Positions 1 to 64,000 of a stretch of 64,000 nucleotides of DNA are shown piece after piece. How positions within the stretch are numbered: the first letter of the stretch is position 1; each line of letters begins with the position of its first letter. Source of the DNA: Azoarcus sp. L1K30. GTDB taxonomy: Bacteria > Pseudomonadota > Gammaproteobacteria > Burkholderiales > Rhodocyclaceae. The notes under the pieces were generated by a model. That model did no database searches. It was given only the letters and a program-made list of their open reading frames with translations, and was not told the DNA's origin. The stretch is from positions 220,706 to 284,705 of the forward strand of contig NZ_JAGRRD010000001.1 in the NCBI RefSeq assembly GCF_018122735.1, given 5' to 3'. Made by a program: the position numbers and the translations under genes.

Positions 1-2362
1 CCGCGGGCTGCTCGGCCACGGGAGAACCATCCGAAACGCGCCACGTTCGGATCGCGGATGTGTTTTCTCTTTCGACTAGCGCGCCCACAAACTGTCCGTC
101 GCTGGAAAAGGTGAGGTAACGCGGCCACTGACCGGGCAGCGGAATCGACAAGGCTGTGGCAAAGCCTGCGCTATCCAAGGGTTGCAAAACTAGCCAGCCT
201 TCCTGACCAACGGCGATGGTCTTGTGATCATTCGACAGGGCGAGCAAACGGCCTTGCGGTAAGCTGAAACGAATGGGCCTGATGGACTCGCCGAGGTCGG
301 TGAGGGGCACGTTCGTCTCCCCTTTTGCGGTCAGAGGAAATGCCGAGCTATCGGTCATCGCATAGAAGGGGTGCTTCGCGTCTCCGCTCCTCACGTACTT
401 GATCTCATCTTGGGTGGGGCCGTAAAGAGCAACTGGCTTTTGGCCCGAGACGTCGTAGATCAGAGCCAGGTTTTTGTAGTCGGCGGCGGACACAGTGAGT
501 ACACCGCCCGCGTAATTTCCGTCCTGCGAACTTACAAAGGACTCAAGTCTGTGGAGCTGATAGGGCCTGCCCGTCTTTCGCAAGTGTGAAGTCAACATAT
601 TGCGTAACCCGCCTGCAGGCCATGACACGAAGAGGCATCGTCCGAGGTCGTAGTCACCGTAGACCTGCCCGGTCAAATCCCGGTCATCGAAGTCCTGGGT
701 GTTCACAAGCAACACTCGCTCGGTGCCTTGCAGGAAGGTGACTGCGAGATTGCAGTCTCCGATACAGCGAGCACCGGGAATCTGTATGCGTCCGATTTCC
801 TTTGCGGAGTTCCCCGAGTAAAACGTCAGCCACTTGCTGGATTTGTCGAACCGGGCCAGTGTCAGGCTTTCATCATTGGGCCAAAACTCCTCGGGCACAT
901 CATGAGGAAGAAGATCCTCTCTCGGCATTGGCAAATTGGTCGCCAACAGGTCGTTCGGATATTTCGCTGCTGGCTTGTGGACAACTTCGGTACAACGCTG
1001 CTGTTCTTCGGATGTCAGGCTTGGCAGAGGGCGTGCGAGCGCAGCTTTGAGGTCGAGCAACATGGTCGGTGCGCCGATTTCAGCGTAAAGCGCCTGATCG
1101 CCCTTTCGTGCCAACGCCGTGGTCTTGCGAACTTCGAACATTGCGTTTTCCCTAGTGTCTCCCTGCGGCAGCATGAATTTGAAGTTGGTGGGACGGCACG
1201 GAGTCGCGCATGCCCCGTCGGGGTCCAATGCCCAGTGTGCAGCAATCCTTTCTCCGCCATTGCCCAGTGAATACACGGAGAGGACCGAGCGTCTGTCTGA
1301 AGTGACATGGAGGGCCAGTGGGAGGTCGCTATCACCGAGGGGTTCTTCGGGCACCTCACCTCGCCAATCAGACATGCGTAAAGGTAGCCGCGAGGCAGGC
1401 CTCCCTTTTTTCGCATCCCAGATCCATAGCGCATCACCGTCTCTATCTTGAAAGGGCGCCAGGCGCTCCTGCTGCAGTACAGGTGCAGAGCCGATCCCTT
1501 CGGTATGCAACAGGGCCAACGCGTCGTTATACGAAGGCTGGCCGCGCCTCGCGATGGCCAGAAGTGTCTCCAGGTGGCTCTCGTTAGGCTGCACCAGTAG
1601 GGACCCGGGTGCCGGTGTGCTTGCAATAGAAAGTAAATCGGCCAACTCGGCCTCAAGGTTGGGTGCGACCTGTTTCGCTGCCGCGGCGATTTGCTCAAGA
1701 TGCGAGGTCTCAACATCACGCCACCACAGCCCACCGGCGATGATCAGCGAAACGGTGACCAATGCCGCGAGGGCCAAGCGAATCCTTCTCCTTCGCTTTT
1801 CGCGGTGCCATAGGTCGTCAAAGTCCACACCCGAAATTCCGGCAACTAGCTTGACTATGGCCTTTGAGCGGCCGTCGCCGCCATCGGAAGCTAGTCGTAG
1901 GTCTGCAGCTAGTGGCGCCCGAACGTTCCCTTCCTGAAAACAATTCAACAACACGGGAGGGAAACACGCGGGCGGTTCTCCTCCGCCTATGATGGCGTGG
2001 ATGTTGGCTCCAGGTCTCTCCTCCCGGAAGATCTCAACCTCGCGGCTGACCCAACTCTCGGGCGCAGCCGCAGCCGGCGTGCAAAGTACGATTAGGTGTT
2101 CTGACTGGCGCAGATAACCGCGAATGACGGTTTCTAGATCGTCGGCGGCCCGGGCATCAGCCCGGTCTTGGAAGACGGGAGCAATACGCCTAGGGACGGG
2201 GCCATGTGCGCCCGCTGTGCCCACAAGTCTTCGCGGGAGGCGAAATGCCTCGAGCTTGCGATGCACCCACTCGGCCAACTTGCGGTCGGCCGACCGGTAA
2301 CTTAAAAAGGCGCGGTACCGCAGATCGTTGGCGGTCTCTCTTGAATCTGCTTTCACCGGCAT
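1..2362 (-). CDS. TIR-domain membrane protein, C-terminal part beyond window edge
   Basis: About 787 residues are visible without a stop and the gene runs off the left edge. Residues 16-145 form a TIR-like domain opening with RAFLSYRSADRKLAEWVHRK; the SWVSREVEIF segment supplies a Glu (about residue 108) where TIR NADases keep their catalytic Glu. A basic stretch (KRRRRIR) and a hydrophobic helix (about 194-214) follow, then a long region of beta-rich, propeller-like repeats (for example LTFSSDGQFVGAL). I chose the ATG at 2362 because GGAGGAG lies 11 bases upstream; an in-frame ATG at 2392 lacks a site. TIR domains of this kind are known in bacterial immunity and NAD signalling. Membrane anchoring and a role in defence are inferences. 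The gene is AT-richer than its neighbours, which fits transfer. Confidence 0.8.
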   Translation of the reverse strand, partial: MPVKADSRETANDLRYRAFLSYRSADRKLAEWVHRKLEAFRLPRRLVGTAGAHGPVPRRIAPVFQDRADARAADDLETVIRGYLRQSEHLIVLCTPAAAAPESWVSREVEIFREERPGANIHAIIGGGEPPACFPPVLLNCFQEGNVRAPLAADLRLASDGGDGRSKAIVKLVAGISGVDFDDLWHREKRRRRIRLALAALVTVSLIIAGGLWWRDVETSHLEQIAAAAKQVAPNLEAELADLLSIASTPAPGSLLVQPNESHLETLLAIARRGQPSYNDALALLHTEGIGSAPVLQQERLAPFQDRDGDALWIWDAKKGRPASRLPLRMSDWRGEVPEEPLGDSDLPLALHVTSDRRSVLSVYSLGNGGERIAAHWALDPDGACATPCRPTNFKFMLPQGDTRENAMFEVRKTTALARKGDQALYAEIGAPTMLLDLKAALARPLPSLTSEEQQRCTEVVHKPAAKYPNDLLATNLPMPREDLLPHDVPEEFWPNDESLTLARFDKSSKWLTFYSGNSAKEIGRIQIPGARCIGDCNLAVTFLQGTERVLLVNTQDFDDRDLTGQVYGDYDLGRCLFVSWPAGGLRNMLTSHLRKTGRPYQLHRLESFVSSQDGNYAGGVLTVSAADYKNLALIYDVSGQKPVALYGPTQDEIKYVRSGDAKHPFYAMTDSSAFPLTAKGETNVPLTDLGESIRPIRFSLPQGRLLALSNDHKTIAVGQEGWLVLQPLDSAGFATALSIPLPGQWPRYLTFSSDGQFVGALVERENTSAIRTWRVSDGSPVAEQPA

Positions 2363-2392
2363 CTCCCCGCACTCCTCCGACGACAATCTCAT

Positions 2393-2952
2393 CTGCCTGA
2401 AAGCGGTATCAGAAACAGCAGTAAAGCCGTCGATCGAGAGCTATGAGAATTTCTCGCAGATAATGCAACAGTCTACCTTGCGGCTCCCCTTTACAGCCCG
2501 CCCATAGTCGGCAGACGGCGCCCCACTCGTCTCAGACATTCAAATGATTGTCTAGATCGCTCAGGAGTGTTTGGTCCGATTCAACGTCGGCTTTGGGGAA
2601 ATAACTTCGCCAGCAGGTCAATAGCCGATGCGAGATGACTGTCATGCACTGATTCAACTTAGACGAGTGCTCTCGATCCGCAAGTGAAATGTAACGGTCA
2701 CCGACAGCTCTTGGTCCAGACTGTGTAAAAACCCCGCTTTGACGCGCGCAGCGCGTAACAGTCATGTGCCCCCTCTCGGCGAGGCGGACGAGAACGAGAT
2801 CGACGCTCGCAAGCTGCCGCGAGGTTGCCGGATACTGTTCCGGCAATTGTCCGGAGGCAATTCGGCCGTGTTCCTGCTCGTATTGAACCAATTGGACAGT
2901 AGTATCTTCCTGCGTCGTCCGATATCGCACGATTCGAACCAATATTGAATTC
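2393..2952. other. Intergenic stretch without recognised gene, possible IS remnant
   Basis: About 560 bp separate the TIR gene from the lysR gene. Reading frames here have unconvincing composition and match no family I know. The minus-strand text GAGTTTTTACACAGTCTGG near 2720-2740 and the following CTGTCGGTGACCGTTACATTTC resemble the decayed ends that insertion sequences often leave, but I see no terminal inverted repeat or transposase domain. It presumably also holds the promoters of both flanking genes. Confidence 0.3.
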
Positions 2953-3843
2953 ATGAATATCCAGTCCGTCGATCTCAATCTCCTCAAGACCTTCGAGGCG
3001 ATCTATCTCGAGCGCAGCGTGAGCAGGGCAGCTGTCCGGCTCGGCGTGACCCAGCCGTCAGTGAGTCATGGCTTGACCCGTCTGCGGCTGTTGTTTGGTG
3101 ACCCCTTGTTCGTGCGCACGCGCACCGGCGTCGAACCCACGGTGGTTGCCGAGCGCATTGCGACGCCTGTACAGCACGCCTTGCGGCTACTGCAGGGCAC
3201 GTTGGATGAGCACGCCCACTTTGCGCCAGAGACGTCGGAACGGACGTTCCGGGTGCATTTGAGCGATTTCGGGGAGGTCATCTTCTTGCCCCGGTTGATG
3301 AGAGAGCTGAGTATCCGTGCGCCCGGCGTCCGCATCGAGTCGCGTCAGCTGACTGCGGTCGAACTGGCCGGGTCGCTCGATAGCGGCCAGGTTGACCTTG
3401 CGATCGGCTATCTGCCCGTGCTTGATCAGGGCTTCGCAAGCTGCCACTTGCTCTCCGATGAGTACGTCATAATCATGTCGGGGGCCCCTGCGGCAGCTAC
3501 TCGCAATGTTGCCGAAAGGTCTCATGAGATGGATTACATTGCCATCACTTCACACCCCGACACGCTGGCGATTCTTCGCGATTGCGGACTGTTGGACCGG
3601 GTCAGACTCTGGGTGCCCCACTTCATGGTAGTGCCAGCGATTCTTGCCGAGCGCGCCTTCTCCATGGTTGTCCCACGCGCCGTGCTCGAGACCTTCGGTT
3701 CGCATAGTCGCATCAGCAGTATTCCGACACCGCCTCCCCATCGTGAAATGGATATCAGGCTTTACTGGAACCGGCGCTACACCGGCGATCCGGGTCACAG
3801 CTGGATGCGTGATCTCGTGGTCGAACTGTTTGCAAGGCGTTGA
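2953..3843 (+). CDS. LysR-family regulator (NahR/NodD-like type)
   Basis: This 296-residue protein has the N-terminal winged helix-turn-helix of LysR regulators (residues about 6-65, LDLNLLKTFEAI... QPSVSHGLTRLR... FGDPLFVR), in the form shared by NahR, NodD and LeuO. The effector domain fills the rest. It is transcribed toward the downstream ThDP enzyme, aldehyde dehydrogenase, TRAP binding protein and reductase, so I infer that it controls that module in response to an aromatic or 2-oxo acid. No strong ribosome site precedes the ATG. Confidence 0.85.
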   Translation: MNIQSVDLNLLKTFEAIYLERSVSRAAVRLGVTQPSVSHGLTRLRLLFGDPLFVRTRTGVEPTVVAERIATPVQHALRLLQGTLDEHAHFAPETSERTFRVHLSDFGEVIFLPRLMRELSIRAPGVRIESRQLTAVELAGSLDSGQVDLAIGYLPVLDQGFASCHLLSDEYVIIMSGAPAAATRNVAERSHEMDYIAITSHPDTLAILRDCGLLDRVRLWVPHFMVVPAILAERAFSMVVPRAVLETFGSHSRISSIPTPPPHREMDIRLYWNRRYTGDPGHSWMRDLVVELFARR

Positions 3844-3868
3844 TTGAGTCTCCGCCGCAGGGGTATGG

Positions 3869-3943
3869 ATGACGCAAGACTCATAATGTTATCGATGCTG
3901 TCTATATTAGACGTGTAGGCAACTGAATTGCCGGTTGCGTCAT
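3869..3943. promoter_or_regulatory. Long-spaced inverted repeat upstream of the ThDP gene
   Basis: ATGACGCAA (3869-3877) and TTGCGTCAT (3935-3943) are perfect 9-bp inverted copies 66 bp apart, flanking an AT-rich core with a small palindrome (ATAATGTTAT). The pair lies in the only gap between lysR and the catabolic genes, where a LysR-regulated promoter would be. Binding of the neighbouring LysR protein is inferred. Confidence 0.4.
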
Positions 3944-3987
3944 GCGCGCTCAAAGTCGTGGAAACAATGCGCGACAGGAGATGCAGC

Positions 3988-5694
3988 ATGTATACCGCCG
4001 GCACGGCCTTCCTCGAGGCCCTCTATGAATGTGGCGTCCGCTACCTCTTCGCCAATCTCGGCAGCGATCATCCGGCCATCGTCGAGAGCATGGAGGAGGG
4101 CAAGGTTGCAGGGCGCGAGATACCCACCCTCATTACCTGCCCGAACGAAATGGTTGCCCTCAGCGCCGCCCAGGGATATGCGCAGGTGACGGGGCAAGCC
4201 CAGGCCGTGCTGGTGCATGTCGAATGCGGCACGCAGGCACTGGCCGGTGCGGTCCATAACATTGCCAAAGGGCGTGTTCCCGTGCTGATCTTTGCCGGCG
4301 CGTCGCCCTTTACGCAAGAGGGCGAGTTGCGCGGTAGCCGCAACGAGTTCATTCAGTGGATCCAGGATGTTCACGATCAGCGCGGCATCGTTCGCGGCTA
4401 TACAAGATATGACAATGAGATTCGTACCGGGCGCAATGTCAAGCAGCTCGTGTACCGCGCAATGCAGTTTGCGTGCAGTGATCCCAAAGGGGCGTCATAC
4501 CTGACGGGCGCGCGGGAAGTGATGGAAGAGGAGGTGCCACGGGTTGTGCTGGACACGTCCCAGTGGCAGCCGATTTCGCCCTGCGCAATTCCCGACGAAG
4601 GTCTGGACTCCCTGATCGAAGATCTTGCCTCGGCACGGCATCCGGTCGTGGTGACATCCTTTCTTGGACGCAACACCAACGCGGTGACGGAGTTGCTGAA
4701 GTTGGTTGAACGCCTGGCGATTCCGGTGCTGGAATCGGTGCCGTCCTACGTGAATATTCCGACGAATCATCCGATGTATCTCGGAAATCAGTGGAATGCA
4801 CCCAAGCAGAATGCCGTGCTGGCCGAAGCCGATCTGGTCCTCGTGATCGATAGTGATGTGCCGTGGATCCCCATGGTGAACCGGCCCAGCGCGGATGCGC
4901 GTGTGTACTACATCGACGTGGATCCGCTGAAGGAACAGATGCCCTTGTGGTACATCCCGTCAAAGCGCGCGTTCCGTGCGGACGCCTGCACTGCGCTCAA
5001 GCAGATCAATCGGCGACTGGAAGGCGTGGTCATCGACGAAACCGCTGTGGCGGAAAGGCGGTCCGTGATCGAGGCGCGTCACCGGCGTCGCGACGAGGCG
5101 CTTCGCGCCAGTGAGGTGGAACGCGAGGTCATTACGTCCGAATATCTCACCGCCTGCGTTCGCGAGTTCGTTGACGAGAACACCATCGTCTGCAACGAAG
5201 GCATCTCCAACTACGACGTGATCATCAACCACCTTGGCATCAGCACGCCGGGCGGGATGATTGCCAGTGGCGGCGGTTCGCTGGGCTGGAATGGCGGCGC
5301 AGCCATCGGGGTCAAGCTCGCATGCCCGGAGAAGACCGTGGTCGCCATGTGTGGTGATGGCAGCTACATGTTCACCGTGCCTTCCAGCGTGCATTGGATG
5401 GCACGGCGCTATCAGACGCCTTTTGTGCAGATCGTGTTCAACAACGGCGGCTGGAAGTCTCCCAAGTTGTCCACCTTGGCCGTGCATCCTGACGGCTATG
5501 CCAGTCGTGCAGACGACATCGGGGTGAAGTTCGATCAGCCGTCCGACTATGCCGGGATCGCCAGCGCCGCGGGTGGTGCGCTGGGGCTTACGGTATCGAG
5601 TCCGCATGAAGTGCGTGACGCGCTGGCCCAAGCGTTTGCCGCGGTGCGATCGGGGCGTTGTGCCGTGCTTGATGTGAAGCTTGCGCCGCTCTAA
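3988..5694 (+). CDS. ThDP-dependent decarboxylase/lyase (acetolactate synthase superfamily)
   Basis: The protein has 568 residues, the usual length for the pyruvate oxidase/acetolactate synthase/benzoylformate decarboxylase superfamily. The Pyr domain is N-terminal with the cofactor-activating Glu in PNEMVALSAA (about E54); the PP domain carries the ThDP/Mg motif beginning GDGSYMF (about residue 455) and ending FNNGGW. The start at 3988 follows CAGGAG by seven bases; longer in-frame starts have no such site. A benzaldehyde-dehydrogenase-like gene follows after 33 bp, so decarboxylation of an aryl or other 2-oxo acid to an aldehyde is the likeliest role. The exact substrate cannot be read from sequence, and acetolactate synthase activity is not excluded. 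Confidence 0.75.
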   Translation: MYTAGTAFLEALYECGVRYLFANLGSDHPAIVESMEEGKVAGREIPTLITCPNEMVALSAAQGYAQVTGQAQAVLVHVECGTQALAGAVHNIAKGRVPVLIFAGASPFTQEGELRGSRNEFIQWIQDVHDQRGIVRGYTRYDNEIRTGRNVKQLVYRAMQFACSDPKGASYLTGAREVMEEEVPRVVLDTSQWQPISPCAIPDEGLDSLIEDLASARHPVVVTSFLGRNTNAVTELLKLVERLAIPVLESVPSYVNIPTNHPMYLGNQWNAPKQNAVLAEADLVLVIDSDVPWIPMVNRPSADARVYYIDVDPLKEQMPLWYIPSKRAFRADACTALKQINRRLEGVVIDETAVAERRSVIEARHRRRDEALRASEVEREVITSEYLTACVREFVDENTIVCNEGISNYDVIINHLGISTPGGMIASGGGSLGWNGGAAIGVKLACPEKTVVAMCGDGSYMFTVPSSVHWMARRYQTPFVQIVFNNGGWKSPKLSTLAVHPDGYASRADDIGVKFDQPSDYAGIASAAGGALGLTVSSPHEVRDALAQAFAAVRSGRCAVLDVKLAPL

Positions 5695-5727
5695 TTCAAC
5701 AAAGAAATTTGCCGAGGAGACACGAAA

Positions 5728-7185
5728 ATGAACACATTTCTGGACCAGAAAAGATGGCAGGACAAGGTTCTGTTGAATGGGTGGCAGGCAGCAGATAGTA
5801 CGGCAGCGGTCATCGACAAGGCCACGGGCGAACAGATCGGCTCGATCGGTATCGCCAGTGCGGCAACCGTTGCCAAGGCGGCGGCGGTCGCGCGCGCCGC
5901 ACAACCGGGCTGGTTCACGATGCCATACGAAGAGCGGGCTGCCATCTTTCGCAAGGCCGCCCGCTTGGTCGAGGAGAACTTCGATGAGCTGGCGACGTGG
6001 ATCATGCGCGAAAGTGGCGCGATTCGCCCCAAGGCCGATGTTGAACTGAAAGCGGCGATCGGCATCCTGCACGAGTCGGCTGGCATGCCCACTGAGCCGC
6101 AGGGGCTGATGCTGCCGAGCAATTCCGGCCGCATGAGCTTTGCACGTCGGGTGCCCCACGGTGTGGTCGGTGTGATCGCGCCGTTCAACTTCCCCTTGAT
6201 TCTTGCCATCCGTGCAGTTTCCCCGGCTTTGGCAACCGGCAATTGTGTGCTGCTGAAGCCCGATACGCGCACGGCGGTGGTGGGCGGCGTGTTGATTGCC
6301 CGCATTTTCGAAGAAGCGGGTCTCCCGCCCGGTGTGCTCAGTATGCTGCCTGGTGGTGCGGATGCTGGGAGCATGCTATGTACAGACCCGAACGTTGCCA
6401 TGGTGGCCTTCACCGGCTCGACCAATGTCGGGCGGACCGTGGGCGAGCTGTGTGGTCGTCACCTGAAGAAGGTGTCGCTCGAACTGGGTGGCAAGAACTC
6501 GATGGTGGTGCTCGACGATGCCGATATCGACCTTGCCGCCGGGTGCGCCGCCTTCGGCGCATGGCTGCACCAGGGCCAGATCTGCATGGCCACCGGCCGC
6601 ATTCTGGTGCATGAATCGATTGCGGACAGCTTGATCCAGAATCTGGTTGAGAAGGCGAATCACCTGCCGGTCGGCGATCCCATGAGTGGCACGGTCGCCC
6701 TGGGGCCGATCATCAGCGACGGCCAGCTGAAACAGATCGACTCAATCGTCAAGGACAGTGTGGCCGCCGGCGCTCAACTGCTGGCAGGCGGAATCCACGA
6801 CAAGCTTTTCTACCGCCCAACCGTGTTGGGGAATGTCAAGCCCGGCATGCGTGCTTTTGACGAGGAGATCTTCGGACCCGTCGCGGCGGTGGTCACCTTC
6901 CGTAACGATGACGAGGCGGTCGAGCTGGCGAATGCGACTGAATACGGTCTGTCGGCAGCAGTGATCTCGCGTTCGGTGGGAAGGGCGCTCGCGCTTGGCA
7001 ACCGGCTCAATACCGGGTTGCTGCACATCAACGACCAGACCGTTGCCGATGAACCTCATGTGCCCTTCGGCGGCAGGGGGGCTTCGGGCAATGGTGGGCG
7101 TGTCGGTGGTCCCGCGAACTGGGAAGAATTCACCCAGTGGCAATGGGTGACGATCAAGGATGTCCCGCCGAACTACCCATTCTGA
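5728..7185 (+). CDS. NAD(P)-dependent aldehyde dehydrogenase, benzaldehyde dehydrogenase-like
   Basis: This 485-residue aldehyde dehydrogenase has all catalytic positions: Asn154 in PFNFP, Glu252 in LELGGKN and the nucleophile Cys286 in GQICMATGR. The stretch VPHGVVGVIAPFNFPLILAI and the following LLKPDTRTAVVGG resemble XylC/benzaldehyde dehydrogenases more than succinate-semialdehyde or betaine types. AGGAGA precedes the ATG. It is next to the ThDP enzyme and so would oxidise the aldehyde that enzyme releases to a carboxylic acid, as in the mandelate route. Substrate identity is inferred. Confidence 0.85.
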   Translation: MNTFLDQKRWQDKVLLNGWQAADSTAAVIDKATGEQIGSIGIASAATVAKAAAVARAAQPGWFTMPYEERAAIFRKAARLVEENFDELATWIMRESGAIRPKADVELKAAIGILHESAGMPTEPQGLMLPSNSGRMSFARRVPHGVVGVIAPFNFPLILAIRAVSPALATGNCVLLKPDTRTAVVGGVLIARIFEEAGLPPGVLSMLPGGADAGSMLCTDPNVAMVAFTGSTNVGRTVGELCGRHLKKVSLELGGKNSMVVLDDADIDLAAGCAAFGAWLHQGQICMATGRILVHESIADSLIQNLVEKANHLPVGDPMSGTVALGPIISDGQLKQIDSIVKDSVAAGAQLLAGGIHDKLFYRPTVLGNVKPGMRAFDEEIFGPVAAVVTFRNDDEAVELANATEYGLSAAVISRSVGRALALGNRLNTGLLHINDQTVADEPHVPFGGRGASGNGGRVGGPANWEEFTQWQWVTIKDVPPNYPF

Positions 7186-7191
7186 GTCTGG

Positions 7192-7206
7192 CCCGCCGAA
7201 GGCGGG
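7192..7206 (+). terminator. Short GC-rich hairpin after the aldehyde dehydrogenase gene
   Basis: CCCGCC-GAA-GGCGGG is a perfect 6-bp stem with a three-base loop just past the stop codon. No T run follows, so it may be an mRNA-stabilising or partial terminator that lets the binding protein gene be expressed at a different level. Confidence 0.4.
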
Positions 7207-7287
7207 ACCGATGCGGACGGCGTGCGCTCGGGAGAAAGCAAGACCGGCCATCGAAATGGCTCATGGCCGGATAACGTGAGGAGACGA

Positions 7288-8325
7288 ATGATGAACAAGA
7301 ACGTAAAGAAACTGATGGCCGCAGTGATCTGCGCAGGCGTGTTCGGCTCTGCCGCAGCGGCAGAGGAAATCGTGCTGAAGGTGCATCATTTCCTGCCGCC
7401 CGGCGCGACCGCGCACAAGAGCTTCATCGAGCCGTGGTGTGAGAAGATCCATACCGAATCTGCGGGTCGCCTGAAGTGCCAGATCTACCCGGCAATGTCA
7501 CTTGGCGGGACGCCCACCCAATTGTTCGATCAGGCAAAGGATGGTGTCGCCGACATCGTCTGGACGGTGCCGTCGTATCAGGGCGGTCGCTTCCCGGTGA
7601 CTGAAGTATTCGAGTTGCCGTTCATGACGCGCAGCGCCGAGCACAGCAGTCCGGTGGTGTGGGACGTCCTGACAAAATACGCCGGCGCTGAATACAAGGC
7701 GGTCAAGCCGCTCATCTTTCACGTGCATGATGGCGCACAGATCCACACGACCAACCGGCAGGTCAAGGTTCTGGCCGATTTCAACGGTCTCAAGTTGAGG
7801 GCGCCCAGTCGGCAGGCGACGCGGCTGCTGACGGAGCTGGGTGCGACGCCGGTCGGCATGCCTGCGCCCCAAGTGACCGAGGCCCTTTCGAAAGGCGTTG
7901 TTGATGGTGCGCTGCTGCCATGGGAAGTCGTTCCTCCACTCAAGGTCCACGAGGTGGTCAAGTTCCATTCCGAAACCGACGACTCGATGCCGATGCTGTC
8001 GAACACCGTCTTCGTGTTTGCGATGAATCCGGCGAAATACAACAGTCTCCCTGCGGATCTCAAGAAGGTCATCGACGCAAACAGTGGTCGTGCCGCATCG
8101 GCCTGGGTTGGCAAGGTGTGGGACGAGGCAAGGGTGCTCGGCCGCAAGCAGGCTCAGGATCGCGGAAACCCGATTCATGTCGTCCCGCCCAAGGAGCTCG
8201 AGGGCTGGATGGCAGCAGGTGACAGGGTCGCCGCGCAATGGGTCGAGGAAACAGCTGCGAAGGGCTTCCCCGCGAAAGAAATTCTTGAGGCGGCCAGGCG
8301 CGGTATCAACCAGCCCTCCAAGTAA
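7288..8325 (+). CDS. TRAP transporter periplasmic substrate-binding protein (DctP type), orphan
   Basis: The 345-residue product begins with a Sec signal peptide (about residues 1-24, MMNKNVKKLMAAVIC... AAAA), followed by a DctP-type ligand-binding fold. The carboxylate-clamping Arg lies in LKLRAPSRQ. I chose the ATG after TGAGGAGACGA. No DctQ or DctM gene adjoins it. It is clearly paralogous to the binding protein at 60448-61473: both share IYPAM, LGGTP and VTEVFELPFM/VSEVFELPFM blocks. It may use that carrier's membrane subunits. Location between aldehyde dehydrogenase and reductase genes suggests it supplies their substrate. Confidence 0.88.
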   Translation: MMNKNVKKLMAAVICAGVFGSAAAAEEIVLKVHHFLPPGATAHKSFIEPWCEKIHTESAGRLKCQIYPAMSLGGTPTQLFDQAKDGVADIVWTVPSYQGGRFPVTEVFELPFMTRSAEHSSPVVWDVLTKYAGAEYKAVKPLIFHVHDGAQIHTTNRQVKVLADFNGLKLRAPSRQATRLLTELGATPVGMPAPQVTEALSKGVVDGALLPWEVVPPLKVHEVVKFHSETDDSMPMLSNTVFVFAMNPAKYNSLPADLKKVIDANSGRAASAWVGKVWDEARVLGRKQAQDRGNPIHVVPPKELEGWMAAGDRVAAQWVEETAAKGFPAKEILEAARRGINQPSK

Positions 8326-8456
8326 CACGCACGTGACAACCACGGCCTATTCGAAGCAATTTTTCGAAGGAAGGGCTGTGGGAAGGTGGCGACGGTCCGC
8401 GTTCGAGCTTGATGCCCGGACCGTCGGTGAAGCAATCATCGATTGAGAGAAAACGA

Positions 8457-9401
8457 ATGTCTTCGAAAGCTGCTTCAGGTGTGCCGATCCAGCGTGTTCT
8501 CGTCTTGGGGGCCGGTGCAATGGGATCGTTGTTCGGTGGCCTGCTCGCCGAGGCCGGTGCTTCAGTCACGCTGGTGGACATCAACGCGTCACACCTGGAC
8601 GCCATTCGGCAGCATGGATTGAAGCTGGTGACTGACGAAGGGATGCGTCAGGTCAGACTGGGAGCGTGTCGCCCTGAAGAAGTGAGCGAAGTCCCCGACC
8701 TGATCATTCTGTTCACCAAGACGATGCACACCTCTGCTGCGTTGCAAGGCATTCGCTCCTGGATTGCACCAGAAACGCGGATACTGAGTCTGCAAAACGG
8801 GCTGGGGAACGGGGAGTTGGTTGCACGTTTTGCTGCGCCAGACAAAATCGCTGTGGGTATCACCACCTGGCCGGCGGATCTGTGTGGGCCTGGTCATGTG
8901 GCGTCCCACGGGCACGGCAAGATCCGCTGCATGCGCCTGGACGGTGGCCACGATGCTGCATTCGAGTTCATGGAAAAGATGTTGAAAGAGGCCGGTCTGG
9001 ATTGCACGATCGACCCGCTGGTGTCGACGGCGATCTGGGAGAAAGTGGCATTCAATGCTGCCCTCAACAGTATCTGCGCGGTTACCGGTGCGACAGTCGA
9101 TGGAATTGGCAAGACTGCCGAGTCCCTGGAACTGGCACTGGGCATCGTGGATGAAGTGCTGTCGGTCGCGCGTGCAGACGGCGTGGAAGTCGATCGCGAG
9201 CGGGTTGCGGGCACCTTGCTGCATGCGATCGAGCATCATGTCGGGCATAAGCCGTCGATGCTTCAGGACGTGTTGGCAGGGCGCCCGACCGAAATTCAGG
9301 CTATCAACGGCGCCGTCGTAGCCTTGGGCGAAAAGCTCGGTGTCGGGGTGGCCCGGACCAAGGCACTGCTGGCGCTTGTCAAGCTTGTTGAATGCGCGTG
9401 A
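8457..9401 (+). CDS. Ketopantoate reductase (ApbA/PanE) family oxidoreductase
   Basis: This 314-residue protein opens with a Rossmann motif (VLVLGAGAMGSLFGG, about residues 14-28) and has the ApbA C-terminal domain, including WEKVAFNAALNSICAVTG with the family's conserved Lys/Asn region. I prefer the ATG at 8457 over an upstream TTG because the Rossmann strand then starts close to the N-terminus. In panE proper it would reduce 2-dehydropantoate. Here, beside a 2-oxoacid decarboxylase and an aldehyde dehydrogenase, a 2-hydroxyacid/2-oxoacid conversion for the same pathway is a reasonable alternative. Confidence 0.8.
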   Translation: MSSKAASGVPIQRVLVLGAGAMGSLFGGLLAEAGASVTLVDINASHLDAIRQHGLKLVTDEGMRQVRLGACRPEEVSEVPDLIILFTKTMHTSAALQGIRSWIAPETRILSLQNGLGNGELVARFAAPDKIAVGITTWPADLCGPGHVASHGHGKIRCMRLDGGHDAAFEFMEKMLKEAGLDCTIDPLVSTAIWEKVAFNAALNSICAVTGATVDGIGKTAESLELALGIVDEVLSVARADGVEVDRERVAGTLLHAIEHHVGHKPSMLQDVLAGRPTEIQAINGAVVALGEKLGVGVARTKALLALVKLVECA

Positions 9402-9521
9402 TCCTCATGGCAGGCGTTTGATCAGGCCCATGCGCGGTTATTGCATCGTGTCTGCCGCCGTACGAATCGCATGACAGTAATCGGATGCGGTCCCGGTGAC
9501 CCTTTCAGTGAATAGCCGTAG

Positions 9522-9710
9522 GGAGGTTCAAGTGGTGGCTACGTTGCACAGCACTACGGTATTCAATACACCCTCCATCTGGCGATCGGTAGCCTCCTGC
9601 TGGGGGCGTGCGTCAGCCTCTGCCTCCGTGAGACAGCGCCGCGCAAGCATGCGCAAGGGGTGCCAGGCGGAGCATTGATTGTTGCGCAAGGAGACGCGTC
9701 AAAGCTGTGA
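9522..9710 (+). pseudogene. C-terminal remnant of an MFS transporter
   Basis: The frame that opens after a TAG at 9519 reads QHYGIQYTLHLAIGSLLLGA and then CVSLCLRETAPRKH before a stop. This is the last transmembrane helix plus the RETAPR-type tail typical of major facilitator permeases. There is no start codon, upstream membrane domain or ribosome site. It is best read as the debris of a lost transporter gene downstream of the reductase gene. The rest of the gap (9402-9520) shows nothing I recognise. Confidence 0.5.
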
Positions 9711-9720
9711 GCGCAGATTG

Positions 9721-9746
9721 CCGGGCCGCATGTCAATGCGGCCCGG
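9721..9746. terminator. Hairpin between convergent genes
   Basis: CCGGGCCGCAT and ATGCGGCCCGG are perfect 11-bp arms around a GTCA loop. It lies 15 bp past the stop of the leftward DUF934 gene and after the rightward MFS remnant, so it can serve both directions. No long T tract is present. Confidence 0.7.
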
Positions 9747-9760
9747 ACGCCACGGTGGTC

Positions 9761-10207
9761 TTATTGATATTGCACGGAGTAGTCGTCGAAGGCGCGCAGC
9801 GCGGCGTCGATGTCCTGGTCTGCGCGCAGCGCAAACGCGTCGAATCCGCAGCGCCTCAGAAAGTAGAGTTGATCGCGCAGGATATCGCCGATCGCGCGCA
9901 GTTCCGCTGTGTAGTTGAGACGTTCGCGCAGCAGTCGGGCAACCGAGTAGCCTCGACCGTCAGTGAACACGGGAAAGTTTACGGCAATCAGGCCAATGCG
10001 CTGCAGGTCTGGCGTCAAGGCTTCAAAGGGGTCGTCCGGGTCGAGCCAGATGCCCATCTCAGCGTGGGGTATCACTCCCTCTGCGCGCCATTGCAGCCAC
10101 TGTGCAAGGGCGACGACGGCGGGGTCGCGGTGGTCTGTGGCCTCGTCTCTGCCGATTAACGGGCGGGGGTCGAGTTCGACGCGATCAGGCTTCAGGATGC
10201 GTGTCAT
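9761..10207 (-). CDS. DUF934 family protein of the sulfite/nitrite reductase locus
   Basis: This 148-residue protein matches the DUF934 family, with the characteristic WLDPDDPFEAL, INFP-like VNFPVFTDGRGYSVARLLR and the region up to IGDILRDQLYFLRRCGFDAF. In proteobacteria the family is encoded beside the cysI hemoprotein and is thought to assist assimilatory sulfite reduction; its biochemical role is not established. Its start overlaps the end of cysI by 23 bp, so the two are translationally coupled. Confidence 0.85.
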   Translation of the reverse strand: MTRILKPDRVELDPRPLIGRDEATDHRDPAVVALAQWLQWRAEGVIPHAEMGIWLDPDDPFEALTPDLQRIGLIAVNFPVFTDGRGYSVARLLRERLNYTAELRAIGDILRDQLYFLRRCGFDAFALRADQDIDAALRAFDDYSVQYQ

Positions 10208-11855
10208 TGTCGGATCCGTAAAGATGTTGCTTGAAAGGGGCTGTGCCGAGACGACGTACGGTGTCGATGAATGGCTCGCCCGCCGTGCGTTGCGCGCGAT
10301 ACAGCGTCATGACTTTTTCGATGACCTCGGGTACGTCTTCCGCACGGAAGGAAGGGCCGACGATCTTGCCGATGGCGGGGGGCGCATCCTGGCTTCCGCC
10401 GAGCGTGACCTGGTACCACTCTTCTCCATTCTTATCGACACCGAGGATGCCGATGTGTCCGATATGGTGGTGGCCGCAGGCGTTGACGCAACCGGAGATG
10501 TTGAGTTCGACCGGGCCGAGGTCGTCGAGTGCGTCAGGGTCGCCGAAACGCTGCTGTATGGCCTGGGCCACCGGAATCGAGCGTGCGTTGGCCAGCGAGC
10601 AGAAGTCCCCGCCCGGGCAGCAGACCACGTCGGTAAGCATGCCGATGTTCGGGCTTGCGAGCTGGAACTCGATTGCACGCGACCACAGGGCGTAGAGATC
10701 GGCGATACGAACATGGGGCAGAATCAGGTTCTGTTCGTGGCTGACGCGGATTTCATCCGCGCTGTATGTCGATGCCAGGTCGGCAATCGCGTCCATCTGT
10801 GCGGCCGTGGCGTCACCCGGAGGATTGCCAGTCTGCTTTAGCGACAGGGTGACGATAGCGAGGCCCGGGACCTTGTGCGGGGTTACGTTGCGGCTGATCC
10901 AGCGACGAAAGGCGGGTTCGTCCATGTGACCAGGCTCGCTTGACGCGCTGTCGATGCCGTCTGGGTGCGGGCTGCGGAAATGGCGTTCCATGGCCTCGAA
11001 TTTGTCGTCCGTGATGGTGGCGGGGCCGCCACGCAGAAATGCCCACTCCTTGGCGACTTCGGCGCTGAAGACTTCGGGCCCGAGTTCCTTGACCAGGATC
11101 TTGATGCGCGATTTGTACTTCTTGTCGCGGCGACCGTGGCGGTTGTAGACCCTGAGAATCGCCTCGAAATAACTCAGCAATTCGTGACGTGGCAGGAAGG
11201 TCTGGATGCGATGTCCGACCATGGGGGTACGCCCAAGTCCGCCGCCCACGAACACCTCGAATCCGATTTCGCCATCTTCGCGCTGCAGAGCACGCGCACC
11301 GATATCGTGAAAGCGCACTGCTGCGCGGTCGTTCGAGCTACCAGTCAGCGCAATCTTGAATTTCCGTGGCAGGAAGGAGTACTCCGGCGACAACGTGGAC
11401 CATTGGCGCAGTATTTCGCAGTAAGGACGCGGGTCGAGGACTTCGTCCGCGGCCACCCCGGCGAAGTGGTCGGTGGTGATGTTGCGAATGCAGTTTCCCG
11501 ACGTCTGGATGGCATGCATCTGTACCGTGGCCAATTCGGCCAGGATATCGGGCGTGTCTTCGAGTCGAACCCAGTTGTACTGAATATTGCAGCGGGTGGT
11601 GAAATGGCCGTAGCCACGATCGAACTCGCGCGCGATGCGGGCAAGCATGTGCAACTGCGTCGAAGACATCGTGCCGTAGGGAATCGCGACCCGGAGCATC
11701 GGCGCATGCCGTTGGATATACAGTCCGTTCTGCAGTCGCAAGGGTCTGAAATCATCCTCGGCAAGCTCGCCAGCGAGGAAGCGGTGCATCTGGTCGCGGA
11801 AGCGGGCGACACGTTCATCGACAAGGCGTTGGTCGGCATCGTTGTATTGGTACAT
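10185..11855 (-). CDS. cysI: Sulfite/nitrite reductase hemoprotein, siroheme-[4Fe-4S] type
   Basis: The 556-residue protein carries the paired NiR/SiR ferredoxin-like and siroheme/4Fe-4S domains. The cluster Cys ligands are visible in CCPGGDFCSLANAR and NISGCVNACGHHHIGHIGI. Arg-rich substrate residues occur in GHFTTRCNIQYNW and NCIRNITTDHFAG. I chose MYQYNDADQ as start because it gives the usual family length; the frame stays open about 100 codons further upstream, but that extension looks random. Reduction of sulfite to sulfide for cysteine synthesis is the expected role. Coupling with DUF934 supports sulfite over nitrite. No cysH, cysD or cysN is in the window. Confidence 0.85.
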   Translation of the reverse strand: MYQYNDADQRLVDERVARFRDQMHRFLAGELAEDDFRPLRLQNGLYIQRHAPMLRVAIPYGTMSSTQLHMLARIAREFDRGYGHFTTRCNIQYNWVRLEDTPDILAELATVQMHAIQTSGNCIRNITTDHFAGVAADEVLDPRPYCEILRQWSTLSPEYSFLPRKFKIALTGSSNDRAAVRFHDIGARALQREDGEIGFEVFVGGGLGRTPMVGHRIQTFLPRHELLSYFEAILRVYNRHGRRDKKYKSRIKILVKELGPEVFSAEVAKEWAFLRGGPATITDDKFEAMERHFRSPHPDGIDSASSEPGHMDEPAFRRWISRNVTPHKVPGLAIVTLSLKQTGNPPGDATAAQMDAIADLASTYSADEIRVSHEQNLILPHVRIADLYALWSRAIEFQLASPNIGMLTDVVCCPGGDFCSLANARSIPVAQAIQQRFGDPDALDDLGPVELNISGCVNACGHHHIGHIGILGVDKNGEEWYQVTLGGSQDAPPAIGKIVGPSFRAEDVPEVIEKVMTLYRAQRTAGEPFIDTVRRLGTAPFKQHLYGSDNDTHPEA

Positions 11856-12373
11856 GTCTCTGGGCTCAATGGGGCAGGCCGATGGGCTGCTGGAAAGACG
11901 GTTTCTCGACCACCGCGTTGTCGGCGCGCCGAGATCCGCTACGCCGAAGTGGACAGGCTGGCTGCCGCGAATGGCCGGGTTCGGGCGACGCCAACCCCCT
12001 TTCGGCAGGGTGGCGATGCTGCCTGATGTCGCCCCGAATCTGTCGCAACTGATCAGGCGCACGGCGTCCAGGTCTGCCAGCGGGGGGCGGTTGCATGCGT
12101 GGTTCTCCAATGCGACTCGCGGCACCTCCGACATGGGGTGTGCGGCGCAGTGCCGCGAGTAGACCACTCGCGCGCCGGGTCTTGCAGTCTCAGCTGGTCG
12201 CTAATTCGAGCGTAACAGTTTGGATTGGCATGCCCGGAAAAGCAGGGGAGGGCGTAGATCGGGGTATTGCGGGTTGGCGGTCTAGCGTTCCGTCCGCGCG
12301 GCGTCATGGCGAGCTCGACGGGCTTGACCCCGCCGGGAATGCTCAAGTTGGATGTTGCCGTCGGTTACTCCGT

Positions 12374-12387
12374 TTGTCCTAGATCAA
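12374..12387. promoter_or_regulatory. Candidate ANR/FNR-type box
   Basis: TTGTCCTAGATCAA agrees with the FNR/ANR consensus TTGAT-N4-ATCAA at eight of ten fixed positions and is one base from TTGACCTAGATCAA. It lies 174 bp upstream of the GGDEF start, so control of that gene by oxygen status is plausible; distance and direction are not decisive. Confidence 0.45.
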
Positions 12388-12405
12388 AACCCCGACAGGC
12401 GAAGT

Positions 12406-12422
12406 ATGCTGCAATGCAGCAT
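12406..12422. promoter_or_regulatory. 17-bp palindrome upstream of the GGDEF gene
   Basis: ATGCTGC-AAT-GCAGCAT is a perfect dyad with 7-bp arms, 19 bp downstream of the ANR/FNR-like box. Its symmetry suggests a dimeric repressor site or a small hairpin in the leader; no specific regulator can be named. Confidence 0.4.
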
Positions 12423-12560
12423 GTTTTCGCGTGACCGGCGCCGGCATCGTGTTTGTTGGCTTGATCATGCGATACTGACCGCCGCAGATATTTATCGCGG
12501 AGGCGGGCCCCAAGCCTTAACTTCGATTCGTCACGGGAGTTTTACCGGACGAGCCTACTG

Positions 12561-13817
12561 ATGAAGAAAACTGCCGACAATCCCTTGCCGGGCGACCTCC
12601 GCCTCGATATGTACCGAAGCGCCGTGAAGGCGATGCGGGAAGGGCAGTATTCGGTTGATTTTCCTGTCGGCAATCTGGATGAAACGGGGCAACTGGGTGT
12701 TGAGTTGCAGGGGCTCGCGGATCATCTCGAGTGGCAGTTTGCGCCTGCGCGGAAGCTGCAGGAGATTTCGGATACGGTGTCCGGGGGGCTGACGCTTGAT
12801 GATGTGCTCGATCGGGTATTCGACTCCTTCCAGACGATCATTCCATACAACCGGATCGGGTGTGCGCTGCTCACCGAGGATGGCCGTTCGCTCAGGGCGT
12901 CCTGGGCGCGGGCGGACTTCGAAGAGCTCCGCCTGGTCACCGGTTTTACCGCATCGATGGCCAACAGCAGTCTCAACCAGATCATTGCGACGGGCCAGCC
13001 GCGCATTCTGAACGATCTGGAGGATCATCTCGCCAGGCATCCCGGCTCGCATTCCACTCAGCTGATGGTGTCCGAGGGGATCCGTTCCAGTCTGACCTGC
13101 CCCCTGGTCAGCAAGGGAAAACCTGTCGGCTTCCTGTTTTTCTCCAGCACCGAGCGTTTTACCTACCAGGGCATTCACCAGGGCGTCTATCTGCGCATTG
13201 CTTCGCAACTGTCGTCGCTGATCGAGAAGGGGCGCCTTTACCAGGAGCTCGTCGAACTGAACGCGCGCCTGCTGGCCACGCAGGCAGAGCTGCAGGAACT
13301 CGCGACGCGCGACGCGCTCACCGGCATCTACAATCGTCGCGGCATTCTCGAGCGCCTCTCGGCGGCCTTTGCGCGCGCGAGGCGGGAGGGGGGGCAGCTC
13401 GCGTTGATCCTGGTCGATGTCGATCATTTCAAGAAGATCAATGACTGCTTTGGCCACAGCACTGGGGATGCGGTGCTCAAGGAGATCGCCAATCGGTTGG
13501 GCAGTCATCTGCGGCAGTACAATCACCTCGGGCGACTTGGCGGCGAGGAGTTTCTGATTGTCATGGGCGACGTCGAGTGCACGCAGGGCACCTGTATTGC
13601 CGAGCGGCTGCGAAAAGAGATTGGTGCGCTGCCAGTCGAGCATGACGGCCGCAGTATCGCGGTCACCATCAGTGCCGGCGTTGTCCAGGCCGCCGATTGT
13701 ACGAGCATCAAGTCGGGCGAGGCACTCGTTGCCATCGCCGACGATGCGATGTACGAGGCCAAGCGCCTGGGTCGAAACCGGGTCTCTTGCCGGGTTCTGG
13801 GTTGCGAGCCCGACTGA
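12561..13817 (+). CDS. GAF-GGDEF diguanylate cyclase
   Basis: This 418-residue cytoplasmic protein has an N-terminal segment of about 75 residues, a GAF domain (about 80-235, with IPYNRIGCALL and the VSEGIRSSLTCPL core), a short coiled connector, and a GGDEF domain (about 250-412). The active-site motif is GGEEF, a functional variant, and DVDHFKKIND supplies the metal/GTP residues. The inhibitory I-site, normally RxxD five residues before the motif, reads RQYN, so product inhibition may be weak or absent. It should make c-di-GMP in response to a small ligand at the GAF domain. Confidence 0.9.
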   Translation: MKKTADNPLPGDLRLDMYRSAVKAMREGQYSVDFPVGNLDETGQLGVELQGLADHLEWQFAPARKLQEISDTVSGGLTLDDVLDRVFDSFQTIIPYNRIGCALLTEDGRSLRASWARADFEELRLVTGFTASMANSSLNQIIATGQPRILNDLEDHLARHPGSHSTQLMVSEGIRSSLTCPLVSKGKPVGFLFFSSTERFTYQGIHQGVYLRIASQLSSLIEKGRLYQELVELNARLLATQAELQELATRDALTGIYNRRGILERLSAAFARARREGGQLALILVDVDHFKKINDCFGHSTGDAVLKEIANRLGSHLRQYNHLGRLGGEEFLIVMGDVECTQGTCIAERLRKEIGALPVEHDGRSIAVTISAGVVQAADCTSIKSGEALVAIADDAMYEAKRLGRNRVSCRVLGCEPD

Positions 13818-13916
13818 GGTTCGTGCCTGCAGTGGGCGATTGCGGGCGAGCGTGTTCGATTTACCGACTCATGACCGGAGTGCCTTGATGAAACCAGCGC
13901 TGATGTCGCGGAGCCC

Positions 13917-14834
13917 ATGAGACGGATCGATTTCAATTCGATGGCCTTGTTCGTCGCCGTGTGTGAGACCGGTGCGATCGCCAGGGCAGCAGCTCGAGAG
14001 AATATCGTGGCCTCGGCCATCAGCAAGCGGCTTGCAGAGCTGGAGTCCGACTTCGGCGTACCCTTGCTCGAACGCGGTGCGCGCGGGGTCAAGCCGACTG
14101 CCGCCGGCGAGGCCCTGCTGTTTCATGCGCGCGCGGTGTTGCGCGGCGTCGATCGTCTGCAGGCTGAACTCTCGGACTATGCGCAGGGTGTGCGCGGACA
14201 TGTCCGCATGCATGCGAACATTTCTGCCGTGGTCGAATTCTTGCCCGAGGACTTGCGCGTCTTCATGGCAAACAACGAGGGTATCAAGATCGATCTGCAG
14301 GAGCATCTGAGTGCCGACATCCTGCGCGCAGTGGCCGAGGGGCAGACGGATCTCGGTGTGGTGTCCGCGAGTGAGGAGGTCGACGGGCTCACGTATTTTC
14401 CCTATCGGCAGGATGAGCTCGTACTGGTGGTGCGTCCGGACCACCCGCTTGCGGCAACCGCCGAGACCGGATTCGCCGCCAGTCTGGCATACGACCATGT
14501 CGGCCTGAGCCAGAACAGTTCGCTCTACACCTTGCTCGAACACGCGGCTGCCGCGGCGGGCCTGACTCGCAGGCTGAGGATTCACGTGACGGCGTTCGAT
14601 GCGCTGTGCCGGATGGTGGACGTGGGCCTGGGCGTAGGGGTCGTTCCCCGCCGGGTGGGCAATTTCTTCGCCGCGGCGCTTGGACTGCGGCTTGTCGGCC
14701 TCACCGATGCCTGGGCCACGCGCAATCTGCACATTGTCGTGCGCGATGTCGCCAGCTTGCCGGCCGCCGCGCGCTTGCTTCTAGACCATCTCGTGCGGGT
14801 GGATGATGGCGCCGGGCCGACGCGGACGGACTGA
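13917..14834 (+). CDS. LysR-family regulator upstream of leuCD
   Basis: A 305-residue LysR regulator with the N-terminal HTH (FNSMALFVAVCETGAIARAAARE ... ISKRLAELE ... FGVPLLER, residues about 4-65) and a periplasmic-binding-protein-like effector domain. It resembles regulators of organic-acid uptake and metabolism more than aromatic ones. It sits 128 bp upstream of leuC in the same direction, so control of leuCD is possible but not shown by a clear divergent promoter. Confidence 0.85.
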   Translation: MRRIDFNSMALFVAVCETGAIARAAARENIVASAISKRLAELESDFGVPLLERGARGVKPTAAGEALLFHARAVLRGVDRLQAELSDYAQGVRGHVRMHANISAVVEFLPEDLRVFMANNEGIKIDLQEHLSADILRAVAEGQTDLGVVSASEEVDGLTYFPYRQDELVLVVRPDHPLAATAETGFAASLAYDHVGLSQNSSLYTLLEHAAAAAGLTRRLRIHVTAFDALCRMVDVGLGVGVVPRRVGNFFAAALGLRLVGLTDAWATRNLHIVVRDVASLPAAARLLLDHLVRVDDGAGPTRTD

Positions 14835-14962
14835 GCACCGGATTTGCGTGAGCCATCTCATTCAGAGATGGCTGGCATGGCAATTGAGCGTTTTTCGGCG
14901 TCTTCCATCTCTGCAAGTATTGCACCTCCGCGATCGTTCGCGTTGCCAGGAGCACGGAGAAA

Positions 14963-16366
14963 ATGGGAAAGACACTCTACGACAAGGTGTGGGACGCACA
15001 TGTCGTCAAGCACGGTGAAGACGCCGACTGTCTGATCTACATCGATCGTCACATCATGCACGAAGTCACCAGTCCACAGGCGTTCGAGGGTTTGCAGTTG
15101 GCTGGGCGCAAGATATGGCGTGCGTCCAGCGTGCTGGCGACGCCCGATCACAATGTGCCGACCGTCAACAGGGCTCAGGGAATGACCGACGGGATTGCCG
15201 CGCTGCAGGTATCCACGCTGGTCGACAATTGCCGCTCGAACGAGATTCCGTTCATCGGCCTCGACGACGCGCGCCAGGGCATCGTCCACGTGGTCGGTCC
15301 CGAGCAGGGCGCCACCCTTCCGGGGATGACCATCGTCTGTGGCGACTCCCACACCAGCACCCACGGCGCATTTGGTGCGCTCGCCTTCGGAATCGGCACC
15401 TCGGATGTCGAGCATGTGCTCGCCACCCAGTGCATGGTGATGAAGAAGTCCCGCAACATGCTGGTGCGGGTCGAAGGCACGTTGGCCGCTGGTGTGACCG
15501 CCAAGGATCTCGTGCTGTACGTTATTGGCGTGATCGGTACCGCAGGCGGCACTGGCCACACGATCGAGTTCGCCGGCAGCGCAATCCGTGCGCTGTCGAT
15601 GGAGGGGCGCATGACGGTCTGCAACATGGCCATCGAGGCCGGCGCACGCGCAGGCATGATCGCGGTGGATGACACCACGCTCGAGTACCTGAAGGACAGG
15701 CCCTGTGCGCCCGTCGGTGCCGACTGGGATCGGGCCGTCGAGGTCTGGAAAGGCCTGTATTCCGATCCCGACGCCGTCTTCGAGCGTGTGGTCGACATCG
15801 ACGCGAGCCTGATCGAACCACAGGTGAGCTGGGGGACGTCGCCGGAAATGGTGTTGCCGGTGGGGGGGCACATTCCCGATCCGGCGGCCGAATCCGATCC
15901 GGTCAGGCGTGAGGCGATGACGCGTGCCCTGGCTTACATGGACCTGGCGCCGCTGACCCCGATTACCGCGATTGCGATCGACAAGGTCTTCATCGGTTCA
16001 TGCACCAATGCCCGCATAGAGGATCTGCGTGCGGCTGCGCGCGTGGTCGAGGGGCGCCGTGTTGCATCCAGTGTCACGCTGGCGATGGTGGTGCCGGGCT
16101 CCGGGCTGGTCAAGGCCCAGGCAGAGCGCGAAGGCCTCGACCGGATCTTCGTCGCCGCGGGTTTCGAATGGCGTGAGCCGGGTTGTTCCATGTGTCTGGG
16201 GATGAATGACGACCGCCTGTCGCCTGGCGAGCGCTGTGCCGCGACCTCGAACAGGAATTTCGAAGGCCGTCAGGGAAGTGGCGGCCGTACCCATCTCGTC
16301 AGTCCGCAAATGGCTGCGGCAGCGGCGGTCAGTGGGCGCTTCGTTGACGCCCGCAGCTTCGCTTGA
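14963..16366 (+). CDS. leuC: 3-isopropylmalate dehydratase large subunit
   Basis: The 467-residue protein has the full aconitase-family architecture of LeuC. The [4Fe-4S] ligands lie in [13 protein letters not shown] and in the CSMCLGMN pair near residue 405. HTIEFAG and the [21 protein letters not shown] block are canonical. The start follows ACGGAGAAA. With LeuD it isomerises 2-isopropylmalate to 3-isopropylmalate in leucine synthesis. Neither leuB nor leuA follows, which is unlike the usual leuCDB order; a second, pathway-specific isomerase is possible but the residues look biosynthetic. Confidence 0.92.
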
Positions 16367-16375
16367 GGAAACATC

Positions 16376-17035
16376 ATGGAAAAGTTCACCGTATTAAATG
16401 GATTGGTGGCGCCGCTCGATCGCGCCAACGTGGATACCGACGCGATCATTCCGAAGCAGTTTCTCAAATCGATTCATCGGACCGGTTTCGGTGCGTTCTG
16501 CTTCGACGCCTGGCGCCATCTGGATCGCGGCGACATCGGCGTCGACCCGGCAAGCCGCAGGGAGAACCCCGATTTCGAACTCAACAAGCCGCGCTATCGG
16601 GGGTCGAGCATCCTGCTGGCACGGGAGAACTTCGGCTGCGGCTCGTCCCGTGAGCATGCCCCGTGGGCGCTCGGCCAGTACGGCATCCGTGTCATCATCG
16701 CCCCGAGTTTCGCAGACATCTTCTTCAACAACTGCTTCAAGTCGGGGCTGCTGCCGATCGTACTGTCGACGACGATGGTCGACAGGCTGTTCGCGCAGGT
16801 TGAAGCGGAGCAGGGCTACCGACTCAAGGTCGATCTCGAGCACAAGGTGCTGGAAACACCGTCGGGTGAGTGCATCGCGTTCGATATCGATGCGTTTCGG
16901 CGCCATCGCCTGCTCAACGGCATTGACGATATCGGCCATACCCTGCTGGACGCCGACATGATCCAAGCCTTTGAACGGCGGCACCTTGCCGCCATGCCCT
17001 GGCTGAGCAAGCGCCTCGCGGAAGCTGGCGCCTGA
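16376..17035 (+). CDS. leuD: 3-isopropylmalate dehydratase small subunit
   Basis: This 219-residue swivel subunit follows leuC after nine bases and completes the isomerase. [20 protein letters not shown] at the N-terminus and the [20 protein letters not shown] signature are standard for LeuD. Length is normal for the family. No further leu gene follows; a strong hairpin closes the transcription unit. Confidence 0.93.
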
Positions 17036-17043
17036 TGTCCGCC

Positions 17044-17073
17044 CGCCTGACCGGACAGGGTGCCGGTCAGGCG
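17044..17073. terminator. Bidirectional hairpin between leuD and the alpha-E gene
   Basis: CGCCTGACCGG (17044-17054) and CCGGTCAGGCG (17063-17073) form a perfect 11-bp stem with an 8-base loop, placed in the 42-bp gap between two convergent genes. Confidence 0.8.
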
Positions 17074-17077
17074 CGGC

Positions 17078-18052
17078 TCATGCTGTGGGCGTAACGTTCT
17101 CTACTGTGGTGGGTTTGTCGTCGAAAGCCTGCGGAAACCAGCAGCCGGCGATGGCACCATGCAGTTGCGCGATGTCGAGTTGCAGTTGGTCCATGAAGTC
17201 GTGCAGGCCATCGCTGGCGATGAGCTTGTCGACGTCTGCGTCCAGTGCGTGGCGGCGGGCCTGCATGGCGTAACGCAGCGGCGTCGCGTTGCGAGGCAGG
17301 TTGCTGATGGCGATCTGCGACTGATTGATTGCATGCGCCACCGCGCGCGGAAAAGCGAGATCCTGCAGCAGAAAGCGCACCACGTCGGGGCCGGTGATGC
17401 GGCGGCGAACGTGTTGCCGGTACATCTGGAATCCGCTCTGGGAGCGCAATACGCTGGTCCATAGCAGCCCTTCGTAGGGCTCGGGGGTGTCCTTGCGCGA
17501 CAACAGCTTGATGGCGCCGACGTCGATCTGCCGGGTGGCCATGTCGGTGCGCTCGAGGTTTCGGCCGAGGCGGATGAAGTCGTAGGCCGCATCATGGCTC
17601 ATCCCGCCGGCGAGCATGCCGGTGAGCATCTGGCAGCGGCCGACGATCGATGTGAGGAACTCGAAACGGCCGCGCTTGCCGATGGCCGCGTCGACGTTGT
17701 CGCGGGCAAAGATGTAGAGCTCGTTGACAATTTCCCACGCCGCGGTCGGCACCAGGTCGCGCGTGGTGCGCACATTCTCCCTTGCGGCACGTAGCGAACT
17801 CAGGATCGAGCCGGGGTTGTAGGTGTCGGCGAGCAGGAATTTCACGCAATTGCGCTCGTCTTCACGCTGGTAGTGCTCCTCGAAGATCGCGTCGAGGCCG
17901 GACACCGCCACCAGGCCCCGCCACGAGAGCGTCTCCGTGCGAGGCATGTCCAGCGCGAGCAGGTGAAAGGCCTCCGTCATCCGCGCGATATTCTCAGCCC
18001 GTTCGATGTAGCGGGCCATCCAGTAGAGCCGTTCGGCCACTCGCGATAGCAT
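17078..18052 (-). CDS. Alpha-E domain protein (DUF403)
   Basis: The 324-residue, mostly helical protein begins with the family hallmark MLSRVAERLYWMARYIERAE and contains NARRWEI-like helices such as RENVRTTRDLVPTAAWEIVN. The alpha-E family is almost always encoded with a circularly permuted ATP-grasp enzyme, often plus a transglutaminase-like protein, and is predicted to act in an uncharacterised peptide ligation or modification system. Its start lies one base past the ATP-grasp stop with GAGGAGG overlapping, so the pair is coupled. No transglutaminase or peptidase gene accompanies it here. Confidence 0.88.
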   Translation of the reverse strand: MLSRVAERLYWMARYIERAENIARMTEAFHLLALDMPRTETLSWRGLVAVSGLDAIFEEHYQREDERNCVKFLLADTYNPGSILSSLRAARENVRTTRDLVPTAAWEIVNELYIFARDNVDAAIGKRGRFEFLTSIVGRCQMLTGMLAGGMSHDAAYDFIRLGRNLERTDMATRQIDVGAIKLLSRKDTPEPYEGLLWTSVLRSQSGFQMYRQHVRRRITGPDVVRFLLQDLAFPRAVAHAINQSQIAISNLPRNATPLRYAMQARRHALDADVDKLIASDGLHDFMDQLQLDIAQLHGAIAGCWFPQAFDDKPTTVENVTPTA

Positions 18053-18053
18053 C

Positions 18054-19502
18054 TCAGGCCTCCTCGTCCACGATCCAGGTGTCCTTGCTGCCCCCGCCTT
18101 GCGATGAGTTAACGACCAGCGATCCCTTTTTCATCGCGACCCGGGTGAGACCGCCAGCGGTCACGTCGGTACGCACCCCCTGCAGGATGAAGGGACGCAG
18201 GTCGAGATGGCGCGGTTCGAGTCCGTCGTCACACAGTGTCGGAGCCACCGACAGGTCCAGCGTCGGTTGCGCGATGTAATTGCGCGGATCCTTGCGGATG
18301 AGTTCGGCGAATTCGGCACGCTGCTTCTTGGTCGAGTGAGGTCCGACCAGCATGCCGTAGCCACCCGACTCGTTTGCCGGTTTTACCACCAGTTCGTCGA
18401 GGTGGGCGATGACGTGTTCGCGCTCCTTTTCACCGGTGCACAACCACGTGGGCACGTTCGGGATGATTGGGTCCTGGTCGAGGTAATACTTGATCATCGC
18501 CGGTACGAAGGTGTAAATGACTTTGTCGTCGGCCACGCCGGAGCCCGGCGCGTTGGCCAGGCCCACGTTGCCCGCACGCCAGGCGCGCAGCAGACCGGGC
18601 ACGCCGAGCATCGAGTCGGCGCGAAAGGCCTCCGGGTCCATGAATTCGTCGTCGATGCGGCGGTAAATGACATCGACCCGTTCCAGTCCGTCGATCGTGC
18701 GCATGTACACGCAATCGTCGTCCTCGACGACCAGGTCCGCGCCTTCGACCAGTTGGGCGCCCATGCGCTGGGCCAGAAAGGAGTGCTCGAAGTAGGCCGA
18801 GTTGAAAATGCCGGGCGTAAGCACCGCGACCTTCGGATAATCCAGGGGACGCGGCGAGATCGAGGCCAGCATGTCAAAGAGCTGGGTGGTGTATTCGTCG
18901 ACCGGAAGAATGTTGGAGTTCTCGAAGATCTCCGGAAACACGCGCTTGGTCACCTGCCGGTTTTCCAGCATGTAGGATACGCCGGAGGGCACGCGCAGAT
19001 TGTCTTCGAGCACGTAGAAGGTGCCACTGCCATCGCGTACCAGATCGGAGCCGCAGATATGAGCCCACACGCCGTAAGGTGGGCTGTGGCCGACGCACTG
19101 CTTGCGGAAGTTCCGCGAGTTGGCGAAGACGTATTCAGGCACGACCTTGTCGCGCACGATGCGCTGGCCGTTGTAGATGTCGTCGATGAACATGTTGAGT
19201 GCGCTCAGGCGCTGCACCAGGCCAGCCTGCACGACATCCCATTCCTTGCGCGGGATCACCCGTGGAATGATGTCGAAGGGCCAGGCACGGTCGATGTTCT
19301 CGCCTTCGCTATACACCGTGAAGCTGATGCCCATCTCGATGATGGCAAGTTCGGCTGCCTGCTTGCGGGAGCGAATCTCCGCGTCATCGAGTGAAGCCAG
19401 GTAGTCGGTCAGCGTTCGCGCCGCAATCCGCGGCTGGCCCGGCGCCGCGATCAGTTCGTCAAAGAACGGGCGGGGGTCGTAGGCTTTCCAGTCGATGCTC
19501 AT
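18054..19502 (-). CDS. Circularly permuted ATP-grasp protein (DUF404/DUF407 type)
   Basis: The 482-residue protein matches the circularly permuted type 2 ATP-grasp family: FDIIPRVIPRKEW, RAL/LNMFIDDIYNGQRIVRDKVVPE, GVWAHICGSDLVRDGSG, VKPANESGGYGMLVGPHSTK and the C-terminal VAMKKGSLVVNSSQGGGSKD are all typical. I chose MSIDWKAYD as start because it gives the usual length. The family is predicted to form amide or peptide bonds using ATP, together with the alpha-E protein encoded just downstream. Substrate is unknown. Confidence 0.9.
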   Translation of the reverse strand: MSIDWKAYDPRPFFDELIAAPGQPRIAARTLTDYLASLDDAEIRSRKQAAELAIIEMGISFTVYSEGENIDRAWPFDIIPRVIPRKEWDVVQAGLVQRLSALNMFIDDIYNGQRIVRDKVVPEYVFANSRNFRKQCVGHSPPYGVWAHICGSDLVRDGSGTFYVLEDNLRVPSGVSYMLENRQVTKRVFPEIFENSNILPVDEYTTQLFDMLASISPRPLDYPKVAVLTPGIFNSAYFEHSFLAQRMGAQLVEGADLVVEDDDCVYMRTIDGLERVDVIYRRIDDEFMDPEAFRADSMLGVPGLLRAWRAGNVGLANAPGSGVADDKVIYTFVPAMIKYYLDQDPIIPNVPTWLCTGEKEREHVIAHLDELVVKPANESGGYGMLVGPHSTKKQRAEFAELIRKDPRNYIAQPTLDLSVAPTLCDDGLEPRHLDLRPFILQGVRTDVTAGGLTRVAMKKGSLVVNSSQGGGSKDTWIVDEEA

Positions 19503-19818
19503 GTCGTGATCCCGATATCGATGCAAAGGCGTCGTTGGGTTCGAAATGCAGTCGGGGCCCGCTTCAAGCGGTCCGTGGACGAGTATGCATGATCGTTCGG
19601 CGTTCGGATACGTGTATCGCAGCACGGGCGTGCGCCGCCCTGGGCACATGCTGATCCATAACGAAAATCGATATCAGCAAGTCATCATCGTGCCTATCGC
19701 CGCGCAGCCACCTCGCCGACAATGGACGCAGGCGCACGATCGGCGCTTACGCGAACGCACGACCAACGCAAGACCATGGCCCGACCGCCCAACGCGAGCG
19801 GGATTGCAGGAGTTGCCC
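19503..19818. other. Divergent promoter region
   Basis: About 316 bp separate the leftward ATP-grasp gene from the rightward AEC permease gene. I find no gene, no strong palindrome and no RNA element in it; it presumably holds both promoters. Confidence 0.4.
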
Positions 19819-20775
19819 TTGCTAGACATTCTTTCCATTACGAGCCCGATCTTCATCCTCATCGGACTTGGTTACTGTGCGGTCCGCGCCGGTTTCTTTT
19901 CTCGGGCGGACATGCGCGTACTGGGCACGTTCGTGATCAATTTCGCCCTGCCGGCGATGTTGTTCAAGGCTCTGTCGCAACGCGCTTTCAGCGAGGTGAT
20001 GAACGCCGGCTACCTGCTTGCATATGCAATCGGGTCGCTATTCGCGATGGGTGTTGCGGTGCTGGTGGCGCGCAAGTGGCAGCAACGGGATTATCAGAGC
20101 AGCGTCGTGGTCGGAATGGGCGCATCGATGTCCAACAGCGCCTTCATCGGCTTGCCGGTGGCGCTTCAGGTGGTGGGTCCGGTCGCGTCGATCGCGATGG
20201 CATTGACGATGCTGGTCGAAAACCTGTTGATGCTGCCGATATTGTTCATTCTCGCGGATCGCGCGGACCACAAGGGTGCAAGCCTGCTGTCCATGGTGGC
20301 GGGCACCTTTGCGCGCTTGCTGAAGAACCCGATGCTGGTCGCGATCGGAATCGGTTTCGGGTTTGCCCTCTTCAACCTGAAACTGCCTTCGCCGCTATTC
20401 AAGGTCGTGGATATGCTGTCGCTGGCTTCCGGGCCGCTGGCGCTGTTCGTCATCGGCGGCAATCTTGCCGGCATGGGCGTGAAGGGAATGGTGGCCGACG
20501 TTGCGCTCATCAACGTTGCCAAGTTGCTTGTGCATCCGGCCGCGGTGTTCGTCTGCGTATGGCTGATTCCCGGCATTGCTCCTGATTTGCGCGCCGCCGC
20601 GGTGTTGTTCGCGTGTGTGCCGATGCTCAGCATCTACGCCATCATCGGCCAGAAATACGGGCTCGAGAGCATGTGTGCAGCCGCACTTGTGGTGGCGACC
20701 GTGATGTCCTTCTTCTCCATCAGCGCGCTGATCTGGATCTTAAACGCGACCGGCTTCGTCAATCCGTTGTATTGA
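19819..20775 (+). CDS. AEC-family permease
   Basis: The product is a 318-residue inner-membrane protein with about ten hydrophobic helices in two halves, opening LDILSITSPIFILIGLGYCA and containing the FVINFALPAMLFKAL and GMGASMSNSAFIGLPV motifs of the auxin-efflux-carrier family. I chose the TTG at 19819 because CAGGAG lies six bases upstream and the first helix then begins at once; this matches family length. Bacterial members export or exchange malate, malonate or other organic acids. The substrate here is unknown. Confidence 0.85.
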   Translation: MLDILSITSPIFILIGLGYCAVRAGFFSRADMRVLGTFVINFALPAMLFKALSQRAFSEVMNAGYLLAYAIGSLFAMGVAVLVARKWQQRDYQSSVVVGMGASMSNSAFIGLPVALQVVGPVASIAMALTMLVENLLMLPILFILADRADHKGASLLSMVAGTFARLLKNPMLVAIGIGFGFALFNLKLPSPLFKVVDMLSLASGPLALFVIGGNLAGMGVKGMVADVALINVAKLLVHPAAVFVCVWLIPGIAPDLRAAAVLFACVPMLSIYAIIGQKYGLESMCAAALVVATVMSFFSISALIWILNATGFVNPLY

Positions 20776-20824
20776 GCGAAAGTGCGGCGCCGCGCGGATC
20801 GTCGATGTGTGCGTCAAGATGTTG

Positions 20825-20841
20825 TGTGCGCACAGCGAACA
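20825..20841. promoter_or_regulatory. Type 1 palindromic operator (site C)
   Basis: TGTGCGCACAGCGAACA; read on the other strand this is TGTTCGC-TGT-GCGCACA, identical to the site before tctC and one base from the site before the second iclR gene. It lies 164 bp upstream of the dctP-aroQ pair. I infer an IclR-family operator. Confidence 0.65.
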
Positions 20842-21004
20842 ATGGCGGGGGTCTCGTTATCGCCGCTGGACATGGAGGCTGTATCGTTTGCGTGCTTGCA
20901 TGGCTGTGGGGACAAGGATTTCCGCGGCGATGCGTGGATGGCAGTGGCAGTCTGTTTCTGACGACCTCCATGCCGAAACCAGAAAACAACCGGAGACAAA
21001 TTCC

Positions 21005-22015
21005 ATGAAACGTCGTCTGATGATGAAGACCCTTCTTGCCGCGCTGGCCGTGGTGAGTTTCAGCAATGTGCAGGCAGCAGATTTCTCCGAACGCAGCCTG
21101 AAGCTGGGCATCCAGAACCCGAAGGGGCATCCGGCGGAACTCGGCGCGCAGAAGCTTGCCGACATCGTGTCCGAGCGCTCCGGCGGCAAGATCAGGATCA
21201 AGGTATTTGCCGGTGGCGTGCTCGGCGGCGACCAGGCCACAGTGTCGGCGCTGGCGGGTGGTACCGTCGATATGACGGCCCTCAACTCGGGCATTCTTTC
21301 TTCGCATGTGAAGGAAATGGGCATCTACGACTTCCCGTTCCTGTTCGGTAACGCACAGGAGGCCGACGCGGTGGTCGACGGCCCCTTCGGCAAGGCCCTG
21401 CATGCGAAGCTGGCGGAAAAGGGCATCATCGGCCTGGCATACTGGGAGCTCGGATTCCGCAACATCACCAACAGTGTTCGCCCGATCACGAAAGTGGAGG
21501 ACATCGCCGGATTGAAATTGCGCGTGATTCCCAACCCGATCAATCTCGACTGGGTAAAGGCACTGGGCGCCAACCCGGTTCCGCTGGCCTGGCCCGAGGT
21601 GTACACCGCGCTTGAACAGAAAGCCGTCGACGGCCAGGAAAACCCGGTGACCGTCATTGCGGCGAACAAGCTCAACGAAGTGCAGAAATACCTGACACTC
21701 ACGCGTCACGTCTACAATCCGCAGTCGGTGATCATCAGCAAGAAAACCTGGGATACTTTCTCGGATGCGGAGAAAAAACTCTTCTCCGATGCGGCAGCGG
21801 AAGCGAGCGCATACGAACGCAAAGTGTCGCGAGAGCAGGAAAGCTCGGCGCTCGAGGGCTTGAAGAAGGCTGGCATGCAGGTGACCGAGCTGGCACCGGC
21901 GGAAATCGCGAAACTGCGTGAGAAAATGAAGCCGGTGATCGCCCAGCACGCGGCATCGGTGGGTACCGAAACCGTCGACGCGATCAACGCCGAGCTGGCG
22001 AAGCTGCGCAAGTAA
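21005..22015 (+). CDS. TRAP transporter substrate-binding protein, partner subunits elsewhere
   Basis: A 336-residue DctP-family protein with a signal peptide cleaved near NVQA-AD (about residue 24). IRIKVFAGGVLGGDQATVSA and the Arg in LKLRVIPNP are family features. The ATG follows GGAGACAAATTCC. No membrane subunits adjoin it. It is only distantly like the other two binding proteins in the window and resembles the classic DctP/YiaO branch. The unpaired dctQ-dctM genes at 55044-56923 belong to the matching branch, and both loci carry the same operator, so I pair them. The gene just downstream is a dehydroquinase, which points to quinate or shikimate as ligand. Confidence 0.9.
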   Translation: MKRRLMMKTLLAALAVVSFSNVQAADFSERSLKLGIQNPKGHPAELGAQKLADIVSERSGGKIRIKVFAGGVLGGDQATVSALAGGTVDMTALNSGILSSHVKEMGIYDFPFLFGNAQEADAVVDGPFGKALHAKLAEKGIIGLAYWELGFRNITNSVRPITKVEDIAGLKLRVIPNPINLDWVKALGANPVPLAWPEVYTALEQKAVDGQENPVTVIAANKLNEVQKYLTLTRHVYNPQSVIISKKTWDTFSDAEKKLFSDAAAEASAYERKVSREQESSALEGLKKAGMQVTELAPAEIAKLREKMKPVIAQHAASVGTETVDAINAELAKLRK

Positions 22016-22031
22016 GTCTGTTGCGCGCATG

Positions 22032-22067
22032 GCCCGTCCGATGCCTGTCAGGGCCCGGGCGGGCTTT
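22032..22067 (+). terminator. Rho-independent-like terminator after dctP
   Basis: GCCCGTCC (22032-22039) pairs with GGGCGGGC (22057-22064), with one G-T pair, and a TTT run follows. It could reduce read-through from the abundant binding-protein mRNA into aroQ. Confidence 0.6.
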
Positions 22068-22157
22068 GTCGTTTGAACGGTCCCGGCCAGGAGGTGGGCG
22101 CCGGCCTGCCTTGAGGCCGGGACTCGTCGTCAATCAATCGAACAGGATAGTCCCATC

Positions 22158-22595
22158 ATGAACGTACTCATGCTCCACGGCATCAACCACAACATGTTCG
22201 GCAAGCGTGATCCGGTGCAATACGGCACCATCACCCTGGCAGAAATCGATGCGCGGCTGAAAGCGCTTGGCGGCGAGCTCGGGGCAGAGGTCGAGTGCTT
22301 CCAGACCAATAGCGAAGCCGACATGTGCGAGCGCATCCACAAGGGTTTTGTGGACGGTGTCGATGCCGTGCTCATCAATGCCGGTGCATGGACGCACTAC
22401 AGTTACGGCATTCGGGATGCGCTGGCGATTCTCACCTGTCCGGTGATCGAGCTGCACATGTCGAATATCCATGCGCGCGAGCCATTCCGCCATGTGTCGG
22501 TGTTCGCGGAAATTGTCCGGGGGCAGATCTGCGGGTTCGGGGTCGATAGCTATCTGCTGGCGCTCCGTGCCGCCGTTTCGGCGGTAAAGGGCTAG
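22158..22595 (+). CDS. aroQ: Type II 3-dehydroquinate dehydratase, probably catabolic
   Basis: This 145-residue enzyme dehydrates 3-dehydroquinate to 3-dehydroshikimate. Active-site residues of the type II fold are all present: Asn12, Arg17 and Tyr22 in GKRDPVQYG, Asn74 and His80 in INAGAWTH, Glu98 and His100 in IELHMSN, Arg111 in FRH. The sequence is divergent from biosynthetic AroQ: MLHGINHNMFG replaces LNGPNLNLLG, and QTNSEAD replaces the usual SNHEGE. Its neighbour is a TRAP binding protein rather than accBC or aro genes. I infer that it serves quinate breakdown, feeding the QuiC dehydratase at 51712-53631. Confidence 0.88.
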   Translation: MNVLMLHGINHNMFGKRDPVQYGTITLAEIDARLKALGGELGAEVECFQTNSEADMCERIHKGFVDGVDAVLINAGAWTHYSYGIRDALAILTCPVIELHMSNIHAREPFRHVSVFAEIVRGQICGFGVDSYLLALRAAVSAVKG

Positions 22596-22685
22596 ACCGG
22601 CGCCAGGTTCGGCGCGGAACGCGCGTCGCGAAGGTGTCGCCGCGCGCGTTGCAGCGCGCGCCCATGGCAGCCGTGGTGGAGGCGA

Positions 22686-23294
22686 TCAGGGCGTTCGCGT
22701 CAAGCCAAGACCCAGTGGGGGGGGCAGCAGGTTGACGATGCGCGCGAAGAGCGCTTCGAAGGTCTGCTCGGGTGGATACCCGGTCAGAGGGTCGCGATTG
22801 GTTTCGAATGCGGCATTGATTGCTTGCCATTCGTCGCTTCCGAGCAGCCGTTCGGCTGCGGGAAGAACGTCGGTCTCCTCCCGATGCATGTGCTCCATCG
22901 AACACTCGCAATAGTGCTCGACCGCCGCAGCAAAGGCGGGCAGCAGGTGGGCGCCGAGCATTTCGTACTCGAGCAGCTGGTGCTGCAGATCGCGTATGGC
23001 CTGTTCGCCATGCGCGTGCTCGGCTTCGAGGTGATCGAGCACCGGGGCGAGGGACGGGGCGCGTTCGCGCAGGCGTGCGAACAGTGCCGAGTTTTCCTTG
23101 GGGTGGTGCAGACGTTCCGGGAAGGCATCGATGTAGAACAGAAGGGCACGCAGGACGTCGAAATCCGGTTTGGCGTGACGGTGGAGCATGTCGCTCACCG
23201 TGCGACGCAACGCGTGCAGGATGGCCGCCAGTGCCTGGTGTTCGTTGCGGATGATGCTCAGCGCGGTGGGGGTCATACGATCATTCCCATTCAT
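22686..23294 (-). CDS. Hemerythrin-like HHE domain protein
   Basis: The roughly 200-residue protein is a four-helix hemerythrin-type domain. The diiron ligand set is visible: RNEHQAL, LHHPKEN, EAEHAHGEQ and MEHMHREET. A second ATG (23276) six codons in has a better ribosome site (GGGA) and may be the true start. Proteins of this type bind oxygen, nitric oxide or iron in the cytoplasm. It follows the branched-chain-type ABC gene set in the same direction but has no evident link with its substrate. Confidence 0.85.
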   Translation of the reverse strand: MNGNDRMTPTALSIIRNEHQALAAILHALRRTVSDMLHRHAKPDFDVLRALLFYIDAFPERLHHPKENSALFARLRERAPSLAPVLDHLEAEHAHGEQAIRDLQHQLLEYEMLGAHLLPAFAAAVEHYCECSMEHMHREETDVLPAAERLLGSDEWQAINAAFETNRDPLTGYPPEQTFEALFARIVNLLPPPLGLGLTRTP

Positions 23295-23389
23295 GGCGAA
23301 GCGGGCCCTCGGGCTCGCGGATGGTGCGCATCCCGCGGGGATTTTGCGGAATGCGCGTGATCAGGCAGTCAGTGTGGGCAGATGGGCGC

Positions 23390-24574
23390 TCACATCTTGC
23401 ACAGGGCCGACGGGGCCGGCGTCAGGTTCGGCGCAAAGGTCTGTTCGATGACCGGACGCAGCGTGCCGTCCATGGGCTTCACGCGCGCGACGAAGTTAGG
23501 CAGCACGAGCTGGTTGTCGGCCGCGCGCATGGTGACCGTGCCGTAGATGGTGTCGATGCTGGCACCCTTCAGTGCCGCGGCGACATCGGCCGGTTTTGCG
23601 CTTCCGGCTTTCCTGACCCCCTCGAACATGACCTGGGCGCCGTTGTATGCCTGTGCTTCATTGTCGGTCGGGAGACGACTGAATTTCGACTGCCAGGCCG
23701 CCACAAAGGCCTTGTTGCGCGGCGTGTCGATATCCGGGGTGTAGGCAGTCGTGCCCTGCGTCCCTTCGAGTGCGTTCTCGGTGGCGGCGACCATGAAATT
23801 CTGGATCAGCGCGTGGCCGATCAGCCGGGTCTTCGGGACCAGCCCGAACTCCTGCGCCTGCTTGACGAAGGCGATGGCATCGCGACCGATCTCCGCAACC
23901 CAGATCGCGTCGACGCCGGCATCCTTGAGCTGGGCGATGTAGGGCGAGAAGTCCTTCGTGCCCATCGGTGCGTAGAGCTGGATCTTGACCTCCTTGCCCT
24001 GGGCCTTGACTGCCTTGGCGAAGGATTCCGACGAGTCATGCCCCCACACATAGTCGGCAGCGATGGATGCGTAGGTCTTTTCCTTGAAGTTCTTTGCCCA
24101 CTCGCCAATCATGGCGATGTCCATTGCATCGGAATGATTGGTGCGGAAAGCGCGCGGCTTGCACGTGTCGCCGGTGATCTTGTCGCTCTTGCTGGCGACG
24201 ACGAAGTAGGCGGCATCCCAGCGCTCGAGGTTGGGCGCAAGCGCCAGAGAGATCGAGGACGGAATCGGTCCGATCAGCAGGTTGTAGCCGTCGCGGGCGA
24301 GCTTTTCGGCCGCGCGTCGACCGGCGTCGGGCGTGCCTTCGTCATCTGCCTCGGACACTTCGACCTTGCGCCCGTCGATGCCTCCGCGGGCATTGGCCTC
24401 TTCGATTGCAAACTGCACTGCGCGAATGACTTCTTCACCCTGCTGGGCGAAGACGCCGGACTTCGAACTGACCAGCCCGACGCGAACGGGGTCGGTGTTC
24501 TTGGCCATGGCTGCGAACGGCAGTGCGGCGCACAGTGCTGCGGCGAGGATGCCGCGCGTAAACGTCTTCTTCAT
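23390..24574 (-). CDS. livK: Branched-chain-amino-acid-type ABC transporter, periplasmic binding protein
   Basis: The 394-residue protein has a signal peptide (about 1-24, MKKTFTRGILAAALC ... AMA) and the type I periplasmic-binding fold of the LivK/urea/aromatic-compound binders (VRVGLVSSKSGVFAQQGEEV, NARGGIDGRKVEV, TYASIAADYVWGHDSSESF). It is the last gene of the liv set here, separated from livF by a hairpin. Family members in catabolic clusters bind aromatic acids, amides or amino acids. Its cluster with SDR and flavoprotein genes suggests a cyclic carboxylate rather than leucine. Confidence 0.88.
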   Translation of the reverse strand: MKKTFTRGILAAALCAALPFAAMAKNTDPVRVGLVSSKSGVFAQQGEEVIRAVQFAIEEANARGGIDGRKVEVSEADDEGTPDAGRRAAEKLARDGYNLLIGPIPSSISLALAPNLERWDAAYFVVASKSDKITGDTCKPRAFRTNHSDAMDIAMIGEWAKNFKEKTYASIAADYVWGHDSSESFAKAVKAQGKEVKIQLYAPMGTKDFSPYIAQLKDAGVDAIWVAEIGRDAIAFVKQAQEFGLVPKTRLIGHALIQNFMVAATENALEGTQGTTAYTPDIDTPRNKAFVAAWQSKFSRLPTDNEAQAYNGAQVMFEGVRKAGSAKPADVAAALKGASIDTIYGTVTMRAADNQLVLPNFVARVKPMDGTLRPVIEQTFAPNLTPAPSALCKM

Positions 24575-24628
24575 TGTGGATGTCTCCTTCCTTGGTGATG
24601 AACGACCGGCCGGGCCGGGTGCTTCGAT

Positions 24629-24653
24629 GCCCGTATCGCGATGCGATGCGGGC
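24629..24653 (-). terminator. Intercistronic hairpin between livF and livK
   Basis: GCCCGTATCGC (24629-24639) and GCGATGCGGGC (24643-24653) pair over 11 bp with one wobble around a three-base loop, immediately after livF. It may protect or partly terminate the message before the binding-protein gene. Confidence 0.5.
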
Positions 24654-25357
24654 TAAACCATGATGTGTGCTTCAAGATCCTTCAGTCCGTCGCGGGAGTT
24701 GTTCACCTCGCCCGAAGCCACCACCGCGCCCTTTGCCATGGCGAGGTAGCGGTGGGCGACCCGGACCACCAGGCTCATGTTCTGCTCGATCAGCAGCAGA
24801 GCCGTGCCCTGGTCGGCGACGCGGTTGAAGATGGTTGCGAGCTGATCGACGATCACGGGGGCGAGGCCCTCGGTGGGTTCGTCGAGCAGGATCAGCGACG
24901 GATTGGCCATCAGCGCGCGCCCCACGGCCAGCATCTGCTGCTGTCCGCCGGAGAGCGCGGTGCCCGGGGTGTGCGCCCGTTCCTGCAGGATGGGGAACAG
25001 CTTGTAGATCTCGGGCACGGTCCATGGGCCTTTGCGTCCGGTTGCGGCGCCGAGCACGAGGTTCTCTTCAACCGTGAGGTTGGCGATGATGCGGCGCCCC
25101 TGGGGCACGACCACGATGCTGTGCTGTGCGGCCAGATAGGGGCGGGGCTTGCGGATCTCGCTGTCGCGAAAGCGAATCTGTCCTTCGCCGAGGCGAGCCA
25201 GGCCGAGCAGGGTGTTGACCACGGTCGTCTTGCCGACCCCGTTGCGGCCGATCAGGGCGACACGCTCGCCGGCCCTGACTTCCAGACTGAGGTTGTGAAG
25301 GATGTGGGCCGCGCCGTAGAAGGCGTTGATGCGATCGACTTTGAGCAGGGCGGTCAT
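24653..25357 (-). CDS. livF: Branched-chain-type ABC transporter ATPase LivF
   Basis: This 234-residue ATPase has Walker A GRNGVGKTT, signature ALSGGQQQMLAVGRAL and Walker B LILLDEPTEGLAP, with the short LivF-type layout. Its ATG overlaps the livG stop (ATGA), so the two ATPases are coupled. With LivG it powers uptake through the LivHM channel. Confidence 0.93.
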   Translation of the reverse strand: MTALLKVDRINAFYGAAHILHNLSLEVRAGERVALIGRNGVGKTTVVNTLLGLARLGEGQIRFRDSEIRKPRPYLAAQHSIVVVPQGRRIIANLTVEENLVLGAATGRKGPWTVPEIYKLFPILQERAHTPGTALSGGQQQMLAVGRALMANPSLILLDEPTEGLAPVIVDQLATIFNRVADQGTALLLIEQNMSLVVRVAHRYLAMAKGAVVASGEVNNSRDGLKDLEAHIMV

Positions 25358-26073
25358 GCTGCACTCCCGAGATAGGCTTCGCGCACGCGCGGGTCGGCAC
25401 GCACGTCCGATGGCGCGCCGCTGGCAATGACACGGCCGAGTTCGAATACGGTGACGACATCTGAGATGCCGAAGACCACATCCATGTCGTGTTCGACGAG
25501 GAGCACCGAGACGTCGCGTCGCGAGGTCAGGGCGGTCAGATGATGGGCGAGGTCATGGGATTCCTGCACCGACAGGCCGGCCATGGGTTCGTCGAGCAGA
25601 AGCACGCTGGGGTGGCCGACCAGCGCCAGTGCCAGATCGAGTCGGCGCTGTTCGCCATAGCCCAGATCCTCGGCGATGACATTCGCCAGTGGTCGCAGGT
25701 CGAGTTCCTCGAGTACCGCGTCGGCGTCTGCAGCCGAATCGCTCACGCCCATCTTGTGCGAGGCCAGTTCCACCTGCTTGCGTACCGACATCTGGCCGAA
25801 AACGCTCGTCCGCTGGAAGCTGCGCGACAGCCCGCGCATACGACGGTCGACCACGCCCAGTGCGGACACGTCTTCCGTGCCGAGCATGACCTTGCCGCGG
25901 GTCAGTCTGCGGCGACCGGTGATGGCGTCGATGACGGTCGATTTGCCGGCGCCGTTGGGGCCGATCAGACCGCGAATCTGCCCTTTCTCCAGTGTCAGCG
26001 AGACGCCATCGACAGCCTTGACGCCACCGTAGTGGATCGCCACGTCTTCAGCCTGCAATACGTAGTTGTTCAT
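25354..26073 (-). CDS. livG: Branched-chain-type ABC transporter ATPase LivG
   Basis: The 239-residue ATPase has Walker A GPNGAGKST, a signature region LGYGEQRRLDLALAL and Walker B VLLLDEPMAGLS, plus the C-terminal YLG end typical of LivG. AGGAGA lies upstream of the ATG. It is the partner of LivF. Confidence 0.93.
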   Translation of the reverse strand: MNNYVLQAEDVAIHYGGVKAVDGVSLTLEKGQIRGLIGPNGAGKSTVIDAITGRRRLTRGKVMLGTEDVSALGVVDRRMRGLSRSFQRTSVFGQMSVRKQVELASHKMGVSDSAADADAVLEELDLRPLANVIAEDLGYGEQRRLDLALALVGHPSVLLLDEPMAGLSVQESHDLAHHLTALTSRRDVSVLLVEHDMDVVFGISDVVTVFELGRVIASGAPSDVRADPRVREAYLGSAA

Positions 26074-26097
26074 GCGTGTCTCCTCTTCTTTGCCCGG

Positions 26098-27078
26098 TCA
26101 ATGCGAGCTGACGGCGGCCTTGGCAGGGGTGGCCTGATGACGGAACCTGAGCTTTTGCAGGGCGCCGGCAATGCCGGTCGGTGAGAACACGATCACCGTG
26201 ATCAGCGCGATGCCGAAGATGGCCATCCAGTGGTCGGCGTAGTCGCCGAGAATGTCCTTGAACAGGAAGTACACCACCGCCCCGAGCGCGGGGCCCCACA
26301 GTGCCTTGTAGCCGCCCACGACCACCATCATCAGGGTCATGCCCGACAGGCTCCAGTGCAGGCTCTCCGGCGAGATGAAGCCGGTGTTGAGCGCCGAAAG
26401 CACGCCACCGACACCGGTGACGAGGGCCGACAGGGCGTAGACCGCAGCCCTCGGCAGCAGGGTGGAAATGCCGATGAAGCGGGCGCGTTCCTCGTTGTCG
26501 CGCACGGCTTCGGTGATGCTGCCGAAGCGGCTGCGCAGCAGCAGTGCGAGCAGCAGTATGATCCCGACCAGCACGATCCAGCACAGCATGAACAGGTTCG
26601 CCGGACGGAGCAGGACGGATTGCGAGATGCCGAACAGGGTCGAGGGCCAGTCGATGCTCATGCCGTCCGCACCGCCGGTCAGACCGCGGGCGCGCGATGC
26701 CGTAAGGAAGAACATCTGTCCGATGGCGAGCGTGAGCATGCCGAAGGCGATGCCCGGCACGCGCACGATCACCAGCCCGAACAGCAGGCCGACGATGGCA
26801 ATGGCGGCGAGCGTGACTACGATGGCAAGCTCGGCCGGCATCAGGCCGAGCTGAAGAATGATGCCGATGCCGTAACCCGCAGCGCCGAAATAGAGCGCGT
26901 GGCCGAAGCTCACCATACCGTTCTGGCGCAACAGCAATCCCACGCCGATAGCGAACACGGCATAGATGATGGCTTGCGTCAGCAACGACAGTACCGTGCC
27001 CGAGCTCACCGTCAAGGCGATGACGGCGCCGATCACCAGTGCGGCCAGGGTGTTGAGACTCATGCGTTGAATGGACAT
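26098..27078 (-). CDS. livM: Branched-chain-type ABC transporter permease LivM
   Basis: The 326-residue membrane protein has about eight to ten hydrophobic helices and the LivM features VGLLLRQNGMVSFGHALYFGAAGY, TLAIGQMFF, ITEAVRDNEERARFIG and ALWGPALGAV. It forms the channel with LivH. GAAGAGGAAG lies upstream of the ATG. Confidence 0.93.
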   Translation of the reverse strand: MSIQRMSLNTLAALVIGAVIALTVSSGTVLSLLTQAIIYAVFAIGVGLLLRQNGMVSFGHALYFGAAGYGIGIILQLGLMPAELAIVVTLAAIAIVGLLFGLVIVRVPGIAFGMLTLAIGQMFFLTASRARGLTGGADGMSIDWPSTLFGISQSVLLRPANLFMLCWIVLVGIILLLALLLRSRFGSITEAVRDNEERARFIGISTLLPRAAVYALSALVTGVGGVLSALNTGFISPESLHWSLSGMTLMMVVVGGYKALWGPALGAVVYFLFKDILGDYADHWMAIFGIALITVIVFSPTGIAGALQKLRFRHQATPAKAAVSSH

Positions 27079-27093
27079 TTTGCTTCCTCTTCG

Positions 27094-27945
27094 TCAGGTG
27101 CGGCTGCCGGCGAAGCCCGCGGGCCGCCAGATCAGGATGGCCACCATCAGTACGAATGGCAGCAGAACGGATGCGTCGGGCAGGTACACCGCACCGACGG
27201 CCTGCACCATGCCCAGCACCATCGCGGCGATGAAGGCACCGGCAAGCGAGCCCAGACCCCCGATCACGACCACGACGAAGGAATCGATGATGACGTCGGC
27301 ACTCATCGACGGCGACAGCGACATGAAAGGTGCCGAAACCACGCCGGCGAGGCCCGCGAGCGCGGTGCCCAGTCCGACGACACCGGCGCTGAGCGCATCC
27401 GTATTGACGCCTTGCATCGAGGTGGTGGTGGGGTCGGTGCTGGCCGCGCGCACAAAGAGGCCGTAGCGGGAGAATCGCAACCACAGGCTCAGTCCGAGTG
27501 CGACCGCAGCGCCGACGACGATGACCCCGATGCGATAGGCCGGCACCTGGGTGCCGAAAAGGTTCACGGCAAAGTTCAATGCGTCCGGCGTCGCCAGGGA
27601 AAGGTTGCTCTTGCCCCAGACTGTCTGCACGAAGTCCTCGATCACCAGCAGCAGGCCGAAGGTCACCAGCACCACCGTCAGCGGATCACGGTCCTGCAGC
27701 AGACGAAAGCCATAGCGATCCAGCACCACGCCGATGGCGGCCATCACCGCGGGGGCGACGAACAGCGCGACCCAGAAGTCGGCATGGGCGGCGACCGAAT
27801 AGCCGATGTAGGCGCCGAGCATGTAGAGCGAGCCGTGTGCGAAATTCACCACCCGGCGCAGGCCGTAGATCAGGGCCAGGCCGGAGCACATGACGATCAG
27901 CAATGTGCCGTAGACCAGTCCGTTGAAAAGATTGATGGTTAGCAT
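27094..27945 (-). CDS. livH: Branched-chain-type ABC transporter permease LivH
   Basis: The 283-residue membrane protein starts MLTINLFNGLVYGTLLIVMC after GAGGAGACACCTCTC and has the LivH motifs LALIYGLRRVVNFAHGSLYMLGAY and GLGSLAGAFIAAMVLG. A longer in-frame reading reaches into the SDR gene and is not supported. Gene order H-M-G-F-K follows directly on the catabolic SDR gene, so transporter and enzymes share one transcription unit. Confidence 0.92.
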   Translation of the reverse strand: MLTINLFNGLVYGTLLIVMCSGLALIYGLRRVVNFAHGSLYMLGAYIGYSVAAHADFWVALFVAPAVMAAIGVVLDRYGFRLLQDRDPLTVVLVTFGLLLVIEDFVQTVWGKSNLSLATPDALNFAVNLFGTQVPAYRIGVIVVGAAVALGLSLWLRFSRYGLFVRAASTDPTTTSMQGVNTDALSAGVVGLGTALAGLAGVVSAPFMSLSPSMSADVIIDSFVVVVIGGLGSLAGAFIAAMVLGMVQAVGAVYLPDASVLLPFVLMVAILIWRPAGFAGSRT

Positions 27946-27980
27946 GAGAGGTGTCTCCTCGTGATGTTCTTGTGTGGGGT

Positions 27981-28781
27981 TCAGACCTGGCCCAGCGCGC
28001 TCTCCGGCGCGCCCAGTACCGACCAGCCGCCGTCGGCAGACAGCGTCGCACCGGTGATGAAACTGGCCGCGGACGAGGCGAGGAACTCGATCGAGGCGGC
28101 GATCTCGTCCGGATGCGCCATTCGCCCCATTGGTGTCCGACCGAGAATGGCCTGTTCGTCGATCGCACCATCGAGCGCGAGCGCGGCCACCATGGGGGTG
28201 CGGACATAGCCGGGCGCGACGGCGTTGAAGCGGATTCCTTCGCGCGCCCACTCGACGGCCATCGCCCGGGTCATGCCCAGCACGCCCGCCTTGGCTGCGC
28301 AGTACGCGTTTCGCCCCGGTATGCCGCCCAGTCCTGCGATCGATCCGAGGTTGACGACCGCGCCGCGATTGCCCCGCTCGTCGCGGGTCTGGTTGCGCAT
28401 GTGTCCGAGTGCTGCCTGACTCATCAGGAAGGTTCCGCGCAGGTGGACGGCCAGCACGCGGTCGAATGCCTCTGCCGTCTGGTGCAGCGTCGGCACGGTC
28501 TGGTCGCCGATGCCGGCGTTGTTTACCAGCGCGTCGATTCGTCCGTAGCGCTGGAGCACGCGATCAATGGCACCGTCGACGTCGCCAGCGCGGGTGACAT
28601 CGCAGCCGAGACCAAGGTGCGCTTCGCCCAGTTCCGTCGCACGAGTCCTCGCCTGTTCGGCGTGGATATCGACGACGACGACCTGCCAGCCCTTGGTGGC
28701 CATGCACATCGCAGTGGCCCAGCCGATGCCGTCGGCCGCGCCGGTGATGATGGCTACCGGTGCCAGTCTGGTGTCACCCAT
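27981..28781 (-). CDS. SDR-family oxidoreductase
   Basis: A 266-residue classical short-chain dehydrogenase: cofactor motif ITGAADGIG (about residues 12-20), NNAG (NAGIG), catalytic Ser in LGSIAGLGG and the YCAAKAG Tyr/Lys pair. Asp after the second strand (VVVDIH) favours NAD(H). The start follows GCAGGAGCATGAC and lies one base past the flavoprotein stop. I infer oxidation of a ring hydroxyl, or the reverse, on the substrate also handled by flavoprotein 1. Confidence 0.9.
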   Translation of the reverse strand: MGDTRLAPVAIITGAADGIGWATAMCMATKGWQVVVVDIHAEQARTRATELGEAHLGLGCDVTRAGDVDGAIDRVLQRYGRIDALVNNAGIGDQTVPTLHQTAEAFDRVLAVHLRGTFLMSQAALGHMRNQTRDERGNRGAVVNLGSIAGLGGIPGRNAYCAAKAGVLGMTRAMAVEWAREGIRFNAVAPGYVRTPMVAALALDGAIDEQAILGRTPMGRMAHPDEIAASIEFLASSAASFITGATLSADGGWSVLGAPESALGQV

Positions 28782-28782
28782 G

Positions 28783-30525
28783 TCATGCTCCTGCAAGGAC
28801 TGCACGGGACGACCGGGCATGGACCGGTGCAGTCGCGAGATCGGCGATGTGATTGGCGGTGACATAGCCGAAAGTCATGTTGGGGCCGTGGGTGATGCCC
28901 GCGCCGGGATAATTTCCGCCCATCATGCTGGCGCGGTCATTCCCAACCGCATACAGTCCGTCGATGACGCTGTCGTCACTGCGCAGCACTTCGCCTCGGG
29001 CGCTGGTGCGAATGCCGTCGAAAGTCCCGAGATCGCCCATGATGACCTTGACGGCGAAAAATGGCCCCTTGCGGATCGGGGCGACACAGGGGTTGGGTGT
29101 GTTCTCCGGGTCTGCAAGGTAACGATTGAAACTTGTGCTGCCGCGACCGAAGGCGGGATCCTTGCCCTGATCGGCGCCGACGTTGTATTCGCGAATCGTC
29201 GACTCAAGTCCGGCAGGATCGATGCCCGCCTTGCGCGCGAGTTCGTCCAGCGTGTTGCCCTTGATCAGATAGCCGTTGCGCAGGAAACGGCCGATCGGCA
29301 TCGGCGCCGGCTTGACGAAACCGATGCCGTACTTGGCCAGCGTGGGCTTGTCGCACACCAGCCACATCGCTGTCTCCTTCCCGCCTTCGCAGGCGCGGAT
29401 CATGGCGGCGCCGACGTCGTGATAGGAATTGGATTCGTTGGTAAAGCGTCGCCCGTTTCTGAGCACACCGATGATGCCTGGCTTGTAGCGGTCGAGCAGG
29501 TGGGGGAAGACGCCTTCTTCGCCATTCGCGAATACGACGCGGGACACCGGCATCCAGGCCGCGCTGTCCTTGAAGCGGATGTCGGCCACGGCGCCGACGG
29601 CCTCTGCCATTGCCAGACCGTCGCCGGTATTGCCCTTGGGGGTGGGAGAGAGATGCTCGCCACCGCGGGCAAGATGCGGATAGGCTGCGGTGATGCGCTT
29701 GAGGTCGTGCGGAAAACCGCCGCAAGCCAGCACCACGCCGTGACGCGCATTGACCGTAAGCGTCGTCGCGCCCTGGCGCGCTTTGACCCCGCTCGCGCGG
29801 CCATCGGTCATGACGATTTCGGTGACCGGGGTGTCGGTCAGGATCGCGATACCCAGATCGAGTGCCGATTTGGCCAGTCGCGCAGCCAGTGCGTTGCCGC
29901 TGGTGACGTTGATGCCCCGCCTGTAGAGCGCCAGTTCCTTGATGTGTGTCGCCAGGCGTTTGGCAACATAGATGAAGGACGTCAGCGATTTCGTGGCCTG
30001 GAAGAAGTGTTTCAGGTCGGCATTCGATGAGTTGAACATCATGCCGATGAAGGTGATCGTCTTCAGCGGCGGCTTGAGGCGGGGCATGTCCTTGCCGAGA
30101 CCACGGATGTCGAAGGGGGCGGCAAGAATCGAGCGGCCGATATCGACGCCGCCGGGAGCGTACGGATGGTAGTCCGGATACAGGGTGGGGACGAATTTCA
30201 TCGAGGTTTCGCGCTCGAAGAACTCGATCATTTTCGGACCGTTGTCGAGAAAGGTCTCGACCGCCGCTTCATCGAAGTAGGCGCCCGTTTCCGCCATCAG
30301 ATATTCGCGTACGGCCTGCCGCGAATCGGCAGGATTCTGCTGCCGGCCGTGGGGTCCGAGCGGTATCCACAGGACGCCGCCAGACAGCGCGGTGGTACCG
30401 CCAAAGACGGCTTCCTTTTCGAGGACGACGACATTCAGGCCGCGTTTGCGTGCCGTGATGGCGGTGGCGAGACCGGCGGCCCCGGAGCCAACGACGACGA
30501 GATCAACTTCCAGCGTTTGAGACAT
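28783..30525 (-). CDS. KstD-like FAD-dependent dehydrogenase 1
   Basis: A 580-residue flavoprotein of the fumarate reductase/3-ketosteroid delta-1-dehydrogenase superfamily. The FAD Rossmann motif VVVGSGAAGLATA (about 9-21), FGGTTALSGG, and the C-terminal LYAVGND ... GGNYPGAGITHGPNMTFGY block are visible. The Tyr in GGNYPG corresponds to a catalytic Tyr of KstD enzymes. Known relatives desaturate ring carbons alpha-beta to a ketone, including 4-oxocyclohexanecarboxylate desaturases/aromatases. The ATG at 30525 has GGAGA six bases upstream. The substrate is unknown; an oxidised alicyclic acid fits the context. Confidence 0.88.
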   Translation of the reverse strand: MSQTLEVDLVVVGSGAAGLATAITARKRGLNVVVLEKEAVFGGTTALSGGVLWIPLGPHGRQQNPADSRQAVREYLMAETGAYFDEAAVETFLDNGPKMIEFFERETSMKFVPTLYPDYHPYAPGGVDIGRSILAAPFDIRGLGKDMPRLKPPLKTITFIGMMFNSSNADLKHFFQATKSLTSFIYVAKRLATHIKELALYRRGINVTSGNALAARLAKSALDLGIAILTDTPVTEIVMTDGRASGVKARQGATTLTVNARHGVVLACGGFPHDLKRITAAYPHLARGGEHLSPTPKGNTGDGLAMAEAVGAVADIRFKDSAAWMPVSRVVFANGEEGVFPHLLDRYKPGIIGVLRNGRRFTNESNSYHDVGAAMIRACEGGKETAMWLVCDKPTLAKYGIGFVKPAPMPIGRFLRNGYLIKGNTLDELARKAGIDPAGLESTIREYNVGADQGKDPAFGRGSTSFNRYLADPENTPNPCVAPIRKGPFFAVKVIMGDLGTFDGIRTSARGEVLRSDDSVIDGLYAVGNDRASMMGGNYPGAGITHGPNMTFGYVTANHIADLATAPVHARSSRAVLAGA

Positions 30526-30659
30526 TGTCTTCTCCATGATGCGATGCTCCGCATTCCTTACAGGGACGTCCGGATCGATGATCCGGCGGACGTACCTTTC
30601 CCCTCCACGCAGGCAGGCGCCTGTGCGGATCGGTCGCAAGGGTCGAGGAGCGAAAGGTG

Positions 30660-31022
30660 TTACCTGGCCGGCGCGTTCCGTACCGATTGAAGCTCCGAAG
30701 CACGGATCAGGCGTGTTTCCTGCGCGGTGATCAGATGCCCGGAGGCCGCGAGATACTGCGGAAAGTCGGGGTGCGTATCGCGTGCCCTGCACCTGGCTTC
30801 GTAGTCGGCCAGGCTGTCATAGGCCCACAGGTGAATGAACTGGTTCTGCGGGCCGACGAGGCTGGTATAGAAACCCACCGGATGGCCCAGCGTTTCCAGC
30901 AGGATCGGCATCGCGAGGCGGTCGAAGACCTCCAGAAATTCGGGCATCCTGCGCAAGGCAATGGTGTAGATCCGGTGATCGACAAGCGGCTTGCCGAGCA
31001 TGACGAGCGGGGTGAGGGACAT
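30660..31022 (-). CDS. NIPSNAP-family small protein
   Basis: A 120-residue protein with the ferredoxin-like NIPSNAP/dimeric alpha-beta barrel pattern: DHRIYTIALRRMPEFLEVFD, a central GFYTSLVGPQNQFIHLWAYDSLADYEARC and a terminal hydrophobic strand. AAGGAAG precedes the chosen ATG. Members occur often in catabolic operons, where they are annotated without assigned chemistry. It lies between an SDR and flavoprotein 1 genes and is presumably part of that pathway. Confidence 0.8.
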   Translation of the reverse strand: MSLTPLVMLGKPLVDHRIYTIALRRMPEFLEVFDRLAMPILLETLGHPVGFYTSLVGPQNQFIHLWAYDSLADYEARCRARDTHPDFPQYLAASGHLITAQETRLIRASELQSVRNAPAR

Positions 31023-31079
31023 GGGCGCTTCCTTTTTCGACGTGTTCAAGCCGCGACGATCGATTGCGGAACGGTGGGC

Positions 31080-31898
31080 TCAGTGCGCGCCGGTGGCCGC
31101 CTGGGTGTTGAAGCCGGGTCTGGGCACCAGATCCATCAGCATGCAGTCCATGCCGCCATCCACCAGTAGTTCGGCACCATTGACGTAGGCAGCGCGGTCG
31201 CTGGCAAGGAAGACGGCGACGTTGGCAATGTCCTCCGGCTCGCCTACGCGCCGGCTGGCGGTAACGGCTGCGCGTTTCTTCTCGAAACCGGGCTCTTCGT
31301 AGAACTTTGCCGACAGTGCGGTGCGAATCATTCCCGGGCAGATCGCATTGCTGCGGATGCCTTCCGGCCCCCATTCCGCCGCCATCTGTTTCGAAAGCAG
31401 CAGCACACCGGCCTTGCTGGCACTGTAGGCGCCGCTGTTGGTTTGCGGGTTCAGTGCCGAGATGGAGGCGACGTTGACGATGCTTCCATGCCCGAGTTCG
31501 CGCATGTGTGGAGCAAAGCTGCGTGCGCAGAACAGATAGCCGGTCAGATTCACGGCCAGCACGCTGTTCCAGTCGGACAGGCTGACATCGGCGAGGGGGG
31601 CGGCGCGAAGCAGGCCGGCGTTGTTGATCAGCGCTGAACACGGGCCGAGTTGGGTGCGGATGCGATCTGCCGCAGCGCGGACCGCCGCCTCGTCCGAGGT
31701 GTCGATTGCGACGGCGAGGGTCTTGCCGCCGGCCGTATTGAGGCGGTCGGACACGAGCTGCACGCCTTCCGCATTGCGATCGACGAGGGCGACCGAGGCG
31801 CCCGCGGCGACCAGTGCCTCGGCGATGGCAGCGCCGATGCCGCTCGCAGCACCGGTCACCGCGCAGGTCTTGCCGGCGAGGCCGAGCCAGTTGTTCAT
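31080..31898 (-). CDS. SDR-family oxidoreductase
   Basis: A 272-residue classical SDR with VTGAASGIGAA (about 14-24), NNAGLL, catalytic Ser in VASISALNP and the YSASKAG pair, ending DGGMD. The stretch after residue 245 (CMLMDLVPRPGFNTQA) is an unusual C-terminal tail. The ATG follows GGAGACAGAATC. It is the first gene of the leftward unit that runs through flavoprotein 1 to the Liv transporter. Confidence 0.9.
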   Translation of the reverse strand: MNNWLGLAGKTCAVTGAASGIGAAIAEALVAAGASVALVDRNAEGVQLVSDRLNTAGGKTLAVAIDTSDEAAVRAAADRIRTQLGPCSALINNAGLLRAAPLADVSLSDWNSVLAVNLTGYLFCARSFAPHMRELGHGSIVNVASISALNPQTNSGAYSASKAGVLLLSKQMAAEWGPEGIRSNAICPGMIRTALSAKFYEEPGFEKKRAAVTASRRVGEPEDIANVAVFLASDRAAYVNGAELLVDGGMDCMLMDLVPRPGFNTQAATGAH

Positions 31899-31958
31899 GA
31901 TTCTGTCTCCACTGTTCTTGGTATGGGGCCATGATAGTTGCGGCACGCTGCACCCGGA

Positions 31959-31976
31959 ATCGACAAAAAGGTCGAT
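31959..31976. promoter_or_regulatory. Small inverted repeat between SDR and araC-type genes
   Basis: ATCGAC-AAAAAG-GTCGAT has perfect 6-bp arms in the 119-bp divergent gap. It is a candidate operator for the AraC-type regulator or a promoter element; nothing further supports it. Confidence 0.35.
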
Positions 31977-32017
31977 GAATAGGACAATTCGTGCATTCTG
32001 TGTCTGGAGAGATCGCG

Positions 32018-32914
32018 ATGACCCGTCTGCCGGACTACGACCTGTACGGATCCGAAGCCAAGCCCGGATGGCTTGATACCTTCAGTTTCGAATGGATTCC
32101 GGAGCGTTCGCGGCCGAACAACTGGGAGATAAATGCCCATACGCACAATGCGATGATGCAGCTTCTCTATGTTTGCAAGGGCGGCGGAGAAGCGTTGCTG
32201 GATAGCACAAAATGGACGATCGATCCGCCATGCCTGATCGTGATTCCGGCCCTGACCGTACATGGATTCCGGTTTTCGCGGGAGGTAGACGGACCGGTCG
32301 TCACTGCACCGCAGCGCCCGCTCGAAGCACTCGCCGCGATCGTCCGCCCCGAGTTGGTCAGCGTATTGCGCACCCCTGCAGTGATTCCGGTGCAGGCTTC
32401 CGGGCGCCATGTCGACGCGCTGATGCCCTTGTTCCTGGCGCTCGAGCGTGAGGCGAAAGTGTATGCGGCCGGTCAGATTGCGGCAGGCAGCGCCTTGCTC
32501 ATCGCACTGTTCGTTCAGTTGCAGCGAATCTGCGAGGGACAGGCATCGGCACCCGGCGCGGAGCGTTCGCGCCGCGCGGCGCGACTGGAGAAATTTCGCG
32601 CCATGGTCGACCGCGATTTCAGAACCCGGCTACCGGTCGAAAAATACGCCAGCGAACTGGGTGTCTCCGCCGGCCAGCTGGCGCGAATCTGCCGTGAATC
32701 GCTGGGGATGTCTCCGCTCGATGTCATCAATGCACGGCTGGTGCACGAGGCCCAGCGCGAACTCATGTATTCGACCCTGAGCGTCAAGCAGATTGCCGAT
32801 CTGCTCGGCTTCGCAGACGAAGCCTACTTCGGTCGTTTCTTCAAGAAGCACGCGGGACAGACGCCGACCGAATTCCGCGTGCTGGCGCGTCATCAGCTTG
32901 CCGACTGGCAGTAG
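32018..32914 (+). CDS. AraC-family regulator, PobR-like
   Basis: The 298-residue protein has an N-terminal cupin-like sensing domain (LPDYDLYGSEAK ... IPERSRPNNWEINAHTHN ... LLYVCKGGGEALLD) of the type seen in AraC-class PobR regulators of 4-hydroxybenzoate metabolism, and a C-terminal pair of HTH motifs (about 200-290, YASELGVSAGQLARICRE ... IADLLGFADEAYFGRFFKKH). GGAGAG lies six bases before the ATG; an upstream GTG is less likely. It is transcribed away from the SDR-NIPSNAP-flavoprotein-Liv unit and probably controls it. The likeness suggests a phenolic acid as effector. Confidence 0.85.
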   Translation: MTRLPDYDLYGSEAKPGWLDTFSFEWIPERSRPNNWEINAHTHNAMMQLLYVCKGGGEALLDSTKWTIDPPCLIVIPALTVHGFRFSREVDGPVVTAPQRPLEALAAIVRPELVSVLRTPAVIPVQASGRHVDALMPLFLALEREAKVYAAGQIAAGSALLIALFVQLQRICEGQASAPGAERSRRAARLEKFRAMVDRDFRTRLPVEKYASELGVSAGQLARICRESLGMSPLDVINARLVHEAQRELMYSTLSVKQIADLLGFADEAYFGRFFKKHAGQTPTEFRVLARHQLADWQ

Positions 32915-32960
32915 GCCGGTGCGTTTGGCACACGCCCGGTGTCCGTGCAAGGCGCCATTG

Positions 32961-34706
32961 TCAGCATTCGTAGGCGCCCGCTCCGGCAGCGTGACGTGCT
33001 GCGACATATCCAAAAGTCATGGCCGGGCCCAGGTTGATTCCTCCGGAAGGGTAGTAGCCCCCCATCACGCTGGCCATGTCGGCACCCGCTGCGTAGAGGC
33101 CCGGAATGGGCGTGTTCGATGCGTTGACAACCTGAGCGTGACCGTTTGTTCTGAGGCCGGCAAAGGTGCCGAAACTTCCCGGCATCACTTTGACTGCATA
33201 GAAAGGGCCATTCTCGATTGGCGCTACACATGGGTTCGGGCCGGGATACAAAGGATCGCCCTGCTTACGGTTGAAGGCCGTCGATCCGCGTCCGAATTCC
33301 GGGTCTTCGCCGCGGCGGGCGTTGTCATTGAAAGCCTTGACGGTCTGCGTCAGCCCCTCGACGCTGATGCCACACGCCTGGGCCAATTCAGCGATGGAGT
33401 CCGCACGAGTCAGGTACCCGCTGCGCACATGCGGCCCGACCGGAACCGGGAATGGGCGCGAGTATCCCAGGCCGTAGCGACGCTGGAAAACGTGGTCACA
33501 GATCAACCACGACGCGACTTCTTCGCCTTGAGGCGCTGCTGCCACCAACGCTGAAGTGTAGTCGTAATATCCGTTTGCCTCATTCACAAAGCGCTTGCCG
33601 GTCGACAGGACCCCGATCACACCGGGTTTGCCGCGATCGATGATGTGCGGAAAGTGCCCGATACTGCCATCTGAATGCTTGACCCTCGATACGGGTGCCC
33701 AGGCTGCAGGGGATGCTATGTTCGTTTCCAGGCAGCCACCGGCCGATTCACCCAGACTGATCCCTTCGCCATTGCAGCTCGTCGGCGGCAAGGCCAGATG
33801 TTCAGCCCCGGTGGGGGTGCGAGGAAACAATTCCCTGCGCCGCTTCAGGTCATTGGGAAAGCCCCCGGCGGCAAGGACCACACCGCGCGCCGCCCGAATT
33901 TCCATTGCGCCGCTGGCAGTCTCGACGATGGCCCCGCAAACGGCGCCGCCTTCGATCAGGAGTCGTCTGGCCGGCGCCGACGTCATGAACGTGACGCCCA
34001 GCTGTTCGGCCGATTTGGCAAGGCGGGCGATCAAGGCCACACCATTGACCAGTTGCATGGCGCGGCCATGCATGGCCAGGTCGAGAAGGTGGAGGGTGAA
34101 GCGTTTACACACATGCCAGAAGGACTTGAACGAGCGCGTCATGCTCAGGAAAGCCATCAGATCGGGGCCCGCCATGATGGGCATGCCCATGAATGATGTT
34201 TCGCGCATGGTCTTGCGCAGGCGCTTGATCAGTGGGCCTGCCTCCCGGCCGTCATACGGTGCGGCAATGACCTGATGCCCACCGGTGGCGGCGCCTGGAA
34301 TGTTGCCGTGCATGTCCGGAATGGCATTGCCGTCTGCAAATTTCAACGCAGTATGCTGGTCGAAAAATGCGACCATGTGCGGACAGTTGTCCAGAAAGGC
34401 ATCCACGCGTTCAGGATCGTAGCGATCGCCCAACTGGTTTTTCAGATAGAGACGGGGTTGCTGCGGATCTTCATGGATGCCGGCCCGTTTTGCCAGCGGA
34501 TTGCCAGGCACCCACATCCAGCCGCCTGACCATGCGGTGGCGCCACCCAGGACGTCGTCCTTCTCGACGACCACGACTTTCAGTCCGTGCCACGCGGCGG
34601 TAACCGCCGCAGACAGACCGGATGCACCCGAGCCGACGACGAGCAGGTCACACGCGATTTGTTCAGGTTGTTGATTCATGGCGGAGTCGATTACCGGTTG
34701 GATCAT
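32961..34706 (-). CDS. KstD-like FAD-dependent dehydrogenase 2
   Basis: A 581-residue paralogue of flavoproteins 1, 3 and 4. FAD motif LLVVGSGASGLSAAV, GGATAWSGGW, and the C-terminal GGYYPSGGINLGPAMTFGY block with the catalytic-type Tyr are present. It is closest to flavoprotein 4: both share WSGGW.W(V/I)P.NPLA and QGDP-NPCVA blocks. Its ATG overlaps the stop of the TIM-barrel gene (ATGA), so the two proteins are made together, which suggests consecutive steps on one substrate. The substrate is unknown. Confidence 0.87.
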   Translation of the reverse strand: MIQPVIDSAMNQQPEQIACDLLVVGSGASGLSAAVTAAWHGLKVVVVEKDDVLGGATAWSGGWMWVPGNPLAKRAGIHEDPQQPRLYLKNQLGDRYDPERVDAFLDNCPHMVAFFDQHTALKFADGNAIPDMHGNIPGAATGGHQVIAAPYDGREAGPLIKRLRKTMRETSFMGMPIMAGPDLMAFLSMTRSFKSFWHVCKRFTLHLLDLAMHGRAMQLVNGVALIARLAKSAEQLGVTFMTSAPARRLLIEGGAVCGAIVETASGAMEIRAARGVVLAAGGFPNDLKRRRELFPRTPTGAEHLALPPTSCNGEGISLGESAGGCLETNIASPAAWAPVSRVKHSDGSIGHFPHIIDRGKPGVIGVLSTGKRFVNEANGYYDYTSALVAAAPQGEEVASWLICDHVFQRRYGLGYSRPFPVPVGPHVRSGYLTRADSIAELAQACGISVEGLTQTVKAFNDNARRGEDPEFGRGSTAFNRKQGDPLYPGPNPCVAPIENGPFYAVKVMPGSFGTFAGLRTNGHAQVVNASNTPIPGLYAAGADMASVMGGYYPSGGINLGPAMTFGYVAARHAAGAGAYEC

Positions 34707-35518
34707 GCCTCGAGCTGGGCGAGAACGCGGCGTGTGCCAGCCAGCGCCAGGCGCGCCCGCTCGGTGGCGGCTGTGGTGCGCGCCAGCGCGTGGGTCGGAA
34801 CCTCCACACTCAGTGGAATATCCTTCGGGACCGCCCGCAACAAGCCAACGAGGTCGAGTTGGCCGTCGCCGGGAAAGAGGCGTTCGGCGCGTGCTTCGGC
34901 CAATATTTCGTCCATGGTCGGGGGGATGCTTGCAGGTACGTCGCAGAACTGCATGAAGTGCAGTTGCGACGGCGGAATGGACGCGATGTCCTGAATACGG
35001 CTGCGTGAGCGGCTAAGGTGGAAAGGGTCGATCAGAACCCCTGCGTTTTGCCGGCCTGCACGCTCGACGATGCGCGCGGCCTGGGTCAGATCCTTTGCAT
35101 CCGTCCAGGGCATGAACTCCAGGCTTGCGCGCAACCCATAGCGTTGTGCCAGATCGCAGAATGCGGCGAAGGTTTGGATCTGGCGTGCTTCTTCGGGATC
35201 GTTGCCCGCAACCAGCACGTCGCTTGCCCCCAGGCGAGACGCGGTTGCGATCGCGGCTTCATAGTCCGCGACCTTCGTATCCGGCTTGATACGGAAGATC
35301 TCGACATCAAGTACCTTGACGCCGGTGTCGTTCAGGCGGGCTTCGACTTCGCGTAGCATCGGCGTGTCGCACACGATGTCGTATTGCGGTTCGGTCGGGG
35401 TCGCCGCAATCAAGCGAATACCCACATGACTGTATCCTGCCTCGAAGGCACACGTCACCATGTCGGGCGGCGCCAGTTCCAGTACGGTCAAAGCAGCGAG
35501 CGAGATCGGACGTGACAT
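34703..35518 (-). CDS. QuiC/IolE-like TIM-barrel protein 1
   Basis: A 271-residue xylose-isomerase-like TIM barrel. The four metal-ligand positions of QuiC-type dehydratases are all kept: Glu134 (LEFMPW), Asp164 (VLIDPFHL), Gln190 (FMQFCD) and Glu239 (VEVP), at nearly the same residue numbers as in the fused QuiC in this window. Family members are sugar isomerases, epimerases or dehydratases of keto-cyclitols and dehydroshikimate. Coupled to flavoprotein 2 and downstream of the Tct transporter, it most likely dehydrates or isomerises an imported hydroxylated cyclic acid. Confidence 0.85.
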   Translation of the reverse strand: MSRPISLAALTVLELAPPDMVTCAFEAGYSHVGIRLIAATPTEPQYDIVCDTPMLREVEARLNDTGVKVLDVEIFRIKPDTKVADYEAAIATASRLGASDVLVAGNDPEEARQIQTFAAFCDLAQRYGLRASLEFMPWTDAKDLTQAARIVERAGRQNAGVLIDPFHLSRSRSRIQDIASIPPSQLHFMQFCDVPASIPPTMDEILAEARAERLFPGDGQLDLVGLLRAVPKDIPLSVEVPTHALARTTAATERARLALAGTRRVLAQLEA

Positions 35519-35612
35519 GCGTTCAGCGTTCCATATTGTTGACGTGGCAAGGAAATGAAATGGGGGCAGTGCCGACTGCACACTGACCCCATTGATCGTT
35601 CTGCGAGCTTGA

Positions 35613-37112
35613 TTATGTGCTGGCGCGTTTGCGCCAGTTCTGCCACCACGGTGTCTGGCTCAGGACCGTGAGTGCCATGGCCACGACAATGGTGGCCGTG
35701 ATCGGCGAGGTGAAGAAACCGATGAAGTAGTTCATCAGGTCGCCCTGTTCCGACAGCATGGCCTGACGATAGCTGCGATCCATCAGCGGGCCGAGGATGA
35801 TGCCGAGGATGATGGGCGCGACCTGGAAACCGTACATCTTCATGAAGTAGCCGAACACGCCAAAGCCAAGCATCCAGTACACATCGACCGGGTTGTTGTT
35901 GATCGCGTAGGCACCCACGGCGGACAGCACCAGGATCATCGGCAACAGGATGGGCTTGGGGATCTCCATGATCTTGCAGAAGATGCGGATGCCGGTCAGG
36001 CCGAAGATCAGCAGGAAAATGTTCGCCAGGCACAGCGCACCCACCAGGAACCAGAACAGGTCAGGGGTCTGGATCATCAGCATCGGCCCCGGGTTGAGGC
36101 CGTGGATGTAGAGCGCGCCGATGATGACCGCGGTCACCGCGTCACCCGGAATGCCCAGCGTCAGCATTGGCACATGGGCGCCGCCCACGGCTGCATTGTT
36201 TGCCGATTCCGGCGCAACCAGACCCTCGTAGGCACCCTCGCCAAACGGACGCGACGGATTCTTGGTGCTGCGCTTGGCGTGGTCGTAGGCGAGCAGGGCG
36301 GCGATGTCTCCACCGGCACCGGGCAGGGCGCCTACGATGACACCGATCGTAGACGTGCGCAGCGACAGCGGCAGATACTTCTTGACCATCGCCCAGGACG
36401 GCACGATCTTCGAAACATCCTGACGGACGGCCTTGAGCTTGATGTCGTGGACCTGGGCGAGGACCTCGGCCACGCCGAAGAAGCCGATCATCGCAGCGAC
36501 ATAGGAAATGCCCGCGGTAAGCTGCATGGAGCCGAAGGTCAGCCGCGGTTCGGCGGTCAGCGGGTCGAGGCCCACGGTGCCGATGGTGACGCCGAGGGCG
36601 CCGGCGAAGATGCCCTTGGCCAGCGATTCGCCCGACAGGCTGCCGACCAGCAGAATGCCCCAGATCGCCAGCAGGAGGTAGTCGCGCGAGTCGAACTTGA
36701 GTGCGAAGTCCGACATCATCGGCGCGGCCAGCGCCAGCGCGCCGATGCCGACGAAGCCGCCGATCACCGAGACCACGGTGGTGAGGCCGATTGCGGCACC
36801 GGCCTCACCGCGCTTGGCCATCGGATAGCCGTCGAAGGCGGTGGCGATGGCCGACGGTGCGCCGGGGATGTTGAGCAGGATGGCCGTGCGTGAGCCGCCA
36901 TACACGCCACCGAGGTAGATGCCGCACATCAGCGCCAGGGCCTGATGGACGTCCCACTTGAAGGTGAAGGAGATCAGGATGGACACGGCCATCGTCACCG
37001 ACAGGCCGGGGATGGCGCCCACATAGATGCCGGCGAGCGTACCCGCGGCGACCAGACCGATGAGTCCGGGGTCTATCCACGAACTGAGGAAGTATCCGAG
37101 CGCTTCAGTCAT
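35613..37112 (-). CDS. tctA: Tripartite tricarboxylate transporter, large membrane subunit
   Basis: The 499-residue protein has about twelve membrane helices and the TctA features GLIGLVAAGTLAGIYVGAIPGLS, YLGGVYGGSRTAILLNIPGAPSA, GALPGAGGDIAALLAYDHAKR and the second-half VPMLTLGIPGDAVTAVI repeat. Its ATG overlaps the tctB stop. With TctB and TctC it imports a carboxylate by ion gradient. The neighbouring TIM and flavoprotein genes suggest a cyclic carboxylate rather than citrate. Confidence 0.93.
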   Translation of the reverse strand: MTEALGYFLSSWIDPGLIGLVAAGTLAGIYVGAIPGLSVTMAVSILISFTFKWDVHQALALMCGIYLGGVYGGSRTAILLNIPGAPSAIATAFDGYPMAKRGEAGAAIGLTTVVSVIGGFVGIGALALAAPMMSDFALKFDSRDYLLLAIWGILLVGSLSGESLAKGIFAGALGVTIGTVGLDPLTAEPRLTFGSMQLTAGISYVAAMIGFFGVAEVLAQVHDIKLKAVRQDVSKIVPSWAMVKKYLPLSLRTSTIGVIVGALPGAGGDIAALLAYDHAKRSTKNPSRPFGEGAYEGLVAPESANNAAVGGAHVPMLTLGIPGDAVTAVIIGALYIHGLNPGPMLMIQTPDLFWFLVGALCLANIFLLIFGLTGIRIFCKIMEIPKPILLPMILVLSAVGAYAINNNPVDVYWMLGFGVFGYFMKMYGFQVAPIILGIILGPLMDRSYRQAMLSEQGDLMNYFIGFFTSPITATIVVAMALTVLSQTPWWQNWRKRAST

Positions 37113-37609
37113 TGGAAGAACCTCTGAATCAGGCTGCCCTTTGGTACAGCGACGGAGAAGATGGTCTGGAAGACCACATGGATGAAACCGAGCGACAGCG
37201 CGCTGATGACGAGGTTGAGCACGATGCGAGTGCTGCCCAGCAGATACATGCCGATCACCATGAAGAGGTAAGAGCACAGCGCAAAGCCCAGCCACTCGAG
37301 CAGCAGCATGTAGGCCAGGATGGCAGCGGTGAATTTGATCACCATCGCCGGCGTGAGCACGGCGAAAAACTGCGCGGCCAGCGACTGCCCTGGCTCGCGG
37401 TCTTCACGCGGCGTGTTGAGCGATTGCCAGATGATGACGAGGGCGCTGACCAACATCACGGTCGTGGTGACCATGGGATAGGCACCGGCCGAGGTGAAGG
37501 AGGAAAAACCCGAAATCTTGTACGAGTTCCACAGCAGGAAAGCGCTGAAGGCGAGGAGCAGCAGGACGAATACGAACTCACCCGGCAAGCGGCGACGCTT
37601 GATGTGCAT
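37109..37609 (-). CDS. tctB: Tripartite tricarboxylate transporter, small membrane subunit
   Basis: A 166-residue protein with four hydrophobic helices and the TctB-type start PGEFVFVLLLLAFSAFLLWN. GGAGA precedes the ATG. It is coupled to tctA by a four-base overlap. Confidence 0.9.
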   Translation of the reverse strand: MHIKRRRLPGEFVFVLLLLAFSAFLLWNSYKISGFSSFTSAGAYPMVTTTVMLVSALVIIWQSLNTPREDREPGQSLAAQFFAVLTPAMVIKFTAAILAYMLLLEWLGFALCSYLFMVIGMYLLGSTRIVLNLVISALSLGFIHVVFQTIFSVAVPKGSLIQRFFQ

Positions 37610-37688
37610 GAGAGTCTCCGGACGTTTGTTGTTGTTTTGTTTTATGAACTGGGCGCCACGGTCCTGGCGACCGTGGCGCACCGAGGCA

Positions 37689-38675
37689 TCAGGGCTTGGG
37701 GATGCCGAGCTCTGCGGGCGATACCTTGGCTACGCCAGCATCCTGATAGACCCAGGCCGTCACCGACTGCCAGCGATCGATGAACTTGCGTGCCTCGTCG
37801 CCGGAGAGGTTCAGCATCACGTTGCCGCGGCCTTCCATCATTTCCTTGTAGGTCGGGTTGTCGACCGCCTTCTTGAAGGCCGCAGCGAGCTTCATCTTGG
37901 CGTCGTCGGGTACGTCGTTCTTGACGAAGATGCCGAAGAACGAGCCCCACGGCACGTATTTCTCGAGGCCGGGCAGCGCTTCGGTCATCGGGGGCGCACC
38001 GTTGTAGGGCTTGGCATCGAGTACACCGAGCACTTTCAGACGACCGGCCTTGATGTGTTCCTGCACAGCACCGGCCGCGATGAAGCCGAAGTCGACGTGT
38101 CCGCCGAGCATTGCGGTAATACCGGGGCCGTCACCGTCGAAGGGGACCGGCGTGACCGGGAACTTGGTCAGCGAGGTGATCATCGCGCTCGTGGTGAAGG
38201 GTACCGAACCCGTACCGGCGGTGTACATCTTCACCGCGCCGGGGTGGGCCTGAACGTCGGCAAGCAACTCCTTGAAGTTGGTCCATGGCTTGTCCTTGTT
38301 GGCGACCACCAGCACGTTGGCACGCGAGATGACATTGATCGGGTAGAAGGCCTTGTAGTCGAAGTCGGCCAAGCTCATGACCTTGTACAGGGCAGGGTTC
38401 TCGGCGCCGGCAAGGAAGGTATAGCCGTCCGAAGCCTGTTGCTGAACGAAGTTGGCGCCGATTACGCCCACACCGCCCGGCTTGTTCTGCAGCACGATCT
38501 TCTTGCCCAGGGCCTCTTCCGCGTAGCTCACCATGCCGCGGACGGCGACGTCGGTCGCACCACCTGCACCCCACTGGATCACGCCCGATACTTCACGCTC
38601 GGGATACTCGGCAGCCGCCATCGTGCTGAGCAGGGTCAGTGCAGCCGCGCCAAGGAACTTGGAATAGTTCGACAT
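37689..38675 (-). CDS. tctC: Tripartite tricarboxylate transporter substrate-binding protein
   Basis: This 328-residue Bug-family binding protein has a signal peptide (residues about 1-22, SKFLGAAALTLLSTMAAA) and the typical IQWGAGGATDVAVRGM, NKPGGVGVIGANFV and the Asp/Gly-rich ligand loops. AGGAGA precedes the ATG. It leads the tctCBA-TIM-flavoprotein 2 unit, which has a type 1 operator about 215 bp upstream. Confidence 0.92.
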   Translation of the reverse strand: MSNYSKFLGAAALTLLSTMAAAEYPEREVSGVIQWGAGGATDVAVRGMVSYAEEALGKKIVLQNKPGGVGVIGANFVQQQASDGYTFLAGAENPALYKVMSLADFDYKAFYPINVISRANVLVVANKDKPWTNFKELLADVQAHPGAVKMYTAGTGSVPFTTSAMITSLTKFPVTPVPFDGDGPGITAMLGGHVDFGFIAAGAVQEHIKAGRLKVLGVLDAKPYNGAPPMTEALPGLEKYVPWGSFFGIFVKNDVPDDAKMKLAAAFKKAVDNPTYKEMMEGRGNVMLNLSGDEARKFIDRWQSVTAWVYQDAGVAKVSPAELGIPKP

Positions 38676-38710
38676 CTATGTCTCCTCTTGTTTGAGATGG
38701 GTGAAGCAAT

Positions 38711-38744
38711 GTCGGGTGTTGTCTGTGAGTGCGGCACACCCGAC
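38711..38744 (-). promoter_or_regulatory. Inverted repeat in the tctC leader
   Basis: GTCGGGTGT (38711-38719) and ACACCCGAC (38736-38744) are perfect 9-bp arms 36-69 bases before the tctC start. It could be a leader hairpin or an operator; there is no T run. Confidence 0.45.
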
Positions 38745-38890
38745 CATACCGCTTGAAACTGATCTTCAACTTCAGGGGCGGGCCCAAAGACCCGCTTTGT
38801 CAGTCCCTCTGACCGCCGTCTTGGCGAGTTTCAGGTTTGACTGCACTCTAGTCTCGACGACCCCCGGACGTTTGCGCCACCAGGGCAATG

Positions 38891-38907
38891 TGTTCGCTGT
38901 GCGCACA
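38891..38907. promoter_or_regulatory. Type 1 palindromic operator (site B)
   Basis: TGTTCGC-TGT-GCGCACA matches the sites before dctP-aroQ, before the second iclR gene and before the VOC gene. It lies just downstream of the first iclR stop and 216 bp before tctC. A second dyad, AATTGA-N5-TCAATT (38910-38926), adjoins it. Confidence 0.65.
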
Positions 38908-38932
38908 TCAATTGACTGGTTCAATTCATGAT

Positions 38933-39739
38933 TCAGGTCTTCGAATGCGTTCTGAACAGGCTTGACGACTGGTGGCTCTGGCCCATTTCGATGGCCGTTT
39001 GCTGCAGTTCGGGCGCGATCGCCCGCATTCGATCTTCCGAAAGCCGCGCACTCGGACCGGAGACGCTGAGCACGCCAATGACATCCTTCGTCTGCGGGTG
39101 TCGCACTGCAACCGCAATGGCGGCAAGACCGGGCTGGGAACTGTCGATTACAAGTGCATAACCGCGCTTGCGTGCTTCGTCGAGGCGTTTCAGCACATCC
39201 TTGAGCGTGTGTGGCGCGTTTGGACCAAGGTCGGGGCCGTTTGCGATGCCCTGGCGCGAGACCAGTTGCAAGGCGTCTTCGTCGCTCAGGCACGCCAGCC
39301 ACGCGAAACCCGTTGCGGTGCACGACAGTGGCGCCGTCTTACCCATGTCGGGGTCGTAACGCAGCCCCTGGTGCGCGCCCTGGGCCTTGCCGACCCAGAC
39401 CTGACGCTGATCCGGCGGGTCGCCGTCTATGACGCTGAGGCGTACGAGCTCGCCGGTCGACGCGGCGAGACGATCCATGAGCGGCTGCACCAGATCGCTA
39501 ATGCCGCTGCCGGCCAGGTATCCCAGCGCGACCGAGAGCAAACGCGTGGTGAGCATGTAGTGGGCGCTCGCGGCGTCCTGACGCACGTATCCGTACTCGG
39601 CAAGCGATGCCATGAGGCGGTGTGCTGCACTTTTGGGCAGGTTGAGCGAATCGGCGACATCCTGCAGGGCGATACCGTGCGGATGTTCTGCGAGGAGCTC
39701 GAGTGCGCCAAGTGCGCGAGAGATAAGTGATCCGGCCAT
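38933..39739 (-). CDS. IclR-family regulator 1
   Basis: A 268-residue IclR protein: winged HTH at residues 1-65 (LISRALGALELLAEHPHGIALQDVAD, PKSAAHRLMASLAEYGYV) and the GAF-like effector domain (about 80-255, with LSCTATGFAWLACL and the IAVAVRHPQTKDVIGVLSVSGP core). It is divergent from flavoprotein 3 and upstream of tctC in the same direction. A TGGAA-N5-TTCCG dyad in the divergent gap is the likely operator. I infer control of flavoprotein 3 and its own gene. Confidence 0.88.
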   Translation of the reverse strand: MAGSLISRALGALELLAEHPHGIALQDVADSLNLPKSAAHRLMASLAEYGYVRQDAASAHYMLTTRLLSVALGYLAGSGISDLVQPLMDRLAASTGELVRLSVIDGDPPDQRQVWVGKAQGAHQGLRYDPDMGKTAPLSCTATGFAWLACLSDEDALQLVSRQGIANGPDLGPNAPHTLKDVLKRLDEARKRGYALVIDSSQPGLAAIAVAVRHPQTKDVIGVLSVSGPSARLSEDRMRAIAPELQQTAIEMGQSHQSSSLFRTHSKT

Positions 39740-39770
39740 GGGTGTGATAGTAGTGAATAAAGTTCAAAAA

Positions 39771-39788
39771 TGGAATATAGTTCCGAAA
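39771..39788. promoter_or_regulatory. Type 2 operator, IclR-consensus-like dyad
   Basis: TGGAATATAGTTCCGAAA contains TGGAA-N5-TTCCG, the same spacing as the known IclR consensus TGGAAAT-N-ATTTCCA. It lies 32 bp before the iclR 1 start and about 210 bp before flavoprotein 3. The same GTTCCGAAA segment recurs before the aroE-flavoprotein 4 operon. A T/A-rich tract follows. Confidence 0.6.
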
Positions 39789-40001
39789 AAAAATTCGTTC
39801 CGTTTTTTCTTGTGTGCCTTTGTTCGCGCTGATCGAGACGGAGCAGCTTGATTTTGTACCGAACATACGACGCGGCCCAAAACCCTGCCATTGGTGAAAG
39901 GCCTGATTCGGAGATGCGAATCGGGGCGTCGGTTGAATGGATGTCGTCGCGGGGAGGGTTTCCCGTCGGCGGATGCTGAATAAACCGGAGGAGACTGACC
40001 T

Positions 40002-41771
40002 ATGTTGAAGGATATTGATCATATCGAGAATGGGGCCACGTTCGACGTTGTCGTCGTCGGCGCGGGCGGCGCGGGAATGTCGGCGGCGCTGTTTGCGGCG
40101 ATCGATGGTGCGAAGGTGCTGTTGATCGAGTCGACCAGCCATGTCGGGGGGACGACGGCCTACTCGGGTGCAACCACATGGATTGCGGGAACACGCCATG
40201 CCGCGAAAGTGAATCCCGAGGACTCGCTGAACAATGCCCGAACCTTTCTCGATCACGCGGTTGGGCAGCGATCCGACCCCGCGGTGCGCAAGGCATTCCT
40301 CGACAACGGCGCCGAGGCGGTGGCAAAGATCGAGGACAATTCGCACGTCAAGTATCGACCGCGGGACTTCCATCCGGACTATCTGTCCGAGTTGGCCGGA
40401 TCGACCGTCTGCGGTCGGGCGCTGGAACCCTATCCGTTCGATGGCCGTCTGCTGGGTGAGGATTTCGCGCTGATCCGCCCCCCCATCCCGGAGTTCACCG
40501 TGCTCAACGGAATGATGGTGGACCGCGACGACATCCTGCAGTTGATGGCGTTTCTCAAGAAGTGGTGGGGCTCCTGGTCAACCTTCAAGTACGTGACGCG
40601 GATCATGCTGCGGCATGTCGGCGATCGACTGCGCTACCCGCGTGGCACGCGTCTCGTCATGGGCAACGCGCTGATTGGCCGCCTGCTGCTTTCGCTGCGG
40701 GAGCGCGGCGTGACCCTGATGACTGAAACGCGCGTGACCGACATGACGCGCGGTGCGGATGGCGTCGATGCCGTGACGCTGACGAAGAACGGCAAACAGC
40801 GCACGATTCGCGTCAAGGGCGGCGTCATCATGGCCAGCGGCGGATTCAATCGCCATCCGGCACGCCGCGCACAACTGATGCCGGGTGCCGATGTCGCGTG
40901 GTGTCCGGGGGCGCCCGGTCATACCGGTACCATGCACGATCTGGCTGAAGCGGTCGGCGCACGCTATGGCGAAGGGGAACTGAGTCCGTGCTTCTGGGCG
41001 CCCGTATCGGTGCGCAAACGGGCTGACGGCACGCAGGCCGTCTTCCCCCATTTCGTGTTCGATCGTGCCAAGCCCGGCATGATGACGGTGAATCAGGAAG
41101 GTCGGCGGTATTACAACGAGTCCATCTCGTACCACCTTACCGGCATCACCATGCAGGAAGCGAACAGGCGGACGCCATCGGTGCCGTCCTTTCTCGTGAC
41201 CGATGCGGAGGGGATGCGCAAATACGGAATGGGTATGGTGCGTCCGAACAGGATGGGTCTGCGCGAAGCGCTGGCGGAAGGTTATGTGGTGATGGGCCGC
41301 ACGCTCGACGAACTGGCGCACAAGCTCGGGGTGAATGCGGCCAATCTGAAGCAGGCGGCTGCCGACATGGGGCGTTTTGCGGCGACCGGCGTCGACGAAC
41401 AGTTTCAGCGCGGCACGACCACCTATCAGCGTGCCAATGGGGATGCCAACTGGCGTGGTCCCAACCCGAGTCTGGGGCCGATCGAGCAGGCGCCGTTCTA
41501 CGCCGTTCGCCTTTATCCGGGTGACATTGGCGCGGCAAAGGGCTTTCTCACCGATGGCCTGGCACGTGCGCTCGACCGCGACAACAGGCCGGTGCCCGGG
41601 CTCTATGCAGTGGGCAATGATCAGCAGTCGATCATGGGGGGAACCTATCCCGGCCCGGGCATTACCCTCGGGCCCGGCCTCGTGTTTGCCTATCTGGCGG
41701 CCAAGGACGCGCTGGCGCGGGCCCGAGGGGAAGGCGCTGCCGGTTCGGAATCGTCCGCCATGGCGGCCTGA
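40002..41771 (+). CDS. KstD-like FAD-dependent dehydrogenase 3
   Basis: A 589-residue member of the same superfamily and the most divergent of the four. FAD motif VVVVGAGGAGMSAALFA, VGGTTAYSGATTWI and the C-terminal GLYAVGNDQQSIMGGTYPGP block are present; the last repeat reads ITLGPGLVFAY instead of AMTFGY. A strong GGAGGAGA precedes the ATG. An SDR gene follows after 15 bp. The pair could oxidise a ring alcohol to a ketone and then desaturate it. The substrate is unknown. Confidence 0.87.
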   Translation: MLKDIDHIENGATFDVVVVGAGGAGMSAALFAAIDGAKVLLIESTSHVGGTTAYSGATTWIAGTRHAAKVNPEDSLNNARTFLDHAVGQRSDPAVRKAFLDNGAEAVAKIEDNSHVKYRPRDFHPDYLSELAGSTVCGRALEPYPFDGRLLGEDFALIRPPIPEFTVLNGMMVDRDDILQLMAFLKKWWGSWSTFKYVTRIMLRHVGDRLRYPRGTRLVMGNALIGRLLLSLRERGVTLMTETRVTDMTRGADGVDAVTLTKNGKQRTIRVKGGVIMASGGFNRHPARRAQLMPGADVAWCPGAPGHTGTMHDLAEAVGARYGEGELSPCFWAPVSVRKRADGTQAVFPHFVFDRAKPGMMTVNQEGRRYYNESISYHLTGITMQEANRRTPSVPSFLVTDAEGMRKYGMGMVRPNRMGLREALAEGYVVMGRTLDELAHKLGVNAANLKQAAADMGRFAATGVDEQFQRGTTTYQRANGDANWRGPNPSLGPIEQAPFYAVRLYPGDIGAAKGFLTDGLARALDRDNRPVPGLYAVGNDQQSIMGGTYPGPGITLGPGLVFAYLAAKDALARARGEGAAGSESSAMAA

Positions 41772-41786
41772 CGGAGACGCCTGGAT

Positions 41787-42566
41787 ATGAGCAACGCATT
41801 CTTGCAACAGTGCTTCGGCATGCGCGACCGGGTCGCGCTGATTACCGGTGCGGCGGGCGGAATCGGCTTCGCGATTGCACAGTCGCTGGGGCACGCGGGC
41901 GCACGTATCGTGATCAACGACTTGAGTGCAGAGGCCTGCGCTGAAGCTGTCGCGAAGCTGGCTGCGGAAGGTATCGAGGCGCGGGCGGCGAGTTTCGATG
42001 TCGCGGACGAGGGCACCGTGCAGGCATCGCGCAAGGCCTTGCGCGATGCCGGGTGGGGCGTCGATGTACTCGTGAGCAATGCAGGCAATCAGAATCGCAA
42101 GCCGCTGGTCGAGATGAGCCGCGAGGAGTGGGGCCGGATCATGGCTGTCCATCTCGACGGCGCGTTCAATTGCACCCGGACCTTTCTGCCAGACATGTGC
42201 GAGCGAGGTTACGGTCGCATCGTCATGATGTCGTCTTCATCGGCCGTGGCGACGATGCCGGGCATCGGTGCCTATTCGACCGCCAAGAGCGGATTGCTGG
42301 CCCTGAGCAGGGCGATTGCGGTCGAATATGCGCGACAGGGCGTGACCTCGAACGCCGTGGTGCCCGGGTTCATCCGGACAGCGTTTACGGTTGGGTTGCA
42401 GCAAAGAGCGGGATTTGACGACGTGATTGACCAGTCGGTGCCCTGCGGCCGCTGGGGCAGCCCGGAGGACGTCGCCGCGGCGGTGCTGTTTCTGGTATCG
42501 CCCGCTGCCGCCTTCGTCAATGGGCATGCACTCACCGTCGACGGAGGCCTGCTGGCCCGTTTGTGA
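41787..42566 (+). CDS. SDR-family oxidoreductase
   Basis: A 259-residue classical SDR with ITGAAGGIGFAI (about 19-30), Asp in VINDLSAE suggesting NAD use, SNAGNQN, catalytic Ser in MSSSSAVATMPG and the YSTAKSG Tyr/Lys pair, ending TVDGG. ACGGAGA precedes the ATG. It forms a two-gene unit with flavoprotein 3, closed by a strong hairpin. Confidence 0.9.
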   Translation: MSNAFLQQCFGMRDRVALITGAAGGIGFAIAQSLGHAGARIVINDLSAEACAEAVAKLAAEGIEARAASFDVADEGTVQASRKALRDAGWGVDVLVSNAGNQNRKPLVEMSREEWGRIMAVHLDGAFNCTRTFLPDMCERGYGRIVMMSSSSAVATMPGIGAYSTAKSGLLALSRAIAVEYARQGVTSNAVVPGFIRTAFTVGLQQRAGFDDVIDQSVPCGRWGSPEDVAAAVLFLVSPAAAFVNGHALTVDGGLLARL

Positions 42567-42572
42567 GTAAGA

Positions 42573-42611
42573 CTGCCTGCACGCGGAAAGGGATGAACCG
42601 CGTGCAGGCAG
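42573..42611. terminator. Strong bidirectional hairpin
   Basis: CTGCCTGCACGCGG and CCGCGTGCAGGCAG are perfect 14-bp arms around an 11-base loop, in the gap between the convergent SDR and NIPSNAP-type genes. No T run follows on the plus strand. Confidence 0.8.
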
Positions 42612-42652
42612 GAGGGTGCGGCCCGGAGGGGAGACGGGCCGCTTTACGCCCC

Positions 42653-43270
42653 TCAGCGAAGCGGTGAGTTCGGCGCCGGCAGGAAGATGCTGCTATGCAG
42701 CGTGGTCAGGTTCTCCGGACCGCCCTTCGGTGGCCATACCCCTTGGGCAACCGCATCGGCACGTGCCTTCGAGCGAGCGTCAGCACTGGCATACGGCCAG
42801 ATGTTCATGAACCGCGGGGAGTCGCCGTCGAGTGCATACATCGCGATCAACAGCGGCGAAACCGCGTGTCGCGCCTCGTAAGCACCCTTCCAGGCCTTGA
42901 TCGTGGCCGCGACGCCGCCGGGTTTCATGCCGTAGGTGCGCACTTCATAGACAGGGCCGAGCGCGCCGGTTTCAACTGGCGGCAGGAAGGGGAACGCGGC
43001 ATAGGTGGACAGGTGCAGATCGACCAGGATGTCGGCAATGCCGAAGGCGTTGCCGCCAATCAGCATGCGTTCGCGTTCGGCATCCAGGTCCGAAGCATTG
43101 GCAAACTCGCGCAGCACCATCACCTGGTTGAGCGTACCCACATCCGAATACCAGATGGCGAGCAGCTTTCCGCGGGCTTCCGGTGCGGTTGCGTAGGCTT
43201 CGATCAGCGGATAGACCTTGGCGTTGCTGAACATCGGGATGGTAATCATCGCGACTTCGTATTTCTTCAT
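42653..43270 (-). CDS. NIPSNAP-family protein, two-domain form
   Basis: A 205-residue protein that appears to hold two ferredoxin-like NIPSNAP-type halves; the second is clearer, with YEVRTYGMKPGGVAATIKAW and the later FMNIWPYASADARSKARADA. It is longer than the first NIPSNAP protein in the window. It is the last gene of the leftward aroE-flavoprotein 4 unit. Function of the family in such operons is not established. Confidence 0.78.
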   Translation of the reverse strand: MKKYEVAMITIPMFSNAKVYPLIEAYATAPEARGKLLAIWYSDVGTLNQVMVLREFANASDLDAERERMLIGGNAFGIADILVDLHLSTYAAFPFLPPVETGALGPVYEVRTYGMKPGGVAATIKAWKGAYEARHAVSPLLIAMYALDGDSPRFMNIWPYASADARSKARADAVAQGVWPPKGGPENLTTLHSSIFLPAPNSPLR

Positions 43271-43309
43271 GTTGTCTTCCTCGAGTGATGTGACAGGTTT
43301 CGGGTGAAC

Positions 43310-44371
43310 TCAGGGGTAGGTCGGCTTGACCGACCGTCTCTCGCGCGCGGCCAGGTGAATGGCATCGATGACGGCAATGGTCCGCGAAGCGTCCTCGATA
43401 TCGATCAATGGCGCCGTCTCGCCTCGGGCAACACGGATGAAGTGGCGCATCTGCAGGACTTGCGGATCGTCTGCGACATGGCCGAGCTGTTGCTGGAACA
43501 GCGGCGCTTCCCAGTCGGCGTGTTCGCCGTAGCGCCAGAGCTTGAGCTGCGGAATCGACAATGCCCCTTCGGTACCGGAAAGCAGGATGCAGGGCTGGTC
43601 GTGCTCCTTGGCGAACTTGGGTACTTCGTTGAGATTCTTCTCCCAACCCCACGGCGACGCCACCGCATCCGATGCGATGATGCTGCCCAGCGCGCCATTT
43701 TCGAATCGAAAGCTGATCGTTGCCGAATCCTCGACTTCGAATCCGCGCAGCGCGTTGCTGGTGAAGGCCTGCACTTCGACGATTTCACCGTAGAGGTGGC
43801 GCAGCAGATCGGTTTCATGCACGAGGTTGATCAGGATCACGCCCGCGCCGGTCTGCCGTCGCCAGCGCATCTCGAAGTAGGCGTCCGGCTTCTTTGTCTG
43901 CCACAGTGCGGTGACCATGCTCGGCCTGCCCAGCAGTCCCGACTCGATGACCTGGCGCGCACGGGCGATGACCGGGTTGTGCCGCCGGTGATGACCGACC
44001 AGCACCGGAACCTGCATCCTGCGCTGCGCATCGATCAGGGTGCGGCAATCGTCCAGTGAGGTCGCTACCGGCTTTTCGAGCAGGACGGGGACGCCTGCGG
44101 CCATGCACTGCAGCGCGGTATCCACATGCAGATCGTTCGGATTGGCAACGATCACCGCCTCCGGTGCGATGCTGTCGAGCATCGTGCCGAGCTCCGTGAA
44201 TCCGGGTACCTGGCAGTCGTCGGCGAGTGTGTGCTGGAACGGGTCAACGACGGCGACCAGTTTTGCCTCGGGTACGCCGCTCAGGGTGCCGGCGTGCTGT
44301 CGCCCCATGACCCCGCCGCCGACGATGGCAACGCGCAGCGGCCCGGGCGTGATTGCGTCAAGACTGGGCAT
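43310..44371 (-). CDS. Gfo/Idh/MocA-family oxidoreductase
   Basis: The 353-residue protein has a Rossmann motif VAIVGGGVMGRQHAG (about 14-28), the EKPVATSLDDC block with the catalytic-type Lys, and the substrate domain with TGAGVILINLVHETDLLRHL supplying the conserved Asp/His. Members oxidise sugar, inositol or similar polyols with NAD(P). It is nearly contiguous with the upstream SDR gene. Oxidation of a cyclitol-like hydroxyl on the substrate of this operon is a reasonable inference. Confidence 0.88.
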   Translation of the reverse strand: MPSLDAITPGPLRVAIVGGGVMGRQHAGTLSGVPEAKLVAVVDPFQHTLADDCQVPGFTELGTMLDSIAPEAVIVANPNDLHVDTALQCMAAGVPVLLEKPVATSLDDCRTLIDAQRRMQVPVLVGHHRRHNPVIARARQVIESGLLGRPSMVTALWQTKKPDAYFEMRWRRQTGAGVILINLVHETDLLRHLYGEIVEVQAFTSNALRGFEVEDSATISFRFENGALGSIIASDAVASPWGWEKNLNEVPKFAKEHDQPCILLSGTEGALSIPQLKLWRYGEHADWEAPLFQQQLGHVADDPQVLQMRHFIRVARGETAPLIDIEDASRTIAVIDAIHLAARERRSVKPTYP

Positions 44372-44376
44372 GGTAT

Positions 44377-45165
44377 TCAACCCGCCTTGGGCATGCCGGG
44401 AATGTTCGCCATCAGGGATTCGGTAAAGCCGCCATCCACGCAGATGTTCTGCGCCGTGATGTAGGCTGCGCCATCGCCAAGGAGAAACGCGACCGTTGCC
44501 GCAATGTCGTCCGGCCGGCCGATGCGGTGCAGCGGAATGAGCCCGACGCGCTGTGCGGTGACTTCCGGATTCTTGTAGATGCGGTCGGTCAGCGTCGTAT
44601 GCACCATGCCCGGCGAAACGCTGTTGACCCGTACGCCATGCTCCGCCCATTCGAGCGCGAGTTGATGGCAGAGCATGATCATGGCGGCTTTCGATGAGGA
44701 GTAGGCGCCACTGTTCGGATGTGCCTGCATGCCGGCCATCGAGGCCACGGCAACCATGGCGCCCTTGCTCTCACCGAGTGCGGGAAATGCCGCCTTGGCA
44801 AGCAGCCAGGTGGCGCGCGCATTGACGGCGTAGAGCCGATCCCAGTTTTCGATGTCGAGTGCGGCGAGCGGGCTGGGGGCAAGAATGCCAGCGTTGCACA
44901 CCAGGCCGTCAAGTCCGCCGCAGAACTCGACCGCCTCGGCGACCAGTCTTGCCGGAGTGTCGGGGTCGGCGAGATTACCCAGCACCGGTACGACGCTGGC
45001 GCCGATGCGCCGCAATTGCTCGATGAGCGCGCTCAGGTGTTCACCTTCGCCGGTGGCGCCGAGCGCAAGCCGGGCCGTCTGGCCCGCCGCTTGAGCATCG
45101 GTTGCCAGTTTGAGTGCGATGGCGGCGCCGATGCCTCGACTGGCACCAGTGATAAGTGCGCGCAT
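44377..45165 (-). CDS. SDR-family oxidoreductase
   Basis: A 262-residue SDR starting MRALITGASRGIGAA after AAGGAGAGCACATC. NAGIL, Ser in VASMAGMQAHP, the YSSSKAA pair and the DGGFTE end are visible. It retains the VNSVSPGMV segment and resembles the SDR at 31080-31898, with GAYSxSKA and the GMxxT blocks shared. It belongs to the aroE-flavoprotein 4-TIM 2 unit. Confidence 0.9.
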   Translation of the reverse strand: MRALITGASRGIGAAIALKLATDAQAAGQTARLALGATGEGEHLSALIEQLRRIGASVVPVLGNLADPDTPARLVAEAVEFCGGLDGLVCNAGILAPSPLAALDIENWDRLYAVNARATWLLAKAAFPALGESKGAMVAVASMAGMQAHPNSGAYSSSKAAMIMLCHQLALEWAEHGVRVNSVSPGMVHTTLTDRIYKNPEVTAQRVGLIPLHRIGRPDDIAATVAFLLGDGAAYITAQNICVDGGFTESLMANIPGMPKAG

Positions 45166-45199
45166 GATGTGCTCTCCTTTTGGGGGGTGGGGGTGTGTG

Positions 45200-46048
45200 T
45201 CAGGCACGGACATCGCGCGGCGCGGCCGATGCGGTAATGATCTTCCTGGCCGCATCGAGCGCCGCGCGGGCCCATGCTTCGGGGCCGGCTTGAGGTGCGC
45301 GGATTTCATGGGGGACCTCAACGCCGACCGGCAGGCCGGACGGGAGTGCCGCCCACAGGCGATCGAGCGCAATGCCGCCTTCGCCCGGGAGGAGTCGTTC
45401 GCAGCGTGCCGCGTGAATGAGTCCTTCGTTGGTGAGTGGCCTTTCGGCGGGGCCATCGCAGATCTGTGCATAGTGCAGCCAGCGGCGCGGAACGTTTGCG
45501 ATGTCGCTCAGGCGGCTGTCTGAACGGTCGAAGTGCAATGCGTCGATGAGGACGCCACCGTTGTCCTGATCCGCAGCGGAGACGATTTCCAGCGCATCGG
45601 CCAGCGTGCGAACGGCGGTCCAGGGCATGAACTCCAGATCGCCGGACAGACCGTATGGCTTCGCCGCCTCACACAGCCGTGCATAGGAAGCGGTCATGCG
45701 GGTGCGATCGGGATCGTCTCCTGCGACCAGCACGCAACGTGCCCCCAGCTGCTGGCCGATTTCAAAGAAGCGGGTAAAGCGGGTCGGGTCGAAATCAGGA
45801 CCAATCCGGATCATCTCCAGATCGAAGATGCCGACACCGGTGTCGGCCATGCGTGCGAGCGTGTCCTTTAGCAGTGCGGCGTCATCCATCAACGGGTACG
45901 CGATGCCGCCCGGCGCGGCCGGCAGCAGGCGAATGCCGGCGAAGTCATAGCCGGTTGCGGCGGCAAGCGCGACGAGCTGTGGCGGTGAATGGTCGAGTGC
46001 AGTGAGTTGAGACAGCGAAAACGGCGGCAGCGCTGGAGTCGATTGCAT
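45200..46048 (-). CDS. QuiC/IolE-like TIM-barrel protein 2
   Basis: A 282-residue TIM barrel, clearly paralogous to TIM protein 1 (shared LEFMPWT, VLVAG-DP, QICD/QFCD, ERL-PG-G blocks). All four QuiC-type metal ligands are present: Glu139, Asp169, Gln195 and Glu244. It follows flavoprotein 4 by 24 bp. The same flavoprotein-TIM pairing occurs at 32961-35518 in the opposite gene order, so this is a duplicated two-enzyme module. The substrate is unknown. Confidence 0.85.
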   Translation of the reverse strand: MQSTPALPPFSLSQLTALDHSPPQLVALAAATGYDFAGIRLLPAAPGGIAYPLMDDAALLKDTLARMADTGVGIFDLEMIRIGPDFDPTRFTRFFEIGQQLGARCVLVAGDDPDRTRMTASYARLCEAAKPYGLSGDLEFMPWTAVRTLADALEIVSAADQDNGGVLIDALHFDRSDSRLSDIANVPRRWLHYAQICDGPAERPLTNEGLIHAARCERLLPGEGGIALDRLWAALPSGLPVGVEVPHEIRAPQAGPEAWARAALDAARKIITASAAPRDVRA

Positions 46049-46072
46049 GATATGGACCTTTTCGGGGACGTT

Positions 46073-47935
46073 TCAGGCTGTCCGTGACTGCGGACGGGGG
46101 ACGGCATTCGTCGTGGGTTGAGCGCGTTGAGGGGAGTGGGGCATGCCGCTGTCGTTCGCGTCTGCGGCGGTCACGTCGGTGAGGTCAATGCCTGCTGCAT
46201 GATGGGCGGAGATGTAGCCAAAGGTCATCGCCGGGCCGAGGGTGATGCCGCCGCTCGGGTAGCGCCCCCCCATCATGCTCGACATGTCGGCGCCGCAGGC
46301 ATAGAGCCCCGGAATGGCGGCCCCTTTGTCATCGAGCACGCGCGCGTTGGCGTCGGTGCGAAGGCCGGCGAAGGTACCGAGGCTTCCGGGAACGACCCGC
46401 ACCGCGTAGTAGGGCCCTTGCTCGATCGCGGCCACACAGGGATTGGGTTCGAAGTCGGGGTCGCCCTGCACGCGGTTGTACGGTGTGTCGCCGCGCCCAA
46501 ATGCGGGGTCGCGACCATGGCGGGCGTCGGCGTTGTAGATGTCGATGGTCGCCATGAGTGCCGCAGCGTCGATACCACAGGTGCGTGCCAACGCGCCGAT
46601 GCTGTCTGCACGACGCAGATAACCGGTGCGCAGGTGTGCACGCAACGGAAACGGCGCCGGCCGAACACGCCCGAGACCATATCGGCGGATGAAGCGGTGG
46701 TCGCAGACCAGCCAGGCTTCGGCCTTGTCGCCCGCGCGTGTGACCCCAAACAGGGCGGTGATGAAGTCGTAGTACGATCCTGCCTCATTGACGAAGCGCC
46801 GCCCCGCCCGGGTGACGGCGATGAGGCCCGGCTTGGCGCGTTCGATCAGGTGTGGAAAATGTCCTGTGCTGCCATCGGCGCGGGGCACGAGCGAGACGGG
46901 TGCCCATGCCGCTGCTGCGTAGAGGTCGGACGAGACCGTACCACCAGCCGACTCTCCCAGACGCAGGCCATCACCGGTGTTGCTGAAGGGCGCGGCGGAC
47001 CAGTGTTCAGTGCCGGTCGGCGTATGTGGGAACAATGATCTTGCACGTGCCGGGTCGTGCGGAAAACCGCCAGTCGCGAGCATGACGCCGCGGCTGGCGC
47101 GGATCTCGATTTCTCTGCCCGCAGTACGCACACGTGCGCCGCAAACCTTGCCGTCTGCGCTGATCAGGTTCTCGACCGGACTGTCCGTGCGCAACTCAAC
47201 GCCGAGATCGACGGCCGATCGTATGAGGCGGGCGATCAGCGCATTGCCGTTGGTCAAGTGCATGCCACGGCGGTGAAGCAGCAAATCCTTGAAATGCACG
47301 AGCACGCGCCGGGCGACATGTGCAAAGGACGGCCATGAACGCATGCTGTTCATGAAGTGGCGCAGGTCTGCACCCGAGGCGATACCCATTCCCCATGGCG
47401 AAATCAGGTCGAGCGGCGGGCGCAGACGATGGATATCGTCGCCCAGTTCGCGGCCATCGAAGGGCGCTGCACAGACCGAGCGTCCGCCCTTGGCGGCACC
47501 CGCCTGCTTGCCGTGAAAGTCGGGAATCAGGTTGCCATCGACGAACTGAACCGCGGTGTTGCGGCGGAAAAAATCGATCATGCGCGGACCGTGCTCGAGA
47601 AAGGCATCGACACGGCGGGCATCGTAGTGGTCGCCGAGTTCGTTGCGCAGATAGGTGCGCGGCGCGTCGGGCGTTTCGACGATTCCCGCTTCAACCGCGA
47701 GCGGATTGCGGGGAATCCACAGCCATCCGCCCGACCAGGCGCTTGTCCCGCCGAGTGTCGCCGCCTTCTCGACCACCAGCACCTTCAGGCCCAGGTGTGC
47801 GGCCACGACAGCACTCGAAAGTCCGCCCGCGCCGGAGCCGACGACCAGCAGGTCGACTTCGGTGGTGTGTGTGTCGTGTATTGCCTGCACTGTCTTGAGC
47901 AACCTTGTCCGAATTCGGTGGTGATGCGTGCGCAT
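46073..47935 (-). CDS. KstD-like FAD-dependent dehydrogenase 4
   Basis: A flavoprotein of up to 620 residues with FAD motif LLVVGSGAGGLSSAVVAA, LGGTSAWSGGWLWIPRNPLA and the C-terminal LYACGADMSSMMGGRYPSGG block. It is the closest relative of flavoprotein 2. The N-terminus is uncertain: the first ATG is at 47935, but a GTG at 47890 would give a length nearer that of its paralogues and has AAGG upstream. A proline- and threonine-rich tail of about 40 residues after the last motif is unlike the others. Confidence 0.85.
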   Translation of the reverse strand: MRTHHHRIRTRLLKTVQAIHDTHTTEVDLLVVGSGAGGLSSAVVAAHLGLKVLVVEKAATLGGTSAWSGGWLWIPRNPLAVEAGIVETPDAPRTYLRNELGDHYDARRVDAFLEHGPRMIDFFRRNTAVQFVDGNLIPDFHGKQAGAAKGGRSVCAAPFDGRELGDDIHRLRPPLDLISPWGMGIASGADLRHFMNSMRSWPSFAHVARRVLVHFKDLLLHRRGMHLTNGNALIARLIRSAVDLGVELRTDSPVENLISADGKVCGARVRTAGREIEIRASRGVMLATGGFPHDPARARSLFPHTPTGTEHWSAAPFSNTGDGLRLGESAGGTVSSDLYAAAAWAPVSLVPRADGSTGHFPHLIERAKPGLIAVTRAGRRFVNEAGSYYDFITALFGVTRAGDKAEAWLVCDHRFIRRYGLGRVRPAPFPLRAHLRTGYLRRADSIGALARTCGIDAAALMATIDIYNADARHGRDPAFGRGDTPYNRVQGDPDFEPNPCVAAIEQGPYYAVRVVPGSLGTFAGLRTDANARVLDDKGAAIPGLYACGADMSSMMGGRYPSGGITLGPAMTFGYISAHHAAGIDLTDVTAADANDSGMPHSPQRAQPTTNAVPRPQSRTA

Positions 47936-47996
47936 GTCGAGGACCAACGACCACGTTCGTCCTGCGCGGGGGGCTTGTGGAGCGCGCGGCGGGTGT

Positions 47997-48821
47997 TCAG
48001 CCCGTGTGATGGAGCGGACCGGCTTCGAGGACGAAATCGATCATGCGGTCGCGTACCGCCGCAAACATGCCGGTTCCGACCTGCGTGTTGCAGCCGCGGT
48101 CGCGCGCAGCCTGGATCAGAGGCGTGACTTCCGGTGCGGTAATGACGTCGCCGACGAACATTGAAGCGGTCAAGCGGTCGGTTTGCACCGGCATGGGATC
48201 GTCGGGCCGCATTCCGGCTGGCGTTGCGTTGACGATGATGTCGAAACCGGTCGGGTCCGAACTGCCGCTCCGGACCTTGTCGCCATGGCGCGCCTTGAGC
48301 CGGTCAATGAGGTCTTCACGACGTTTGGCGTCGCCGTCGAAGATCGCAATCTCGCTGACGCCGGCGTCGAGCAGCGCAAGGGCGATGGCCGAGCCCGCGC
48401 CACCGGCACCGACCAGCAGCGCACGCTTGCCTTCGGGCTGGCACCCGGCGACGCGGATGCCGGCGACGAAGCCTTCGCCGTCGCACATGTCGCCATGCCA
48501 GGTGCCATCCTCATTGCGACGCATGATGTTGGCCGCGCCGAGAAAGCGTGATCTCTCGGTTGCCGAGGCGCAGTGGGCGTAGGCGGCGAACTTGTGCGGC
48601 ACGGTGATGCTGAGTCCGTCGAGGTTCTTCATCAGACTTGCGCCGCGGATGAAGGCATCGAGGTCTGCCGGGGAGACATGCATCGGCACGAGTACGGCAT
48701 TGATTCCGCGACGGACAAGGGCAGCGGTGACACCCGCCGGTGATTTCACTTGGGCGATGGGGTCGCCGACGATGCCGAGGACGCGGGTTTCGCCGCTCAG
48801 GCCGGGTATGCGGTCAGTCAT
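47997..48821 (-). CDS. Shikimate dehydrogenase-family protein, atypical substrate site
   Basis: A 274-residue AroE-fold protein. The catalytic Lys (K77, ITVPHK) and Asp (D114, in DMCDGEGF) are kept, as is the NADP-type nucleotide motif LLVGAGGAGSAIA. The usual substrate-binding HSxSP signature reads QVKSP, and NTDxxG reads MCDGEG. GGAGA lies upstream of the chosen ATG. It heads a unit with flavoprotein 4, TIM 2, an SDR, a Gfo/Idh protein and a NIPSNAP protein. I infer a quinate/shikimate-like but non-standard hydroaromatic substrate. A biosynthetic aroE role is unlikely. Confidence 0.83.
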   Translation of the reverse strand: MTDRIPGLSGETRVLGIVGDPIAQVKSPAGVTAALVRRGINAVLVPMHVSPADLDAFIRGASLMKNLDGLSITVPHKFAAYAHCASATERSRFLGAANIMRRNEDGTWHGDMCDGEGFVAGIRVAGCQPEGKRALLVGAGGAGSAIALALLDAGVSEIAIFDGDAKRREDLIDRLKARHGDKVRSGSSDPTGFDIIVNATPAGMRPDDPMPVQTDRLTASMFVGDVITAPEVTPLIQAARDRGCNTQVGTGMFAAVRDRMIDFVLEAGPLHHTG

Positions 48822-48855
48822 TCCTGTCTCCATGAATCCGTGTTTTTCTATAAAG

Positions 48856-48888
48856 TGAAACACGGTTCCGAAATGAAATCATATTTCA
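48856..48888. promoter_or_regulatory. Type 2 operator region before the second-aroE/flavoprotein 4 unit
   Basis: TGAAACACGGTTCCGAAA (48856-48873) matches the operator-like sequence near iclR 1 at 13 of 18 positions. It is followed directly by the perfect dyad TGAAAT-CAT-ATTTCA (48874-48888), which has IclR-consensus-like arms. The region lies 35-67 bp before the aroE-family gene and 120 bp before the HAD gene. Confidence 0.55.
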
Positions 48889-49009
48889 GTTAAAACTGCA
48901 ACACGGTCCTGTTCCCATTCGGGCATTGCGTTGGAAACCGGTTTTCGGCGATGGTGATGTCGTGGCGCGCCCGGATGGGGGGGCTGATTGAGATCAAGGA
49001 GACGGATCG

Positions 49010-49645
49010 ATGCGCATGGAGGCGGTCATCTTCGATTGCGATGGCACGCTGGTCGATAGCGAGGGGCTGGCAGTGGAGGTGATCGTCGGCTTGCTCGACG
49101 AGCGCGGAATCCGTCCGGGTTACGACGCCCTGATGGCCCGTTTTCACGGCGGGCAGTTTTCCGTGTTCGTTGACGCGTTGTGCCAGGACTATCCAACGAT
49201 TGACCCCGCGACTTTTACCGCCGAGTTTCGCTCGCGGACGCAGCGTGTTTTTCGTCGCGATCTGAAAGCCATGCCGGGCGCACGAGCGCTCGTGTCCACA
49301 CTCGATATCGAAAAGTGTGTGGCGTCCAACGGTCCGCTCGAGAAAATCGAGACCAGCCTGGGTGCAACCGGACTGCTGCAGTACTTCGACAACCGGATCG
49401 TCAGTGCGTACGAGGTCGGATCGTGGAAACCTGATCCGGGGCTGGTGCATGCAGCTTGTGCGAGCATGGGCGTGCCTGCGGCGCGCTGTCTGCTGATCGA
49501 GGACAGCCTCCCTGGCGTGCGGGCAGGCCTGGCTGCGGGTGTTGCCGTCGCCGCTTTCCGCCTCGGAGCCGACCGCCTGGGTGAGCTGGCACACAAGGTG
49601 CAGATGATCGATGAACTGGCACAAGTCCCCCTCCTGCTCGAGTGA
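49010..49645 (+). CDS. HAD-family hydrolase, phosphatase-like
   Basis: A 211-residue HAD protein of the beta-phosphoglucomutase/YieH group: nucleophile motif FDCDGTLVDSE (Asp9, Asp11), cap domain, CVASNGP motif II, Lys in SWKPDPG and LLIEDSLPGVRAG motif IV. AAGGAGACGGATCG precedes the ATG. It probably removes phosphate from a small sugar phosphate or related metabolite. It is divergent from the second aroE-family gene; participation in the same pathway is possible but unproven. Confidence 0.85.
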   Translation: MRMEAVIFDCDGTLVDSEGLAVEVIVGLLDERGIRPGYDALMARFHGGQFSVFVDALCQDYPTIDPATFTAEFRSRTQRVFRRDLKAMPGARALVSTLDIEKCVASNGPLEKIETSLGATGLLQYFDNRIVSAYEVGSWKPDPGLVHAACASMGVPAARCLLIEDSLPGVRAGLAAGVAVAAFRLGADRLGELAHKVQMIDELAQVPLLLE

Positions 49646-49706
49646 GTGCGTTGCAAGTCGAAGTTTGACCGTGATGTGTTTCGGATGCCCGTGCGGATGC
49701 AGAAGG

Positions 49707-49730
49707 TGTGCGCCGTGCGCACAATTGTGC
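49707..49730. promoter_or_regulatory. Type 1 palindromic operator (site D) with overlapping dyad
   Basis: TGTGCGC-CGT-GCGCACA (49707-49723) has the same perfect arms as site A. It overlaps a second perfect palindrome, GCACAATTGTGC (49719-49730). The combined element lies 165-188 bp upstream of the VOC gene, in a 249-bp gap that contains no gene. Confidence 0.6.
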
Positions 49731-49894
49731 AAGCACGGGTGCCCGGGTAAGCTGTTCGGGCGGGTAAAGTGTCGGCTCGCGCCGCGGTGGTCTTGACGCT
49801 GCGGCGACGTTGGCTGGCGGGACGGATTCGCGTAAATTGGCCTTCGCAGCCTGATGCGGGCTTGTCGGCATATCCCTTTGGCAAAGGTGTTTAG

Positions 49895-50758
49895 ATGACT
49901 TTGGATGCGCTTGCTCCTGATTCGAACAATCCGCTTGGCATCGATGGCGTCGAGTTCATTGAATACATCACCAACAAGCCGCAGGCCCTTGGTGGCCTGC
50001 TGCAGCGTCTTGGATTTGCGCCCATCGCCCGCCATCGCTCACGGGAAGTGATGCTCTACCGGCAGGGGACGATGAATCTGATCGTCAACGCCGAGCCGAC
50101 GGCGACGAATTCCGCCTCTACCTTCCTGTCCGCCGTCGCATTCCGGGTGCGCGACGCGGCGGCGGCGATGAAGCATGCGCTGGCCGCCGGCGCGTGGGAG
50201 GTGCCACGGCGTACGGCAGCGATGGAGCTGAATATTCCTGGCATCCTTGGTAGTGGCGAGAGCGCCATCTACTTCGTCGACCGGTATCGGGATTTCTCCA
50301 TCTACGACGTCGACTTCGTGCCCTTGCCAGGCGTCGACGCCCATCCACCGGCGCTGGGGGGGCTGCACTATTTCGGCCTGGTACAGGCCGTCGGTGAGTT
50401 CCGCAGTGAGGAGTGGATCGAGTTTTACCAGCATCTGCTGGGCTTCAAACTCCTGCCCGAGAGCAGTTTCGTCGGTATCCTGCCCAAGGGCTCCCTGCTC
50501 GAGAGTCCATGCGGCGGTTTCTATTTCCAGTTGATCGAACCGCCGGACGGTGCCGAAGACGTCCTTTGGGATGCCGGTCTGGTGCGGATCGGTTTCGGTA
50601 CGCCCGATGTCCTCGATGCGACGCGGCTGCTCGAACAGCGCGGCATCGTCTTTCTCGATGAAGGCCCGCTGCACCCCGGGGAAAAGGGGGCGTTGACGCA
50701 GGTCTATCTCGAAAGTGTCACTTTCGAGCTGGTGGCCAGCGATGCTGTCAGTGCTTGA
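49895..50758 (+). CDS. VOC-fold protein, 4-hydroxyphenylpyruvate-dioxygenase-like
   Basis: The 287-residue protein has two VOC halves and aligns with the C-terminal part of the fused QuiC in this window (GVEFIEY ... LGFAPIARHRSREVMLYRQG ... LIVNAEP). In the metal-binding half the first His (H158, GGLHYFG) and the Glu (E278, TFELV) are kept, but the second His is replaced by Arg231 (LVRIGFGT for VHHISFT). A functional 2-His-1-Glu iron site is therefore doubtful. A TIM-barrel gene like the N-terminal part of QuiC follows, so the pair resembles QuiC split in two. Function is unknown. Confidence 0.82.
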   Translation: MTLDALAPDSNNPLGIDGVEFIEYITNKPQALGGLLQRLGFAPIARHRSREVMLYRQGTMNLIVNAEPTATNSASTFLSAVAFRVRDAAAAMKHALAAGAWEVPRRTAAMELNIPGILGSGESAIYFVDRYRDFSIYDVDFVPLPGVDAHPPALGGLHYFGLVQAVGEFRSEEWIEFYQHLLGFKLLPESSFVGILPKGSLLESPCGGFYFQLIEPPDGAEDVLWDAGLVRIGFGTPDVLDATRLLEQRGIVFLDEGPLHPGEKGALTQVYLESVTFELVASDAVSA

Positions 50759-50812
50759 TCGACGGGTGGGCGGCTTCGCGCGCATGCGGCCAGCCTGCAG
50801 AGGGAGAAAATA

Positions 50813-51679
50813 GTGGATTTCGATTCGGTCGCGCTCGATACGGGGTCAATGGCTGGGCCACTCGAGGTTCGACTGGAGGCCTCGATCGACCGGGGGTTTC
50901 GCAAGCTGGTGTTCTCGGCGTCGGACCTGGTGAATCATCCCGCCGGCGTGGAAGCGGCTGCCGAACTGGTTCGTCGCAGTGGCGTCGAGGTGCTTGCACT
51001 CAGGCAGCTGAGGGATTTCGAAGGACTCGTCGGCCCGCTCCACCTGTACAAGGTCAATGTCGCACAGGGGCTGATGAATCTGTGCCGGCTCCTCGGCGCT
51101 CCGACACTGCTGGTGTCGGCGAGCACCATTCCGGGCGCACACGAGGACCCCGCCCGCGTGGTCCGCGACCTGGCCAAGCTGGCGACGATGGCGGTGCCGA
51201 AGCGGATCGACATCGCGTACGAAGCTGTTCCTGAATCGAGGGTCGCCGGCGGCATCGTCCGTGCCGAGGATCAGGTGTGCGAGGCCGATCGTGCCAACCT
51301 CGGCGTCGCGATCGACAGTGGCCATCTCTTTACCAGCGACGACGGTCTCGACGCGGTCGATGCCTGCTACGGGCACAAGCTGTTTCTGGTGGGGCTGAGC
51401 GATACCATTGCCCGCGACCCGAACGGGCAGTCGGGTGATCGCGCCGATTTCGTCCGCGTCTTTCCGGGCGATGGCAGTCATGGCGCAGACCTCATCGAAT
51501 TGGTGCGACGTCTGCGCAAGATCGGTTTTCATGGCGGTTTCTATCTGAATGCGACAAACGCCGACTATGCGCAACTGCCGGCCGATTTCGTTGCCGCGCG
51601 CGCCAGCGATGCGTTGATGTGGTTACAGGAACATCTGCGTCACGTCGATTTACCGCGGCGACGTATCCGCGGCGCCTGA
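50813..51679 (+). CDS. QuiC-like TIM-barrel protein 3, metal site incomplete
   Basis: A 288-residue TIM-barrel protein starting with GTG after GGGAGAAAATA. It aligns with the N-terminal dehydratase domain of QuiC. Glu137 (YEAVP) and Asp168 (AIDSGHLF) are kept, but the Gln ligand position reads Gly (FLVGLSD for FVQLAD) and the final Glu position reads Asn (FYLNATN). It may bind metal differently, use the nearby His171, or not be a dehydratase. It is encoded 54 bp after the VOC protein and is probably its partner. Confidence 0.78.
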   Translation: MDFDSVALDTGSMAGPLEVRLEASIDRGFRKLVFSASDLVNHPAGVEAAAELVRRSGVEVLALRQLRDFEGLVGPLHLYKVNVAQGLMNLCRLLGAPTLLVSASTIPGAHEDPARVVRDLAKLATMAVPKRIDIAYEAVPESRVAGGIVRAEDQVCEADRANLGVAIDSGHLFTSDDGLDAVDACYGHKLFLVGLSDTIARDPNGQSGDRADFVRVFPGDGSHGADLIELVRRLRKIGFHGGFYLNATNADYAQLPADFVAARASDALMWLQEHLRHVDLPRRRIRGA

Positions 51680-51711
51680 CGCTGAAGACGGCTGAAGTCC
51701 GTCGTCGGCGC
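51672..51711. terminator. Imperfect hairpin between convergent genes
   Basis: GCGCC(T)GACG and CGTCGGCGC pair with one bulged base, spanning the gap between the TIM 3 and quiC stops and followed by TTATTT on the plus strand. It overlaps the end of the TIM 3 reading frame. Confidence 0.45.
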
Positions 51712-53631
51712 TTATTTCAACGCACTCATGTGCGCGACCATGCGCGCTGGCGCATTGGCGGCGCCGTAGCCGTCGTAGTGATCGACCCGCTGCACGACTT
51801 CGAAGTAGAAGCGCTCGGCAAAGACGTCGGTAAACACGTGAAAGTACTCGCCTTCGGGCGTCCGGTCGTAAAGGATGCCAAGCGACTGGAGTCTGGCGAC
51901 CAAGTCGTCGGCAAGTTCGAATCGGGTGGGCAGGTCGAGATAGTAATTCGGCGAGACGGCAATGAAGCGGACGCCGCGTTGGCGCAAGGCTTCGACGGTC
52001 GCGAAAATGTCCGAGCAGGTAAAGGAGATGTGGTGAACGCTCGCGCCCGCCAGTTGCGTCATGGTCCGGGCCGTGTGCGTGTAGTCGCTTTCGGAGACAT
52101 TAAGGACGAAGCGCAGTTTGCGGTCGTGCGTCGACACACTGCGCGTGCTGATCAGTCCGTAGGGATCGATCAGGTCCATGCTCTCACCGGGTTCCGCCCC
52201 CAGCACCGTGCGGTAGAAGAGGGTCCAGGCATCGTGGCGAAGTCGCGGCAGGCCTTGCGCAATGTGGTCTATCGATCGCAGACCGTCCTGGGTCGCCTCG
52301 GCGGTCAGTTCGTCTTCGAGCAGGAAGTCGATTTCATACAGGCGTTTCGAGCCCTGACTGGACGGTACGAAATAGATCAGGCTGTCGTCCGGTGCGCGTA
52401 TCGCCGGGATCTTCAGTTCATTGGGGCCGATTCTGCCCTCGAATCGAGGGCAGCCGTATGCCGTGGCACGGTTGAGCGCGCGCAGCGACTGTTCCGTGGC
52501 AATGCCCAGCGCGCAGATCGACGGGCCGTGGCGCAGAAAGTGGGTGTGCGCGAACGAGCCCGGTTCGGCATTGAGAATGATGTCGATGTCGCCTTGGCGA
52601 AATAGCGTGACCGCCTTCGAGCGGTGCTTGCCGGCACGCCGGAATCCGAGCATGTCCAGCACCCGCGCGAGCGCGCGTTCGCTATTCGCATCGACGGCGA
52701 ACTCGATGAATGCGAGGCCATCGAGCGCTGGCAGGGCTGGTGGCTTGAACAGTTCCAGATGGTCGGCGGTGGCCTTGCGCCGCGCGTCGAGGGCTGCGTC
52801 GTCGGTGGTGTCCGCCAGTCGATGTGCTACGGCCTCCTCGAGATAGAGCAGAGACCGGTATGCATCGATTGCCGTTGGCCGCGCAGGTGCCGCTCGGAAG
52901 TGATCGTTGAAGATCTCGAGCGATAACGGGCCGGTATAGCCGGCGAGCAGGATCTGTTCGAGAAAGTTGGGGAGGTCGAGCTGACCCTGTCCCGGGAAGC
53001 ACCGGTAGTGGCGACTCCATTGCAGTACGTCCATATCCTTGACCGGCGCATCTGCAAGCTGGACAAAGGCAATCTTGTCGCCGGGAATATCACGAATGGC
53101 GGCTGGATCGTCACCGAGCGACAGAATGTGGAAACTGTCGAGCAGAATCCCCAGATGCGGATGGTCGGCCTCGCGTACGAGTTTCCAGGCATGTTCGTAG
53201 TGACGGACGTGCCGTGCCCACGCCAGCGCTTCGAACCCGATCGAGATGTTCCGTTTCGCCGCGCGCTCCGCCAGCGCGTAGAGCTGAGCCGTTGAGCGCG
53301 CATCGTCGGCGATTGCGTCCGGTGCGCAACTGGAACATACCAGCAGCATCGTCGCGCCGAGCGCCTCCATCACATCGAACTTGCGTTCGACGCGGTCCAG
53401 ATTGCGTCTGAATTGGGCGTCGCTCGCGCCTTCGAAATCCCGGAACGGCTGATACAGGTCGATGACCAGCCCCAGTTCGTCGCAAATGCGGCGTACGTCG
53501 TGCGCCGAGCCGTGATAGGTATTGAAGTCGTTCTCGAAGATCTCGACCGCATCGAAACGCGCAGAGGCGATCGCTTCGAGCTTTTCCTCCAGGGTTCCGC
53601 TCAGGCAGACGGTGGCAATGGCGCGGCGCAT
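51712..53631 (-). CDS. quiC: 3-dehydroshikimate dehydratase fused to HPPD-like domain
   Basis: The 639-residue protein has an N-terminal TIM-barrel dehydratase (about 1-290) with the four metal ligands of QuiC enzymes, Glu134, Asp165, Gln191 and Glu239, and a C-terminal double VOC domain (about 303-639) like 4-hydroxyphenylpyruvate dioxygenase. The VOC iron ligands are also intact (SIDHIA, VHHISF, FYFEVV). Length and layout match the fused QuiC of Pseudomonas. It converts 3-dehydroshikimate to protocatechuate; the role of the VOC half is unclear. GGAGAACCCCACC precedes the ATG. It lies in one unit with dctQM, aroE and uspA. Confidence 0.93.
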   Translation of the reverse strand: MRRAIATVCLSGTLEEKLEAIASARFDAVEIFENDFNTYHGSAHDVRRICDELGLVIDLYQPFRDFEGASDAQFRRNLDRVERKFDVMEALGATMLLVCSSCAPDAIADDARSTAQLYALAERAAKRNISIGFEALAWARHVRHYEHAWKLVREADHPHLGILLDSFHILSLGDDPAAIRDIPGDKIAFVQLADAPVKDMDVLQWSRHYRCFPGQGQLDLPNFLEQILLAGYTGPLSLEIFNDHFRAAPARPTAIDAYRSLLYLEEAVAHRLADTTDDAALDARRKATADHLELFKPPALPALDGLAFIEFAVDANSERALARVLDMLGFRRAGKHRSKAVTLFRQGDIDIILNAEPGSFAHTHFLRHGPSICALGIATEQSLRALNRATAYGCPRFEGRIGPNELKIPAIRAPDDSLIYFVPSSQGSKRLYEIDFLLEDELTAEATQDGLRSIDHIAQGLPRLRHDAWTLFYRTVLGAEPGESMDLIDPYGLISTRSVSTHDRKLRFVLNVSESDYTHTARTMTQLAGASVHHISFTCSDIFATVEALRQRGVRFIAVSPNYYLDLPTRFELADDLVARLQSLGILYDRTPEGEYFHVFTDVFAERFYFEVVQRVDHYDGYGAANAPARMVAHMSALK

Positions 53632-53660
53632 GGTGGGGTTCTCCGGATTTGGCCAGTGGA

Positions 53661-54083
53661 TCAGCGCAGCACCAGGACGGGGACGGTACAGCGCTTGAGT
53701 ACGTCCGCAGTGACGCTGCCCAGCAACAGTTCGCTGACGCCGCGGCGCGCATGAGAGGCCATATGAATGAGGTCGCAGTGGCGCTCCTTCGCCGTACGAA
53801 CGATCTCGTCCGCGGGGGCGTCGCTCTCGACGTAGAAGCATTCGGCGGCCACGCCTTCGGCCTTGGCATTGTCGGCGACGGGGGTGAGGAAGGCGCGCGC
53901 GAGGTCGGCGCGCGCGGCGTTGTCCCGCATTGACTTGCCCAGTCCCTTGGCCACGCCGCTGTCATTGAGGACGTGGAGAACGGTGACGCGCGCGCCGTGG
54001 AGCTTGGCGAACTGGATTGCCTTGAACGCGGCCGCCGTGGATTGTTCCGACCCATCGACGGGTATCAGGATGTGCTTGTACAT
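53661..54083 (-). CDS. Universal stress protein family, UspA type
   Basis: A 140-residue Usp protein: MYKHILIPVDGSEQS start, Ala-rich helices, and the ATP-binding GxxG-9x-G(S/T) motif in MASHARRGVSELLLGSVTADVL. It binds nucleotide and is thought to modulate stress responses. It is set between aroE and quiC with short gaps, so it is transcribed with quinate/shikimate catabolism. Usp genes inside TRAP operons are known in other bacteria. Confidence 0.9.
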   Translation of the reverse strand: MYKHILIPVDGSEQSTAAAFKAIQFAKLHGARVTVLHVLNDSGVAKGLGKSMRDNAARADLARAFLTPVADNAKAEGVAAECFYVESDAPADEIVRTAKERHCDLIHMASHARRGVSELLLGSVTADVLKRCTVPVLVLR

Positions 54084-54105
54084 TGCTGGCTCCGGTTCGA
54101 ACAGC

Positions 54106-54978
54106 TCAGTTCGACTTGGCGCCGACCATCGACAGGAAATGCGCCCGCATGCGATCCGCGTCCGGTTCGATATCGGTGAAGTGACGGAATGCGCCGACGG
54201 CCTGAAATACAGCCATGCCGCCGCCGTCGAGCGTGGCGCAGCCCTTGGCCCGCGCCACGCGCAGAAGCTCGGTTTCGAGCGGGAAGTAGACGATTTCGGC
54301 GACCCAGATCCGGCTCTCTATCAGTTCAGCCGGCAACGGAAGACCGGGGAGTTTCGCCATGCCCGTTGGCGTGCAGTGGATCAGTCCGTCGGTTTCGGCC
54401 ATCGCGGCGGCGAGGTCGGTACCTGCAACGCAGCGTCCTTCGCCGAAGCGTTCGCACAGACTGGCCGCGAGTACTTCCGCGCGTGACGGGTCGATGTCGA
54501 ACACGGTGAGCTGGCGTGCGCCCAGGGACAGCGCTGCATGGGCGACAGCGGCGCCTGCACCGCCCGATCCGAGTTGCACCACCTTGTCCATGCTGACGCC
54601 CGGCAGTCCGCGACGAAAGCCCTCAGCAAAGCCCGAGCAATCGGTGTTGTGGCCGATCGTGCGGCCATTACGGATGACGACGGTGTTGACGGCGTTGAGC
54701 GCACGGGCTTCGTCCGATAGCTCGTCGAGCAGCGGAACGATCGCCTGTTTGCAGGGGTAGGTAATGTTGAGGCCGGAATAGCCCATCTGGCGCGCGGCCG
54801 TCAGCAACTGGGGCAGGGCGTCGACATCGAGGCCGAGCGGGTCGAGGTCGATCGTCTTATAGACATACCGAAACCCCTGGGCTTCGCCTTCCTGTTCGTG
54901 CATGGCCGGGGTCAGCGAGGCCTGGATGCCGGACCCGATGAGTCCGCAGACGATCGAAGGGTGCTTGGTATTACTCAT
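54106..54978 (-). CDS. Quinate/shikimate dehydrogenase
   Basis: A 290-residue AroE-superfamily enzyme of the catabolic quinate/shikimate (RifI2/QuiB-like) branch, recognisable by LIGSGIQASLTPAMHEQEG in place of the biosynthetic HSxSP signature. Catalytic Lys77 (NITYPCKQ) and Asp113 (GHNTDCSGF) are present; the nucleotide motif is LGSGGAGAAVA followed by VFDID, whose Asp favours NAD. AAGGAGACACAC precedes the ATG. It should oxidise quinate or shikimate to 3-dehydroquinate or 3-dehydroshikimate, supplying AroQ and QuiC. Confidence 0.88.
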   Translation of the reverse strand: MSNTKHPSIVCGLIGSGIQASLTPAMHEQEGEAQGFRYVYKTIDLDPLGLDVDALPQLLTAARQMGYSGLNITYPCKQAIVPLLDELSDEARALNAVNTVVIRNGRTIGHNTDCSGFAEGFRRGLPGVSMDKVVQLGSGGAGAAVAHAALSLGARQLTVFDIDPSRAEVLAASLCERFGEGRCVAGTDLAAAMAETDGLIHCTPTGMAKLPGLPLPAELIESRIWVAEIVYFPLETELLRVARAKGCATLDGGGMAVFQAVGAFRHFTDIEPDADRMRAHFLSMVGAKSN

Positions 54979-55043
54979 GTGTGTCTCCTTGAGTGGCCGG
55001 CCCTCGGGCCGGCCAGGTGTCGGTTCTGCATTGTTCGGTATCG

Positions 55044-56324
55044 TCAGCCGGCGAACCAGCGCGCGGGGATCAGCACGAGTTCCGGGAACATCACCAGTGT
55101 TGCCAGCACCAGCAACTGCGCCAGCAGGAATGGCCACACGCCTCGGACGATGTCGTCCATGCTCATTTTCGCGGTGCCGGCCACCACGTTCAGAACGGTT
55201 CCTACCGGCGGCGTAATCAACCCGATGGAGGTATTGATGATGAAGAGCACGCCGAAATAGACGGGATCGATGCCTGCCTGCTTGATGACCGGCATCAAGA
55301 CCGGGGCAAGAATCAGAATGGTCGGGGTCATGTCCATGCTGGTGCCGACCACCACAATCACGACCATGATGGCGAGCACCAGTAGGGTCGGGCTATCCAT
55401 CAGCGGGGCCAGCAACTCGACCAGCAGGTCCGGCAATTCGGCAACGGTGACCATCCACGACGACACCATCGCCGCGGCCACGAGGAACATCACCACCGAG
55501 GTGGTCTTTGCCGCCGACACCACGACCTCGTAGATCTGGGCAATCTTCAGCTCGCGGTAGATCACGATCGCCACGAACAAGGCATACACGGCAGCAACGA
55601 CCGCAGCTTCGGTGGGGGTGAATATGCCGAACTTGAGGCCGACGATGATGATCAGCGGCAGTCCGAGCGCCCACAGTCCTTCGAGCAGCGCCTGCCGGAT
55701 TTCCCGCGCGGACTTTTTCGGCGCCGGTTCGACGTTCTCGCTGCGCGTGTAGATCCACCAGGCTGCTGCCAGCGCAAGCCCCATCATCAGCCCGGGGACG
55801 ATACCGGCAAGAAACAGCTTTGAAATCGACACGCCGGATGCCACGCCGAAGACGATGAAGCCGATGCTGGGCGGAATGACCGGGCCGATGATGCCGCCTG
55901 CGGCAATCAGGCCAGCGGAGCGCTTCTTGTCGTGGCCGGCCGCCACCATCATCGGCACGAGGAGGGCGGACAGTGCAGCCGCGTCGGCGACGGCCGAACC
56001 GGACAGCGAGGCCAGCAGGCAGGAGGCGAGGATCGCAACGTATCCCAGGCCGCCGCGGACGTGTCCCACCGAGGCCAGCGCGATATTGACGATGCGCTTG
56101 GACAGGCCGCCGACGTTCATGATCTCGCCAGCGAGCATGAAGAAGGGTACCGCGAGCAGCGGGAAGCTGTTGGCGCCGTTGACGAGGTTCTGGGCCACGA
56201 TCTGGGCGTCGAAGAGATCCATGTGGATCATCAGCGCCACGCCCACCAGCAGCAGGGCAAACGCAATCGGGATGCCCAGCGCGATTGTGCCAAGCAGGGA
56301 AGCGAGGAAAATGGTGACGGTCAT
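55044..56324 (-). CDS. dctM: TRAP transporter large membrane subunit (DctM)
   Basis: A 426-residue protein with about twelve helices of the IT superfamily: IALGIPIAFALLLVG, PFFMLAGEIMNVGGLSKRIV, SGSAVADAAALSALLVPMM, GGIIGPVIPPSIGFIVFGV and the late GLITPPVGTVLNVVAGTA. It has its DctQ but no adjacent binding protein. The binding protein at 21005-22015 is of the matching branch and carries the same operator. Position ahead of aroE-uspA-quiC points to quinate/shikimate uptake. Confidence 0.93.
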   Translation of the reverse strand: MTVTIFLASLLGTIALGIPIAFALLLVGVALMIHMDLFDAQIVAQNLVNGANSFPLLAVPFFMLAGEIMNVGGLSKRIVNIALASVGHVRGGLGYVAILASCLLASLSGSAVADAAALSALLVPMMVAAGHDKKRSAGLIAAGGIIGPVIPPSIGFIVFGVASGVSISKLFLAGIVPGLMMGLALAAAWWIYTRSENVEPAPKKSAREIRQALLEGLWALGLPLIIIVGLKFGIFTPTEAAVVAAVYALFVAIVIYRELKIAQIYEVVVSAAKTTSVVMFLVAAAMVSSWMVTVAELPDLLVELLAPLMDSPTLLVLAIMVVIVVVGTSMDMTPTILILAPVLMPVIKQAGIDPVYFGVLFIINTSIGLITPPVGTVLNVVAGTAKMSMDDIVRGVWPFLLAQLLVLATLVMFPELVLIPARWFAG

Positions 56325-56335
56325 GATCGCTTCCT

Positions 56336-56923
56336 TCAGTGCTTGTTGCCGCTGGCGGGCGTTGCGCGGGACTGGTCGGCGTGTGCCTGCTCTTGCTGGA
56401 TGCGTTCGGCTTCTTCGAGGCCGTCGCTGCTCCTGACCATCACCAGTTCGTGTGCGGCAAGCCTGCCACTGAGGATCTGGAAGAGTTCATGGGCCAGAAT
56501 CGCCGCTGCCGATATTCCGAACACGACCCCTACGCCATAGAAGGCCGCCATCGACATGCCGACGGCGGGCGAGGTGACATGCAGGTTGATCATGGACTGC
56601 TGATAGCTGCCGGAGCTGATCAGCCAGCAAACGTAGAGCATCAGTCCGTGACCCAGGGCCAGCGCGGCGCGCTTCGCCAGCGGCGGCAGGCGCACGAGCA
56701 GTGTGTCGACCCCGAGGTGGCCGTGTTCGCGCAGTGCCACGATGGCGCCGATGAAGGACATCCACACGAACATCATGCGGGCCAGCTCCTCTGACACGGT
56801 GATGCCCGAGTTGAAGGCATAGCGCATGACGACGTTGCCGAACACCATGGCAACCATGCCGGTCATGCACAGGAACATCAGGAACTTCAGCAACGTGAAG
56901 TATCCGTCGACAAGCTTTTTCAT
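56336..56923 (-). CDS. dctQ: TRAP transporter small membrane subunit (DctQ)
   Basis: A 195-residue protein with four hydrophobic helices and the DctQ core VMRYAFNSGITVSEELARMMFVWMSFIGA. The tail (EEAERIQQEQAHADQSR) is charged and longer than usual. GAGGAGACAG precedes the ATG. It is the first gene of the dctQM-aroE-uspA-quiC unit, with a type 1 operator about 135 bp upstream. Confidence 0.9.
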   Translation of the reverse strand: MKKLVDGYFTLLKFLMFLCMTGMVAMVFGNVVMRYAFNSGITVSEELARMMFVWMSFIGAIVALREHGHLGVDTLLVRLPPLAKRAALALGHGLMLYVCWLISSGSYQQSMINLHVTSPAVGMSMAAFYGVGVVFGISAAAILAHELFQILSGRLAAHELVMVRSSDGLEEAERIQQEQAHADQSRATPASGNKH

Positions 56924-57055
56924 CTGTCTCCTCGATTGCCTTTTGAGGCTTCTTGGCCATTCGAATGTTCGCGATTGCGGCGTCCCGTGGGACGTCTTTG
57001 GCGTGATTGAACTTTAGGGCTGATACAGCTTGATCGATAGGCTTCAATCGGGCTA

Positions 57056-57074
57056 TTGTGCGCTGTGCGCACAA
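57056..57074. promoter_or_regulatory. Type 1 palindromic operator (site A)
   Basis: TTGTGCGC-TGT-GCGCACAA is a perfect dyad with 8-bp arms, 29 bp before the iclR 2 start and about 133 bp before dctQ. It is the most symmetric of four related sites in the window. Its place beside the iclR gene suggests autoregulation by that protein. Confidence 0.7.
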
Positions 57075-57103
57075 GTTATCCAGCAGGAAGCAAGGGACAG
57101 GGG

Positions 57104-57967
57104 ATGAGCGGACCCAGGGACGGTGGTGGAGGCGGCGCGGGGAAACGGGTAGGCGTGTCGTTGCCTGCGGAGCCCGCAGCGGATGTGGCGGAAAGCGCTG
57201 CGGCACGCGCAGGCGACGACACGGACAGGAACTTCGTCACCGCATTGGCGAGGGGGCTCATGGTGATCCAGGCCTTCACCAATCAGGGGCGGGAAATGTC
57301 GATTTCGCAGATCAGCTACAAGACGGGCATCACCCGCGCGGCGGTCCGGCGGTATCTGCACACACTTGTCGAACTGGGTTTTGCACATTGCCATGCTGGC
57401 GTGCGCTACTCGCTCACGGCCAAGACGGTGTCGCTCGGGAACGCCTATCTCTCCGGGAAAACGCTGTCGGGACGTTCGCAACCGGTGCTCGACAAGCTCA
57501 GCGAGACGGTCGGCGAGGCATGCTCGATGGCCGTTCGCGACGGCACGGACATCGTCTATATCACCCGTGCGAAGTCCTCGCGGATCATGTCCTCGTCGCT
57601 CAATGTCGGCAGCCGTCTGCCAGCCTACGCAACATCGATCGGACTGGTTCTGCTCGCTTATCTCGATGAAGCCGAGCTGGCCGACTATCTTGCCGAGGTG
57701 AAATTCCTGCCCTTCACCCCTCATACCATCGTGACCGCCAGCGCGCTGCGGACAGAGCTGGCTGCAATTCGTGCAAACGGCTATGCGCTGGCCGATCAGA
57801 TGATCGAGGTCGGCCTGCGGTCCATTGCCGTTCCCGTCTTCGACCAGGATGGCAATGTCGAGAGCGGCATCAATATCATCGCCAACAGTTCTCGGGTCAG
57901 TGCCGAGCAGATGAGAACGCGATTTCTGCCGCTATTGCTCGACGCGGCCCAGGTGCTGCGGAGCTGA
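57104..57967 (+). CDS. IclR-family regulator 2, PcaR/PcaU-like
   Basis: A 287-residue IclR regulator with a Gly/Ala-rich N-terminal extension of about 40 residues, a winged HTH (about 45-110, NFVTALARGLMVIQAFTNQ ... TGITRAAVRRYLHTLVELGF) and the effector domain (ACSMAVRDGTDIVYITRAKSSRIM, LPAYATSIGLVLLAYL). The pattern is that of the Pca/Pob IclR group, which responds to protocatechuate-pathway compounds. It is divergent from dctQM-aroE-uspA-quiC. I infer that it binds the type 1 palindromes and runs the dispersed quinate/shikimate regulon. Confidence 0.9.
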   Translation: MSGPRDGGGGGAGKRVGVSLPAEPAADVAESAAARAGDDTDRNFVTALARGLMVIQAFTNQGREMSISQISYKTGITRAAVRRYLHTLVELGFAHCHAGVRYSLTAKTVSLGNAYLSGKTLSGRSQPVLDKLSETVGEACSMAVRDGTDIVYITRAKSSRIMSSSLNVGSRLPAYATSIGLVLLAYLDEAELADYLAEVKFLPFTPHTIVTASALRTELAAIRANGYALADQMIEVGLRSIAVPVFDQDGNVESGINIIANSSRVSAEQMRTRFLPLLLDAAQVLRS

Positions 57968-57996
57968 GTCGCGATTGACCTGCGCGCGTCCAGGTC

Positions 57997-58899
57997 TCAG
58001 ATGCCGAGCGCCGTGACGACGGCCTCGAGCTCCGCACGCAACCACGCATGGATGGGGTTGTGGCGGTGGCGCAGGTGCCAGATCATGTACATCGGCAGAT
58101 ACTGCGTCGCGAATGGCAGCGGCGTATGGGCAAGGCCGTGCATGCAGCCGCTGGCCAGCAGGCCAGGCACGGTTGCCAGGCGCGCACTGCCTCGAATGAA
58201 GGCGGGGATGCCGGCAAAACCGGGTACGTGGGCAACGAAGTTGCGCTGTATGCCGCGGGTGGCGAGTTCGTCGTCGAAATCCAGCGTACGGCGGGGAACG
58301 TAACGCACGGTGACGTGCTCGGCAGCCAGAAAATCCGCCAGCGTTGCTGGCGCCTGGCGTTGCCCCGGATCGTAAAAGACACGGTAGCGATCCTGGAACA
58401 GGCGCTTGTGAAGGATGTCGTCGGCTTCCGGCGGGCGGGGCGAAATCACCAGCTGACAGCGCTCCTCGCGGAGCATCGTCGCATCGGGAACATCCGAGGG
58501 GATGACGCCGAGGGTGACGCCGGGCGATTTCTCCCGCAGACGGGTCAGCAGGCGCGGTAGCAGCAGGTCGCGCTGGAAGTCGTTGGCGGCGATGACGAAG
58601 CAGGATTGGAGCGTACTGGCGTCGAAGTTCGCCGTGGTCGCGAAGCGGCGCATTTCCTCCAGCAGCACGCGCGCCTCGCTGGCCAGTGCCTCGGCCCGGC
58701 TGGTGGCGACGATGCCGCGGCCCGACTTCACCACCAGCGGGTCTCCGACGATGTTGCGCAACTTGCCCAGCAGGTGCGAGACGGCCGACTGGGTCACACC
58801 CAGACGTTCGGCCGCGCGCGTGATCGAGCCTTCCTCGACGACTGCGATCAGCAGCTGCAGCAGCTTGCCATCGAGTTGAAAATGATCGAAATTGCTCAT
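57997..58899 (-). CDS. LysR-family regulator divergent from ligAB
   Basis: A 300-residue LysR protein of the NahR/LinR-like type: HTH at about residues 10-70 (LDGKLLQLLIAVVEEGSITRAAERLG ... QSAVSHLLGKLR ... VGDPLVVKSGRG). The frame stays open far upstream across ligAB, but the ATG at 58899 gives normal length. Only 87 bp separate it from ligA, so it very likely controls the ring-cleavage genes. Confidence 0.87.
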   Translation of the reverse strand: MSNFDHFQLDGKLLQLLIAVVEEGSITRAAERLGVTQSAVSHLLGKLRNIVGDPLVVKSGRGIVATSRAEALASEARVLLEEMRRFATTANFDASTLQSCFVIAANDFQRDLLLPRLLTRLREKSPGVTLGVIPSDVPDATMLREERCQLVISPRPPEADDILHKRLFQDRYRVFYDPGQRQAPATLADFLAAEHVTVRYVPRRTLDFDDELATRGIQRNFVAHVPGFAGIPAFIRGSARLATVPGLLASGCMHGLAHTPLPFATQYLPMYMIWHLRHRHNPIHAWLRAELEAVVTALGI

Positions 58900-58986
58900 G
58901 GGTTGTATGAATGTGGCGCTGTTTATTTGTTGAATGATGCCGGCAATACTGTGTGCTCCACAAGCCGATGTGCGAGGAGACCACAG

Positions 58987-59346
58987 ATGACAGCAACAGC
59001 AGCGCGGCGCGAGATTCCCGGAACCCGGATCTTCGATGCCGAGATGGCGCAGAAGGGCTATGCCCTGAACAAGATGTGCTATTCGTTCAATAGTGCGGAC
59101 AACCGCAGCGCATTCAGCCGTGACGAGGATGCCTACTGCCGGCAGTACGGGCTCAACGCCGAGCAGACCGAGGCGATCCGCACGCGCAACGTGCTGGGCC
59201 TTCTCGCGGCGGGCGGAAACGTCTATTACCTGGCCAAGTTCGCCGGGATTCTCGGGCTCGACGTGCAGGATCTGGGGGCGGCCCAGACCGGCATGACCAA
59301 GGAAGCATTCAAGGCCATGCTGGTGGCCGCAGGCAAGGTGGACTGA
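58987..59346 (+). CDS. ligA: Protocatechuate 4,5-dioxygenase, alpha subunit
   Basis: A 119-residue helical protein of the LigA family (GTRIFDAEMAQKGYALNKMCYSFN, DAYCRQYGLNAEQTEAI, LLAAGGNVYYLAKFAGILG). In LigAB it caps the active site of the beta subunit. GAGGAGACCACAG precedes the ATG. Three bases separate it from ligB. The short length is within the family range. A gallate or other class III substrate is not excluded. Confidence 0.9.
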   Translation: MTATAARREIPGTRIFDAEMAQKGYALNKMCYSFNSADNRSAFSRDEDAYCRQYGLNAEQTEAIRTRNVLGLLAAGGNVYYLAKFAGILGLDVQDLGAAQTGMTKEAFKAMLVAAGKVD

Positions 59347-59349
59347 ATC

Positions 59350-60192
59350 ATGGCAAAGATCGTAGGCGGTATCTGTACTTCTCATGTCCCCGCAATCGGC
59401 CGCGCCATCGCCGGCAATCTGCAGGAAGATCCATACTGGAAGCCCTTTTTCGACGGCTTCCCGCCAGTGCGCAAGTGGCTGGATGAGGTCAAACCCGACG
59501 TGGCGGTGGTGATCTACAACGATCACGGCCTCAACTTCTTCCTCGACAAGATGCCGACCTTCGCCGTCGGCGCCGCCGAGCAGTACTTCAATGCCGACGA
59601 AGGCTGGGGAATTCCGACCTTGCCGCCTTACAGCGGCGATACGGGAATGTCGTGGCATGTGATCAACCAGCTGGTGGAGAAGGAGTTCGATCTCACGACC
59701 TGCCAGGAAATGCTGGTCGACCACGCCTTCTCGCTGCCGCTCAAGCTGCTGTGGCCGGATTCGCCGACCTGTCCGGTGCGCACCGTGCCGGTGTGCATCA
59801 ACACCGTGCAATACCCGCTGCCCTCGGCCAAGCGCTGCTTCAAGCTGGGTAAGGCCCTGGGCGAGGCAATCGCCTCGTGGGATGACGATGTCCGTGTCGT
59901 CATCGTTGGCACCGGAGGGCTGTCGCACCAGCTCGACGGCGAGCGTGCAGGTTTCGTGAACCGCGACTTCGATCTCGCCTTCATGGAGAGCCTGATCAAC
60001 GATCCGGAGTGGGCGACCCAGTATTCGAACGAGGAAATCGTCGAGAAGACCGGTACTCAGGGCGTCGAGTTGCTGATGTGGCTGGCAACGCGTGCAGCGC
60101 TCGGCGGCAGTGTCCGCAAGGTGCATTCCAACTACCACATTCCCATTTCGAACACCGCGGCAGGCTTGATCGTCATGGAGCCGAAAGGTTAA
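59350..60192 (+). CDS. ligB: Protocatechuate 4,5-dioxygenase, beta (catalytic) subunit
   Basis: The 280-residue class III extradiol dioxygenase has Fe(II) ligands His12 (CTSHVP), His59 (YNDHG) and Glu240 (QGVELL), and catalytic His193 (GGLSHQL), in nearly the same positions as in Sphingobium LigB. It cleaves protocatechuate between C4 and C5 to 4-carboxy-2-hydroxymuconate semialdehyde. The later steps (ligC, ligI, ligJ, ligK) are not in this window and may lie to the right. Confidence 0.93.
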   Translation: MAKIVGGICTSHVPAIGRAIAGNLQEDPYWKPFFDGFPPVRKWLDEVKPDVAVVIYNDHGLNFFLDKMPTFAVGAAEQYFNADEGWGIPTLPPYSGDTGMSWHVINQLVEKEFDLTTCQEMLVDHAFSLPLKLLWPDSPTCPVRTVPVCINTVQYPLPSAKRCFKLGKALGEAIASWDDDVRVVIVGTGGLSHQLDGERAGFVNRDFDLAFMESLINDPEWATQYSNEEIVEKTGTQGVELLMWLATRAALGGSVRKVHSNYHIPISNTAAGLIVMEPKG

Positions 60193-60256
60193 GTGCCGGA
60201 ACGGTGTCCCGACGGATGCCGACGCTGAGTGATCGGAAGGGGCGGGGGCTGCGACA

Positions 60257-60271
60257 GGCGGGCCACCCGCC
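60257..60271 (+). terminator. Terminator-like hairpin after ligAB
   Basis: GGCGGG-CCA-CCCGCC followed by CTTTCCTATT lies 65 bp after the ligB stop and separates ligAB from the TRAP genes. Confidence 0.6.
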
Positions 60272-60447
60272 CTTTCCTATTGTGCGTAGTGCTTGGCACG
60301 CATGGATCGTCTGGTCGATAACCGCATGGTGTTCACAGGTATCGCGGATTGTTATATCTCCTAGTGGCTCGTTTGCCTTACTACTTGCTGCATAGGGTCG
60401 GATAATCCCCTTACTGAAGAACAATGTCGTCGAGAGGAGATCCCGGT

Positions 60448-61473
60448 ATGAAGATGCGTAAAGTGTTCCTGGGCGTTGCAGCCCTTGCGTTGATGCCCAC
60501 CCTGGCTGCTGCCGAAGAGGTGGTGCTGAAGGTGGCCCACTTCCTGCCGCCGGTCTCGCCGGCGCACACCAAGTTCATCCAGCCCTGGTGCGACAAGATC
60601 GAGGCCGAATCGAAGGGCAAGATGAAGTGCCAGATCTATCCTGCGATGCAGCTCGGCGGTACCCCGCCGCAACTGCTGAACCAGGTCCGTGACGGCGTGG
60701 CCGATATCGTATGGACGCTGCCGGGCTATACCCCGGGCCGTTTCCCGGTGTCGGAAGTGTTCGAACTGCCGTTCATGACGACCACCCACGAGGCGTCCTC
60801 GCGCGCATTCTGGGACTTCTCGCAGAAGTATGCGCAGAAGGAATTCGCCGGCACGCATCCGATCGCGGTGTGGGTGAATGGCCCCAACGTGCTGCATTTC
60901 CGCGACAAACAGGTCAAGACGCTGGACGATCTCAAGGGGGTCAAGGTCCGCGCGCCGTCGCGTCTGGGTAATTCGCTACTCGCCGCGCTGGGCGCGACGC
61001 CGGTCGGCATGCCGGTCCCGCAGATGGCCGAAAGCCTGTCCAAGGGGGTCATCGACGGCGCACTCATCCCGTGGGAAGTCGTGCCTGCGACCAAGACTCA
61101 CGAGCTGACCAAGTTCCACGCTGAAGCGGGCAGCGGCAATGCGATGACGACCGCAACCATGATCTTCGTCATGAACAAGAAGAAATACGACGGCCTGCCG
61201 GCGGACCTGAAGAAGGTGATCGACGACAACAGCGGGCGTGAAACGTCGGCCTGGGTGTCCGCCCAGTTCAAGGATGCCGATGCTGGTGGTCGCGCCAAGA
61301 CCGAGGCCAACGGCAACACCATCTACCAGATCGATGCCGCTGAAATGGCCAAGTGGCAGGCCGCAGCGCGTCCGGTGACGGAAGAGTGGATCAAGGACAT
61401 TTCGGAGAAGGGCCTCAACGGCAAGCAGCTTTACGAAGACGCCGCCGCGCTGGTCAAGCAGTATTCGAAGTAA
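60448..61473 (+). CDS. dctP: TRAP transporter substrate-binding protein (DctP) of complete system
   Basis: A 341-residue binding protein with signal peptide (about 1-22, MRKVFLGVAALALMPTLAAA) and the Arg of VKVRAPSRL. AGAGGAGATCCCGGT precedes the ATG. It is strongly similar to the orphan protein at 7288-8325. DctQ and DctM follow, separated by a hairpin that should favour higher binding-protein expression. Placement after ligAB suggests an aromatic or aromatic-derived acid as ligand. Confidence 0.92.
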   Translation: MKMRKVFLGVAALALMPTLAAAEEVVLKVAHFLPPVSPAHTKFIQPWCDKIEAESKGKMKCQIYPAMQLGGTPPQLLNQVRDGVADIVWTLPGYTPGRFPVSEVFELPFMTTTHEASSRAFWDFSQKYAQKEFAGTHPIAVWVNGPNVLHFRDKQVKTLDDLKGVKVRAPSRLGNSLLAALGATPVGMPVPQMAESLSKGVIDGALIPWEVVPATKTHELTKFHAEAGSGNAMTTATMIFVMNKKKYDGLPADLKKVIDDNSGRETSAWVSAQFKDADAGGRAKTEANGNTIYQIDAAEMAKWQAAARPVTEEWIKDISEKGLNGKQLYEDAAALVKQYSK

Positions 61474-61486
61474 GCTTTGCGTCCGG

Positions 61487-61517
61487 AACGCCCCGCGTGC
61501 GTGATGCGCGGGGCGTT
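61487..61517 (+). terminator. Intercistronic hairpin between dctP and dctQ
   Basis: AACGCCCCGCG and CGCGGGGCGTT are perfect 11-bp arms around a 9-base loop, then GTTTC. Such elements often attenuate transcription or protect the dctP message. Confidence 0.7.
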
Positions 61518-61541
61518 GTTTCATGTATTGAGGAGAACAGT

Positions 61542-62066
61542 ATGGCTGAAGCCATCGATCAGGAGACGGCTGCACCCTCCGGGCCCATTGGCCGCGCGAT
61601 AGAAGTGGCGTGTACGGTGTTCGCGGTGTTCGCGGGCATCATGTTCTGTGCCGAGGCGCTGATGTCGGTGGCGAGCGTGGTCGGGCGGGCGGCTTTCAAA
61701 CTGCCGGTACCGGGCGACTATGAGCTGGTGCAGATGCTGTCGGCCATGGGCATCGCAATGTGTCTGCCCTACTGTCAGTTGAAGAAAGGGCATGTGTTCG
61801 TCGACTTCTTCACCCTGTGGGCACCGACTGGACTGAAGCGCGCACTCGACGCGCTGGCGGCCATCCTGCTGGCGGCTTCGTCCTTTTTGCTGACCTGGCG
61901 GATCTGGGAGGGCATGCTTGAGATGCGCGAATACGGCGAGACCTCGATGGTGATTTCGCTGCCGATCTGGTGGGGCTATGTGCCGGTGGCGCCTGCCTTC
62001 GCGCTGCTCGGGATCACTGCGCTGTACACCTTTGGTCAGGAACTGACGAACAGGAGCCCGCAATGA
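61542..62066 (+). CDS. dctQ: TRAP transporter small membrane subunit (DctQ)
   Basis: A 174-residue protein with four hydrophobic helices and DctQ features PGDYELVQMLSAMGIAMCLPYCQLKKGHVFVDFFT. GAGGAGAACAGT precedes the ATG. Its stop overlaps the dctM start (ATGA). Confidence 0.9.
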   Translation: MAEAIDQETAAPSGPIGRAIEVACTVFAVFAGIMFCAEALMSVASVVGRAAFKLPVPGDYELVQMLSAMGIAMCLPYCQLKKGHVFVDFFTLWAPTGLKRALDALAAILLAASSFLLTWRIWEGMLEMREYGETSMVISLPIWWGYVPVAPAFALLGITALYTFGQELTNRSPQ

Positions 62067-63388
62067 GTGGTTCAGAAATCGGGCTTCTGATGGGAGCCGT
62101 CATGATGGTGATGCTGGCGATGCGGGTGCAGATCGGCATTGCCATGTTCCTCACCGGCGCCGCCGGCTACGTGTGGGTATCCGGCCTCGACCCCTTGCTG
62201 GCTTATCTCAAGAACGCCCCCTACGGACGCTTTTCGCTCTACGACCTGTCGGTCGTCCCGCTGTTCCTGCTGATGGGGCAGTTCGCGACCCATGGTGGCC
62301 TGTCTCGCGCCCTGTTTCGTGCCGGCAATGCCTTCATCGGACACTGGAAAGGCGGCATGGCCATGGCCGGGGTCGCCTCGTGCGCCGGCTTCGGCGCCAT
62401 CTGCGGCTCGTCTTTGGCGACGGCCGCGACGATGTCGCATGTGGTGTTGCCCGAACTGAAGCGCCATCAGTACAAGCCCGGTCTGGCTGCGGGTTCGCTT
62501 GCCGCCGGTGGCACGCTGGGCATCCTCATCCCGCCTTCGGTACCGCTGGTGATCTACGCCATTCTCGCCGAACAGAATATCGCCAAGCTGTTTCTCGCTG
62601 CCTTTGTGCCCGGCATTCTCGCGGCGGTAGGCTATATGGTGGTGATCAGTATCGTCACCCGGCTGGATCCCGAGGCCGGCGGCCCGGGTACGCCCAAGCA
62701 CACCTGGGCCGAGCGCCTGCAGACGGTGATCGAGACCTGGCCGGTACTGCTGATTTTCACGGTGGTGATCGGCGGCATCTATGGCGGCCTGTTCACGCCG
62801 ACCGAAGCGGCGTCGATCGGCGCACTGGCGACCGGGATCGCGGCGTGGAAGTCGGGCGGCCTCAAGGACAAGGGCTTGCTCGAGTGCATCTACGGTACGG
62901 CCAAGGGGACCGGCATGATGTTCCTGATCCTGCTCGGCGCCGACACGCTGAACTCCTTCATGGCGCTCAGCCAGCTGCCGGCGGAAGCTGCAGCGTGGGT
63001 GACGGAGATGGGCTTCGGGCCCTTTACCGTGCTGTTTGCGATCCTGGTGATCTACATGCTGCTCGGTTGCGTGATGGACAGCCTGTCGATGATCCTGCTG
63101 ACGATCCCGATCTTCCTGCCCATCGTGCTCGGCATGGACTACTTCGGGCTCGGCCTGGAGGACAAGGCCATCTGGTTCGGCATGGTGGCGTTGGTGGTGA
63201 TGGAGATTGGCCTGATCACGCCGCCGGTGGGGATGAATGTCTACATCATCAACGGCATCGCCAAGGACATCCCGATGGCGACGATCTTCCGCGGCGTGTT
63301 GCCTTTCCTCGCATCGGACATCATTCGCATCGTGCTGCTGGTCATGGTGCCGGGTATCTCGCTATTCGCATTGAGAGTGTTCGGCTGA
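62063..63388 (+). CDS. dctM: TRAP transporter large membrane subunit (DctM)
   Basis: A 441-residue protein with about twelve helices and the DctM features PLFLLMGQFATHGGLS, GAICGSSLATAATMSHVVLPE, GGTLGILIPPSVPLVIYAI and the late GLITPPVGMNVYIINGIA. It is coupled to dctQ. With DctP and DctQ it forms a complete sodium-driven solute importer of the same branch as the orphan binding protein at 7288. Confidence 0.93.
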   Translation: MSGSEIGLLMGAVMMVMLAMRVQIGIAMFLTGAAGYVWVSGLDPLLAYLKNAPYGRFSLYDLSVVPLFLLMGQFATHGGLSRALFRAGNAFIGHWKGGMAMAGVASCAGFGAICGSSLATAATMSHVVLPELKRHQYKPGLAAGSLAAGGTLGILIPPSVPLVIYAILAEQNIAKLFLAAFVPGILAAVGYMVVISIVTRLDPEAGGPGTPKHTWAERLQTVIETWPVLLIFTVVIGGIYGGLFTPTEAASIGALATGIAAWKSGGLKDKGLLECIYGTAKGTGMMFLILLGADTLNSFMALSQLPAEAAAWVTEMGFGPFTVLFAILVIYMLLGCVMDSLSMILLTIPIFLPIVLGMDYFGLGLEDKAIWFGMVALVVMEIGLITPPVGMNVYIINGIAKDIPMATIFRGVLPFLASDIIRIVLLVMVPGISLFALRVFG

Positions 63389-63438
63389 TCAAACTGGACG
63401 AGGTGTTCCGGCCGCGCGACGGCAGCCGGATGCATGCT

Positions 63439-63480
63439 GAAGGCCCGCCTGCCATCATCGGCGGGTGGGCCTTCGTGTTT
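63439..63480 (+). terminator. Rho-independent-like terminator after the TRAP operon
   Basis: A 15-bp stem (63439-63453 with 63460-63474, two G-T pairs, loop ATCATC) is followed by GTGTTT. It closes the dctPQM unit before the last lysR gene. Confidence 0.75.
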
Positions 63481-63578
63481 GTACGCCGCCGGGGCAGGGG
63501 CGGCGCAATGCTCGGTGTGAGGTTAGAATGACGGCAATTTCATTTCCTCGCGTTTCCCACGCCGGCCACAGAAAGCTC

Positions 63579-64000
63579 ATGAACCTGCGCCAGTTGGAGT
63601 ATTTCGTCCGCGTTGCCGAACTCGGCAGCTTCAGCAAGGCGGCATTGGTGCTCGACATTGCGCAACCCGCGTTGTCCCGGCAGGTCCGCCTGCTCGAAAC
63701 CGAACTGCACGTCACCTTGCTGACGCGCAATGGTCGGGGTGTGGCGTTGACCGAGATTGGCAAGAAGCTCTTCGATCAGGGCATCGGCATCCTGCAACTG
63801 GTCGACCGGGTGAGCGAAGAGCTCGGTGAGGCACGCAATGAACCCGTTGGCCAGGTGATCGTCGGCCTGCCGCCGAGCTACGGGCGCCTGCTCACGCTGC
63901 CGCTGGTCAAGGCCTTCCAGCAGCGCTTCCCGAAGGCGCGTCTCAGTATCGTCGAGGGGCTGTCTGCGCACCTGACCGAGTGGATCGCCACCGGGCGGGT
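63579..64000 (+). CDS. LysR-family regulator, 3' part beyond window
   Basis: The first 140 residues are visible: a clear LysR HTH (MNLRQLEYFVRVAELGSFSK, then QPALSRQVRLLE and LLTRNGRGVALTEIG) and the beginning of the effector domain (VIVGLPPSYGRLLTLPLV). The form is the Nac/CbbR-like one. The gene runs off the right edge. It may control genes further right, possibly the lower protocatechuate pathway. Confidence 0.85.
   Translation, partial: MNLRQLEYFVRVAELGSFSKAALVLDIAQPALSRQVRLLETELHVTLLTRNGRGVALTEIGKKLFDQGIGILQLVDRVSEELGEARNEPVGQVIVGLPPSYGRLLTLPLVKAFQQRFPKARLSIVEGLSAHLTEWIATGR

Follow-up and report, generated by a model that had tools for sequence, protein, structure and literature searches.

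In P. putida, the regulator PcaR governs the pca genes, responds to beta-ketoadipate or succinate, binds the operator GTTCGATAATCGCAC and acts as activator or repressor depending on the promoter context; activation has been described from upstream boxes, and PcaR of P. stutzeri represses from boxes that overlap the -10 element or lie downstream of it (PMC12455658). PcaR of C. glutamicum, a member of another phylum, recognizes GTTCGC-N3-GCGAAC (PMC8222616, Table 1), and genes for 4-hydroxybenzoate and protocatechuate are listed there as its targets (PMC8222616). In Acinetobacter baylyi, PcaU controls its own promoter and the divergent pcaI promoter, with pcaI-quiA forming an operon; two promoters are known, and putative sites lie near pqq and van genes (PMC4213383). 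The PcaU site is a three-box element, TTTGTTCGATWATCGMACAMA, and the Group 1 operator of the IclR family has the form GTNCG-N5-6-CGNAC (PMC8222616). Suvorova et al. 2021 included a COG set for quinate/shikimate and aromatic transport among the IclR regulogs and named DctPQM as co-occurring transporter subunits (PMC8222616).

The circuit considered here, in Azoarcus sp. L1K30, appears to be a well-supported new example of such a PcaR/PcaU-type IclR regulon. Its proposed regulator, IclR2, has P. putida PcaR (8eju) as its closest solved relative and best PDB match (E 6e-62), and the outer bases of the P. putida operator are those of our site 2, GTTCG-N5-CGCAC; the predicted targets, however, differ from the pca genes. 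The C. glutamicum operator has the arm layout and the spacing of our sites. Likeness to PcaU lies in the regulator type (PcaR/PcaU/PobR), in the predicted control of the own and a divergent catabolic promoter and in the presence of quinate genes in a regulated operon, whereas our sites are mostly of the two-box form GTGCGC-N3-GCGCAC and precede four catabolic units that include TRAP and Tct transport genes. With the Group 1 regulogs that contain quinate/shikimate genes (PMC8222616), the locus has these gene sets and the DctPQM transporters in common. Our literature search found no paper on such a regulon in Thauera or its relatives. The main text of PMC6449761 contains the word 'Thauera' 14 times and 'quinate' not once; that of PMC8222616 contains neither 'Thauera' nor 'QuiR' and quinate once, in the COG set, and its supplementary tables may hold the regulon.

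The window, i.e. the whole stretch of 64,000 nucleotides that was analysed, contains four copies of a 17-bp palindrome, all found at the positions assigned to them in the preliminary description: site 1 at 20825-20841 (+), upstream of dctP-aroQ; site 2 at 38891-38907 (-), upstream of tctCBA-TIM-flavoprotein 2; site 3 at 49707-49723 (+), upstream of VOC-TIM3; and site 4 at 57057-57073, between the divergent genes dctQ (-) and iclR2 (+). Each is an exact match to TGTKCGC-N3-GCGMACA (TGTKCGCNNNGCGMACA), and all four read GTKCG-N5-CGMAC. Two of them had been described as identical over 17 bp, and site 1 is indeed the exact reverse complement of site 2, so that both represent one 17-mer when read towards their target genes; sites 3 and 4, in the target-facing direction, differ solely in the spacer. 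The intergenic position claimed for every site, before a catabolic or transport unit, was borne out for all four by the flanking starts and stops. Site 1 lies between the stop of an AEC-like transporter gene (20775) and the dctP ATG (21005), site 2 between the iclR1 stop (38933) and the tctC ATG (38675), site 3 between the stop of a HAD-type hydrolase gene (49645) and the VOC ATG (49895), and site 4 between the ATGs of dctQ (56923) and iclR2 (57104). Site 4 thus stands just before iclR2 as had been stated, but the gap to the ATG is 30 bp and not 31 bp. A possible third half-site in the manner of PcaU, an external direct repeat of sequence ATTGTGC, was seen by eye downstream of site 3 and not beside the other three. 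In the region of site 3, the open reading frame 48890-50035 (-) was dropped as a gene; it has no family match, and the HAD-type gene 49010-49645 (+) spans much of it.

Short GC-rich palindromes may recur by chance. GCGC-rich oligomers are common in sequence of 62% GC, the pattern matches 14 further places of the genome when one mismatch is allowed (1 place for the reversed control pattern), and at two mismatches the 6 matches in the window are not unusual, since 7 of 100 shuffles reach this number. The exact sites behave differently: in the genome of 4,978,121 bp there are four, all inside one 36-kb stretch of the window, and the reversed control pattern has no exact match anywhere in the genome. 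Exact matches occurred in 9 of 150 sampled family genomes, namely four in the genome under study, three in a genome numbered G139 and one in each of seven others; the 148 genomes other than these two therefore give a background of 7 exact matches. Given that the exact sites are unique genome-wide, are conserved through rearrangement and stand at a fixed distance from a -10-like element (see below), we rejected recurrence by chance, to which we attach a next to negligible probability.

A sequence profile trained on 14 different sites from other genomes placed the four sites at ranks 1-4 in the window, with 20.4-26.5 bits against 9.1 for the next candidate. Genome-wide, a covariance-type profile gave them the same ranks, with E values of 0.011-0.046 ahead of a next candidate at 0.39, when 150 of the 7856 first-look candidates were scored. 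This ranking is supportive and not fully independent, because the training sites had been picked with the earlier consensus at up to one mismatch. The preliminary description had named one outcome as contrary to its proposal, namely numerous matches of equal quality inside unrelated coding regions; the genome-wide check did not show this. Among 27 weaker sites of the genome, 26 overlap an open reading frame of at least 70 aa with coding-like GC bias (a loose criterion), none has the promoter spacing described below and none is convincing as an extra member of the regulon. Weaker members are conceivable, as the profile search scored a part of the candidates, and the regulon of this genome probably consists of these four units and iclR2 only.

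The sites were followed into related genomes, starting from the regulator gene. Homologs of IclR2 at E<=1e-60 were present in 5 of the 150 family genomes, including the one studied here. G139 belongs to a different genus, one that includes Thauera propionica, and has most of the tested cluster genes in another order; it contains exactly three exact sites within 19 kb, located upstream of dctP, in the dctQ/iclR2 intergenic region and upstream of tctC. As these sites stand at orthologous promoters in spite of the rearrangement, they appear to have travelled with their operons. The dctP site and the dctQ/iclR2 site are also kept in G156 and G169; in the latter, the dctP site is exact, the tctC site has one mismatch and the dctQ/iclR2 site has two, both of its end letters being altered. 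Site 3 is not conserved in this way: in G139 and G156 the VOC-TIM3 genes follow dctM2, with no site within two mismatches. An ortholog of iclR2 (E<=1e-70) was found in 6 of 29 genomes of the genus of G139, and the exact motif in those 6 only; the unweighted Fisher probability of this co-occurrence, 2.1e-6, assumes independent genomes, which these are not. G094, from a third genus, has a site with one mismatch between iclR2 and a dctP gene, and in G161, G164 and G166 the genes that follow a site with zero to one mismatch are aroE-quiC, a second dctP or one for a porin. The conserved sites at orthologous promoters support the claim that the four units are joined in one circuit.

The operator before a porin gene in G161 (L103 17022), G166 (L104 3206) and G164 (L091 1501) suggests that the regulon of these genomes extends to uptake across the outer membrane; the porins were assigned by Pfam in G161 and G164 and by eye in G166. 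When 399 genomes of the order were searched, with no more than six candidates scored in any of the genomes listed, no other close IclR2 turned up at E<=1e-85. Two other sampled genomes of the L1K30 genus have neither a close IclR2 (E<=1e-60) nor the exact motif, so the cluster is sporadic; perhaps it moved horizontally.

The regulator candidates encoded near the sites are IclR2 (57104-57967, +), a second IclR-family protein, IclR1 (38933-39739), and a LysR-type protein (57997-58878). The preliminary description had favoured IclR2 as a PcaR-like regulator. IclR2 scores 280.0 bits against TIGR02431 (PcaR/PcaU/PobR), just under the cut-off of 284.75 and far above the next family (143.8), and is best filed as PcaR/PcaU-type. 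It contains both the helix-turn-helix domain (PF09339, 56.3 bits, cut-off 22) and the effector domain (PF01614, 147.5 bits, cut-off 24). The recognition helix TRAAVRR shows no variation among 8 IclR2 orthologs, and its RAAVRR part occurs in P. putida PcaR as well. In 8 of 8 genomes, the 400 bp preceding iclR2 include a GTGCGC-N3-GCGCAC core; the divergent neighbour is dctQ in four of these genomes and another dctP in three. Sites at its own gene, a PcaR-like operator of the Group 1 form in all four cases and the recognition helix in common with P. putida PcaR thus agree with the choice of IclR2.

IclR1 has in its favour that it belongs to the IclR family, that the 3' end of its gene is 25 bp from site 2 and that it adjoins this site in the window, in G139 and in G169. 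We rejected it as the regulator, and rate it as very unlikely, because no ortholog (E<=1e-40) exists in G156, G161, G164 and G166, i.e. in 4 of the 8 genomes with a close IclR2, all of which bear the motif. Moreover, its TIGR02431 score is 121 bits, compared with 280 for IclR2, its recognition helix differs (KSAAHR), and no site within two mismatches lies upstream of iclR1 in the window.

The LysR-type protein deserves more attention, and even so we consider it an improbable reader of the sites. LysR recognition sites have the form T-N11-A and are placed at about -61, with which both the palindrome and its position at about -61 are compatible. Within the genus of G139, lysR and the motif are distributed alike (6/29), for which reason distribution cannot separate it from IclR2; the gene is also present in G094, and the porin sites of G161, G164 and G166 are located directly beyond the 3' end of lysR. 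LysR proteins usually bind close to their own promoter, however, and in 6 of 6 genomes the 400 bp preceding lysR contained no core, nor did the lysR loci of two other genomes (L132, L135) contain a match to it. IclR2 is preferred because of the position of the sites, upstream of iclR2 and not of lysR, and their sequence fits PcaR operators. The lysR orthologs at G139:C1:3630901-3631764 and G156:C23:320452-321315 have one internal TAG each.

Further comparison comes from more distant IclR2-like genes. Those of G042 and G098 (51-52% identity) have the PcaU-type sites GTGCGATAACCGCAC and GTTCGATTATCGAAC upstream, which slightly favours IclR2, but that they have no site with GCGC arms counts against it; their regulator may be a relative with an A/T-rich spacer in its site. 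In both genomes two PcaU-type palindromes, 85 bp apart, stand upstream of the IclR2-like gene (L082 7076 and 7161; L083 6778 and 6863). In five other loci (L030, L036, L038, L042 and L047; 6.4 to 7.3 kb in), four of them from Microbacterium or Agromyces and one from an Actinomycetales MAG, an IclR2-like gene is preceded, at a distance of a few kb, by CGTTCGCANAGCGAACA, which looks like a conserved operator for a different PcaR-like protein. Taken together, we regard it as likely that the four sites of the window are operators of IclR2, which is predicted to activate the four catabolic operons and to repress its own gene.

The gene content behind the sites explains what would be regulated. Site 1 precedes dctP (21005-22015, +), encoding a TRAP solute-binding protein (TIGR00787, 268.1 bits), and aroQ (22158-22595, +). 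Behind site 2, on the minus strand, follow tctC (37689-38675), the receptor of a tripartite tricarboxylate transporter (PF03401, 117 bits; no NCBIfam match), tctB (37109-37681; PF07331, 53.9 bits), tctA (35613-37115; PF01970, 496.5 bits), a TIM-barrel gene (34703-35581, start uncertain; PF01261, 68 bits, and a weak NF042435 match) and, at the end of the unit, the FAD oxidoreductase gene of flavoprotein 2 (32961-34706; NF004789, 967.1 bits). Site 3 is followed by genes for a VOC/HPPD-like protein (49895-50758, +), similar to the C-terminal half of QuiC, and for TIM barrel 3 (50813-51679, +), similar to its N-terminal half. The unit of site 4 runs on the minus strand and comprises dctQ (56336-56923), the small TRAP permease (NF007374, 76.6 bits, under the cut-off of 260), dctM (55044-56324), the large permease (TIGR00786, 487.6 bits), aroE2 (54106-54981), a uspA-like universal stress gene (53661-54083; PF00582, 116.9 bits) that occupies the same place in G139, G156 and G169, and a quiC-like gene (51712-53631) for a 3-dehydroshikimate dehydratase of the TIM barrel and HPPD-like fusion type (PF01261 and PF14696). 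The quiC-like product matches NF042435 over nearly its full length with 771.6 bits (E 5.9e-232), below the cut-off of 1200. The two enzymes required beside it are represented by AroE2, a shikimate/quinate dehydrogenase-like protein of the shikimate dehydrogenase subfamily NF009201 (462.5 bits, cut-off 235), and by AroQ, a type II 3-dehydroquinate dehydratase (TIGR01088, 170.5 bits, cut-off 169.85). Catabolism of quinate or shikimate is the natural reading of this gene content, i.e. of the predicted QuiC-like, AroE-like and AroQ enzymes with TRAP and Tct transporters.

The VOC and TIM3 genes (49895-51679) adjoin the fused quiC-like gene and are possibly a split paralog with a different substrate. 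The cluster also contains four genes for FAD_binding_2-type flavoproteins (28783-30792, 32961-34706, 40002-41771 and 46073-47947), the first of which was assigned by Pfam alone. Three flavoproteins match FAD-dependent oxidoreductases of the PRK06134/PRK12843 type, kin of ketosteroid and 4-oxocyclohexene-carboxylate dehydrogenases, and the set suggests alicyclic-ring dehydrogenation beyond the plain quinate route.

All four promoters of the window have a -10-like hexamer, TANNNT, 40-41 bp beyond the operator and facing the catabolic genes. It reads TATCGT at 20882-20887 (+) for dctP-aroQ, TAGAGT at 38845-38850 (-) for tctC and TAAAGT at 57011-57016 (-) for dctQM-aroE2-uspA-quiC, each at 40 bp, and TAAAGT at 49765-49770 (+) for VOC-TIM3, at 41 bp; at the dctQ promoter, CTARAGTTC is common to G139 and G156, and TACATT stands at the equal offset in G169. 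Across the genomes, the hexamer was found at 40 or 41 bp in 17 of 19 promoters (18 of 20 with tctC of G169), the two exceptions being the porin promoters of G161 and G166, which have CATCAT at 40. The rule was first seen by eye in the L1K30 genome, G139 and G169, and outside this discovery set (G161, G164, G166 and G094) it holds in 6 of 8 promoters; several sites with two mismatches in these four genomes were excluded from the counts. In the controls, TANNNT at 40/41 occurred in none of 17 opposite or second-site orientations, in none of 54 orientations at the 27 weaker sites of the L1K30 genome and, at the seven isolated matches found in genera outside the group, in 1 of 14 orientations (the one being in G040). 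G161, G164, G166 and G094 each have weaker additional sites close to iclR2, and in G161 and G164, the two genomes examined, these do not show the spacing. It was likewise missing at all 19 PcaR-like sites selected in distant loci and at the four PcaU-type sites of G042 and G098, one of which has TANNNT at 42. Because the promoters are partly related by descent, p-values for the spacing are too small and the count of 20 promoters overstates their independence; the four promoters that follow it within one genome belong to different operons.

From the centre of the operator to that of the hexamer the distance is 51.5-52.5 bp, which puts the operator at about -61 from the predicted start, an activator position clear of the proposed promoter, from which activation of the four operons is inferred. 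Autorepression, on the other hand, is suggested by operator 4, which covers part of a weak iclR2 box of the -10 type, TATTGT at 57054-57059 (+), preceded by TTGATC at 57030-57035 with an 18-bp spacer. This box is partially conserved (TTG...CTATTG in G139 and G156, CTATCG in G169), and a consensus promoter scan missed the iclR2 -10 and -35 elements. Ligand-bound IclR2 would accordingly be expected to activate dctP-aroQ, tctCBA-TIM-flavoprotein 2, VOC-TIM3 and dctQM-aroE2-uspA-quiC from about -61, the ligand being an intermediate of the pathway and, if the analogy with PcaU holds, perhaps protocatechuate, and IclR2 on operator 4 would repress iclR2. The preliminary description had proposed no mode of action, and this one, deduced from the arrangement of operators and promoters, is new relative to it.

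IclR2 might instead bind the sites and mainly repress the four operons until a ligand releases it, as P. putida PcaR represses or activates according to the promoter and the position of its boxes (PMC12455658). We think this unlikely, since in 18 of 20 promoters a gap of 40-41 bp separates the edge of the operator from the hexamer downstream of it, so that the operator stays clear of the proposed promoter. In addition, the aligned promoters show by eye no recurring TTGACA-like -35 box at a matching place, as would be expected if they depend on an activator. With a confidence slightly better than even, we go further and propose that a PcaR-type operator, 40/41 bp and TANNNT form a composite module that makes a promoter IclR2-activated from about -61. 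Within this sporadic catabolic cluster, the module is found in front of at least seven kinds of operon (dctQM, dctP, second dctP, tctC, VOC, aroE-quiC and porin); it would amount to a fixed-geometry code of class I activation by an IclR protein, combined with autorepression at the divergent site.

For a Thauera-related bacterium, these results provide the predicted wiring of a catabolic island of the quinate/shikimate type, in which a single regulator would serve four operons through precisely located operators, with starts predicted for each. They also offer a clear spacing rule for a regulator of the IclR family, whose members are believed to activate or repress according to the position of the box. 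Very probably, the four operator copies put the uptake and breakdown of quinate/shikimate-like plant acids under shared control, to be read by the PcaR-like protein IclR2.
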